Assembly (NCBI GenBank): GCA_032622095.1
Contig: CP136064.1
Location: forward strand, 620,001-684,000
Direction: 5' to 3'
Source of the DNA: Siphonodentalium dalli
Taxonomy: Eukaryota > Mollusca > Scaphopoda > Gadilida > Siphonodentaliidae
DNA length: 64,000 nucleotides
Shown: positions 1 through 64,000 of the stretch, piece after piece
Layout: every line of letters starts with the position of its first letter
How positions within the stretch are numbered: the first letter of the stretch is position 1
Position numbers and translations under genes: made by a program
The notes under the pieces: generated by a model
The model's database searches: none
What the model saw: only the letters and a program-made list of their open reading frames with translations
What the model was told of the DNA's origin: nothing

Positions 1-30
1 ATGCGCCAAATAGAAAATATCCAACCGTAC
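1..30 (-). repeat. Inverted monomer fragment at a head-to-head strand switch
   Basis: Bases 1-30 are the exact reverse complement of phase 9-38 of a common monomer variant (GTACGG with CTATTT), so the array left of base 31 runs on the minus strand. The plus-strand array starts at 31 with phase 200. Phases 200-229 and 1-8 (38 nt) separate the fragment from its partner at 69-98, which it could pair with at 28 of 30 positions. The parental sequences share ACT at the join (29-31), a 3-bp microhomology. Either a real inversion inside the array or a fold-back or assembly artefact would look like this. Confidence 0.9.
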
Positions 31-60
31 TTTAAGGGGTATCTGCTATAGACTGGTTAC
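31..60 (+). repeat. Partial monomer, phase 200-229
   Basis: This is the first plus-strand sequence after the strand switch. It contains only the last 30 bases of a monomer (TTTAAGGGG to GGTTAC) and leads directly into the complete monomer at 61. The missing phases 1-199 were lost at the junction. Confidence 0.9.
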
Positions 61-976
61 ATGGTGGAGTACTGTTGGATATTTTCAATTTGGCGCATGT
101 TTCTCCCTACCGCGCCATGTCAAATCTGGCCATATCCGAATCGGGTTGTCATTTACAATGACTACAGAAAATAAATATCTTCATGTTGGAATGCAAATGT
201 ATGTTTAAAGAAACGGATGTATCTCAACTTAAAGGAACATAAGTAACACAGTCACCAACTTAAAGGGGTATCTGCTATAGACTGGTTCCATGGTGGAGTA
301 CTGTTGGATATTTTCAATTTGGCGCATGTTTCTCCCTACCGCGCCATGTCAAATCTGGCCATATCCGAATCGGGTTGTCATTTACAATGACTACAGAAAA
401 TAAATATCTTCATGTTGGAATGCAAATGTATGTTTAAAGAAACGGATGTATCTCAACTTAAAGGAACATAAGTAACACAGTCACCAACTTAAAGGGGTAT
501 CTGCTATAGACTGGTTCTATGGTGGAGTACGGTTGGATATTTTCAATTTGGCGCATGTTTCTCCCTACCGCGCCATGTCAAATCTGGCCATATCCGAATC
601 GGGTTGTCATTTACAATGACTACAGAAAATAAATATCTTCATGGTGGAATGAAAATGTATGTTTAAAGGAACAGATGTAACTCAACTTTAAGGGACATAA
701 GTAACACAGTCACCAACTTAAAGAGGTGTCTGATTTAGACTGGTTCCATGGTGGAGTACGGTTGGATATTTTCTATTTGGCGCATGTTTCTCCATACCGC
801 GCCATGTCAAATCTGGCCATATCCGAATCGGGTTGTCATTTACAATGACTACAGAAAATAAATATCTTCATGTTGGAATGCAAATGTATGTTTAAAGAAA
901 CGGATGTATCTCAACTTAAAGGAACATAAGTAACACAGTCACCAACTTAAAGAGGTGTCTGATTTAGACTGGTTCC
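61..976 (+). repeat. Four edge monomers with rare variants
   Basis: These four monomers (61, 290, 519, 748) lie next to the strand switch and match no multi-monomer unit deeper in domain A. Three share AAACGG near phase 150-155 and AAAGGAACAT near 171-180. The monomer at 61 combines GGTTAC with T at phase 13, a pairing I see nowhere else. The monomer at 519 has TTCTATGG before its start, ATGAAAAT, GATGTAACTC and an extra T/A change in the CAAC box. Less homogenised monomers are expected near the edge of an array or next to a rearrangement. Confidence 0.8.
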
Positions 977-1235
977 ATGGTGGAGTACGGTTGGATATTT
1001 TCTATTTGGCGCATGTTTCTCCATACCGCGCCATGTCAAATCTGGCCATATCCGAATCGGGTTGTCATTTACAATGACTACAGAAAATAAATATCTTCAT
1101 GTTGGAATGCAAATGTATGTTTGAAGAAACAGATGTATCTCAACTTAAAGGAACATAAGTAACACAGTCACCAACTTAAAGAGGTGTCTGATTTAGACTG
1201 GTTCCATGGTGGAGTACGGTTGGATATTTTCAATT

Positions 1236-1262
1236 TGGCGCATGTTTCTCCATACCGCGCCA
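1236..1262 (+). other. Inverted repeat TGGCGC-N15-GCGCCA (reference copy)
   Basis: Six-base arms separated by 15 nt could form a short stem-loop or bind a dimeric protein. It is intact in the common monomer but broken in many variants (TTGCGC, TGGAGC, TGGCAC on the left; GTGCCA, GCACCA, GCGTCA, GCGCAA on the right), never with a matching change in the other arm that I saw. Confidence 0.5.
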
Positions 1263-1277
1263 TGTCAAATCTGGCCA

Positions 1278-1305
1278 TATCCGAATCGGGTTGTCATTTA
1301 CAATG
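1278..1305 (+). other. Near-invariant box, phase 73-100 (reference copy)
   Basis: This segment, centred on CCGAATCGGGTTGTCATTTA, is almost unchanged in every monomer of both domains, while the flanking phases 25-57 and 101-152 vary freely. Exceptions I saw are single changes: ATTCG (15633, 19068), ATCTG (23648), ATCCAAAT (52238, 54297) and ATCAGG (11053). Within phase 84-100 I noticed none. It contains the 9-bp dyad CCGA-A-TCGG. A bound protein or a conversion hotspot could explain the conservation; this is inference. Confidence 0.6.
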
Positions 1306-1335
1306 ACTGCAGAAAATATATATCTTCATGTTGGA

Positions 1336-1343
1336 ATGCAAAT
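1336..1343 (+). other. Octamer ATGCAAAT (reference copy)
   Basis: ATGCAAAT, the canonical POU/Oct octamer, lies at phase 131-138 in most monomers. Variants are AAGCAAAT, ATGAAAAT, ATGCCAAT and CTGCAAAT. Binding is not shown; an eight-base match fixed in an ancestral monomer is repeated by amplification alone. Confidence 0.35.
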
Positions 1344-1369
1344 GTATGTTTAAAGGAACAGATGTATCT

Positions 1370-1412
1370 CAACTTAAAGGGACATAAGTAACACAGTCAC
1401 CAACTTTAAGGG
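1370..1412 (+). repeat. Short direct repeat inside the monomer, 31-bp period
   Basis: CAACTTAAAGGG at phase 165-176 is followed by CAACTTTAAGGG (CAACTTAAAGGG in other monomers) at 196-207. The two boxes lie 31 bp apart and may be a remnant of how the monomer was built or a local slippage target. Confidence 0.6.
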
Positions 1413-3003
1413 GTATCTGCTATAGACTGGTTCCATGGTGGAGTACGGTTGGATATTTTCAATTTGGCGCATGTTTCTCCCTACCGCGCCATGTCAAATC
1501 TGGCCATATCCGAATCGGGTTGTCATTTACAATGACTGCAGAAAATATATATCTTCATGTTGGAATGCAAATGTATGTTTAAAGGAACAGATGTATCTCA
1601 ACTTAAAGGGACATAAGTAACACCGTCACCAACTTTAAGGGATATCTGCTATAGACTGGTTACATGGTGGAGTACGGTTGGATATTTTCAATTTTGCGCA
1701 TGTTTCTCCATACCGCGCCATGTCAAATCTGGCCATATCCGAATCGGGTTGTCATTTACAATGACTACAGAAAATAAATATCTTCATGTTGGAATGCAAA
1801 TGTATGTTTAAAGGAACAGATGTATCTCAACTTAAAGGAACATAAGTAACACAGTCACCAACTTAAAGAGGTGTCTGATTTAGACTGGTTCCATGGTGGA
1901 GTACGGTTGGATATTTTCTATTTGGCGCATGTTTCTCCATACCGCGCCATGTCAAATCTGGCCATATCCGAATCGGGTTGTCATTTACAATGACTACAGA
2001 AAATAAATATCTTCATGTTGGAATGCAAATGTATGTTTAAAGGAACAGATGTATCTCAACTTAAAGGGACATAAGTAACACAGTTACCAACTTTAAGGGG
2101 TATCTGCTATAGACTGGTTCCATGGTGGAGTACGGTTGGATATTTTCTATTTGGCGCATGTTTCTCCATACCGCGCCATGTCAAATCTGGCCATATCCGA
2201 ATCGGGTTGTCATTTACAATGACTACAGAAAATAAATATCTTCATGTTGGAATGCAAATGTATGTTTAAAGAAACAGATGTATCTCAACTTAAAGGGACA
2301 TAAGTAACACAGTCACCAACTTTAAGGGGTATCTGCTATAGACTGGTTCCATGGTGGAGTACTGTTGGATATTTTCAATTTGGCGCATGTTTCTCCCTAC
2401 CGCGCCATGTCAAATCTGGCCATATCCGAATCGGGTTGTCATTTACAATGACTACAGAAAATAAATATCTTCATGTTGGAATGCAAATGTATGTTTAAAG
2501 GAACAGATGTATCTCAACTTAAAGGGACATAAGTAACACAGTCACCAACTTTAAGGGGTATCTGCTATAGACTGGTTCCATGGTGGAGTACGGTTGGATA
2601 TTTTCTATTTGGCGCATGTTTCTCCATATCGTGCCATGTCAAATCTGGCCATATCCGAATCGGGTTGTCATTTACAATGACTACAGAAAATAAATATCTT
2701 CATGTTGGAATGCAAATGTATGTTTAAAGGAACAGATGTATCTCAACTTAAAGGGACATAAGTAACACAGTCACCAACTTTAAGGGGTATCTGCTATAGA
2801 CTGGTTCCATGGTGGAGTACGGTTGGATATTTTCAATTTGGCGCATGTTTTTCCATACCGCGCCATGTCAAATCTGGCCATATCCGAATCGGGTTGTCAT
2901 TTACAATGACTACAGAAAATAAATATCTTCATGTTGGAATGCAAATGTATGTTTAAAGAAACGGATGTATCTCAACTTAAAGGAACATAAGTAACACAGT
3001 CAC

Positions 3004-3033
3004 CAACTTAAAGAGGTGTCTGATTTAGACTGG
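3004..3033 (+). other. Alternative linker cassette (GATTT form), example
   Basis: Phase 196-225 exists in two forms. The common one is TAAGGGGTATCTGCTATAGA; the other is AAAGAGGTGTCTGATTTAGA, with five differences in 20 bases. The GATTT form nearly always precedes a monomer with CTATTT, CTACTT or TTTATTT at phase 26-31. It appears in both domains, so it predates their separation. Confidence 0.8.
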
Positions 3034-3037
3034 TTCC

Positions 3038-5098
3038 ATGGTGGAGTACGGTTGGATATTTTCTATTTGGCGCATGTTTCTCCATACCGCGCCATGTCAA
3101 ATCTGGCCATATCCGAATCGGGTTGTCATTTACAATGACTACAGAAAATAAATATCTTCATGTTGGAATGCAAATGTATGTTTGAAGAAACAGATGTATC
3201 TCAACTTAAAGGAACATAAGTAACACAGTCACCAACTTAAAGAGGTGTCTGATTTAGACTGGTTCCATGGTGGAGTACGGTTGGATATTTTCAATTTGGC
3301 GCATGTTTCTCCATACCGCGCCATGTCAAATCTGGCCATATCCGAATCGGGTTGTCATTTACAATGACTGCAGAAAATATATATCTTCATGTTGGAATGC
3401 AAATGTATGTTTAAAGGAACAGATGTATCTCAACTTAAAGGGACATAAGTAACACAGTCACCAACTTTAAGGGGTATCTGCTATAGACTGGTTCCATGGT
3501 GGAGTACGGTTGGATATTTTCAATTTGGCGCATGTTTCTCCCTACCGCGCCATGTCAAATCTGGCCATATCCGAATCGGGTTGTCATTTACAATGACTGC
3601 AGAAAATATATATCTTCATGTTGGAATGCAAATGTATGTTTAAAGGAACAGATGTATCTCAACTTAAAGGGACATAAGTAACACAGTCACCAACTTTAAG
3701 GGGTATCTGCTATAGACTGGTTCCATGGTGGAGTACGGTTGGATATTTTCAATTTGGCGCATGTTTCTCCCTACCGCGCCATGTCAAATCTGGCCATATC
3801 CGAATCGGGTTGTCATTTACAATGACTACAGAAAATAAATATCTTCATGTTGGAATGCAAATGTATGTTTAAAGGAACAGATGTATCTCAACTTAAAGGA
3901 ACATAAGTAACACAGTCACCAACTTAAAGAGGTGTCTGATTTAGACTGGTTCCATGGTGGAGTACGGTTGGATATTTTCTATTTGGCGCATGTTTCTCCA
4001 TACCGCGCCATGTCAAATCTGGCCATATCCGAATCGGGTTGTCATTTACAATGACTACAGAAAATAAATATCTTCATGTTGGAATGCAAATGTATGTTTA
4101 AAGGAACAGATGTATCTCAACTTAAAGGGACATAAGTAACACAGTTACCAACTTTAAGGGGTATCTGCTATAGACTGGTTCCATGGTGGAGTACGGTTGG
4201 AAATTTTCTATTTGGCGCATGTTTCTCCATACCGCGCCATGTCAAATCTGGCCATATCCGAATCGGGTTGTCATTTACAATGACTACAGAAAATAAATAT
4301 CTTCATGTTGGAATGCAAATGTATGTTTAAAGAAACAGATGTATCTCAACTTAAAGGGACATAAGTAACACAGTCACCAACTTTAAGGGGTATCTGCTAT
4401 AGACTGGTTCCATGGTGGAGTACTGTTGGATATTTTCAATTTGGCGCATGTTTCTCCCTACCGCGCCATGTCAAATCTGGCCATATCCGAATCGGGTTGT
4501 CATTTACAATGACTACAGAAAATAAATATCTTCATGTTGGAATGCAAATGTATGTTTAAAGGAACAGATGTATCTCAACTTAAAGGGACATAAGTAACAC
4601 AGTCACCAACTTTAAGGGGTATCTGCTATAGACTGGTTCCATGGTGGAGTACGGTTGGATATTTTCTATTTGGCGCATGTTTCTCCATACCGTGCCATGT
4701 CAAATCTGGCCATATCCGAATCGGGTTGTCATTTACAATGACTACAGAAAATAAATATCTTCATGTTGGAATGCAAATGTATGTTTAAAGGAACAGATGT
4801 ATCTCAACTTAAAGGGACATAAGTAACACAGTCACCAACTTTAAGGGGTATCTGCTATAGACTGGTTCCATGGTGGAGTACGGTTGGATATTTTCAATTT
4901 GGCGCATGTTTTTCCATACCGCGCCATGTCAAATCTGGCCATATCCGAATCGGGTTGTCATTTACAATGACTACAGAAAATAAATATCTGCATGTTGGAA
5001 AGCAAATGTATGTTTAAAGGAACAGATGTATCTCAACTTAAAGGGACATAAGTAACACAGTCACCAACTTAAAGGGGTATCTGCTATAGACTGGTTCC
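3038..5098 (+). repeat. Domain A 9-monomer HOR, copy 2 (2061 bp)
   Basis: This is the second copy of the unit at 977. The same types recur in the same order, with two differences. The monomer at 3725 has a GGTTCC/TTTGGCGC/CCCT left half where copy 1 (1664) has GGTTAC/TTTTGCGC. The last monomer (4870) continues with AAGCAAAT instead of the AAACGG right half seen at 2809. Scattered single changes include GGAAATTTTC at about 4198. Confidence 0.87.
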
Positions 5099-5327
5099 AT
5101 GGTGTAGTACGGTTGGATATTTTCAATTTGGCGCATGTTTCTCCATACCGCGCCATGTCAAATCTGGCCATATCCGAATCGGGTTGTCATTTACAATGAC
5201 TGCAGAAAATATATATCTTCATGTTGGAATGCAAATGTATGTTTAAAGGAACAGATGTATCTCAACTTAAAGGGACATAAGTAACACAGTCACCAACTTA
5301 AAGGGGTATCTGCTATAGACTGGTTCC
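5099..5327 (+). repeat. Single monomer between HOR blocks
   Basis: This is a CTGCAG/TATATAT monomer with a private change, GGTGTAG instead of GGTGGAG at phase 4-10. That change also puts a stop in the ORF frame. It otherwise matches its right neighbour at 5328 and the paired monomers at 18381/18610, 21358/21587 and 24106/24335. Confidence 0.85.
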
Positions 5328-8300
5328 ATGGTGGAGTACGGTTGGATATTTTCAATTTGGCGCATGTTTCTCCATACCGCGCCATGTCAAATCTGGCCAT
5401 ATCCGAATCGGGTTGTCATTTACAATGACTGCAGAAAATATATATCTTCATGTTGGAATGCAAATGTATGTTTAAAGGAACAGATGTATCTCAACTTAAA
5501 GGGACATAAGTAACACAGTCACCAACTTAAAGAGGTGTCTGATTTAGAATGGTTCCATGGTGGAGTACGGTTGGATATTTTCTACTTGGCGCATGTTTCT
5601 CCATACCGCGCCATGTCAAATCTGGCCATATCCGAATCGGGTTGTCATTTACAATGACTGCAGAAAATTTATATCTTCATGGTGGAATGCAAATGTATGT
5701 TTAAAGGAACAGATGTATCTCAACTTAAAGGGACATAAGTAACACAGTCACCAACTTTAAGGGGTATCTGCTATAGACTGGTTCCATGGTGGAGTACTGT
5801 TGGATATTTTCAATTTGGCGCATGTTTCTCCATACCGCGCCATGTCAAATCTGGCCATATCCGAATCGGGTTGTCATTTACAATGACTGCAGAAAATATA
5901 TATCTTCATGGTGGAATGAAAATGTATGTTTAAAGGAACAGATGTATCTCAACTTAAAGGGACATAAGTAACACCGTCACCAACTTTAAGGGGTATCTGC
6001 TATAGACTGGTTCCATGGTGGAGTACTGTTGGATATTTTCAATTTGGCGCATGTTTCTCCCTACCGCGTCATGTCAAATCTGGCCATATCCGAATCGGGT
6101 TGTCATTTACAATGACTACAGAAAATAAATATCTTCATGTTGGAATGCAAATGTATGTTTAAAGAAACAGATGTATCTCAACTTAAAGGGACATAAGTAA
6201 CACAGTCACCAACTTTAAGGGGTATCTGCTATAGACTGGTTACATGGTGGAGTACGGTTGGATATTTTCAATTTTGCGCATGTTTCTCCATACCGCGCCA
6301 TGTCAAATCTGGCCATATCCGAATCGGGTTGTCATTTACAATGACTACATAAAATAAATATCTTCATGTTGGAATGCAAATGTATGTTTAAAGGAACAGA
6401 TGTATCTCAACTTAAAGGAACATAAGTAACACAGTCACCAACTTAAAGAGGTGTCTGATTTAGACTGGTTCCATGGTGGAGTACGGTTGGATATTTTCTA
6501 TTTGGCGCATGTTTCTCCATACCGCGCCATGTCAAATCTGGCCATATCCGAATCGGGTTGTCATTTACAATGACTACAGAAAATAAATATCTTCATGTTG
6601 GAATGCAAATGTATGTTTAAAGGAACAGATGTATCTCAACTTAAAGGGACATAAGTAACACAGTCACCAACTTTAAGGGGTATCTGCTATAGACTGGTTC
6701 CATGGTGGAGTACGGTTGGATATTTTCTATTTGGCGCATGTTTCTCCATACCGCGCCATGTCAAATCTGGCCATATCCGAATCGGGTTGTCATTTACAAT
6801 GACTGCAGAAAATATATATCTTCATGTTGGAATGCAAATGTATGTTTAAAGGAACAGATGTATCTCAACTTAAAGGGACATAAGTAACACCGTCACCAAC
6901 TTTAAGGGGTATCTGCTATAGACTGGTTACATGGTGGAGTACGGTTGGATATTTTCAATTTGGCGCATGTTTCTCCATACCGCGCCATGTCAAATCTGGC
7001 CATATCCGAATCGGGTTGTCATTTACAATGACTGCAGAAAATATATATCTTCATGGTGGAATGCAAATGAATGTTTAAAGGAACAGATGTATCTCAACTT
7101 AAAGGGACATAAGTAACACCGTCACCAACTTGAAGGGGTATCTGCTATAGACTGGTTACATGGTGGAGTACGGTTGGATATTTTCAATTTTGCGCATGTT
7201 TCTCCATACCGCGCCATGTCAAATCTGGCCATATCCGAATCGGGTTGTCATTTACAATGACTGCAGAAAATAAATATCTTCATGTTGGAATGCAAATGTA
7301 TGTTTAAAGGAATAGATGTATCTCAACTTAAAGGGACATAAGTAACACAGTCACCAACTTAAAGAGGTGTCTGATTTAGAATGGTTCCATGGTGGAGTAC
7401 GGTTGGATATTTTCTACTTGGCGCATGTTTCTCCATACCGCGCCATGTCAAATCTGGCCATATCCGAATCGGGTTGTCATTTACAATGACTGCAGAAAAT
7501 ATATATCTTCATGGTGGAATGCAAATGTATGTTTAAAGGAACAGATGTATCTCAACTTAAAGGGACATAAGTAACACAGTCACCAACTTTAAGGGGTATC
7601 TGCTATTGACTGGTTCCATGGTGGAGTACTGTTGGATATTTTCAATTTGGCGCATGTTTCTCCATACCGCGCCATGTCAAATCTGGCCATATCCGAATCG
7701 GGTTGTCATTTACAATGACTGCAGAAAATATATATCTTCATGGTGGAATGCAAATGTATGTTTAAAGGAACAGATGTATCTCAACTTAAAGGGACATAAG
7801 TAACACCGTCACCAACTTTAAGGGGTATCTGCTATAGACTGGTTCCATGGTGGAGTACTGTTGGATATTTTCAATTTGGCGCATGTTTCTCCCTACCGCG
7901 TCATGTCAAATCTGGAAATATCCGAATCGGGTTGTCATTTACAATGACTACAGAAAATAAATATCTTCATGTTGGAATGCAAATGTGTGTTTAAAGAAAC
8001 AGATGTATCTCAACTTAAAGGGACATAAGTAACACAGTCACCAACTTTAAGGGGTATCTGCTATAGACTGGTTCCATGGTGGAGTACGGTTGGATATTTT
8101 CAATTTGGCGCTTGTTTCTCCATACCGCGCCATGTCAAATCTGGCCATATCCGAATCGGGTTGTCATTTACAATGACTGCAGAAAATATATATCTTCATG
8201 TTGGAATGCAAATGTATGTTTAAAGGAACAGATGTATCTCAACTTAAAGGGACATAAGTAACACAGTCACCAACTTTAAGGGGTATCTGCTATAGACTGG

Positions 8301-8762
8301 TTCCATGGTGGAGTACGGTTGGATATTTTCAATTTGGCGCATGTTTCTCCATACCGCGCCATGTCAAATCTGGCCATATCCGAATCGGGTTGTCATTTAC
8401 AATGACTGCAGAAAATATATATCTTCATGTTGGAATGCAAATGTATGTTTAAAGGAACAGATGTATCTCAACTTAAAGGGACATAAGTAACACCGTCACC
8501 AACTTTAAGGGGTATCTGCTATAGACTGGTTACATGGTGGAGTACGGTTGGATATTTTCAATTTTGCGCATGTTTCTCCATACCGCGCCATGTCAAATCT
8601 GGCCATATCCGAATCGGGTTGTCATTTACAATGACTACAGAAAATAAATATCTTCATGTTGGAATGCAAATGTATGTTTAAAGGAACAGATGTATCTCAA
8701 CTTAAAGGAACATAAGTAACACAGTCACCAACTTAAAGAGGTGTCTGATTTAGACTGGTTCC
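5328..8762 (+). repeat. Domain A 15-monomer HOR, copy 1 (3435 bp)
   Basis: Fifteen monomers, each with a recognisable signature, recur at an offset of 3435 bp from 8763. The order includes CTACTT/AATTTAT (5557), ATGAAAAT (5786), CCCT/GCGTC (6015), TTAC/TTTGCGC (6244), AATGAATG with a CTTGAAGG linker (6931), GGAATAG (7160), CTACTT/TATATAT (7389), TTGACTGG-led (7618), GTGTGT (7847) and CGCTTG (8076). Private changes in this copy include CATAAAAT at about 6348 and CTGGAAAT at about 7912. Confidence 0.9.
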
Positions 8763-11700
8763 ATGGTGGAGTACGGTTGGATATTTTCTATTTGGCGCAT
8801 GTTTCTCCATACCGCGCCATGTCAAATCTGGCCATATCCGAATCGGGTTGTCATTTACAATGACTGCAGAAAATATATATCTTCATGTTGGAATGCAAAT
8901 GTATGTTTAAAGGAACAGATGTATCTCAACTTAAAGGGACATAAGTAACACAGTCACCAACTTAAAGAGGTGTCTGATTTAGAATGGTTCCATGGTGGAG
9001 TACGGTTGGATATTTTCTACTTGGCGCATGTTTCTCCATACCGCGCCATGTCAAATCTGGCCATATCCGAATCGGGTTGTCATTTACAATGACTGCAGAA
9101 AATTTATATCTTCATGGTGGAATGCAAATGTATGTTTAAAGGAACAGATGTATCTCAACTTAAAGGGACATAAGTAACACAGTCACCAACTTTAAGGGGT
9201 ATCTGCTATAGACTGGTTCCATGGTGGAGTACTGTTGGATATTTTCAATTTGGCGCATGTTTCTCCATACCGCGCCATGTCAAATCTGGCCATATCCGAA
9301 TCGGGTTGTCATTTACAATGACTGCAGAAAATATATATCTTCATGGTGGAATGAAAATGTATGTTTAAAGGAACAGATGTATCTCAACTTAAAGGGACAT
9401 AAGTAACACCGTCACCAACTTTAAGGGGTATCTGCTATAGACTGGTTCCATGGTGGAGTACTGTTGGATATTTTCAATTTGGCGCATGTTTCTCCCTACC
9501 GCGTCATGTCAAATCTGGCCATATCCGAATCGGGTTGTCATTTACAATGACTACAGAAAATAAATATCTTCATGTTGGAATGCAAATGTATGTTTAAAGA
9601 AACAGATGTATCTCAACTTAAAGGGACATAAGTAACACAGTCACCAACTTTAAGGGGTATCTGCTATAGACTGGTTACATGGTGGAGTACGGTTGGATAT
9701 TTTCAATTTTGCGCATGTTTCTCCATACCGCGCCATGTCAAATCTGGCCATATCCGAATCGGGTTGTCATTTACAATGACTACAGAAAATAAATATCTTC
9801 ATGTTGGAATGCAAATGTATGTTTAAAGGAACAGATGTATCTCAACTTAAAGGAACATAAGTAACACAGTCACCAACTTAAAGAGGTGTCTGATTTAGAC
9901 TGGTTCCATGGTGGAGTACGGTTGGATATTTTCTATTTGGCGCATGTTTCTCCATACCGCGCCATGTCAAATCTGGCCATATCCGAATCGGGTTGTCATT
10001 TACAATGACTACAGAAAATAAATATCTTCATGTTGGAATGCAAATGTATGTTTAAAGGAACAGATGTATCTCAACTTAAAGGGACATAAGTAACACAGTC
10101 ACCAACTTTAAGGGGTATCTGCTATAGACTGGTTCCATGGTGGAGTACGGTTGGATATTTTCTATTTGGCGCATGTTTCTCCATACCGCGCCATGTCAAA
10201 TCTGGCCATATCCGAATCGGGTTGTCATTTACAATGACTGCAGAAAATATATATCTTCATGTTGGAATGCAAATGTATGTTTAAAGGAACAGATGTATCT
10301 CAACTTAAAGGGACATAAGTAACACCGTCACCAACTTTAAGGGGTATCTGCTATAGACTGGTTACATGGTGGAGTACGGTTGGATATTTTCAATTTGGCG
10401 CATGTTTCTCCATACCGCGCCATGTCAAATCTGGCCATATCCGAATCGGGTTGTCATTTACAATGACTGCAGAAAATATATATCTTCATGGTGGAATGCA
10501 AATGAATGTTTAAAGGAACAGATGTATCTCAACTTAAAGGGACATAAGTAACACCGTCACCAACTTGAAGGGGTATCTGCTATAGACTGGTTACATGGTG
10601 GAGTACGGTTGGATATTTTCAATTTTGCGCATGTTTCTCCATACCGCGCCATGTCAAATCTGGCCATATCCGAATCGGGTTGTCATTTACAATGACTGCA
10701 GAAAATAAATATCTTCATGTTGGAATGCAAATGTATGTTTAAAGGAATAGATGTATCTCAACTTAAAGGGACATAAGTAACACAGTCACCAACTTAAAGA
10801 GGTGTCTGATTTAGAATGGTTCCATGGTGGAGTACGGTTGGATATTTTCTACTTGGCGCATGTTTCTCCATACCGCGCCATGTCAAATCTGGCCATATCC
10901 GAATCGGGTTGTCATTTACAATGACTGCAGAAAATATATATCTTCATGGTGGAATGCAAATGTATGTTTAAAGGAACAGATGTATCTCAACTTAAAGGGA
11001 CATAAGTAACACAGTCACCAACTTTAAGGGGTATCTGCTATTGACTGGTTCCATGGTGGAGTACTGTTGGATATTTTCAATTTGGCGCATGTTTCTCCAT
11101 ACCGCGCCATGTCAAATCTGGCCATATCCGAATCAGGTTGTCATTTACAATGACTGCAGAAAATATATATCTTCATGGTGGAATGCAAATGTATGTTTAA
11201 AGGAACAGATGTATCTCAACTTAAAGGGACATAAGTAACACCGTCACCAACTTTAAGGGGTATCTGCTATAGACTGGTTCCATGGTGGAGTACTGTTGGA
11301 TATTTTCAATTTGGCGCATGTTTCTCCCTACCGCGTCATGTCAAATCTGGCCATATCCGAATCGGGTTGTCATTTACAATGACTACAGAAAATAAATATC
11401 TTCATGTTGGAATGCAAATGTGTGTTTAAAGAAACAGATGTATCTCAACTTAAAGGGACATAAGTAACACAGTCACCAACTTTAAGGGGTATCTGCTATA
11501 GACTGGTTCCATGGTGGAGTACGGTTGGATATTTTCAATTTGGCGCTTGTTTCTCCATACCGCGCCATGTCAAATCTGGCCATATCCGAATCGGGTTGTC
11601 ATTTACAATGACTGCAGAAAATATATATCTTCATGTTGGAATGCAAATGTATGTTTAAAGGAACAGATGTATCTCAACTTAAAGGGACATAAGTAACACA

Positions 11701-12197
11701 GTCACCAACTTTAAGGGGTATCTGCTATAGACTGGTTCCATGGTGGAGTACGGTTGGATATTTTCAATTTGGCGCATGTTTCTCCATACCGCGCCATGTC
11801 AAATCTGGCCATATCCGAATCGGGTTGTCATTTACAATGACTGCAGAAAATATATATCTTCATGTTGGAATGCAAATGTATGTTTAAAGGAACAGATGTA
11901 TCTCAACTTAAAGGGACATAAGTAACACCGTCACCAACTTTAAGGGGTATCTGCTATAGACTGGTTACATGGTGGAGTACGGTTGGATATTTTCAATTTT
12001 GCGCATGTTTCTCCATACCGCGCCATGTCAAATTTGGCCATATCCGAATCGGGTTGTCATTTACAATGACTACAGAAAATAAATATCTTCATGTTGGAAT
12101 GCAAATGTATGTTTAAAGGAACAGATGTATCTCAACTTAAAGGAACATAAGTAACACAGTCACCAACTTAAAGAGGTGTCTGATTTAGACTGGTTCC
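8763..12197 (+). repeat. Domain A 15-monomer HOR, copy 2 (3435 bp)
   Basis: This copy is nearly identical to copy 1 in monomer order and sequence. The differences I saw are few: CTATTT instead of CAATTT in the first monomer, restored CAGAAAAT and CTGGCCAT, ATCAGG for ATCGGG at about 11134, and AATTTGG for AATCTGG at about 12032. Such high identity over 3.4 kb points to a recent duplication. After 12197 the pattern moves to the CAGTTACC monomer type instead of starting a third copy. Confidence 0.9.
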
Positions 12198-12426
12198 ATG
12201 GTGGAGTACGGTTGGATATTTTCTATTTGGCGCATGTTTCTCCATACCGCGCCATGTCAAATCTGGCCATATCCGAATCGGGTTGTCATTTACAATGACT
12301 ACAGAAAATAAATATCTTCATGTTGGAATGCAAATGTATGTTTAAAGGAACAGATGTATCTCAACTTAAAGGGACATAAGTAACACAGTTACCAACTTTA
12401 AGGGGTATCTGCTATAGACTGGTTCC
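12198..12426 (+). repeat. CAGTTACC monomer leading into the 5-mer block
   Basis: This CTATTT/CTACAG monomer carries CAGTTACC instead of CAGTCACC at phase 189-196. The same marker appears in the monomers at 1893, 3954, 16549, 19984 and 27770, always followed by the AAAGAAACAG type. It is therefore a conserved adjacent pair used by several domain A blocks. Confidence 0.85.
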
Positions 12427-13571
12427 ATGGTGGAGTACGGTTGGATATTTTCTATTTGGCGCATGTTTCTCCATACCGCGCCATGTCAAATCTGGCCATA
12501 TCCGAATCGGGTTGTCATTTACAATGACTACAGAAAATAAATATCTTCATGTTGGAATGCAAATGTATGTTTAAAGAAACAGATGTATCTCAACTTAAAG
12601 GGACATAAGTAACACAGTCACCAACTTTAAGGGGTATCTGCTATAGACTGGTTCCATGGTGGAGTACTGTTGGATATTTTCAATTTGGCGCATGTTTCTC
12701 CCTACCGCGCCATGTCAAATCTGGCCATATCCGAATCGGGTTGTCATTTACAATGACTACAGAAAATAAATATCTTCATGTTGGAATGCAAATGTATGTT
12801 TAAAGGAACAGATGTATCTCAACTTAAAGGGACATAAGTAACACAGTCACCAACTTTAAGGGGTATCTGCTATAGACTGGTTCCATGGTGGAGTACGGTT
12901 GGATATTTTCAATTTGGCGCATGTTTTTCCATACCGCGCCATGTCAAATCTGGCCATATCCGAATCGGGTTGTCATTTACAATGACTACAGAAAATAAAT
13001 ATCTTCATGTTGGAAAGCAAATGTATGTTTAAAGGAACAGATGTATCTCAACTTAAAGGGACATAAGTAACACAGTCACCAACTTAAAGGGGTATCTGCT
13101 ATAGACTGGTTCCATGGTGGAGTACGGTTGGATATTTTCCATTTGGCGCATGTTTCTCCATACCGCGCCATGTCAAATCTGGCCATATCCGAATCGGGTT
13201 GTCATTTACAATGACTACAGAAAATAAATATCTTCATGTTGGAATGCAAATGTATGTTTAAAGGAACAGATGTATCTCAACTTAAAGGGACATAAGTAAC
13301 ACAGTCACCAACTTTAAGGGGTATCTGCTATAGACTGGTTCCATGGTGGAGTACGGTTGGATATTTTCTATTTGGCGCATGTTTCTCCATACCGCGCCAT
13401 GTCAAATCTGGCCATATCCGAATCGGGTTGTCATTTACAATGACTGCAGAAAATATATATCTTCATGTTGGAATGCAAATGTATGTTTAAAGGAACAGAT
13501 GTATCTCAACTTAAAGGGACATAAGTAACACCGTCACCAACTTTAAGGGGTATCTGCTATAGACTGGTTAC
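12427..13571 (+). repeat. 5-monomer unit, copy 1 (1145 bp)
   Basis: Order: CTATTT/AAAGAAACAG (12427), TGTTGG/CCCT (12656), TTTTTCC/AAGCAAAT (12885), CCATTT (13114) and CTATTT/CTGCAG/ACACCG (13343). The following five monomers repeat this order, beginning with a hybrid. Confidence 0.88.
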
Positions 13572-14716
13572 ATGGTGGAGTACGGTTGGATATTTTAAAT
13601 TTGGCGCATGGTTCTCCATACCGCGCCATGTCAAATCTGGCCATATCCGAATCGGGTTGTCATTTACAATGACTACAGAAAATAAATATCTTCATGTTGG
13701 AATGCAAATGTATGTTTAAAGAAACAGATGTATCTCAACTTAAAGGGACATAAGTAACACAGTCACCAACTTTAAGGGGTATCTGCTATAGACTGGTTCC
13801 ATGGTGGAGTACTGTTGGATATTTTCAATTTGGCGCATGTTTCTCCCTACCGCGCCATGTCAAATCTGGCCATATCCGAATCGGGTTGTCATTTACAATG
13901 ACTACAGAAAATAAATATCTTCATGTTGGAATGCAAATGTATGTTTAAAGGAACAGATGTATCTCAACTTAAAGGGACATAAGTAACACAGTCACCAACT
14001 TTAAGGGGTATCTGCTATAGACTGGTTCCATGGTGGAGTACGGTTGGATATTTTCAATTTGGCGCATGTTTTTCCATACCGCGCCATGTCAAATCTGGCC
14101 ATATCCGAATCGGGTTGTCATTTACAATGACTACAGAAAATAAATATCTTCATGTTGGAAAGCAAATGTATGTTTAAAGGAACAGATGTATCTCAACTTA
14201 AAGGGACATAAGTAACACAGTCACCAACTTAAAGGGGTATCTGCTATAGACTGGTTCCATGGTGGAGTACGGTTGGATATTTTCCATTTGGCGCATGTTT
14301 CTCCATACCGCGCCATGTCAAATCTGGCCATATCCGAATCGGGTTGTCATTTACAATGACTACAGAAAATAAATATCTTCATGTTGGAATGCAAATGTAT
14401 GTTTAAAGGAACAGATGTATCTCAACTTAAAGGGACATAAGTAACACAGTCACCAACTTTAAGGGGTATCTGCTATAGACTGGTTCCATGGTGGAGTACG
14501 GTTGGATATTTTCTATTTGGCGCATGTTTCTCCATACCGCGCCATGTCAAATCTGGCCATATCCGAATCGGGTTGTCATTTACAATGACTGCAGAAAATA
14601 TATATCTTCATGTTGGAATGCAAATGTATGTTTAAAGGAACAGATGTATCTCAACTTAAAGGGACATAAGTAACACCGTCACCAACTTTAAGGGGTATCT
14701 GCTATAGACTGGTTAC
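13572..14716 (+). repeat. 5-monomer unit, copy 2, beginning with a hybrid monomer
   Basis: This copy repeats the preceding five monomers at an offset of 1145 bp. Its first monomer (13572) has the left half of the 14717 type (GGTTAC lead and the rare CATGGTTCTCC) and the right half of the 12427 type (CTACAG, AAAGAAACAG). That is the seam expected from unequal exchange between 12427 and 14717. Confidence 0.88.
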
Positions 14717-17464
14717 ATGGTGGAGTACGGTTGGATATTTTCAATTTGGCGCATGGTTCTCCATACCGCGCCATGTCAAATCTGGCCATATCCGAATCGG
14801 GTTGTCATTTACAATGACTGCAGAAAATATATATCTTCATGGTGGAATGCAAATGAATGTTTAAAGGAACAGATGTATCTCAACTTAAAGGGACATAAGT
14901 AACACCGTCACCAACTTGAAGGGGTATCTGCTATAGACTGGTTACATGGTGGAGTACGGTTGGATATTTTCAATTTTGCGCATGTTTCTCCATACCGCGC
15001 CATGTCAAATCTGGCCATATCCGAATCGGGTTGTCATTTACAATGACTGCAGAAAATAAATATCTTCATGTTGGAATGCAAATGTATGTTTAAAGGAATA
15101 GATGTATCTCAACTTAAAGGGACATAAGTAACACAGTCACCAACTTAAAGAGGTGTCTGATTTAGAATGGTTCCATGGTGGAGTACGGTTGGATATTTTC
15201 TACTTGGCGCATGTTTCTCCATACCGCGCCATGTCAAATCTGGCCATATCCGAATCGGGTTGTCATTTACAATGACTGCAGAAAATATATATCTTCATGG
15301 TGGAATGCAAATGTATGTTTAAAGGAACAGATGTATCTCAACTTAAAGGGACATAAGTAACATAGTCACCAACTTTAAGGGGTATCTGCTATTGACTGGT
15401 TCCATGGTGGAGTACTGTTGGATATTTTCAATTTGGCGCATGTTTCTCCATACCGCGCCATGTCAAATCTGGCCATATCCGAATCGGGTTGTCATTTACA
15501 ATGACTGCAGAAAATATATATCTTCATGGTGGAATGCAAATGTATGTTTAAAGGAACAGATGTATCTCAACTTAAAGGGACATAAGTAACACCGTCACCA
15601 ACTTTAAGGGGTATCTGCTATAGACTGGTTCCATGGTGGAGTACTGTTGGATATTTTCAATTTGGCGCATGTTTCTCCCTACCGCGTCATGTCAAATCTG
15701 GCCATATTCGAATCGGGTTGTCATTTACAATGACTACAGAAAATAAATATCTTCATGTTGGAATGCAAATGTGTGTTTAAAGAAACAGATGTATCTCAAC
15801 TTAAAGGGACATAAGTAACACAGTCACCAACTTTAAGGGGTATCTACTATAGACTGGTTCCATGGTGGAGTACGGTTGGATATTTTCAATTTGGCGCTTG
15901 TTTCTCCATACCGCGCCATGTCAAATCTGGCCATATCCGAATCGGGTTGTCATTTACAATGACTGCAGAAAATATATATCTTCATGTTGGAATGCAAATG
16001 TATGTTTAAAGGAACAGATGTATCTCAACTTAAAGGGACATAAGTAACACAGTCACCAACTTTAAGGGGTATCTGCTATAGACTGGTTCCATGGTGGAGT
16101 ACGGTTGGATATTTTCAATTTGGCGCATGTTTCTCCATACCGCGCCATGTCAAATCTGGCCATATCCGAATCGGGTTGTCATTTACAATGACTGCAGAAA
16201 ATATATATCTTCATGTTGGAATGCAAATGTATGTTTAAAGGAACAGATGTATCTCAACTTAAAGGAACATAAGTAACACCGTCACCAACTTTAAGGGGTA
16301 TCTGCTATAGACTGGTTACATGGTGGAGTACGGTTGGATATTTTCAATTTTGCGCATGTTTCTCCATACCGCGCCATGTCAAATCTGGCCATATCCGAAT
16401 CGGGTTGTCATTTACAATGACTACAGAAAATAAATATCTTCATGTTGGAATGCAAATGTATGTTTAAAGGAACAGATGTATCTCAACTTAAAGGAACATA
16501 AGTAACACAGTCACCAACTTAAAGAGGTGTCTGATTTAGACTGGTTCCATGGTGGAGTACGGTTGGATATTTTCTATTTGGCGCATGTTTCTCCATACCG
16601 CGCCATGTCAAATCTGGCCATATCCGAATCGGGTTGTCATTTACAATGACTACAGAAAATAAATATCTTCATGTTGGAATGCAAATGTATGTTTAAAGGA
16701 ACAGATGTATCTCAACTTAAAGGGACATAAGTAACACAGTTACCAACTTTAAGGGGTATCTGCTATAGACTGGTTCCATGGTGGAGTACGGTTGGATATT
16801 TTCTATTTGGCGCATGTTTCTCCATACCGCGCCATGTCAAATCTGGCCATATCCGAATCGGGTTGTCATTTACAATGACTACAGAAAATAAATATCTTCA
16901 TGTTGGAATGCAAATGTATGTTTAAAGAAACAGATGTATCTCAACTTAAAGGGACATAAGTAACACAGTCACCAACTTTAAGGGGTATCTGCTATAGACT
17001 GGTTCCATGGTGGAGTACTGTTGGATATTTTCAATTTGGCGCATGTTTCTCCCTACCGCGCCATGTCAAATCTGGCCATATCCGAATCGGGTTGTCATTT
17101 ACAATGACTACATAAAATAAATATCTTCATGTTGGAATGCAAATGTATGTTTAAAGGAACAGATGTATCTCAACTTAAAGGGACATAAGTAACACAGTCA
17201 CCAACTTTAAGGGGTATCTGCTATAGACTGGTTCCATGGTGGAGTACGGTTGGATATTTTCAATTTGGCGCATGTTTTTCCATACCGCGCCATGTCAAAT
17301 CTGGCCATATCCGAATCGGGTTGTCATTTACAATGACTACAGAAAATAAATATCTTCATGTTGGAAAGCAAATGTATGTTTAAAGGAACAGATGTATCTC
17401 AACTTAAAGGGACATAAGTAACACAGTCACCAACTTAAAGGGGTATCTGCTATAGACTGGTTCC
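14717..17464 (+). repeat. 12-monomer segment repeating 10366-13113
   Basis: The twelve monomers here match 10366-13113 one for one at an offset of 4351 bp (19 x 229). Types include AATGAATG/CTTGAAGG, GGAATAG, CTACTT, TTGACTGG-led, GTGTGT, CGCTTG, CAGTTACC and TTTTTCC. New changes include ACATAGTC at about 15361, CATATTCGAA at about 15703, AAAGGAACAT in the monomer at 16091 and CATAAAAT at about 17110. Confidence 0.87.
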
Positions 17465-18380
17465 ATGGTGGAGTACTGTTGGATATTTTCAATTTGGCGC
17501 ATGTTTCTCCCTACCGCGCCATGTCAAATCTGGCCATATCCGAATCGGGTTGTCATTTACAATGACTACAGAAAATAAATATCTTCATGTTGGAATGCAA
17601 ATGTATGTTTAAAGGAACAGATGTATCTCAACTTAAAGGGACATAAGTAACACAGTCACCAACTTTAAGGGGTATCTGCTATAGACTGGTTCCATGGTGG
17701 AGTACGGTTGGATATTTTCTATTTGGCGCATGTTTCTCCATACCGTGCCATGTCAAATCTGGCCATATCCGAATCGGGTTGTCATTTACAATGACTACAG
17801 AAAATAAATATCTTCATGTTGGAATGCAAATGTATGTTTAAAGAAACAGATGTATCTCAACTTAAAGGAACATAAGTAACACAGTCACCAACTTTAAGGG
17901 GTATCTGCTATAGACTGGTTCCATGGTGGAGTACTGTTGGATATTTTCAATTTGGCGCATGTTTCTCCCTACCGCGCCATGTCAAATCTGGCCATATCCG
18001 AATCGGGTTGTCATTTACAATGACTACAGAAAATAAATATCTTCATGTTGGAATGCAAATGTATGTTTAAAGGAACAGATGTATCTCAACTTAAAGGGAC
18101 ATAAGTAACACAGTCACCAACTTTAAGGGGTATCTGCTATAGACTGGTTCCATGGTGGAGTACGGTTGGATATTTTCAATTTGGCGCATGTTTTTCCATA
18201 CCGCGCCATGTCAAATCTGGCCATATCCGAATCGGGTTGTCATTTACAATGACTACAGAAAATAAATATCTTCATGTTGGAAAGCAAATGTATGTTTAAA
18301 GGAACAGATGTATCTCAACTTAAAGGGACATAAGTAACACAGTCACCAACTTAAAGGGGTATCTGCTATAGACTGGTTCC
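17465..18380 (+). repeat. Four-monomer insert: alternating TGTTGG/CCCT monomers
   Basis: The order is TGTTGG/CCCT (17465), CGTGCC with AAAGAAACAG (17694), TGTTGG/CCCT (17923) and TTTTTCC/AAGCAAAT (18152). The pairing of CGTGCC with AAAGAAACAG at 17694 combines the left side of the 2580/4641 type with the right side of the 2122/12427 type, so it is probably another hybrid. Confidence 0.75.
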
Positions 18381-19067
18381 ATGGTGGAGTACGGTTGGAT
18401 ATTTTCAATTTGGCGCATGTTTCTCCATACCGCGCCATGTCAAATCTGGCCATATCCGAATCGGGTTGTCATTTACAATGACTGCAGAAAATATATATCT
18501 TCATGTTGGAATGCAAATGTATGTTTAAAGGAACAGATGTATCTCAACTTAAAGGGACATAAGTAACACAGTCACCAACTTAAAGGGGTATCTGCTATAG
18601 ACTGGTTCCATGGTGGAGTACGGTTGGATATTTTCAATTTGGCGCATGTTTCTCCATACCGCGCCATGTCAAATCTGGCCATATCCGAATCGGGTTGTCA
18701 TTTACAATGACTGCAGAAAATATATATCTTCATGTTGGAATGCAAATGTATGTTTAAAGGAACAGATGTATCTCAACTTAAAGGGACATAAGTAACACAG
18801 TCACCAACTTAAAGAGGTGTCTGATTTAGAATGGTTCCATGGTGGAGTACGGTTGGATATTTTCTACTTGGCGCATGTTTCTCCATACCGCGCCATGTCA
18901 AATCTGGCCATATCCGAATCGGGTTGTCATTTACAATGACTGCAGAAAATTTATATCTTCATGGTGGAATGCAAATGTATGTTTAAAGGAACAGATGTAT
19001 CTCAACTTAAAGGGACATAAGTAACACCGTCACCAACTTTAAGGGGTATCTGCTATAGACTGGTTCC
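18381..19067 (+). repeat. Three-monomer segment matching 5099-5785
   Basis: Two CTGCAG/TATATAT monomers are followed by a CTACTT/AATTTAT monomer, the same order as at 5099-5785, 21358-22044 and 24106-24792. Here it runs directly into the TGTTGG/GCGTC/GTGTGT type. The ATGAAAAT monomer is skipped, so the right edge is another recombination seam. Confidence 0.82.
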
Positions 19068-20899
19068 ATGGTGGAGTACTGTTGGATATTTTCAATTTGG
19101 CGCATGTTTCTCCCTACCGCGTCATGTCAAATCTGGCCATATTCGAATCGGGTTGTCATTTACAATGACTACAGAAAATAAATATCTTCATGTTGGAATG
19201 CAAATGTGTGTTTAAAGAAACAGATGTATCTCAACTTAAAGGGACATAAGTAACACAGTCACCAACTTTAAGGGGTATCTGCTATAGACTGGTTCCATGG
19301 TGGAGTACGGTTGGATATTTTCAATTTGGCGCTTGTTTCTCCATACCGCGCCATGTCAAATCTGGCCATATCCGAATCGGGTTGTCATTTACAATGACTG
19401 CAGAAAATATATATCTTCATGTTGGAATGCAAATGTATGTTTAAAGGAACAGATGTATCTCAACTTAAAGGGACATAAGTAACACAGTCACCAACTTTAA
19501 GGGGTATCTGCTATAGACTGGTTCCATGGTGGAGTACGGTTGGATATTTTCAATTTGGCGCATGTTTCTCCATACCGCGCCATGTCAAATCTGGCCATAT
19601 CCGAATCGGGTTGTCATTTACAATGACTGCAGAAAATATATATCTTCATGTTGGAATGCAAATGTATGTTTAAAGGAACAGATGTATCTCAACTTAAAGG
19701 AACATAAGTAACACCGTCACCAACTTTAAGGGGTATCTGCTATAGACTGGTTACATGGTGGAGTACGGTTGGATATTTTCAATTTTGCGCATGTTTCTCC
19801 ATACCGCGCCATGTCAAATCTGGCCATATCCGAATCGGGTTGTCATTTACAATGACTACAGAAAATAAATATCTTCATGTTGGAATGCAAATGTATGTTT
19901 AAAGGAACAGATGTATCTCAACTTAAAGGAACATAAGTAACACAGTCACCAACTTAAAGAGGTGTCTGATTTAGACTGGTTCCATGGTGGAGTACGGTTG
20001 GATATTTTCTATTTGGCGCATGTTTCTCCATACCGCGCCATGTCAAATCTGGCCATATCCGAATCGGGTTGTCATTTACAATGACTACAGAAAATAAATA
20101 TCTTCATGTTGGAATGCAAATGTATGTTTAAAGGAACAGATGTATCTCAACTTAAAGGGACATAAGTAACACAGTTACCAACTTTAAGGGGTATCTGCTA
20201 TAGACTGGTTCCATGGTGGAGTACGGTTGGATATTTTCTATTTGGCGCATGTTTCTCCATACCGCGCCATGTCAAATCTGGCCATATCCGAATCGGGTTG
20301 TCATTTACAATGACTACAGAAAATAAATATCTTCATGTTGGAATGCAAATGTATGTTTAAAGAAACAGATGTATCTCAACTTAAAGGGACATAAGTAACA
20401 CAGTCACCAACTTTAAGGGGTATCTGCTATAGACTGGTTCCATGGTGGAGTACTGTTGGATATTTTCAATTTGGCGCATGTTTCTCCCTACCGCGCCATG
20501 TCAAATCTGGCCATATCCGAATCGGGTTGTCATTTACAATGACTACAGAAAATAAATATCTTCATGTTGGAATGCAAATGTATGTTTAAAGGAACAGATG
20601 TATCTCAACTTAAAGGGACATAAGTAACACAGTCACCAACTTTAAGGGGTATCTGCTATAGACTGGTTCCATGGTGGAGTACGGTTGGATATTTTCAATT
20701 TGGCGCATGTTTTTCCATACCGCGCCATGTCAAATCTGGCCATATCCGAATCGGGTTGTCATTTACAATGACTACAGAAAATAAATATCTTCATGTTGGA
20801 AAGCAAATGTATGTTTAAAGGAACAGATGTATCTCAACTTAAAGGGACATAAGTAACACAGTCACCAACTTAAAGGGGTATCTGCTATAGACTGGTTCC
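19068..20899 (+). repeat. 8-monomer segment repeating 15633-17464
   Basis: The offset is 3435 bp. The shared CATATTCGAA (19068 and 15633 only) and AAAGGAACAT followed by ACACCG (19526 and 16091 only) show that these two segments are closer to each other than to the 15-mer copies at 5328 and 8763. Confidence 0.86.
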
Positions 20900-22502
20900 A
20901 TGGTGGAGTACTGTTGGATATTTTCAATTTGGCGCATGTTTCTCCATACCGCGCCATGTCAAATCTGGCCATATCCGAATCGGGTTGTCATTTACAATGA
21001 CTACAGAAAATAAATATCTTCATGTTGGAATGCAAATGTATGTTTAAAGGAACAGATGTATCTCAACTTAAAGGGACATAAGTAACACAGTCACCAACTT
21101 TATGGGGTATCTGCTATAGACTGGTTACATGGTGGAGTACGGTTGGATATTTTCTATTTGGCGCATGTTTTTCCATACCGCGCCATGTCAAATCTGGCCA
21201 TATCCGAATCGGGTTGTCATTTACAATGACTACAGAAAATAAATATCTTCATGTTGGAAAGCAAATGTATGTTTAAAGGAACAGATGTATCTCAACTTAA
21301 AGGGACATAAGTAACACAGTCACCAACTTAAAGGGGTATCTGCTATAGACTGGTTCCATGGTGAAGTACGGTTGGATATTTTCAATTTGGCGCATGTTTC
21401 TCCATACCGCGCCATGTCAAATCTGGCCATATCCGAATCGGGTTGTCATTTACAATGACTGCAGAAAATATATATCTTCATGTTGGAATGCAAATGTATG
21501 TTTAAAGGAACAGATGTATCTCAACTTAAAGGGACATAAGTAACACAGTCACCAACTTAAAGGGGTATCTGCTATAGACTGGTTCCATGGTGGAGTACGG
21601 TTGGATATTTTCAATATGGCGCATGTTTCTCCATACCGCGCCATGTCAAATCTGGCCATATCCGAATCGGGTTGTCATTTACAATGACTGCAGAAAATAT
21701 ATATCTTCATGTTGGAATGCAAATGTATGTTTAAAGGAACAGATGTATCTCAACTTAAAGGGACATAAGTAACACAGTCACCAACTTAAAGAGGTGTCTG
21801 ATTTAGAATGGTTCCATGGTGGAGTACGGTTGGATATTTTCTACTTGGCGCATGTTTCTCCATACCGCGCCATGTCAAATCTGGCCATATCCGAATCGGG
21901 TTGTCATTTACAATGACTGCAGAAAATTTATATCTTCATGGTGGAATGCAAATGTATGTTTAAAGGAACAGATGTATCTCAACTTAAAGGGACATAAGTA
22001 ACACAGTCACCAACTTTAAGGGTTATCTGCTATAGACTGGTTCCATGGTGGAGTACTGTTGGATATTTTCAATTTGGCGCATGTTTCTCCATACCGCGCC
22101 ATGTCAAATCTGGCCATATCCGAATCGGGTTGTCATTTACAATGACTGCAGAAAATATATATCTTCATGGTGGAATGAAAATGTATGTTTAAAGGAACAG
22201 ATGTATCTCAACTTAAAGGGACATAAGTAACACCGTCACCAACTTTAAGGGGTATCTGCTATAGACTGGTTCCATGGTGGAGTACTGTTGGATATTTTCA
22301 ATTTGGCGCATGTTTCTCGCTACCGCGTCATGTCAAATCTGGCCATATCCGAATCGGGTTGTCATTTACAATGACTACAGAAAATAAATATCTTCATGTT
22401 GGAATGCAAATGTATGTTTAAAGAAACAGATGTATCTCAACTTAAAGGGACATAAGTAATACAGTCACCAACTTTAAGGGGTATCTGCTATAGACTGGTT
22501 AC
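19755..22502 (+). repeat. Domain A 12-monomer HOR, copy 1 (2748 bp)
   Basis: Twelve monomers recur at an offset of 2748 bp. Markers include the TTAC/TTTGCGC opener, TTTTTCC/AAGCAAAT monomers (20671, 21129), a CTTTATGGGG linker before 21129, GTGAAG (21358), CTACTT/AATTTAT (21816), ATGAAAAT (22045) and the rare TCTCGCT (22274). It overlaps the end of the segment copied from 15633-17464, so the two duplications were nested in time. Confidence 0.88.
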
Positions 22503-25250
22503 ATGGTGGAGTACGGTTGGATATTTTCAATTTTGCGCATGTTTCTCCATACCGCGCCATGTCAAATCTGGCCATATCCGAATCGGGTTGTCATTTACAA
22601 TGACTACAGAAAATAAATATCTTCATGTTGGAATGCAAATGTATGTTTAAAGGAACAGATGTATCTCAACTTAAAGGAACATAAGTAACACAGTCACCAA
22701 CTTAAAGAGGTGTCTGATTTAGACTGGTTCCATGGTGGAGTACGGTTGGATATTTTCTATTTGGCGCATGTTTCTCCATACCGCGCCATGTCAAATCTGG
22801 CCATATCCGAATCGGGTTGTCATTTACAATGACTACAGAAAATAAATATCTTCATGTTGGAATGCAAATGTATGTTTAAAGGAACAGATGTATCTCAACT
22901 TAAAGGGACATAAGTAACACAGTCACCAACTTTAAGGGGTATCTGCTATAGACTGGTTCCATGGTGGAGTACGGTTGGATATTTTCTATTTGGCGCATGT
23001 TTCTCCATACCGCGCCATGTCAAATCTGGCCATATCCGAATCGGGTTGTCATTTACAATGACTGCAGAAAATAAATATCTTCATGTTGGAATGCAAATGT
23101 ATGTTTAAAGAAACAGATGTATCTCAACTTAAAGGGACATAAGTAACACAGTCACCAACTTTAAGGGGTATCTGCTATAGACTGGTTCCATGGTGGAGTA
23201 CTGTTGGATATTTTCAATTTGGCGCATGTTTCTCCCTACCGCGCCATGTCAAATCTGGCCATATCCGAATCGGGTTGTCATTTACAATGACTACAGAAAA
23301 TAAATATCTTCATGTTGGAATGCAAATGTATGTTTAAAGGAACAGATGTATCTCAACTTAAAGGGACATAAGTAACACAGTCACCAACTTTAAGGGGTAT
23401 CTGCTATAGACTGGTTCCATGGTGGAGTACGGTTGGATATTTTCAATTTGGCGCATGTTTTTCCATACCGCGCCATGTCAAATCTGGCCATATCCGAATC
23501 GGGTTGTCATTTACAATGACTACAGAAAATAAATATCTTCATGTTGGAAAGCAAATGTATGTTTAAAGGAACAGATGTATCTCAACTTAAAGGGACATAA
23601 GTAACACAGTCACCAACTTAAAGGGGTATCTGCTATAGACTGGTTCCATGGTGGAGTACTGTTGGATATTTTCAATTTGGCGCATGTTTCTCCATACCGC
23701 GCCATGTCAAATCTGGCCATATCTGAATCGGGTTGTCATTTACAATGACTACAGAAAATAAATATCTTCATGTTGGAATGCAAATGTATGTTTAAAGGAA
23801 CAGATGTATCTCAACTTAAAGGGACATAAGTAACACAGTCACCAACTTTATGAGGTATCTGCTATAGACTGGTTACATGGTGGAGTACGGTTGGATATTT
23901 TCTATTTGGCGCATGTTTTTCCATACCGCGCCATGTCAAATCTGGCCATATCCGAATCGGGTTGTCATTTACAATGACTACAGAAAATAAATATCTTCAT
24001 GTTGGAAAGCAAATGTATGTTTAAAGGAACAGATGTATCTCAACTTAAAGGGACATAAGTAACACAGTCACCAACTTAAAGGGGTATCTGCTATAGACTG
24101 GTTCCATGGTGAAGTACGGTTGGATATTTTCAATTTGGCGCATGTTTCTCCATACCGCGCCATGTCAAATCTGGCCATATCCGAATCGGGTTGTCATTTA
24201 CAATGACTGCAGAAAATATATATCTTCATGTTGGAATGCAAATGTATGTTTAAAGGAACAGATGTATCTCAACTTAAAGGGACATAAGTAACACAGTCAC
24301 CAACTTAAAGGGGTATCTGCTATAGACTGGTTCCATGGTGGAGTACGGTTGGATATTTTCAATTTGGCGCATGTTTCTCCATACCGCGCCATGTCAAATC
24401 TGGCCATATCCGAATCGGGTTGTCATTTACAATGACTGCAGAAAATATATATCTTCATGTTGGAATGCAAATGTATGTTTAAAGGAACAGATGTATCTCA
24501 ACTTAAAGGGACATAAGTAACACAGTCACCAACTTAAAGAGGTGTCTGATTTAGAATGGTTCCATGGTGGAGTACGGTTGGATATTTTCTACTTGGCGCA
24601 TGTTTCTCCATACCGCGCCATGTCAAATCTGGCCATATCCGAATCGGGTTGTCATTTACAATGACTGCAGAAAATTTATATCTTCATGGTGGAATGCAAA
24701 TGTATGTTTAAAGGAACAGATGTATCTCAACTTAAAGGGACATAAGTAACACAGTCACCAACTTTAAGGGGTATCTGCTATAGACTGGTTCCATGGTGGA
24801 GTACTGTTGGATATTTTCAATTTGGCGCATGTTTCTCCATACCGCGCCATGTCAAATCTGGCCATATCCGAATCGGGTTGTCATTTACAATGACTGCAGA
24901 AAATATATATCTTCATGGTGGAATGAAAATGTATGTTTAAAGGAACAGATGTATCTCAACTTAAAGGGACATAAGTAACACCGTCACCAACTTTAAGGGG
25001 TATCTGCTATAGACTGGTTCCATGGTGGAGTACTGTTGGATATTTTCAATTTGGCGCATGTTTCTCGCTACCGCGTCATGTCAAATCTGGCCATATCCGA
25101 ATCGGGTTGTCATTTACAATGACTACAGAAAATAAATATCTTCATGTTGGAATGCAAATGTATGTTTAAAGAAACAGATGTATCTCAACTTAAAGGGACA
25201 TAAGTAACACAGTCACCAACTTTAAGGGGTATCTGCTATAGACTGGTTAC
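22503..25250 (+). repeat. Domain A 12-monomer HOR, copy 2 (2748 bp)
   Basis: The order matches copy 1, including the rare GTGAAG (24106) and TCTCGCT (25022). Differences I saw include CTGCAG for CTACAG in the monomer at 22961, ATCTGAATCG at about 23722, CTTTATGAGG before 23877, and CAGTCACC instead of CAGTTACC in the second monomer. Confidence 0.88.
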
Positions 25251-28200
25251 ATGGTGGAGTACGGTTGGATATTTTCAATTTTGCGCATGTTTCTCCATAC
25301 CGCGCCATGTCAAATCTGGCCATATCCGAATCGGGTTGTCATTTACAATGACTACAGAAAATAAATATCTTCATGTTGGAATGCAAATGTATGTTTAAAG
25401 GAACAGATGTATCTCAACTTAAAGGAACATAAGTAACACAGTCACCAACTTAAAGAGGTGTCTGATTTAGACTGGTTCCATGGTGGAGTACGGTTGGATA
25501 TTTTCTATTTGGCGCATGTTTCTCCATACCGCGCCATGTCAAATCTGGCCATATCCGAATCGGGTTGTCATTTACAATGACTACAGAAAATAAATATCTT
25601 CATGTTGGAATGCAAATGTATGTTTAAAGGAACAGATGTATCTCAACTTAAAGGGACATAAGTAACACAGTCACCAACTTTAAGGGGTATCTGCTATAGA
25701 CTGGTTCCATGGTGGAGTACGGTTGGATATTTTCTATTTGGCGCATGTTTCTCCATACCGCGCCATGTCAAATCTGGCCATATCCGAATCGGGTTGTCAT
25801 TTACAATGACTGCAGAAAATATATATCTTCATGTTGGAATGCAAATGTATGTTTAAAGGAACAGATGTATCTCAACTTAAAGGGACATAAGTAACACCGT
25901 CACCAACTTTAAGGGGTATCTGCTATAGACTGGTTACATGGTGGAGTACGGTTGGATATTTTCAATTTGGCGCATGTTTCTCCATACCGCGCCATGTCAA
26001 ATCTGGCCATATCCGAATCGGGTTGTCATTTACAATGACTGCAGAAAATATATATCTTCATGGTGGAATGCAAATGAATGTTTAAAGGAACAGATGTATC
26101 TCAACTTAAAGGGACATAAGTAACACCGTCACCAACTTGAAGGGGTATCTGCTATAGACTGGTTACATGGTGGAGTACGGTTGGATATTTTCAATTTTGC
26201 GCATGTTTCTCCATACCGCGCCATGTCAAATCTGGCCATATCCGAATCGGGTTGTCATTTACAATGACTGCAGAAAATAAATATCTTCATGTTGGAATGC
26301 AAATGTATGTTTAAAGGAATAGATGTATCTCAACTTAAAGGGACATAAGTAACACAGTCACCAACTTAAAGAGGTGTCTGATTTAGAATGGTTCCATGGT
26401 GGAGTACGGTTGGATATTTTCTACTTGGCGCATGTTTCTCCATACCGCGCCATGTCAAATCTGGCCATATCCGAATCGGGTTGTCATTTACAATGACTGC
26501 AGAAAATATATATCTTCATGGTGGAATGCAAATGTATGTTTAAAGGAACAGATGTATCTCAACTTAAACGGACATAAGTAACACAGTCACCAACTTTAAG
26601 GGGTATCTGCTATTGACTGGTTCCATGGTGGAGTACTGTTGGATATTTTCAATTTGGCGCATGTTTCTCCATACCGCGCCATGTCAAATCTGGCCATATC
26701 CGAATCGGGTTGTCATTTACAATGACTGCAGAAAATATATATCTTCATGGTGGAATGCAAATGTATGTTTAAAGGAACAGATGTATCTCAACTTAAAGGG
26801 ACATAAGTAACACCGTCACCAACTTTAAGGGGTATCTGCTATAGACTGGTTCCATGGTGGAGTACTGTTGGATATTTTCAATTTGGCGCATGTTTCTCCC
26901 TACCGCGTCATGTCAAATCTGGCCATATCCGAATCGGGTTGTCATTTACAATGACTACAGAAAATAAATATCTTCATGTTGGAATGCAAATGTGTGTTTA
27001 AAGAAACAGATGTATCTCAACTTAAAGGGACATAAGTAACACAGTCACCAACTTTAAGGGGTATCTGCTATAGACTGGTTCCATGGTGGAGTACGGTTGG
27101 ATATTTTCAATTTGGCGCTTGTTTCTCCATACCGCGCCATGTCAAATCTGGCCATATCCGAATCGGGTTGTCATTTACAATGACTGCAGAAAATATATAT
27201 CTTCATGTTGGAATGCAAATGTATGTTTAAAGGAACAGATGTATCTCAACTTAAAGGGACATAAGTAACACAGTCACCAACTTTAAGGGGTATCTGCTAT
27301 AGACTGGTTCCATGGTGGAGTACGGTTGGATATTTTCAATTTGGCGCATGTTTCTCCATACCGCGCCATGTCAAATCTGGCCATATCCGAATCGGGTTGT
27401 CATTTACAATGACTGCAGAAAATATATATCTTCATGTTGGAATGCAAATGTATGTTTAAAGGAACAGATGTATCTCAACTTAAAGGGACATAAGTAACAC
27501 CGTCACCAACTTTAAGGGGTATCTGCTATAGACTGGTTACATGGTGGAGTACGGTTGGATATTTTCAATTTTGCGCATGTTTCTCCATACCGCGCCATGT
27601 CAAATCTGGCCATATCCGAATCGGGTTGTCATTTACAATGACTACAGAAAATAAATATCTTCATGTTGGAATGCAAATGTATGTTTAAAGGAACAGATGT
27701 ATCTCAACTTAAAGGAACATAAGTAACACAGTCACCAACTTAAAGAGGTGTCTGATTTAGACTGGTTCCATGGTGGAGTACGGTTGGATATTTTCTATTT
27801 GGCGCATGTTTCTCCATACCGCGCCATGTCAAATCTGGCCATATCCGAATCGGGTTGTCATTTACAATGACTACAGAAAATAAATATCTTCATGTTGGAA
27901 TGCAAATGTATGTTTAAAGGAACAGATGTATCTCAACTTAAAGGGACATAAGTAACACAGTTACCAACTTTAAGGGGTATCTGCTATAGACTGGTTCCAT
28001 GGTGGAGTACGGTTGGATATTTTCTATTTGGCGCATGTTTCTCCATACCGCGCCATGTCAAATCTGGCCATATCCGAATCGGGTTGTCATTTACAATGAC
28101 TACAGAAAATAAATATCTTCATGTTGGAATGCAAATGTATGTTTAAAGAAACAGATGTATCTCAACTTAAAGGGACATAAGTAACACAGTCACCAACTTT

Positions 28201-28914
28201 AAGGGGTATCTGCTATAGACTGGTTCCATGGTGGAGTACTGTTGGATATTTTCAATTTGGCGCATGTTTCTCCCTACCGCGCCATGTCAAATCTGGCCAT
28301 ATCCGAATCGGGTTGTCATTTACAATGACTACAGAAAATAAATATCTTCATGTTGGAATGCAAATGTATGTTTAAAGGAACAGATGTATCTCAACTTAAA
28401 GGGACATAAGTAACACAGTCACCAACTTTAAGGGGTATCTGCTATAGACTGGTTCCATGGTGGAGTACGGTTGGATATTTTCAATTTGGCGCATGTTTTT
28501 CCATACCGCGCCATGTCAAATCTGGCCATATCCGAATCGGGTTGTCATTTACAATGACTACAGAAAATAAATATCTTCATGTTGGAAAGCAAATGTATGT
28601 TTAAAGGAACAGATGTATCTCAACTTAAAGGGACATAAGTAACACAGTCACCAACTTAAAGGGGTATCTGCTATAGACTGGTTCCATGGTGGAGTACGGT
28701 TGGATATTTTCCATTTGGCGCATGTTTCTCCATACCGCGCCATGTCAAATCTGGCCATATCCGAATCGGGTTGTCATTTACAATGACTACAGAAAATAAA
28801 TATCTTCATGTTGGAATGCAAATGTATGTTTAAAGGAACAGATGTATCTCAACTTAAAGGGACATAAGTAACACAGTCACCAACTTTAAGGGGTATCTGC
28901 TATAGACTGGTTCC
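25251..28914 (+). repeat. 16-monomer segment repeating 9679-13342
   Basis: The offset is 15572 bp (68 x 229). All sixteen monomer signatures match in order, from TTAC/TTTGCGC through AATGAATG/CTTGAAGG, GGAATAG, TTGACTGG-led, GTGTGT, CGCTTG, CAGTTACC and TTTTTCC to CCATTT. A private CTTAAACGG occurs in the monomer at 26396. This is the longest distant match I found within domain A. Confidence 0.86.
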
Positions 28915-29143
28915 ATGGTGGAGTACGGTTGGATATTTTCTATTTGGCGCATGTTTCTCCATACCGCGCCATGTCAAATCTGGCCATATCCGAATCGGGT
29001 TGTCATTTACAATGACTGCAGAAAATATATATCTTCATGGTGGAATGCAAATGAATGTTTAAAGGAACAGATGTATCTCAACTTAAAGGGACATAAGTAA
29101 CACCGTCACCAACTTGAAGGGGTATCTGCTATAGACTGGTTAC
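28915..29143 (+). repeat. Hybrid monomer at a 13-mer duplication seam
   Basis: The left half is the CTATTT type with GGTTCC lead, as at 13343. The right half is the 25938 type, with CATGGTGG, AATGAATG, ACACCG and the CTTGAAGG linker. The exchange fell between phase 28 and 126. It creates a 2977-bp (13-monomer) offset, after which 29144 and 29373 repeat 26167 and 26396. Confidence 0.87.
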
Positions 29144-29601
29144 ATGGTGGAGTACGGTTGGATATTTTCAATTTTGTGCATGTTTCTCCATACCGCGCCA
29201 TGTCAAATCTGGCCATATCCGAATCGGGTTGTCATTTACAATGACTGCAGAAAATAAATATCTTCATGTTGGAATGCAAATGTATGTTTAAAGGAATAGA
29301 TGTATCTCAACTTAAAGGGACATAAGTAACACAGTCACCAACTTAAAGAGGTGTCTGATTTAGAATGGTTCCATGGTGGAGTACGGTTGGATATTTTCTA
29401 CTTGGCGCATGTTTCTCCATACCGCGCCATGTCAAATCTGGCCATATCCGAATCGGGTTGTCATTTACAATGACTGCAGAAAATATATATCTTCATGGTG
29501 GAATGCAAATGTATGTTTAAAGGAACAGATGTATCTCAACTTAAAGGGACATAAGTAACACAGTCACCAACTTTAAGGGGTATCTGCTATTGACTGGTTC
29601 C
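29144..29601 (+). repeat. Last two domain A monomers
   Basis: These are the GGAATAG (29144) and CTACTT/TATATAT (29373) types, equal to 26167 and 26396. The first carries a private TTTTGTGCATG, a CpG-to-TpG change at phase 34-35. The second is followed by the TTGACTGG linker that opens the A/B junction monomer. Confidence 0.85.
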
Positions 29602-29812
29602 ATGGTGGAGTACTGTTGGATATTTCTCCATACCGCGCAATGTCAAATCTGGCCATATCCGAATCGGGTTGTCATTTACAATGTCTACAGAAAATAAATA
29701 TCTTCATGTTGGAATGCAAATGTATGTTTAAAGGAACAGATGTATCTCAACTTAAAGGGACATAAGTAACACCGTCACCAACTTTAAGGGGTATCTGCTA
29801 TAGACTGGTTCC
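29602..29812 (+). repeat. 211-bp junction monomer joining domains A and B
   Basis: The left part (TTGACTGG lead, GTACTG) belongs to the domain A type at 7618, 11053, 15404 and 26625. The right part (CGCAATG, GTCTACAG) belongs to domain B type a. Between them 18 bp are missing, from the TTT of GGATATTT to the TTT of CATGTTT, so the deletion ends in a 3-base direct repeat. It is the only 211-bp monomer in the window, and it coincides exactly with the change of monomer repertoire. Confidence 0.93.
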
Positions 29813-32800
29813 ATGGTGGAGTACTGTTGGATATTTTCAATTTGGCGCATGTTTCTCCCTACCGCGCCATGTAAAATCTGGCCATATCCGAATCGGGTTG
29901 TCATTTACAATGACTACAGAAAATAAATATCTTCATGTTGGAATGCAAATGTATGTTTACAGGAACAGATGTATCTCAACTTAAAGGGACATAAGTAACA
30001 CAGTCACCAACTTAAAGGGGTATCTGCTATAGACTGGTTCCATGGTGGAGTACGGTTGGATATTTTCAATTTGGCGCATGTTTCTCCATACCGCACCATG
30101 TCAAATCTGGCCATATCCGAATCGGGTTGTCATTTACAATGACTGCAGAAAATATATATCTTCATGGTGGCTGCAAATATATGTTTAAAGGAACAGATGT
30201 ATCTCAACTTAAAGGGACATAAGTAACACAGTCACCAACTTAAAGGGGTATCTGCTATAGACTGGTTCCATGGTGGAGTACGGTTGAATATTTTCAATTT
30301 GGCGCATGTTTCTCCATACCGCGCCATGTCAAATCTGGCCCTATCCGAATCGGGTTGTCATTTACAATGACTGCAGAAAATATATATCTTCATGGTGGAA
30401 TGCAAATGTATGTTTAAAGGAACAGATGTATCTCAACTTAAAGGGACATAAGTAACACAGTCACCAACTTTAAGGGGTATCTGCTATAGACTGGTTCCAT
30501 GGTGGAGTACGGTTGGATATTTTCAATTTGGAGCATGTTTCTCCATACCGCGCCATGTCAAATCTGGCCATATCCGAATCGGGTTGTCATTTACAATGAC
30601 TGCAGAAAATATATATCTTCATGTTGGAATGCAAATGAATGTTTAAAGGAACAGATGTATCTCAACTTAAAGGGACATAAGTAACACCGTCACCAACTTT
30701 AAGGGGTATCTGCTATAGACTGGTTACATGGTGGAGTACGGTTGGATATTTTCAATTTTGCGCATGTTTCTCCATACCGCGCCATGTAAAATCTGGCCAT
30801 ATCCGAATCGGGTTGTCATTTACAATGACTGCAGAAAATAAATATCTTCATGTTGGAATGCAAATGTATGTTTAAAGGAACAGATGTATCTCAACTTAAA
30901 GGGACATAAGTAACACAGTCACCAACTTAAAGAGGTGTCTGATTTAGACTGGTTCCATGGTGGAGTACGGTTGGATATTTTTTATTTGGCGCATGTTTCT
31001 CCATACCGCGCCATGTCAAATCTGGCCATATCCGAATCGGGTTGTCATTTACAATGACTACAGAAAATAAATATCTTCATGTTGGAATGCAAATGTATGT
31101 TTAGAGGAACAGATGTATCTCAACTTAAAGGGACATAAGTAACACAGTCACCAACTTTAAGGGGTATCTGCTATAGACTGGTTCCATGGTGGAGTACGGT
31201 TGGATATTTACTATTTGGCGCATGTTTCTCCATACCGCGCCATGTCAAATCTGGCCATATCCGAATCGGGTTGTCATTTACAATGACTACAGAAAATATA
31301 TATCTTCATGTTGGAATGCAAATGTATGTTTAAAGGAACAGATGTATCTCAACTTAAAGGAACATAAGTAACACCGTCACCAACTTTAAGGGGTATCTGC
31401 TAAGACTGGTTCCATGGTGGAGTACGGTTGGATATTTTCAATTTGGAGCATGTTTCTCCATACCGCGCCATGTCAAATCTGGCCATATCCGAATCGGGTT
31501 GTCATTTACAATGACTACAGAAAATAAATATCTTCATGTTGGAATGCAAATGTATGTTTAGAGGAACAGATGTATCTCAACTTAAAGGGACATAAGTAAC
31601 ACAGTCACCAACTTTAAGGGGTATCTGCTATAGACTGGTTCCATGGTGGAGTACGGTTGGATATTTACTATTTGGCGCATGTTTCTCCATACCGCGCCAT
31701 GTCAAATCTGGCCATATCCGAATCGGGTTGTCATTTACAATGACTACAGAAAATAAATATCTTCATGTTGGAATGCCAATGTATGTTTAAAGGAACAGAT
31801 GTATCTCAACTTAAAGGGACATAAGTAACACCGTCACCAACTTTAAGGGGTATCTGCTATAGACTGGTTCCATGGTGGAGTAATGTTGCATATTTTCAAT
31901 TTGGCGCATGTTTTTCCATACCGCGCCATGTCAAATCTGGCCATATCCGAATCGGGTTGTCATTTACAATGACTACAGAAAATAAATATCTTCATGTTGG
32001 AATGCAAATGTATGTTTAAAGGAACAGATGTATCTCAACTTAAAGGGACATAAGTAACACAGTCACCAACTTAAAGGGGTATCTGCTATAGACTGGTTCC
32101 ATGGTGGAGTACGGTTGGATATTTTCAATTTGGCGCATGTTTCTCCATACCGCGCCATGTCAAATCTGGCCATATCCGAATCGGGTTGTCATTTACAATG
32201 ACTGCAGAAAATATATATCTTCATGGTGGCTGCAAATATATGTTTAAAGGAACAGATGTATCTCAACTTAAAGGGACATAAGTAACACAGTCACCAACTT
32301 AAAGGGGTATCTGCTATAGACTGGTTCCATGGTGGAGTACGGTTGAATATTTTCAATTTGGCGCATGTTTCTCCATACCGCGCCATGTCAAATCTGGCCC
32401 TATCCGAATCGGGTTGTCATTTACAATGACTGCAGAAAATATATATCTTCATGGTGGAATGCAAATGTATGTTTAAAGGAACAGATGTATCTCAACTTAA
32501 AGGGACATAAGTAACACAGTCACCAACTTTAAGGGGTATCTGCTATAGACTGGTTCCATGGTGGAGTACGGTTGGATATTTTCAATTTGGAGCATGTTTC
32601 TCCATACCGCGCCATGTCAAATCTGGCCATATCCGAATCGGGTTGTCATTTACAATGACTGCAGAAAATATATATCTTCATGTTGGAATGCAAATGAATG
32701 TTTAAAGGAACAGATGTATCTCAACTTAAAGGGACATAAGTAACACCGTCACCAACTTTAAGGGGTATCTGCTATAGACTGGTTACATGGTGGAGTACGG

Positions 32801-33702
32801 TTGGATATTTTCAATTTTGCGCATGTTTCTCCATACCGTGCCATGTAAAATCTGGCCATATCCGAATCGGGTTGTCATTTACAATGACTGCAGAAAATAA
32901 ATATCTTCATGTTGGAATGCAAATGTATGTTTAAAGGAACAGATGTATCTCAACTTAAAGGGACATAAGTAACACAGTCACCAACTTAAAGAGGTGTCTG
33001 ATTTAGACTGGTTCCATGGTGGAGTACGGTTGGATATTTTCTATTTGGCGCATGTTTCTCCATACCGCGCCATGTCAAATCTGGCCATATCCGAATCGGG
33101 TTGTCATTTACAATGACTACAGAAAATAAATATCTTCATGTTGGAATGCAAATGTATGTTTAAAGGAACAGATGTATCTCAACTTAAAGGGACATAAGTA
33201 ACACAGTCACCAACTTAAAGGGGTATCTGCTATAGACTGGTTCCATGGTGGAGTACGGTTGGATATTTTCAATTTGGCGCATGTTTCTCCATACAGCGCC
33301 ATGTCAAATCTGGCCCTATCCGAATCGGGTTGTCATTTACAATGACTGCAGAAAATAAATATCTTCATGTTGGAATGCAAATGTATGTTTAAAGGAACAG
33401 ATGTATCTCAACTTAAAGGGACATAAGTAACACAGTCACCAACTTAAAGAGGTGTCTGATTTAGACTGGTTACAAGGTGGAATACGGTTGGATATTTTCT
33501 ATTTGGCACATGTTTCTCCATACCGCGCCATGTCAAATCTGGCCATATCCGAATCGGGTTGTCATTTACAATGACTACAGAAAATAAATATCTTCATGTT
33601 GGAATGCAAATGTATGTTTAAAGGAACAGATGTATCTCAACTTAAAGGGACATAAGTAACACAGTCACCAACTTTAAGGGGTATCTGCTATAGACTGGTT
33701 CC
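29602..33702 (+). repeat. Domain B 18-mer HOR, first copy (4101 bp)
   Basis: The order is a b c d e f g h i j k c d e f l m n. The first monomer is the 211-bp A/B hybrid, so this copy is 18 bp shorter than the full 4119 bp. The tetramer c d e f occurs twice. The first set is marked by CGCACC in c and CGCGCC in f, the second by CGCGCC in c and CGTGCC in f. Monomers g-h and i-j are also related pairs. The HOR itself therefore grew by internal duplication. Confidence 0.9.
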
Positions 33703-36700
33703 ATGGTGGAGTACGGTTGGATATTTTCTATTTGGCGCATGTTTCTCCATACCGCGCAATGTCAAATCTGGCCATATCCGAATCGGGTTGTCATTTACAA
33801 TGTCTACAGAAAATAAATATCTTCATGTTGGAATGCAAATGTATGTTTAAAGGAACAGATGTATCTCAACTTAAAGGGACATAAGTAACACCGTCACCAA
33901 CTTTAAGGGGTATCTGCTATAGACTGGTTCCATGGTGGAGTACTGTTGGATATTTTCAATTTGGCGCATGTTTCTCCCTACCGCGCCATGTAAAATCTGG
34001 CCATATCCGAATCGGGTTGTCATTTACAATGACTACAGAAAATAAATATCTTCATGTTGGAATGCAAATGTATGTTTACAGGAACAGATGTATCTCAACT
34101 TAAAGGGACATAAGTAACACAGTCACCAACTTAAAGGGGTATCTGCTATAGACTGGTTCCATGGTGGAGTACGGTTGGATATTTTCAATTTGGCGCATGT
34201 TTCTCCATACCGCGCCATGTCAAATCTGGCCATATCCGAATCGGGTTGTCATTTACAATGACTGCAGAAAATATATATCTTCATGGTGGCTGCAAATATA
34301 TGTTTAAAGGAACAGATGTATCTCAACTTAAAGGGACATAAGTAACACAGTCACCAACTTAAAGGGGTATCTGCTATAGACTGGTTCCATGGTGGAGTAC
34401 GGTTGAATATTTTCAATTTGGCGCATGTTTCTCCATACCGCGCCATGTCAAATCTGGCCCTATCCGAATCGGGTTGTCATTTACAATGACTGCAGAAAAT
34501 ATATATCTTCATGGTGGAATGCAAATGTATGTTTAAAGGAACAGATGTATCTCAACTTAAAGGGACATAAGTAACACAGTCACCAACTTTAAGGGGTATC
34601 TGCTATAGACTGGTTCCATGGTGGAGTACGGTTGGATATTTTCAATTTGGAGCATGTTTCTCCATACCGCGCCATGTCAAATCTGGCCATATCCGAATCG
34701 GGTTGTCATTTACAATGTCTACAGAAAATAAATATCTTCATGTTGGAATGCAAATGTATGTTTAAAGGAACAGATGTATCTCAACTTAAAGGGACATAAG
34801 TAACACAGTCACCAACTTTAAGGGGTATCTGCTATAGACTGGTTCCATGGTGGAGTACGGTTGGATATTTTCTATTTGGCGCATGTTTCTCCATACCGCG
34901 CAATGTCAAATCTGGCCATATCCGAATCGGGTTGTCATTTACAATGTCTACAGAAAATAAATATCTTCATGTTGGAATGCAAATGTATGTTTAAAGGAAC
35001 AGATGTATCTCAACTTAAAGGGACATAAGTAACACCGTCACCAACTTTAAGGGGTATCTGCTATAGACTGGTTCCATGGTGGAGTACTGTTGGATATTTT
35101 CAATTTGGCGCATGTTTCTCCCTACCGCGCCATGTAAAATCTGGCCATATCCGAATCGGGTTGTCATTTACAATGACTACAGAAAATAAATATCTTCATG
35201 TTGGAATGCAAATGTATGTTTACAGGAACAGATGTATCTCAACTTAAAGGGACATAAGTAACACAGTCACCAACTTAAAGGGGTATCTGCTATAGACTGG
35301 TTCCATGGTGGAGTACGGTTGGATATTTTCAATTTGGCGCATGTTTCTCCATACCGCACCATGTCAAATCTGGCCATATCCGAATCGGGTTGTCATTTAC
35401 AATGACTGCAGAAAATATATATCTTCATGGTGGCTGCAAATATATGTTTAAAGGAACAGATGTATCTCAACTTAAAGGGACATAAGTAACACAGTCACCA
35501 ACTTAAAGGGGTATCTGCTATAGACTGGTTCCATGGTGGAGTACGGTTGAATATTTTCAATTTGGCGCATGTTTCTCCATACCGCGCCATGTCAAATCTG
35601 GCCCTATCCGAATCGGGTTGTCATTTACAATGACTGCAGAAAATATATATCTTCATGGTGGAATGCAAATGTATGTTTAAAGGAACAGATGTATCTCAAC
35701 TTAAAGGGACATAAGTAACACAGTCACCAACTTAAAGAGGTGTCTGATTTAGACTGGTTCCATGGTGGAGTACGGTTGGATATTTTTTATTTGGCGCATG
35801 TTTCTCCATACCGCGCCATGTCAAATCTGGCCATATCCGAATCGGGTTGTCATTTACAATGACTACAGAAAATAAATATCTTCATGTTGGAATGCAAATG
35901 TATGTTTAGAGGAACAGATGTATCTCAACTTAAAGGGACATAAGTAACACAGTCACCAACTTTAAGGGGTATCTGCTATAGACTGGTTCCATGGTGGAGT
36001 ACGGTTGGATATTTACTATTTGGCGCATGTTTCTCCATACCGCGCCATGTCAAATCTGGCCATATCCGAATCGGGTTGTCATTTACAATGACTACAGAAA
36101 ATATATATCTTCATGTTGGAATGCAAATGTATGTTTACAGGAACAGATGTATCTCAACTTAAAGGGACATAAGTAACACAGTCACCAACTTAAAGGGGTA
36201 TCTGCTATAGACTGGTTCCATGGTGGAGTACGGTTGGATATTTTCAATTTGGCGCATGTTTCTCCATACCGCACCATGTCAAATCTGGCCATATCCGAAT
36301 CGGGTTGTCATTTACAATGACTGCAGAAAATATATATCTTCATGGTGGCTGCAAATATATGTTTAAAGGAACAGATGTATCTCAACTTAAAGGGACATAA
36401 GTAACACAGTCACCAACTTAAAGGGGTATCTGCTATAGACTGGTTCCATGGTGGAGTACGGTTGAATATTTTCAATTTGGCGCATGTTTCTCCATACCGC
36501 GCCATGTCAAATCTGGCCCTATCCGAATCGGGTTGTCATTTACAATGACTGCAGAAAATATATATCTTCATGGTGGAATGCAAATGTATGTTTAAAGGAA
36601 CAGATGTATCTCAACTTAAAGGGACATAAGTAACACAGTCACCAACTTTAAGGGGTATCTGCTATAGACTGGTTCCATGGTGGAGTACGGTTGGATATTT

Positions 36701-39700
36701 TCAATTTGGAGCATGTTTCTCCATACCGCGCCATGTCAAATCTGGCCATATCCGAATCGGGTTGTCATTTACAATGACTGCAGAAAATATATATCTTCAT
36801 GTTGGAATGCAAATGAATGTTTAAAGGAACAGATGTATCTCAACTTAAAGGGACATAAGTAACACCGTCACCAACTTTAAGGGGTATCTGCTATAGACTG
36901 GTTACATGGTGGAGTACGGTTGGATATTTTCAATTTTGCGCATGTTTCTCCATACCGCGCCATGTAAAATCTGGCCATATCCGAATCGGGTTGTCATTTA
37001 CAATGACTGCAGAAAATAAATATCTTCATGTTGGAATGCAAATGTATGTTTAAAGGAACAGATGTATCTCAACTTAAAGGGACATAAGTAACACAGTCAC
37101 CAACTTAAAGAGGTGTCTGATTTAGACTGGTTCCATGGTGGAGTACGGTTGGATATTTTTTATTTGGCGCATGTTTCTCCATACCGCGCCATGTCAAATC
37201 TGGCCATATCCGAATCGGGTTGTCATTTACAATGACTACAGAAAATAAATATCTTCATGTTGGAATGCAAATGTATGTTTAGAGGAACAGATGTATCTCA
37301 ACTTAAAGGGACATAAGTAACACAGTCACCAACTTTAAGGGGTATCTGCTATAGACTGGTTCCATGGTGGAGTACGGTTGGATATTTACTATTTGGCGCA
37401 TGTTTCTCCATACCGCGCCATGTCAAATCTGGCCATATCCGAATCGGGTTGTCATTTACAATGACTACAGAAAATATATATCTTCATGTTGGAATGCAAA
37501 TGTATGTTTAAAGGAACAGATGTATCTCAACTTAAAGGGACATAAGTAACACCGTCACCAACTTTAAGGGGTATCTGCTAAGACTGGTTCCATGGTGGAG
37601 TACGGTTGGATATTTTCAATTTGGCGCATGTTTCTCCATACCGCGCCATGTCAAATCTGGCCATATCCGAATCGGGTTGTCATTTACAATGACTACAGAA
37701 AATAAATATCTTCATGTTGGAATGCAAATGTATGTTTAGAGGAACAGATGTATCTCAACTTAAAGGGACATAAGTAACACAGTCACCAACTTTAAGGGGT
37801 ATCTGCTATAGACTGGTTCCATGGTGGAGTACGGTTGGATATTTACTATTTGGCGCATGTTTCTCCATACCGCGCCATGTCAAATCTGGCCATATCCGAA
37901 TCGGGTTGTCATTTACAATGACTACAGAAAATAAATATCTTCATGTTGGAATGCCAATGTATGTTTAAAGGAACAGATGTATCTCAACTTAAAGGGACAT
38001 AAGTAACACCGTCACCAACTTTAAGGGGTATCTGCTATAGACTGGTTCCATGGTGGAGTAATGTTGCATATTTTCAATTTGGCGCATGTTTTTCCATACC
38101 GCGCCATGTCAAATCTGGCCATATCCGAATCGGGTTGTCATTTACAATGACTACAGAAAATAAATATCTTCATGTTGGAATGCAAATGTATGTTTAAAGG
38201 AACAGATGTATCTCAACTTAAAGGGACATAAGTAACACAGTCACCAACTTAAAGGGGTATCTGCTATAGACTGGTTCCATGGTGGAGTACGGTTGGATAT
38301 TTTCAATTTGGCGCATGTTTCTCCATACCGCGCCATGTCAAATCTGGCCATATCCGAATCGGGTTGTCATTTACAATGACTGCAGAAAATATATATCTTC
38401 ATGGTGGCTGCAAATATATGTTTAAAGGAACAGATGTATCTCAACTTAAAGGGACATAAGTAACACAGTCACCAACTTAAAGGGGTATCTGCTATAGACT
38501 GGTTCCATGGTGGAGTACGGTTGAATATTTTCAATTTGGCGCATGTTTCTCCATACCGCGCCATGTCAAATCTGGCCCTATCCGAATCGGGTTGTCATTT
38601 ACAATGACTGCAGAAAATATATATCTTCATGGTGGAATGCAAATGTATGTTTAAAGGAACAGATGTATCTCAACTTAAAGGGACATAAGTAACACAGTCA
38701 CCAACTTTAAGGGGTATCTGCTATAGACTGGTTCCATGGTGGAGTACGGTTGGATATTTTCAATTTGGAGCATGTTTCTCCATACCGCGCCATGTCAAAT
38801 CTGGCCATATCCGAATCGGGTTGTCATTTACAATGACTGCAGAAAATATATATCTTCATGTTGGAATGCAAATGAATGTTTAAAGGAACAGATGTATCTC
38901 AACTTAAAGGGACATAAGTAACACCGTCACCAACTTTAAGGGGTATCTGCTATAGACTGGTTACATGGTGGAGTACGGTTGGATATTTTCAATTTTGCGC
39001 ATGTTTCTCCATACCGTGCCATGTAAAATCTGGCCATATCCGAATCGGGTTGTCATTTACAATGACTGCAGAAAATAAATATCTTCATGTTGGAATGCAA
39101 ATGTATGTTTAAAGGAACAGATGTATCTCAACTTAAAGGGACATAAGTAACACAGTCACCAACTTAAAGAGGTGTCTGATTTAGACTGGTTCCATGGTGG
39201 AGTACGGTTGGATATTTTCTATTTGGCGCATGTTTCTCCATACCGCGCCATGTCAAATCTGGCCATATCCGAATCGGGTTGTCATTTACAATGACTACAG
39301 AAAATAAATATCTTCATGTTGGAATGCAAATGTATGTTTAAAGGAACAGATGTATCTCAACTTAAAGGGACATAAGTAACACAGTCACCAACTTAAAGGG
39401 GTATCTGCTATAGACTGGTTCCATGGTGGAGTACGGTTGGATATTTTCAATTTGGCGCATGTTTCTCCATACAGCGCCATGTCAAATCTGGCCCTATCCG
39501 AATCGGGTTGTCATTTACAATGACTGCAGAAAATAAATATCTTCATGTTGGAATGCAAATGTATGTTTAAAGGAACAGATGTATCTCAACTTAAAGGGAC
39601 ATAAGTAACACAGTCACCAACTTAAAGAGGTGTCTGATTTAGACTGGTTACAAGGTGGAATACGGTTGGATATTTTCTATTTGGCACATGTTTCTCCATA

Positions 39701-39880
39701 CCGCGCCATGTCAAATCTGGCCATATCCGAATCGGGTTGTCATTTACAATGACTACAGAAAATAAATATCTTCATGTTGGAATGCAAATGTATGTTTAAA
39801 GGAACAGATGTATCTCAACTTAAAGGGACATAAGTAACACAGTCACCAACTTTAAGGGGTATCTGCTATAGACTGGTTCC
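33703..39880 (+). repeat. Domain B composite block, 27 monomers (6178 bp)
   Basis: The order is a b c d e/a, a b c d g h/b, c d e f g h i j k c d e f l m n. Two hybrid monomers mark its seams: 34618 (e joined to a) and 35991 (h joined to b). From 36220 on the block follows the 18-mer order exactly. It reads as an 18-mer with two partial units inserted on its left by unequal exchange. Confidence 0.88.
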
Positions 39881-41253
39881 ATGGTGGAGTACGGTTGGAT
39901 ATTTTCTATTTGGCGCATGTTTCTCCATACCGCGCAATGTCAAATCTGGCCATATCCGAATCGGGTTGTCATTTACAATGTCTACAGAAAATAAATATCT
40001 TCATGTTGGAATGCAAATGTATGTTTAAAGGAACAGATGTATCTCAACTTAAAGGGACATAAGTAACACCGTCACCAACTTTAAGGGGTATCTGCTATAG
40101 ACTGGTTCCATGGTGGAGTACTGTTGGATATTTTCAATTTGGCGCATGTTTCTCCCTACCGCGCCATGTAAAATCTGGCCATATCCGAATCGGGTTGTCA
40201 TTTACAATGACTACAGAAAATAAATATCTTCATGTTGGAATGCAAATGTATGTTTACAGGAACAGATGTATCTCAACTTAAAGGGACATAAGTAACACAG
40301 TCACCAACTTAAAGGGGTATCTGCTATAGACTGGTTCCATGGTGGAGTACGGTTGGATATTTTCAATTTGGCGCATGTTTCTCCATACCGCGCCATGTCA
40401 AATCTGGCCATATCCGAATCGGGTTGTCATTTACAATGACTGCAGAAAATATATATCTTCATGGTGGCTGCAAATATATGTTTAAAGGAACAGATGTATC
40501 TCAACTTAAAGGGACATAAGTAACACAGTCACCAACTTAAAGGGGTATCTGCTATAGACTGGTTCCATGGTGGAGTACGGTTGAATATTTTCAATTTGGC
40601 GCATGTTTCTCCATACCGCGCCATGTCAAATCTGGCCCTATCCGAATCGGGTTGTCATTTACAATGACTGCAGAAAATATATATCTTCATGGTGGAATGC
40701 AAATGTATGTTTAAAGGAACAGATGTATCTCAACTTAAAGGGACATAAGTAACACAGTCACCAACTTTAAGGGGTATCTGCTATAGACTGGTTCCATGGT
40801 GGAGTACGGTTGGATATTTTCAATTTGGAGCATGTTTCTCCATACCGCGCCATGTCAAATCTGGCCATATCCGAATCGGGTTGTCATTTACAATGACTGC
40901 AGAAAATATATATCTTCATGTTGGAATGCAAATGAATGTTTAAAGGAACAGATGTATCTCAACTTAAAGGGACATAAGTAACACCGTCACCAACTTTAAG
41001 GGGTATCTGCTATAGACTGGTTACATGGTGGAGTACGGTTGGATATTTTCAATTTTGCGCATGTTTCTCCATACCGCGCCATGTAAAATCTGGCCATATC
41101 CGAATCGGGTTGTCATTTACAATGACTGCAGAAAATAAATATCTTCATGTTGGAATGCAAATGTATGTTTAAAGGAACAGATGTATCTCAACTTAAAGGG
41201 ACATAAGTAACACAGTCACCAACTTTAAGGGGTATCTGCTATAGACTGGTTCC
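39881..41253 (+). repeat. Domain B 6-mer (1373 bp)
   Basis: The order is a b c d e f, returning directly to a. It is the 18-mer with everything after the first f removed. All six monomers are intact, so the exchange between f and a left no obvious hybrid. Confidence 0.88.
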
Positions 41254-44200
41254 ATGGTGGAGTACGGTTGGATATTTTCTATTTGGCGCATGTTTCTCCA
41301 TACCGCGCAATGTCAAATCTGGCCATATCCGAATCGGGTTGTCATTTACAATGTCTACAGAAAATAAATATCTTCATGTTGGAATGCAAATGTATGTTTA
41401 AAGGAACAGATGTATCTCAACTTAAAGGGACATAAGTAACACCGTCACCAACTTTAAGGGGTATCTGCTATAGACTGGTTCCATGGTGGAGTACTGTTGG
41501 ATATTTTCAATTTGGCGCATGTTTCTCCCTACCGCGCCATGTAAAATCTGGCCATATCCGAATCGGGTTGTCATTTACAATGACTACAGAAAATAAATAT
41601 CTTCATGTTGGAATGCAAATGTATGTTTACAGGAACAGATGTATCTCAACTTAAAGGGACATAAGTAACACAGTCACCAACTTAAAGGGGTATCTGCTAT
41701 AGACTGGTTCCATGGTGGAGTACGGTTGGATATTTTCAATTTGGCGCATGTTTCTCCATACCGCACCATGTCAAATCTGGCCATATCCGAATCGGGTTGT
41801 CATTTACAATGACTGCAGCAAATATATATCTTCATGGTGGCTGCAAATATATGTTTAAAGGAACAGATGTATCTCAACTTAAAGGGACATAAGTAACACA
41901 GTCACCAACTTAAAGGGGTATCTGCTATAGACTGGTTCCATGGTGGAGTACGGTTGAATATTTTCAATTTGGCGCATGTTTCTCCATACCGCGCCATGTC
42001 AAATCTGGCCCTATCCGAATCGGGTTGTCATTTACAATGACTGCAGAAAATATATATCTTCATGGTGGAATGCAAATGTATGTTTAAAGGAACAGATGTA
42101 TCTCAACTTAAAGGGACATAAGTAACACAGTCACCAACTTTAAGGGGTATCTGCTATAGACTGGTTCCATGGTGGAGTACGGTTGGATATTTTCAATTTG
42201 GATCATGTTTCTCCATACCGCGCCATGTCAAATCTGGCCATATCCGAATCGGGTTGTCATTTACAATGACTGCAGAAAATATATATCTTCATGTTGGAAT
42301 GCAAATGAATGTTTAAAGGAACAGATGTATCTCAACTTAAAGGGACATAAGTAACACCGTCACCAACTTTAAGGGGTATCTGCTATAGACTGGTTACATG
42401 GTGGAGTACGGTTGGATATTTTCAATTTTGCGCATGTTTCTCCATACCGCGCCATGTAAAATCTGGCCATATCCGAATCGGGTTGTCATTTACAATGACT
42501 GCAGAAAATAAATATCTTCATGTTGGAATGCAAATGTATGTTTAAAGGAACAGATGTATCTCAACTTAAAGGGACATAAGTAACACAGTCACCAACTTAA
42601 AGAGGTGTCTGATTTAGACTGGTTCCATGGTGGAGTACGGTTGGATATTTTTTATTTGGCGCATGTTTCTCCATACCGCGCCATGTCAAATCTGGCCATA
42701 TCCGAATCGGGTTGTCATTTACAATGACTACAGAAAATAAATATCTTCATGTTGGAATGCAAATGTATGTTTAGAGGAACAGATGTATCTCAACTTAAAG
42801 GGACATAAGTAACACAGTCACCAACTTTAAGGGGTATCTGCTATAGACTGGTTCCATGGTGGAGTACGGTTGGATATTTACTATTTGGCGCATGTTTCTC
42901 CATACCGCGCCATGTCAAATCTGGCCATATCCGAATCGGGTTGTCATTTACAATGACTACAGAAAATATATATCTTCATGTTGGAATGCAAATGTATGTT
43001 TAAAGGAACAGATGTATCTCAACTTAAAGGGACATAAGTAACACAGTCACCAACTTTAAGGGGTATCTGCTAAGACTGGTTCCATGGTGGAGTACGGTTG
43101 GATATTTTCAATTTGGCGCATGTTTCTCCATACCGCGCCATGTCAAATCTGGCCATATCCGAATCGGGTTGTCATTTACAATGACTACAGAAAATAAATA
43201 TCTTCATGTTGGAATGCAAATGTATGTTTAGAGGAACAGATGTATCTCAACTTAAAGGGACATAAGTAACACAGTCACCAACTTTAAGGGGTATCTGCTA
43301 TAGACTGGTTCCATGGTGGAGTACGGTTGGATATTTACTATTTGGCGCATGTTTCTCCATACCGCGCCATGTCAAATCTGGCCATATCCGAATCGGGTTG
43401 TCATTTACAATGACTACAGAAAATAAATATCTTCATGTTGGAATGCCAATGTATGTTTAAAGGAACAGATGTATCTCAACTTAAAGGGACATAAGTAACA
43501 CCGTCACCAACTTTAAGGGGTATCTGCTATAGACTGGTTCCATGGTGGAGTACTGTTGCATATTTTCAATTTGGCGCATGTTTTTCCATACCGCGCCATG
43601 TCAAATCTGGCCATATCCGAATCGGGTTGTCATTTACAATGACTACAGAAAATAAATATCTTCATGTTGGAATGCAAATGTATGTTTAAAGGAACAGATG
43701 TATCTCAACTTAAAGGGACATAAGTAACACAGTCACCAACTTAAAGGGGTATCTGCTATAGACTGGTTCCATGGTGGAGTACGGTTGGATATTTTCAATT
43801 TGGCGCATGTTTCTCCATACCGCGCCATGTCAAATCTGGCCATATCCGAATCGGGTTGTCATTTACAATGACTGCAGAAAATATATATCTTCATGGTGGC
43901 TGCAAATATATGTTTAAAGGAACAGATGTATCTCAACTTAAAGGGACATAAGTAACACAGTCACCAACTTAAAGGGGTATCTGCTATAGACTGGTTCCAT
44001 GGTGGAGTACGGTTGAATATTTTCAATTTGGCGCATGTTTCTCCATACCGCGCCATGTCAAATCTGGCCCTATCCGAATCGGGTTGTCATTTACAATGAC
44101 TGCAGAAAATATATATCTTCATGGTGGAATGCAAATGTATGTTTAAAGGAACAGATGTATCTCAACTTAAAGGGACATAAGTAACACAGTCACCAACTTT

Positions 44201-45372
44201 AAGGGGTATCTGCTATAGACTGGTTCCATGGTGGAGTACGGTTGGATATTTTCAATTTGGAGCATGTTTCTCCATACCGCGCCATGTCAAATCTGGCCAT
44301 ATCCGAATCGGGTTGTCATTTACAATGACTGCAGAAAATATATATCTTCATGTTGGAATGCAAATGAATGTTTAAAGGAACAGATGTATCTCAACTTAAA
44401 GGGACATAAGTAACACCGTCACCAACTTTAAGGGGTATCTGCTATAGACTGGTTACATGGTGGAGTACGGTTGGATATTTTCAATTTTGCGCATGTTTCT
44501 CCATACCGTGCCATGTAAAATCTGGCCATATCCGAATCGGGTTGTCATTTACAATGACTGCAGAAAATAAATATCTTCATGTTGGAATGCAAATGTATGT
44601 TTAAAGGAACAGATGTATCTCAACTTAAAGGGACATAAGTAACACAGTCACCAACTTAAAGAGGTGTCTGATTTAGACTGGTTCCATGGTGGAGTACGGT
44701 TGGATATTTTCTATTTGGCGCATGTTTCTCCATACCGCGCCATGTCAAATCTGGCCATATCCGAATCGGGTTGTCATTTACAATGACTACAGAAAATAAA
44801 TATCTTCATGTTGGAATGCAAATGTATGTTTAAAGGAACAGATGTATCTCAACTTAAAGGGACATAAGTAACACAGTCACCAACTTAAAGGGGTATCTGC
44901 TATAGACTGGTTCCATGGTGGAGTACGGTTGGATATTTTCAATTTGGCGCATGTTTCTCCATACCGCGCCATGTCAAATCTGGCCCTATCCGAATCGGGT
45001 TGTCATTTACAATGACTGCAGAAAATAAATATCTTCATGTTGGAATGCAAATGTATGTTTAAAGGAACAGATGTATCTCAACTTAAAGGGACATAAGTAA
45101 CACAGTCACCAACTTAAAGAGGTGTCTGATTTAGACTGGTTACAAGGTGGAATACGGTTGGATATTTTCTATTTGGCACATGTTTCTCCATACCGCGCCA
45201 TGTCAAATCTGGCCATATCCGAATCGGGTTGTCATTTACAATGACTACAGAAAATAAATATCTTCATGTTGGAATGCAAATGTATGTTTAAAGGAACAGA
45301 TGTATCTCAACTTAAAGGGACATAAGTAACACAGTCACCAACTTTAAGGGGTATCTGCTATAGACTGGTTCC
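41254..45372 (+). repeat. Domain B 18-mer HOR, complete copy (4119 bp)
   Basis: The order is a b c d e f g h i j k c d e f l m n. Three monomers of 228 bp (41712 c, 42856 h, 43771 c) account for the 3-bp shortfall from 18 x 229. Variants private to this copy are CTGCAGCAAAT at about 41816 and GGATCATG at about 42202. The k monomer has changed from GTAATG to GTACTG, and m no longer has ACAGCGCC. Confidence 0.92.
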
Positions 45373-48118
45373 ATGGTGGAGTACGGTTGGATATTTTCTA
45401 TTTGGCGCATGTTTCTCCATACCGCGCAATGTCAAATCTGGCCATATCCGAATCGGGTTGTCATTTACAATGTCTACAGAAAATAAATATCTTCATGTTG
45501 GAATGCAAATGTATGTTTAAAGGAACAGATGTATCTCAACTTAAAGGGACATAAGTAACACCGTCACCAACTTTAAGGGGTATCTGCTATAGACTGGTTC
45601 CATGGTGGAGTACTGTTGGATATTTTCAATTTGGCGCATGTTTCTCCCTACCGCGCCATGTAAAATCTGGCCATATCCGAATCGGGTTGTCATTTACAAT
45701 GACTACAGAAAATAAATATCTTCATGTTGGAATGCAAATGTATGTTTACAGGAACAGATGTATCTCAACTTAAAGGGACATAAGTAACACAGTCACCAAC
45801 TTAAAGGGGTATCTGCTATAGACTGGTTCCATGGTGGAGTACGGTTGGATATTTTCAATTTGGCGCATGTTTCTCCATACCGCGCCATGTCAAATCTGGC
45901 CATATCCGAATCGGGTTGTCATTTACAATGACTGCAGAAAATATATATCTTCATGGTGGCTGCAAATATATGTTTAAAGGAACAGATGTATCTCAACTTA
46001 AAGGGACATAAGTAACACAGTCACCAACTTAAAGGGGTATCTGCTATAGACTGGTTCCATGGTGGAGTACGGTTGAATATTTTCAATTTGGCGCATGTTT
46101 CTCCATACCGCGCCATGTCAAATCTGGCCCTATCCGAATCGGGTTGTCATTTACAATGACTGCAGAAAATATATATCTTCATGGTGGAATGCAAATGTAT
46201 GTTTAAAGGAACAGATGTATCTCAACTTAAAGGGACATAAGTAACACAGTCACCAACTTTAAGGGGTATCTGCTATAGACTGGTTCCATGGTGGAGTACG
46301 GTTGGATATTTTCAATTTGGAGCATGTTTCTCCATACCGCGCCATGTCAAATCTGGCCATATCCGAATCGGGTTGTCATTTACAATGACTGCAGAAAATA
46401 TATATCTTCATGTTGGAATGCAAATGAATGTTTAAAGGAACAGATGTATCTCAACTTAAAGGGACATAAGTAACACCGTCACCAACTTTAAGGGGTATCT
46501 GCTATAGACTGGTTACATGGTGGAGTACGGTTGGATATTTTCAATTTTGCGCATGTTTCTCCATACCGCGCCATGTAAAATCTGGCCATATCCGAATCGG
46601 GTTGTCATTTACAATGACTGCAGAAAATAAATATCTTCATGTTGGAATGCAAATGTATGTTTAAAGGAACAGATGTATCTCAACTTAAAGGGACATAAGT
46701 AACACAGTCACCAACTTTAAGGGGTATCTGCTATAGACTGGTTCCATGGTGGAGTATGGTTGGATATTTACTATTTGGCGCATGTTTCTCCATACCGCGC
46801 CATGTCAAATCTGGCCATATCCGAATCGGGTTGTCATTTACAATGACTACAGAAAATATATATCTTCATGTTGGAATGCAAATGTATGTTTAAAGGAACA
46901 GATGTATCTCAACTTAAAGGGACATAAGTAACACCGTCACCAACTTTAAGGGGTATCTGCTAAGACTGGTTCCATGGTGGAGTACTGTTGTATATTTTCA
47001 ATTTGGCGCATGTTTTTCCATACCGCGCCATGTCAAATCTGGCCATATCCGAATCGGGTTGTCATTTACAATGACTACAGAAAATAAATATCTTCATGTT
47101 GGAATGCAAATGTATGTTTAAAGGAACAGATGTATCTCAACTTAAAGGGACATAAGTAACACAGTCACCAACTTAAAGGGGTATCTGCTATAGACTGGTT
47201 CCATGGTGGAGTACGGTTGGATATTTTCAATTTGGCGCATGTTTCTCCATACCGCGCCATGTCAAATCTGGCCCTATCCGAATCGGGTTGTCATTTACAA
47301 TGACTGCAGAAAATAAATATCTTCATGTTGGAATGCAAATGTATGTTTAAAGGAACAGATGTATCTCAACTTAAAGGGACATAAGTAACACAGTCACCAA
47401 CTTAAAGAGGTGTCTGATTTAGACTGGTTACATGGTGGAATACGGTTGGATATTTTCTATTTGGCGCATGTTTCTCCATACGGCGCCATGTCAAATCTGG
47501 CCATATCCGAATCGGGTTGTCATTTACAATGACTACAGAAAATAAATATCTTCATGTTGGAATGCAAATGTATGTTTAAAGGAACAGATGTATCTCAACT
47601 TAAAGGGACATAAGTAACACAGTCACCAACTTTAAGGGGTATCTGCTATAGACTGGTTCCATGGTGGAGTACGGTTGGATATTTTCTATTTGGCACATGT
47701 TTCTCTATACCGCGCCATGTCAAATCTGGCCATATCCGAATCGGGTTGTCATTTACAATGACTACAGAAAATAAATATCTTCATGTTGGAATGCAAATGT
47801 ATGTTTAAAGGAACAGATGTATCTCAACTTAAAGGGACATAAGTAACACAGTCACCAACTTAAAGAGGTGTCTGATTTAGACTGGTTACAAGGTGGAATA
47901 CGGTTGGATATTTTCTATTTGGCACATGTTTCTCCATACCGCGCCATGTCAAATCTGGCCATATCCGAATCGGGTTGTCATTTACAATGACTACAGAAAA
48001 TAAATATCTTCATGTTGGAATGCAAATGTATGTTTAAAGGAACAGATGTATCTCAACTTAAAGGGACATAAGTAACACAGTCACCAACTTTAAGGGGTAT
48101 CTGCTATAGACTGGTTCC
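45373..48118 (+). repeat. Domain B 12-mer HOR, copy 1 (2746 bp)
   Basis: The order is a b c d e f h k m n' o n. Compared with the 18-mer it lacks g, i, j, the second c d e f and l, and gains n' and o. h now has GTATGG and k has TGTTGTAT. Two 228-bp monomers (45831, 46746) explain the 2-bp shortfall. Confidence 0.91.
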
Positions 48119-50864
48119 ATGGTGGAGTACGGTTGGATATTTTCTATTTGGCGCATGTTTCTCCATACCGCGCAATGTCAAATCTGGCCATATCCGAATC
48201 GGGTTGTCATTTACAATGTCTACAGAAAATAAATATCTTCATGTTGGAATGCAAATGTATGTTTAAAGGAACAGATGTATCTCAACTTAAAGGGACATAA
48301 GTAACACCGTCACCAACTTTAAGGGGTATCTGCTATAGACTGGTTCCATGGTGGAGTACTGTTGGATATTTTCAATTTGGCGCATGTTTCTCCCTACCGC
48401 GCCATGTAAAATCTGGCCATATCCGAATCGGGTTGTCATTTACAATGACTACAGAAAATAAATATCTTCATGTTGGAACGCAAATGTATGTTTACAGGAA
48501 CAGATGTATCTCAACTTAAAGGGACATAAGTAACACAGTCACCAACTTAAAGGGGTATCTGCTATAGACTGGTTCCATGGTGGAGTACGGTTGGATATTT
48601 TCAATTTGGCGCATGTTTCTCCATACCGCGCCATGTCAAATCTGGCCATATCCGAATCGGGTTGTCATTTACAATGACTGCAGAAAATATATATCTTCAT
48701 GGTGGCTGCAAATATATGTTTAAAGGAACAGATGTATCTCAACTTAAAGGGACATAAGTAACACAGTCACCAACTTAAAGGGGTATCTGCTATAGACTGG
48801 TTCCATGGTGGAGTACGGTTGAATATTTTCAATTTGGCGCATGTTTCTCCATACCGCGCCATGTCAAATCTGGCCCTATCCGAATCGGGTTGTCATTTAC
48901 AATGACTGCAGAAAATATATATCTTCATGGTGGAATGCAAATGTATGTTTAAAGGAACAGATGTATCTCAACTTAAAGGGACATAAGTAACACAGTCACC
49001 AACTTTAAGGGGTATCTGCTATAGACTGGTTCCATGGTGGAGTACGGTTGGATATTTTCAATTTGGAGCATGTTTCTCCATACCGCGCCATGTCAAATCT
49101 GGCCATATCCGAATCGGGTTGTCATTTACAATGACTGCAGAAAATATATATCCTCATGTTGGAATGCAAATGAATGTTTAAAGGAACAGATGTATCTCAA
49201 CTTAAAGGGACATAAGTAACACCGTCACCAACTTTAAGGGGTATCTGCTATAGACTGGTTACATGGTGGAGTACGGTTGGATATTTTCAATTTTGCGCAT
49301 GTTTCTCCATACCGCGCCATGTAAAATCTGGCCATATCCGAATCGGGTTGTCATTTACAATGACTGCAGAAAATAAATATCTTCATGTTGGAATGCAAAT
49401 GTATGTTTAAAGGAACAGATGTATCTCAACTTAAAGGGACATAAGTAACACAGTCACCAACTTTAAGGGGTATCTGCTATAGACTGGTTCCATGGTGGAG
49501 TATGGTTGGATATTTACTATTTGGCGCATGTTTCTCCATACCGCGCCATGTCAAATCTGGCCATATCCGAATCGGGTTGTCATTTACAATGACTACAGAA
49601 AATATATATCTTCATGTTGGAATGCAAATGTATGTTTAAAGGAACAGATGTATCTCAACTTAAAGGGACATAAGTAACACCGTCACCAACTTTAAGGGGT
49701 ATCTGCTAAGACTGGTTCCATGGTGGAGTACTGTTGTATATTTTCAATTTGGCGCATGTTTTTCCATACCGCGCCATGTCAAATCTGGCCATATCCGAAT
49801 CGGGTTGTCATTTACAATGACTACAGAAAATAAATATCTTCATGTTGGAATGCAAATGTATGTTTAAAGGAACAGATGTATCTCAACTTAAAGGGACATA
49901 AGTAACACAGTCACCAACTTAAAGGGGTATCTGCTATAGACTGGTTCCATGGTGGAGTACGGTTGGATATTTTCAATTTGGCGCATGTTTCTCCATACCG
50001 CGCCATGTCAAATCTGGCCCTATCCGAATCGGGTTGTCATTTACAATGACTGCAGAAAATAAATATCTTCATGTTGGAATGCAAATGTATGTTTAAAGGA
50101 ACAGATGTATCTCAACTTAAAGGGACATAAGTAACACAGTCACCAACTTAAAGAGGTGTCTGATTTAGACTGGTTACATGGTGGAATACGGTTGGATATT
50201 TTCTATTTGGCGCATGTTTCTCCATACGGCGCCATGTCAAATCTGGCCATATCCGAATCGGGTTGTCATTTACAATGACTACAGAAAATAAATATCTTCA
50301 TGTTGGAATGCAAATGTATGTTTAAAGGAACAGATGTATCTCAACTTAAAGGGACATAAGTAACACAGTCACCAACTTTAAGGGGTATCTGCTATAGACT
50401 GGTTCCATGGTGGAGTACGGTTGGATATTTTCTATTTGGCACATGTTTCTCTATACCGCGCCATGTCAAATCTGGCCATATCCGAATCGGGTTGTCATTT
50501 ACAATGACTACAGAAAATAAATATCTTCATGTTGGAATGCAAATGTATGTTTAAAGGAACAGATGTATCTCAACTTAAAGGGACATAAGTAACACAGTCA
50601 CCAACTTAAAGAGGTGTCTGATTTAGACTGGTTACAAGGTGGAATACGGTTGGATATTTTCTATTTGGCACATGTTTCTCCATACCGCGCCATGTCAAAT
50701 CTGGCCATATCCGAATCGGGTTGTCATTTACAATGACTACAGAAAATAAATATCTTCATGTTGGAATGCAAATGTATGTTTAAAGGAACAGATGTATCTC
50801 AACTTAAAGGGACATAAGTAACACAGTCACCAACTTTAAGGGGTATCTGCTATAGACTGGTTCC
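48119..50864 (+). repeat. Domain B 12-mer HOR, copy 2 (2746 bp)
   Basis: The monomer order and unit length equal copy 1. The only differences I noticed are GGAACGCAAAT in the b monomer at 48348 and ATATCCTCATG in the e monomer at 49034, so the two 2.7-kb units are almost identical. Confidence 0.91.
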
Positions 50865-52923
50865 ATGGTGGAGTACGGTTGGATATTTTCTATTTGGCGC
50901 ATGTTTCTCCATACCGCGCAATGTCAAATCTGGCCATATCCGAATCGGGTTGTCATTTACAATGTCTACAGAAAATAAATATCTTCATGTTGGAATGCAA
51001 ATGTATGTTTAAAGGAACAGATGTATCTCAACTTAAAGGGACATAAGTAACACCGTCACCAACTTTAAGGGGTATCTGCTATAGACTGGTTCCATGGTGG
51101 AGTACTGTTGGATATTTTCAATTTGGCGCATGTTTCTCCCTACCGCGCCATGTAAAATCTGGCCATATCCGAATCGGGTTGTCATTTACAATGACTACAG
51201 AAAATAAATATCTTCATGTTGGAATGCAAATGTATGTTTACAGGAACAGATGTATCTCAACTTAAAGGGACATAAGTAACACAGTCACCAACTTAAAGGG
51301 GTATCTGCTATAGACTGGTTCCATGGTGGAATACGGTTGGATATTTTCAATTTGGCGCATGTTTCTCCATACCGCGCCATGTCAAATCTGGCCATATCCG
51401 AATCGGGTTGTCATTTACAATGACTGCAGAAAATATATATCTTCATGGTGGCTGCAAATATATGTTTAAAGGAACAGATGTATCTCAACTTAAAGGGACA
51501 TAAGTAACACAGTCACCAACTTAAAGGGGTATCTGCTATAGACTGGTTCCATGGTGGAGTACGGTTGAATATTTTCAATTTGGCGCATGTTTCTCCATAC
51601 CGCGCCATGTCAAATCTGGCCCTATCCGAATCGGGTTGTCATTTACAATGACTGCAGAAAATATATATCTTCATGGTGGAATGCAAATGTATGTTTAAAG
51701 GAACAGATGTATCTCAACTTAAAGGGACATAAGTAACACAGTCACCAACTTTAAGGGGTATCTGCTATAGACTGGTTCCATGGTGGAGTACGGTTGGATA
51801 TTTTCAATTTGGAGCATGTTTCTCCATACCGCGCCATGTCAAATCTGGCCATATCCGAATCGGGTTGTCATTTACAATGACTGCAGAAAATATATATCTT
51901 CATGTTGGAATGCAAATGAATGTTTAAAGGAACAGATGTATCTCAACTTAAAGGGACATAAGTAACACCGTCACCAACTTTAAGGGGTATCTGCTATAGA
52001 CTGGTTACATGGTGGAGTACGGTTGGATATTTTCAATTTTGCGCATGTTTCTCCATACCGCGCCATGTAAAATCTGGCCATATCCGAATCGGGTTGTCAT
52101 TTACAATGACTGCAGAAAATAAATATCTTCATGTTGGAATGCAAATGTATGTTTAAAGGAACAGATGTATCTCAACTTAAAGGGACATAAGTAACACAGT
52201 CACCAACTTTAAGGGGTATCTGCTATAGACTGGTTCCATGGTGGAGTATGGTTGGATATTTACTATTTGGCGCATGTTTCTCCATACCGCGCCATGTCAA
52301 ATCTGGCCATATCCAAATCGGGTTGTCATTTACAATGACTACAGAAAATATATATCTTCATGTTGGAATGCAAATGTATGTTTAAAGGAACAGATGTATC
52401 TCAACTTAAAGGGACATAAGTAACACCGTCACCAACTTTAAGGGGTATCTGCTAAGACTGGTTCCATGGTGGAGTACTGTTGTATATTTTCAATTTGGCG
52501 CATGTTTTTCCATACCGCGCCATGTCAAATCTGGCCATATCCGAATCGGGTTGTCATTTACAATGACTACAGAAAATAAATATCTTCATGTTGGAATGCA
52601 AATGTATGTTTAAAGGAACAGATGTATCTCAACTTAAAGGGACATAAGTAACACAGTCACCAACTTAAAGGGGTATCTGCTATAGACTGGTTCCATGGTG
52701 GAGTACGGTTGGATATTTTCAATTTGGCGCATGTTTCTCCATACCGCGCCATGTCAAATCTGGCCATATCCGAATCGGGTTGTCATTTACAATGACTACA
52801 GAAAATAAATATCTTCATGTTGGAATGCAAATGTATGTTTAAAGGAACAGATGTATCTCAACTTAAAGGGACATAAGTAACACAGTCACCAACTTTAAGG
52901 GGTATCTGCTATAGACTGGTTCC
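50865..52923 (+). repeat. Domain B 9-mer (2059 bp)
   Basis: The order is a b c d e f h k and then a hybrid at 52695. The hybrid begins like m (CAATTT) but has GGCCATAT and CTACAG as in n'/o. A 12-mer copy has thus lost three monomers through an exchange inside 52695. New markers appear: GGTGGAATACGG in c (51323) and ATCCAAATCGG in h (52238). Confidence 0.88.
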
Positions 52924-55440
52924 ATGGTGGAGTACGGTTGGATATTTTCTATTTGGCGCATGTTTCTCCATACCGCGCAATGTCAAATCTGGCCATATCC
53001 GAATCGGGTTGTCATTTACAATGTCTACAGAAAATAAATATCTTCATGTTGGAATGCAAATGTATGTTTAAAGGAACAGATGTATCTCAACTTAAAGGGA
53101 CATAAGTAACACCGTCACCAACTTTAAGGGGTATCTGCTATAGACTGGTTCCATGGTGGAGTACTGTTGGATATTTTCAATTTGGCGCATGTTTCTCCCT
53201 ACCGCGCCATGTAAAATCTGGCCATATCCGAATCGGGTTGTCATTTACAATGACTACAGAAAATAAATATCTTCATGTTGGAATGCAAATGTATGTTTAC
53301 AGGAACAGATGTATCTCAACTTAAAGGGACATAAGTAACACAGTCACCAACTTAAAGGGGTATCTGCTATAGACTGGTTCCATGGTGGAATACGGTTGGA
53401 TATTTTCAATTTGGCGCATGTTTCTCCATACCGCGCCATGTCAAATCTGGCCATATCCGAATCGGGTTGTCATTTACAATGACTGCAGAAAATATATATC
53501 TTCATGGTGGCTGCAAATATATGTTTAAAGGAACAGATGTATCTCAACTTAAAGGGACATAAGTAACACAGTCACCAACTTAAAGGGGTATCTGCTATAG
53601 ACTGGTTCCATGGTGGAGTACGGTTGAATATTTTCAATTTGGCGCATGTTTCTCCATACCGCGCCATGTCAAATCTGGCCCTATCCGAATCGGGTTGTCA
53701 TTTACAATGACTGCAGAAAATATATATCTTCATGGTGGAATGCAAATGTATGTTTAAAGGAACAGATGTATCTCAACTTAAAGGGACATAAGTAACACAG
53801 TCACCAACTTTAAGGGGTATCTGCTATAGACTGGTTCCATGGTGGAGTACGGTTGGATATTTTCAATTTGGAGCATGTTTCTCCATACCGCGCCATGTCA
53901 AATCTGGCCATATCCGAATCGGGTTGTCATTTACAATGACTGCAGAAAATATATATCTTCATGTTGGAATGCAAATGAATGTTTAAAGGAACAGATGTAT
54001 CTCAACTTAAAGGGACATAAGTAACACCGTCACCAACTTTAAGGGGTATCTGCTATAGACTGGTTACATGGTGGAGTACGGTTGGATATTTTCAATTTTG
54101 CGCATGTTTCTCCATACCGCGCCATGTAAAATCTGGCCATATCCGAATCGGGTTGTCATTTACAATGACTGCAGAAAATAAATATCTTCATGTTGGAATG
54201 CAAATGTATGTTTAAAGGAACAGATGTATCTCAACTTAAAGGGACATAAGTAACACAGTCACCAACTTTAAGGGGTATCTGCTATAGACTGGTTCCATGG
54301 TGGAGTATGGTTGGATATTTACTATTTGGCGCATGTTTCTCCATACCGCGCCATGTCAAATCTGGCCATATCCAAATCGGGTTGTCATTTACAATGACTA
54401 CAGAAAATATATATCTTCATGTTGGAATGCAAATGTATGTTTAAAGGAACAGATGTATCTCAACTTAAAGGGACATAAGTAACACCGTCACCAACTTTAA
54501 GGGGTATCTGCTAAGACTGGTTCCATGGTGGAGTACTGTTGTATATTTTCAATTTGGCGCATGTTTTTCCATACCGCGCCATGTCAAATCTGGCCATATC
54601 CGAATCGGGTTGTCATTTACAATGACTACAGAAAATAAATATCTTCATGTTGGAATGCAAATGTATGTTTAAAGGAACAGATGTATCTCAACTTAAAGGG
54701 ACATAAGTAACACAGTCACCAACTTAAAGGGGTATCTGCTATAGACTGGTTCCATGGTGGAGTACGGTTGGATATTTTCAATTTGGCGCATGTTTCTCCA
54801 TACCGCGCCATGTCAAATCTGGCCCTATCCGAATCGGGTTGTCATTTACAATGACTGCAGAAAATAAATATCTTCATGTTGGAATGCAAATGTATGTTTA
54901 AAGGAACAGATGTATCTCAACTTAAAGGGACATAAGTAACACAGTCACCAACTTAAAGAGGTGTCTGATTTAGACTGGTTACATGGTGGAATACGGTTGG
55001 ATATTTTCTATTTGGCGCATGTTTCTCCATACCGCGCCATGTCAAATCTGGCCATATCCGAATCGGGTTGTCATTTACAATGACTACAGAAAATAAATAT
55101 CTTCATGTTGGAATGCAAATGTATGTTTAAAGGAACAGATGTATCTCAACTTAAAGGGACATAAGTAACACAGTCACCAACTTTAAGGGGTATCTGCTAT
55201 AGACTGGTTCCATGGTGGAGTACGGTTGGATATTTTCTATTTGGCACATGTTTCTCTATACCGCGCCATGTCAAATCTGGCCATATCCGAATCGGGTTGT
55301 CATTTACAATGACTACAGAAAATAAATATCTTCATGTTGGAATGCAAATGTATGTTTAAAGGAACAGATGTATCTCAACTTAAAGGGACATAAGTAACAC
55401 AGTCACCAACTTTAAGGGGTATCTGCTATAGACTGGTTCC
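52924..55440 (+). repeat. Domain B 11-mer (2517 bp)
   Basis: The order is a b c d e f h k m n' o, lacking the final n. The c monomer with GGAATACGG and the h monomer with ATCCAAATCGG are shared only with the preceding 9-mer, so these two blocks are direct relatives. Confidence 0.88.
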
Positions 55441-56814
55441 ATGGTGGAGTACGGTTGGATATTTTCTATTTGGCGCATGTTTCTCCATACCGCGCAATGT
55501 CAAATCTGGCCATATCCGAATCGGGTTGTCATTTACAATGTCTACAGAAAATAAATATCTTCATGTTGGAATGCAAATGTATGTTTAAAGGAACAGATGT
55601 ATCTCAACTTAAAGGGACATAAGTAACACCGTCACCAACTTTAAGGGGTATCTGCTATAGACTGGTTCCATGGTGGAGTACTGTTGGATATTTTCAATTT
55701 GGCGCATGTTTCTCCCTACCGCGCCATGTAAAATCTGGCCATATCCGAATCGGGTTGTCATTTACAATGACTACAGAAAATAAATATCTTCATGTTGGAA
55801 TGCAAATGTATGTTTACAGGAACAGATGTATCTCAACTTAAAGGGACATAAGTAACACAGTCACCAACTTAAAGGGGTATCTGCTATAGACTGGTTCCAT
55901 GGTGGAGTACGGTTGGATATTTTCAATTTGGCGCATGTTTCTCCATACCGCGCCATGTCAAATCTGGCCATATCCGAATCGGGTTGTCATTTACAATGAC
56001 TGCAGAAAATATATATCTTCATGGTGGAATGCAAATGTATGTTTAAAGGAACAGATGTATCTCAACTTAAAGGGACATAAGTAACACAGTCACCAACTTT
56101 AAGGGGTATCTGCTATAGACTGGTTCCATGGTGGAGTACGGTTGGATATTTTCAATTTGGAGCATGTTTCTCCATACCGCGCCATGTCAAATCTGGCCAT
56201 ATCCGAATCGGGTTGTCATTTACAATGACTGCAGAAAATATATATCTTCATGTTGGAATGCAAATGAATGTTTAAAGGAACAGATGTATCTCAACTTAAA
56301 GGGACATAAGTAACACAGTCACCAACTTAAAGAGGTGTCTGATTTAGACTGGTTACATGGTGGAATACGGTTGGATATTTTCTATTTGGCGCATGTTTCT
56401 CCATACCGCGCCATGTCAAATCTGGCCATATCCGAATCGGGTTGTCATTTACAATGACTACAGAAAATAAATATCTTCATGTTGGAATGCAAATGTATGT
56501 TTAAAGGAACAGATGTATCTCAACTTAAAGGGACATAAGAAACACAGTCACCAACTTTAAGGGGTATCTGCTATAGACTGGTTCCATGGTGGAGTACGGT
56601 TGGATATGTTCTATTTGGCACATGTTTCTCTATACCGCGCCATGTCAAATCTGGCCATATCCGAATCGGGTTGTCATTTACAATGACTACAGAAAATAAA
56701 TATCTTCATGTTGGAATGCAAATGTATGTTTAAAGGAACAGATGTATCTCAACTTAAAGGGACATAAGTAACACAGTCACCAACTTTAAGGGGTATCTGC
56801 TATAGACTGGTTCC
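55441..56814 (+). repeat. Domain B 6-mer with c/d hybrid (1374 bp)
   Basis: The order is a b c/d e n' o. The monomer at 55899 has a c-like left half (GGCCATAT) and a d-like right half (GGTGGAATGCAAATGTATG), which restores the full 229 bp. e is followed directly by the GATTT linker and n'. o now reads GGATATGTTC, a change kept in all later o copies. Confidence 0.86.
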
Positions 56815-57730
56815 ATGGTGGAGTACGGTTGGATATTTTCTATTTGGCGCATGTTTCTCCATACCGCGCAATGTCAAATCTGGCCATATCCGAATCGGGT
56901 TGTCATTTACAATGTCTACAGAAAATAAATATCTTCATGTTGGAATGCAAATGTATGTTTAAAGGAACAGATGTATCTCAACTTAAAGGGACATAAGTAA
57001 CACCGTCACCAACTTTAAGGGGTATCTGCTATAGACTGGTTCCATGGTGGAGTACTGTTGGATATTTTCAATTTGGCGCATGTTTCTCCCTACCGCGCCA
57101 TGTAAAATCTGGCCATATCCGAATCGGGTTGTCATTTACAATGACTACAGAAAATAAATATCTTCATGTTGGAATGCAAATGTATGTTTACAGGAACAGA
57201 TGTATCTCAACTTAAAGGGACATAAGTAACACAGTCAGCAACTTAAAGGGGTATCTGCTATAGACTGGTTCCATGGTGGAGTACGGTTGGATATTTTCAA
57301 TTTGGCGCATGTTTCTCCATACCGCGCCATGTCAAATCTGGCCATATCCGAATCGGGTTGTCATTTACAATGACTGCAGAAAATATATATCTTCATGTTG
57401 GAATGCAAATGTATGTTTAAAGGAACAGATGTATCTCAACTGAAAGGGACATAAGTAACACAGTCACCAACTTAATGGGGTATCTGCTATAGACTGGTTC
57501 CATGGTGGAGTACGGTTGGATATTTTCAATTTGGCGCATGTTTCTCCATACCGCGCTATGTCAAATCTGGCCCTATCCGAATCGGGTTGTCATTTACAAT
57601 GACTGCAGAAAATATATATCTTCATGGTGGAATGCAAATGTATGTTTAAAGGAACAGATGTATCTCAACTTAAAGGGACATAAGTAAAACAGTCACCAAC
57701 TTTAAGGGGTATCTGCTATAGACTGGTTCC
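56815..57730 (+). repeat. 4-monomer block introducing types q and r
   Basis: The order is a b q r. q (57273) is preceded by CAGTCAGC and has CTCAACTGAAAGG. It is followed by the CTTAATGGGG linker and r (57502), which has CGCTATG, GGCCCTAT, CATGGTGG and GTAAAACAG. These four markers are new to the window at this point. Confidence 0.86.
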
Positions 57731-60019
57731 ATGGTGGAGTACTGTTGGATATTTTCAATTTGGCGCATGTTTCTCCCTACCGCGCCATGTAAAATCTGGC
57801 CATATCCGAATCGGGTTGTCATTTACAATGACTACAGAAAATAAATATCTTCATGTTGGAATGCAAATGTATGTTTACAGGAACAGATGTATCTCAACTT
57901 AAAGGGACATAAGTAACACAGTCACCAACTTAAAGGGGTATCTGCTATAGACTGGTTCCATGGTGGAGTACGGTTGGATATTTTCAATTTGGCGCATGTT
58001 TCTCCATACCGCGCCATGTCAAATCTGGCCATATCCGAATCGGGTTGTCATTTACAATGACTGCAGAAAATATATATCTTCATGGTGGAATGCAAATGTA
58101 TGTTTAAAGGAACAGATGTATCTCAACTTAAAGGGACATAAGTAACACAGTCACCAACTTTAAGGGGTATCTGCTATAGACTGGTTCCATGGTGGAGTAC
58201 GGTTGGATATTTTCAATTTGGAGCATGTTTCTCCATACCGCGCCATGTCAAATCTGGCCATATCCGAATCGGGTTGTCATTTACAATGACTGCAGAAAAT
58301 ATATATCTTCATGGTGGAATGCAAATGTATGTTTAAAGGAACAGATGTATCTCAACTTAAAGGGACATAAGTAACACAGTCACCAACTTTAAGGGGTATC
58401 TGCTATAGACTGGTTCCATGGTGGAGTACGGTTGGATATTTTCAATTTGGAGCATGTTTCTCCATACCGCGCCATGTCAAATCTGGCCATATCCGAATCG
58501 GGTTGTCATTTACAATGACTGCAGAAAATATATATCTTCATGTTGGAATGCAAATGAATGTTTAAAGGAACAGATGTATCTCAACTTAAAGGGACATAAG
58601 TAACACCGTCACCAACTTTAAGGGGTATCTGCTATAGACTGGTTACATGGTGGAGTACGGTTGGATATTTTCAATTTTGCGCATGTTTCTCCATACCGCG
58701 CCATGTAAAATCTGGCCATATCCGAATCGGGTTGTCATTTACAATGACTGCAGAAAATAAATATCTTCATGTTGGAATGCAAATGTATGTTTAAAGGAAC
58801 AGATGTATCTCAACTTAAAGGGACATAAGTAACACAGTCACCAACTTTAAGGGGTATCTGCTATAGACTGGTTCCATGGTGGAGTATGGTTGGATATTTA
58901 CTATTTGGCGCATGTTTCTCCATACCGCGCCATGTCAAATCTGGCCATATCCGAATCGGGTTGTCATTTACAATGACTACAGAAAATATATATCTTCATG
59001 TTGGAATGCAAATGTATGTTTAAAGGAACAGATGTATCTCAACTTAAAGGGACATAAGTAACACCGTCACCAACTTTAAGGGGTATCTGCTAAGACTGGT
59101 TCCATGGTGGAGTACTGTTGTATATTTTCAATTTGGCGCATGTTTTTCCATACCGCGCCATGTCAAATCTGGCCATATCCGAATCGGGTTGTCATTTACA
59201 ATGACTACAGAAAATAAATATCTTCATGTTGGAATGCAAATGTATGTTTAAAGGAACAGATGTATCTCAACTTAAAGGGACATAAGTAACACAGTCACCA
59301 ACTTAAAGGGGTATCTGCTATAGACTGGTTCCATGGTGGAGTACGGTTGGATATTTTCAATTTGGCGCATGTTTCTCCATACCGCGCCATGTCAAATCTG
59401 GCCCTATCCGAATCGGGTTGTCATTTACAATGACTGCAGAAAATAAATATCTTCATGTTGGAATGCAAATGTATGTTTAAAGGAACAGATGTATCTCAAC
59501 TTAAAGGGACATAAGTAACACAGTCACCAACTTAAAGAGGTGTCTGATTTAGACTGGTTACATGGTGGAATACGGTTGGATATTTTCTATTTGGCGCATG
59601 TTTCTCCATACCGCGCCATGTCAAATCTGGCCATATCCGAATCGGGTTGTCATTTACAATGACTACAGAAAATAAATATCTTCATGTTGGAATGCAAATG
59701 TATGTTTAAAGGAACAGATGTATCTCAACTTAAAGGGACATAAGTAACACAGTCACCAACTTTAAGGGGTATCTGCTATAGACTGGTTCCATGGTGGAGT
59801 ACGGTTGGATATGTTCTATTTGGCACATGTTTCTCTATACCGCGCCATGTCAAATCTGGCCATATCCGAATCGGGTTGTCATTTACAATGACTACAGAAA
59901 ATAAATATCTTCATGTTGGAATGCAAATGTATGTTTAAAGGAACAGATGTATCTCAACTTAAAGGGACATAAGTAACACCGTCACCAACTTTAAGGGGTA
60001 TCTGCTATAGACTGGTTCC
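57731..60019 (+). repeat. Domain B 10-mer (2289 bp)
   Basis: The order is b, c/d, e/(c/d), e, f, h, k, m, n', o. The monomer at 58189 carries GGAGCATG from e on its left and GGTGGAATGCAAATGTATG on its right, so it is a hybrid that duplicated one monomer. Type a is absent. Confidence 0.86.
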
Positions 60020-61622
60020 ATGGTGGAGTACTGTTGGATATTTTCAATTTGGCGCATGTTTCTCCCTACCGCGCCATGTAAAATCTGGCCATATCCGAAT
60101 CGGGTTGTCATTTACAATGACTACAGAAAATAAATATCTTCATGTTGGAATGCAAATGTATGTTTACAGGAACAGATGTATCTCAACTTAAAGGGACATA
60201 AGTAACACAGTCAGCAACTTAAAGGGGTATCTGCTATAGACTGGTTCCATGGTGGAGTACGGTTGGATATTTTCAATTTGGCGCATGTTTCTCCATACCG
60301 CGCCATGTCAAATCTGGCCATATCCGAATCGGGTTGTCATTTACAATGACTGCAGAAAATATATATCTTCATGTTGGAATGCAAATGTATGTTTAAAGGA
60401 ACAGATGTATCTCAACTGAAAGGGACATAAGTAACACAGTCACCAACTTAATGGGGTATCTGCTATAGACTGGTTCCATGGTGGAGTACGGTTGGATATT
60501 TTCAATTTGGCGCATGTTTCTCCATACCGCGCTATGTCAAATCTGGCCCTATCCGAATCGGGTTGTCATTTACAATGACTGCAGAAAATATATATCTTCA
60601 TGGTGGAATGCAAATGTATGTTTAAAGGAACAGATGTATCTCAACTTAAAGGGACATAAGTAAAACAGTCACCAACTTTAAGGGGTATCTGCTATAGACT
60701 GGTTCCATGGTGGAGTACTGTTGGATATTTTCAATTTGGCGCATGTTTCTCCCTACCGCGCCATGTAAAATCTGGCCATATCCGAATCGGGTTGTCATTT
60801 ACAATGACTGCAGAAAATATATATCTTCATGTTGGAATGCAAATGTATGTTTAAAGGAACAGATGTATCTCAACTTAAAGGGACATAAGTAACACAGTCA
60901 CCAACTTTAACGGGTATCTGCTATAGACTGGTTACATGGTGGAATACGGTTGGATATTTTCAATTTTGCGCATGTTTCTCCATACCGCGCCATGTCAAAT
61001 CTGGCCATATCCGAATCGGGTTGTCATTTACAATGACTGCATAAAATAAATATCTTCATGTTGGAATGCAAATGTATGTTTAAAGGAACAGATGTATCTC
61101 AACTTAAAGGGACATAAGTAACACAGTCACCAACTTAAAGAGGTGTCTGATTTAGACTGGTTACATGGTGGAATACGGTTGGATATTTTCTATTTGGCGC
61201 ATGTTTCTCCATACCGCGCCATGTCAAATCTGGCCATATCCGAATCGGGTTGTCATTTACAATGACTACAGAAAATAAATATCTTCATGTTGGAATGCAA
61301 ATGTATGTTTAAAGGAACAGATGTATCTCAACTTAAAGGGACATAAGTAACACAGTCACCAACTTTAAGGGGTATCTGCTATAGACTGGTTCCATGGTGG
61401 AGTACGGTTGGATATGTTCTATTTGGCACATGTTTCTCTATACCGCGCCATGTCAAATCTGGCCATATCCGAATCGGGTTGTCATTTACAATGACTACAG
61501 AAAATAAATATCTTCATGTTGGAATGCAAATGTATGTTTAAAGGAACAGATGTATCTCAACTTAAAGGGACATAAGTAACACCGTCACCAACTTTAAGGG
61601 GTATCTGCTATAGACTGGTTCC
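60020..61622 (+). repeat. 7-monomer HOR (1603 bp), b q r s t n' o
   Basis: All seven monomers are 229 bp. s (60707) combines the b left half (GTACTG, CCCT, GTAAAAT) with a CTGCAG/TATATAT right half. t (60936) has a TTTAACGGG linker, TTACATGG, GAATACGG, TTTTGCGC and CTGCATAAAAT. The first five monomers repeat from 61623. Confidence 0.88.
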
Positions 61623-63911
61623 ATGGTGGAGTACTGTTGGTTATTTTCAATTTGGCGCATGTTTCTCCCTACCGCGCCATGTAAAATCTGGCCATATCCG
61701 AATCGGGTTGTCATTTACAATGACTACAGAAAATAAATATCTTCATGTTGGAATGCAAATGTATGTTTACAGGAACAGATGTATCTCAACTTAAAGGGAC
61801 ATAAGTAACACAGTCAGCAACTTAAAGGGGTATCTGCTATAGACTGGTTCCATGGTGGAGTACGGTTGGATATTTTCAATTTGGCGCATGTTTCTCCATA
61901 CCGCGCCATGTCAAATCTGGCCATATCCGAATCGGGTTGTCATTTACAATGACTGCAGAAAATATATATCTTCATGTTGGAATGCAAATGTATGTTTAAA
62001 GGAACAGATGTATCTCAACTGAAAGGGACATAAGTAACACAGTCACCAACTTAATGGGGTATCTGCTATAGACTGGTTCCATGGTGGAGTACGGTTGGAT
62101 ATTTTCAATTTGGCGCATGTTTCTCCATACCGCGCTATGTCAAATCTGGCCCTATCCGAATCGGGTTGTCATTTACAATGACTGCAGAAAATATATATCT
62201 TCATGGTGGAATGCAAATGTATGTTTAAAGGAACAGATGTATCTCAACTTAAAGGGACATAAGTAAAACAGTCACCAACTTTAAGGGGTATCTGCTATAG
62301 ACTGGTTCCATGGTGGAGTACTGTTGGATATTTTCAATTTGGCGCATGTTTCTCCCTACCGCGCCATGTAAAATCTGGCCATATCCGAATCGGGTTGTCA
62401 TTTACAATGACTGCAGAAAATATATATCTTCATGTTGGAATGCAAATGTATGTTTAAAGGAACAGATGTATCTCAACTTAAAGGGACATAAGTAACACAG
62501 TCACCAACTTTAACGGGTATCTGCTATAGACTGGTTACATGGTGGAATACGGTTGGATATTTTCAATTTTGCGCATGTTTCTCCATACCGCGCCATGTCA
62601 AATCTGGCCATATCCGAATCGGGTTGTCATTTACAATGACTGCATAAAATAAATATCTTCATGTTGGAATGCAAATGTATGTTTAAAGGAACAGATGTAT
62701 CTCAACTTAAAGGGACATAAGTAACACAGTCACCAACTTAAAGAGGTGTCTGATTTAGACTGGTTCCATGGTGGAGTACGGTTGGATATTTTCTATTTGG
62801 CGCATGTTTCTCCATACCGCGCCATGTCAAATCTGGCCATATCCGAATCGGGTTGTCATTTACAATGACTACAGAAAATAAATATCTTCATGTTGGAATG
62901 CAAATGTATGTTTAAAGAAACAGATGTATCTCAACTTAAAGGGACATAAGTAACACAGTCACCAACTTTATGGGGTATCTGCTATAGACTGGTTCCATGG
63001 TGGAGTACTGTTGGATATTTTCAATTTGGCGCATGTTTCTCCATACCGCGCCATGTCAAATCTGGCCATATCCGAATCGGGTTGTCATTTACAATGACTA
63101 CAGAAAATATATATCTTCATGTTGGAATGCAAATGTATGTTTAAAGGAACAGATGTATCTCAACTTAAAGGGACATAAGTAACACCGTCACCAACTTTAA
63201 GGGGTATCTGCTAAGACTGGTTCCATGGTGGAGTACTGTTGTATATTTTCAATTTGGCGCATGTTTTTCCATACCGCGCCATGTCAAATCTGGCCATATC
63301 CGAATCGGGTTGTCATTTACAATGACTACAGAAAATAAATATCTTCATGTTGGAATGCAAATGTATGTTTAAAGGAACAGATGTATCTCAACTTAAAGGG
63401 ACATAAGTAACACAGTCACCAACTTAAAGGGGTATCTGCTATAGACTGGTTCCATGGTGGAGTACGGTTGGATATTTTCAATTTGGCGCATGTTTCTCCA
63501 TACCGCGCCATGTCAAATCTGGCCCTATCCGAATCGGGTTGTCATTTACAATGACTGCAGAAAATAAATATCTTCATGTTGGAATGCAAATGTATGTTTA
63601 TAGGAACAGATGTATCTCAACTTAAAGGGACATAAGTAACACAGTCACCAACTTAAAGAGGTGTCTGATTTAGACTGGTTACATGGTGGAATACGGTTGG
63701 ATATTTTCTATTTGGCGCATGTTTCTCCATACCGCGCCATGTCAAATCTGGCCATATCCGAATCGGGTTGTCATTTACAATGACTACAGAAAATAAATAT
63801 CTTCATGTTGGAATGCAAATGTATGTTTAAAGGAACAGATGTATCTCAACTTAAAGGGACATAAGTAACACAGTCACCAACTTTAAGGGGTATCTGCTAT
63901 AGACTGGTTCC
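61623..63911 (+). repeat. Second b q r s t run and return to h-k-m-n'-o
   Basis: The order is b q r s t u v k m n'. The first five repeat 60020. u (62768) has AAAGAAACAG, otherwise seen only in domain A. v (62997) has a TGTTGG left half, a preceding CTTTATGGGG linker like the one before 21129, and an h right half with the 1-bp CTAAG deletion. k m n' then follow as in earlier units. m has a private TTTATAGGAAC. Confidence 0.86.
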
Positions 63912-64000
63912 ATGGTGGAGTACGGTTGGATATGTTCTATTTGGCACATGTTTCTCTATACCGCGCCATGTCAAATCTGGCCATATCCGAATCGGGTTGT
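63912..64000 (+). repeat. Partial o monomer cut by the window end
   Basis: The first 89 bases of an o monomer (GGATATGTTC, GGCACATG, CTCTAT) are present. The array therefore continues beyond the right edge of the window. Confidence 0.95.

Follow-up and report, generated by a model that had tools for sequence, protein, structure and literature searches.

A probable repair joint at the exact border between two monomer repertoires of a 229-bp satellite array in Siphonodentalium dalli

In the window analysed here (64,000 nucleotides, C4:620001-684000, from a genome of 2.227 Gb in nine contigs), two domains of a tandem satellite, A and B, meet inside a single shortened monomer. We read the meeting point, joint D, as a microhomology-type repair joint that connected a stretch of A to a stretch of B in a single event, and give this reading a probability of about 0.7. 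Joint D is a real but fairly ordinary rearrangement scar.

The 229-bp tandem array fills the window from base 29 to the window end. Cut in phase, it yields 279 monomers: 256 have 229 bp, 22 have 228 bp, and the junction monomer is the only one with 211 bp. From the junction monomer 18 bp, consensus columns 181-198, are absent, with TTT at the joint. This bears out the 18-bp deletion described in the earlier note, whose unit at 29602-29812 is the same monomer cut in another phase. A 21-mer laid over joint D occurs at one place in the 2.23-Gb genome, with up to one mismatch allowed. The inverted repeats of the junction monomer number four and are all short, one of them being perfect over 7 nt. 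The coordinates of these and other features are collected in the table.

Table. Positions of the joint, its parents, the two domains and the marker blocks. Plain numbers are window positions; C4 positions are in kb.
Feature	Position	Strand	Remarks
Junction monomer	29443..29653	+	211 bp; lacks columns 181-198 of the 229-bp consensus; A type left, B type right
Joint D	29623..29625	+	TTT common to both parents; 3-bp microhomology
Joint-spanning 21-mer	29615..29635	+	Single genome place, at most 1 mismatch
Domain A, 229-bp satellite	29..29622	+	Monomer cutting, haplotype comparison, change-point test
Domain B	29626..64000	+	Continues to about C4:693.6 kb; thins from about C4:685 kb
Domain A monomer 32	7459..7687	+	Same as left part of junction monomer
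Second domain A match to left part of junction monomer	10894-11122	+	Exact
Domain B monomer 151	34688..34916	+	Right-hand parent type; 848 bp exact rightward from joint
Joint X, head-to-head strand switch	29..32	.	Left edge of domain A; one further copy at C4:11.43 kb
B marker places	C4:315-326, 473.7, 492.0, 650-673.5, 1055-1131 kb	+	Marker search
A marker, 100 of 189 places listed	C4:15-145, 179, 224-293, 479-483, 503-508, 526-528, 625-649, from 1475.7 kb on	+	
A marker, fetched 310.5 kb	C4:0.2-9.8, 474.1, 492.4, 579-616 kb	-	Marker search

The two domains carry different monomer repertoires. Two representative types differ at 7 of 229 positions, and no full-length haplotype is common to the 57 A types and the 49 B types. 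In a change-point test on the variable columns, the top repertoire change of the window falls exactly on the junction monomer with a gain of 236, a value reached in none of 500 shuffles of 15-monomer blocks (mean gain 57, maximum 147.8). Together with an exact A match on the left and an exact B match on the right, this upholds the exact border that the earlier note had drawn. The B block, about 44 kb long, fades out in register on its right side. Over its last ~9 kb, B types are mixed in register with monomers that are nearer to A types (1-3 differences) or to neither, which we read as a third repertoire, and the block ends in an in-register change at ~693.6 kb.

Two different parents meet at joint D, at a resolution limited by diagnostic columns 172 and 215. 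The left 180 bases of the junction monomer are an exact copy of domain A monomers 32 and 47, and the exact match to domain A runs leftward from the joint for 445 bp. The right 31 bases recur exactly in ten domain B monomers (e.g. those at 34688, 39722 and 45214), the first of these giving the best rightward exact match, 848 bp. The right part had been assigned to B type a; it corresponds instead to the B type that precedes type a, and the type-a monomer is the next one. A-specific bases end at column 172 and B-specific bases start at column 215, with the deleted columns between them. The combination of 172T with 215A occurs in the junction monomer only, one of the 1131 monomers parsed from C4:1-30 kb and 570-804 kb by a parser restricted to units of 205-244 bp, which passed over or misread eight units shortened by a 40-bp deletion. 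Those eight units also rule out the 211-bp unit as the sole length outlier of the array.

The position of the joint relative to the repeat register bears on how it arose. In-register exchange, whether by unequal crossover or gene conversion, would leave the flanking monomers alike; joint D lies 18 bp out of homologous register, inside one monomer. The proposal of a non-register, end-joining type of junction stands, end joining being the best reading of such a joint. The process would have started with a break or a collapsed fork within an A stretch. Microhomology-mediated end joining, or alternatively a template switch in break-induced replication, would then have connected the broken end to a B stretch. 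Whatever lay between the two stretches would have been lost in the same event. The sequence of the joint fits end joining and template switching alike. That a single event was involved is favoured by the coincidence of deletion and repertoire change in the same monomer, columns 181-198 lying inside the switch interval of columns 172-215. Microhomology of 3 bp or more arises at a single joint by chance in about 5.5% of cases, so the 3 bp at joint D carry little weight alone and the case for the mechanism is made by the set of joints. Nine distinct joints, D among them, carry 19 bases of microhomology in total, where the null mean is 6.4 (P = 0.0008). Three of the nine (joints V and W and the 40-bp deletion) have zero microhomology by the consensus method, which counts against the reading.

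The set of joints comes from a scan for phase breaks that covered 310.5 kb of this array on C4. We found 20 phase breaks of at least 3 bp, of which 10 are distinct: seven kinds of strand inversion, joint D, a deletion of 3 bp, and the one of 40 bp, which has eight copies. The 18-bp deletion is the single instance of its kind in this sample. Smaller phase changes of 1-2 bp number 75, with 12 of them in the first 10 kb of C4. The statement that all other seams keep the 229-bp register thus holds for the window, except for the 22 monomers with 1-bp deletions, and fails for the rest of the array; nor do the data support an exceptional status of the joint within the array, as out-of-register joints recur along C4. 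Two compound inversion sites, at C4:11.43-13.47 and 618.69-620.03 kb, have identical joints X and Y, though not in the same order, which suggests that rearranged pieces were copied inside the array. The eight copies of the 40-bp deletion lie at C4:758.7-781.6 kb, with change-point borders at both ends that may be overstated because the parser misread the shortened units. A candidate foreign insert at C4:473.9-477.4 kb was rejected, as it proved to be the satellite in reverse orientation.

The satellite fills both long stretches of C4 that were read (1-30 kb and 570-804 kb, with pieces no more than 50 bases apart merged), and the contig starts inside it. Coverage is 99.75-100% in 14 of 18 2-kb samples taken between 60 kb and 3.0 Mb, and an extra sample at 2.20 Mb is likewise filled. 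The satellite is absent from the other four (2.05, 2.3, 2.6 and 3.0 Mb) and from a sample of the far end of the contig. The sampled points thus trace the array to 2.20 Mb or beyond, at one end of the 299-Mb contig C4. It is interrupted at 2.05 Mb, where C4:2050001-2052000 is non-satellite DNA, and the satellite is found again at 2.15 and 2.20 Mb. Related, more divergent copies are present, among the matches listed, at C3:288.37-288.65 and 301.20-301.25 Mb, with 91-97% identity to the consensus in the two C3 samples that hold satellite. Among the matches listed, which run no further than part of C4, satellite places lie on C3 and C4, and the 39 candidates scored, out of 818, in a DNA search also lie on C4 and C3 only. 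Two divergent C3 copies 1136 bp apart (C3:288602475 and C3:288603611) carry a 9-bp deletion at the site of the 18-bp one. The base 215A (CGCGCAATG) is rare on C4, in 18 of 1131 parsed monomers, and common among the C3 matches listed at 288.37-288.65 Mb, obtained with a query that itself carried 215A and so favoured such matches. The 215A B-type variant may go back to an old state common to C4 and C3. At the sampled end of C3, satellite and telomere repeat are both absent. On the reverse strand, TTAGGG repeats form a long run that covers at least C1:276277252-276277928; a TTAGGG pattern has 7367 matches, against 0 for TTTAGGG. Pfam RAG1 and mollusc haemocyanin domains drew no hit, and neither did their controls, so these negatives do not establish absence. 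A literature search, with candidates judged by title and abstract, matched no described 229-bp satellite.

The B marker has 38 places, each on the plus strand of C4. For the A marker there are 189 (160 plus, 29 minus), with the 100 listed all on C4. Rather than being separated by a single transition, A-marker and B-marker blocks alternate without a junction monomer, with A at 479-483, B at 492.0, inverted A at 492.4 and A again at 503-508 kb. At C4:491.0/491.2 kb, monomers resembling the third repertoire (nearer A types or neither) switch to B in register. The A marker is absent on either strand from C4:649.4-804 kb, so that the B block is not directly followed by a return to strict A. Free intermingling of A and B in places lacking the junction monomer, which the earlier note had named as an observation that would overturn it, is found in a loose sense only: monomers mix in register at the right of the B block, and blocks alternate along the contig.

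In the fetched DNA, A and B markers lie less than 1 kb apart at three places (C4:473.7/474.1, 492.0/492.4 and 649.4/650.2 kb), and at each of them an out-of-register joint separates the two markers, joint V in two cases and joint D in one. Joint V (C4:473.86 and 492.18 kb) each time follows a B-marker monomer and precedes an inverted A-marker monomer, and it has no microhomology. The occurrence of D and V at sharp A/B meetings is the basis for a further, doubtful suggestion, that exchange, and with it homogenisation, is blocked at out-of-register joints, with sharp borders only where such joints lie and blending where a border stayed in register. The two places of V are copies of one joint, leaving two of two independent joints, too few for a rule.

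What we attribute to one event could instead have been two, an in-register exchange that made an A/B hybrid monomer and a later 18-bp deletion by replication slippage between TTT tracts. We consider this history unlikely. TTT tracts do flank the deleted stretch, which contains one arm of a 6-bp inverted repeat (TGGCGC/GCGCCA in the consensus reading, with the 5-bp cores located), and other borders, such as those at C4:491.0/491.2 and 693.6 kb, are in register. Two C3 copies have a different deletion, of 9 bp, at this site, which may therefore be deletion-prone; the 18-bp deletion could then be a separate event. However, two rare events would have to fall in one monomer, with a deletion unique in 310.5 kb and a switch interval that spans 19% of a monomer. 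In addition, the undeleted hybrid with A on the left and B on the right, in its 186A or 186T form, has no exact match in the fetched 310.5 kb of the 2.2-Mb array. Against the single event, the 186A form has, genome-wide and among the matches listed (part of 558), at least one exact place, on C3.

Long satellite arrays are hard to assemble, and an assembler or a chimeric read might have fused A and B. The start of C4 within the array and the 12 of 75 small phase changes in its first 10 kb would fit such an error, which we nevertheless regard as improbable for joint D. Overlap errors in tandem repeats would normally be in register, and joint D is 18 bp out; among the 279 window monomers, 278 have a length of 229 or 228 bp, and the identity of joints X and Y 0.6 Mb apart makes that class of joint look real. 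Nor does a functional border, such as the edge of a kinetochore region or chromatin domain that keeps A and B apart, account well for the data. The sharp repertoire change speaks for it, as does an array that reaches 2.2 Mb or further at one end of a 299-Mb contig. The alternation of A and B marker blocks on C4 and the gradual change at the far edge of the B block speak against it, and we hold such a border to be very improbable. The CENP-B-box core, which we take to be TTCGNNNNANNCGGG, occurs 0 times on either strand of the 64 kb, and the single monomer folded, the neighbour at 29654-29882, gives no structural signal above shuffles (z 0.27). Many centromeric satellites have no CENP-B box, and its absence says little. 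The idea of a border between two parts of a centromere is not supported: with marker blocks that alternate, the evidence says that A and B are not two parts of one structure, none of the tests points to a centromere, and nothing shows joint D to be a functional centromere border.

Events similar to the one proposed for joint D have been described for maize centromere 10. There (PMC4806543), inversions, deletions and duplications arose by microhomology-mediated rearrangement, with 1-3 nt of identity at some retroelement deletions, one CentC monomer deleted and another carrying a 40-nt insertion. The CentC array resembles ours in its breaks in or beside satellite, short-identity repair, inversions and duplicated segments. 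It differs in that the events involve mostly centromeric retrotransposons in a known cenH3 region, whereas no transposon lies at joint D. A review (PMC8997354) discusses models of unequal exchange and break-induced replication as well as the microhomology-mediated repair in maize centromere 10. Junctions between satellite DNAs at Meloidogyne Box 1/Box 2 have been ascribed to illegitimate recombination (PMC3694981), as have Drosophila satellite junctions (Kuhn et al. 2009, as cited in the same paper). Like joint D, they are abrupt array switches at short shared motifs, but the satellites concerned are unrelated or strongly divergent, whereas A and B are variant forms of a single monomer. Primate alpha-satellite arrays (PMC11062924) also have blocks differing in structure (HOR blocks) and large inversions. 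These are known centromeres, and the likeness is one of blocks, the single-base anatomy of borders standing outside the comparison. Illegitimate recombination was inferred for rye subtelomeric repeats too (PMC4857426), a parallel we set aside as it has no bearing on single-base joints between variants of one satellite.

Joint D can be placed to three bases within a homogeneous array and forms a single-copy landmark in a satellite array that reaches at least 2.2 Mb. The set of joints could measure the share of error-prone repair versus in-register exchange. If out-of-register joints do act as barriers to homogenisation, the positions of repair scars would determine how the array is divided into domains.
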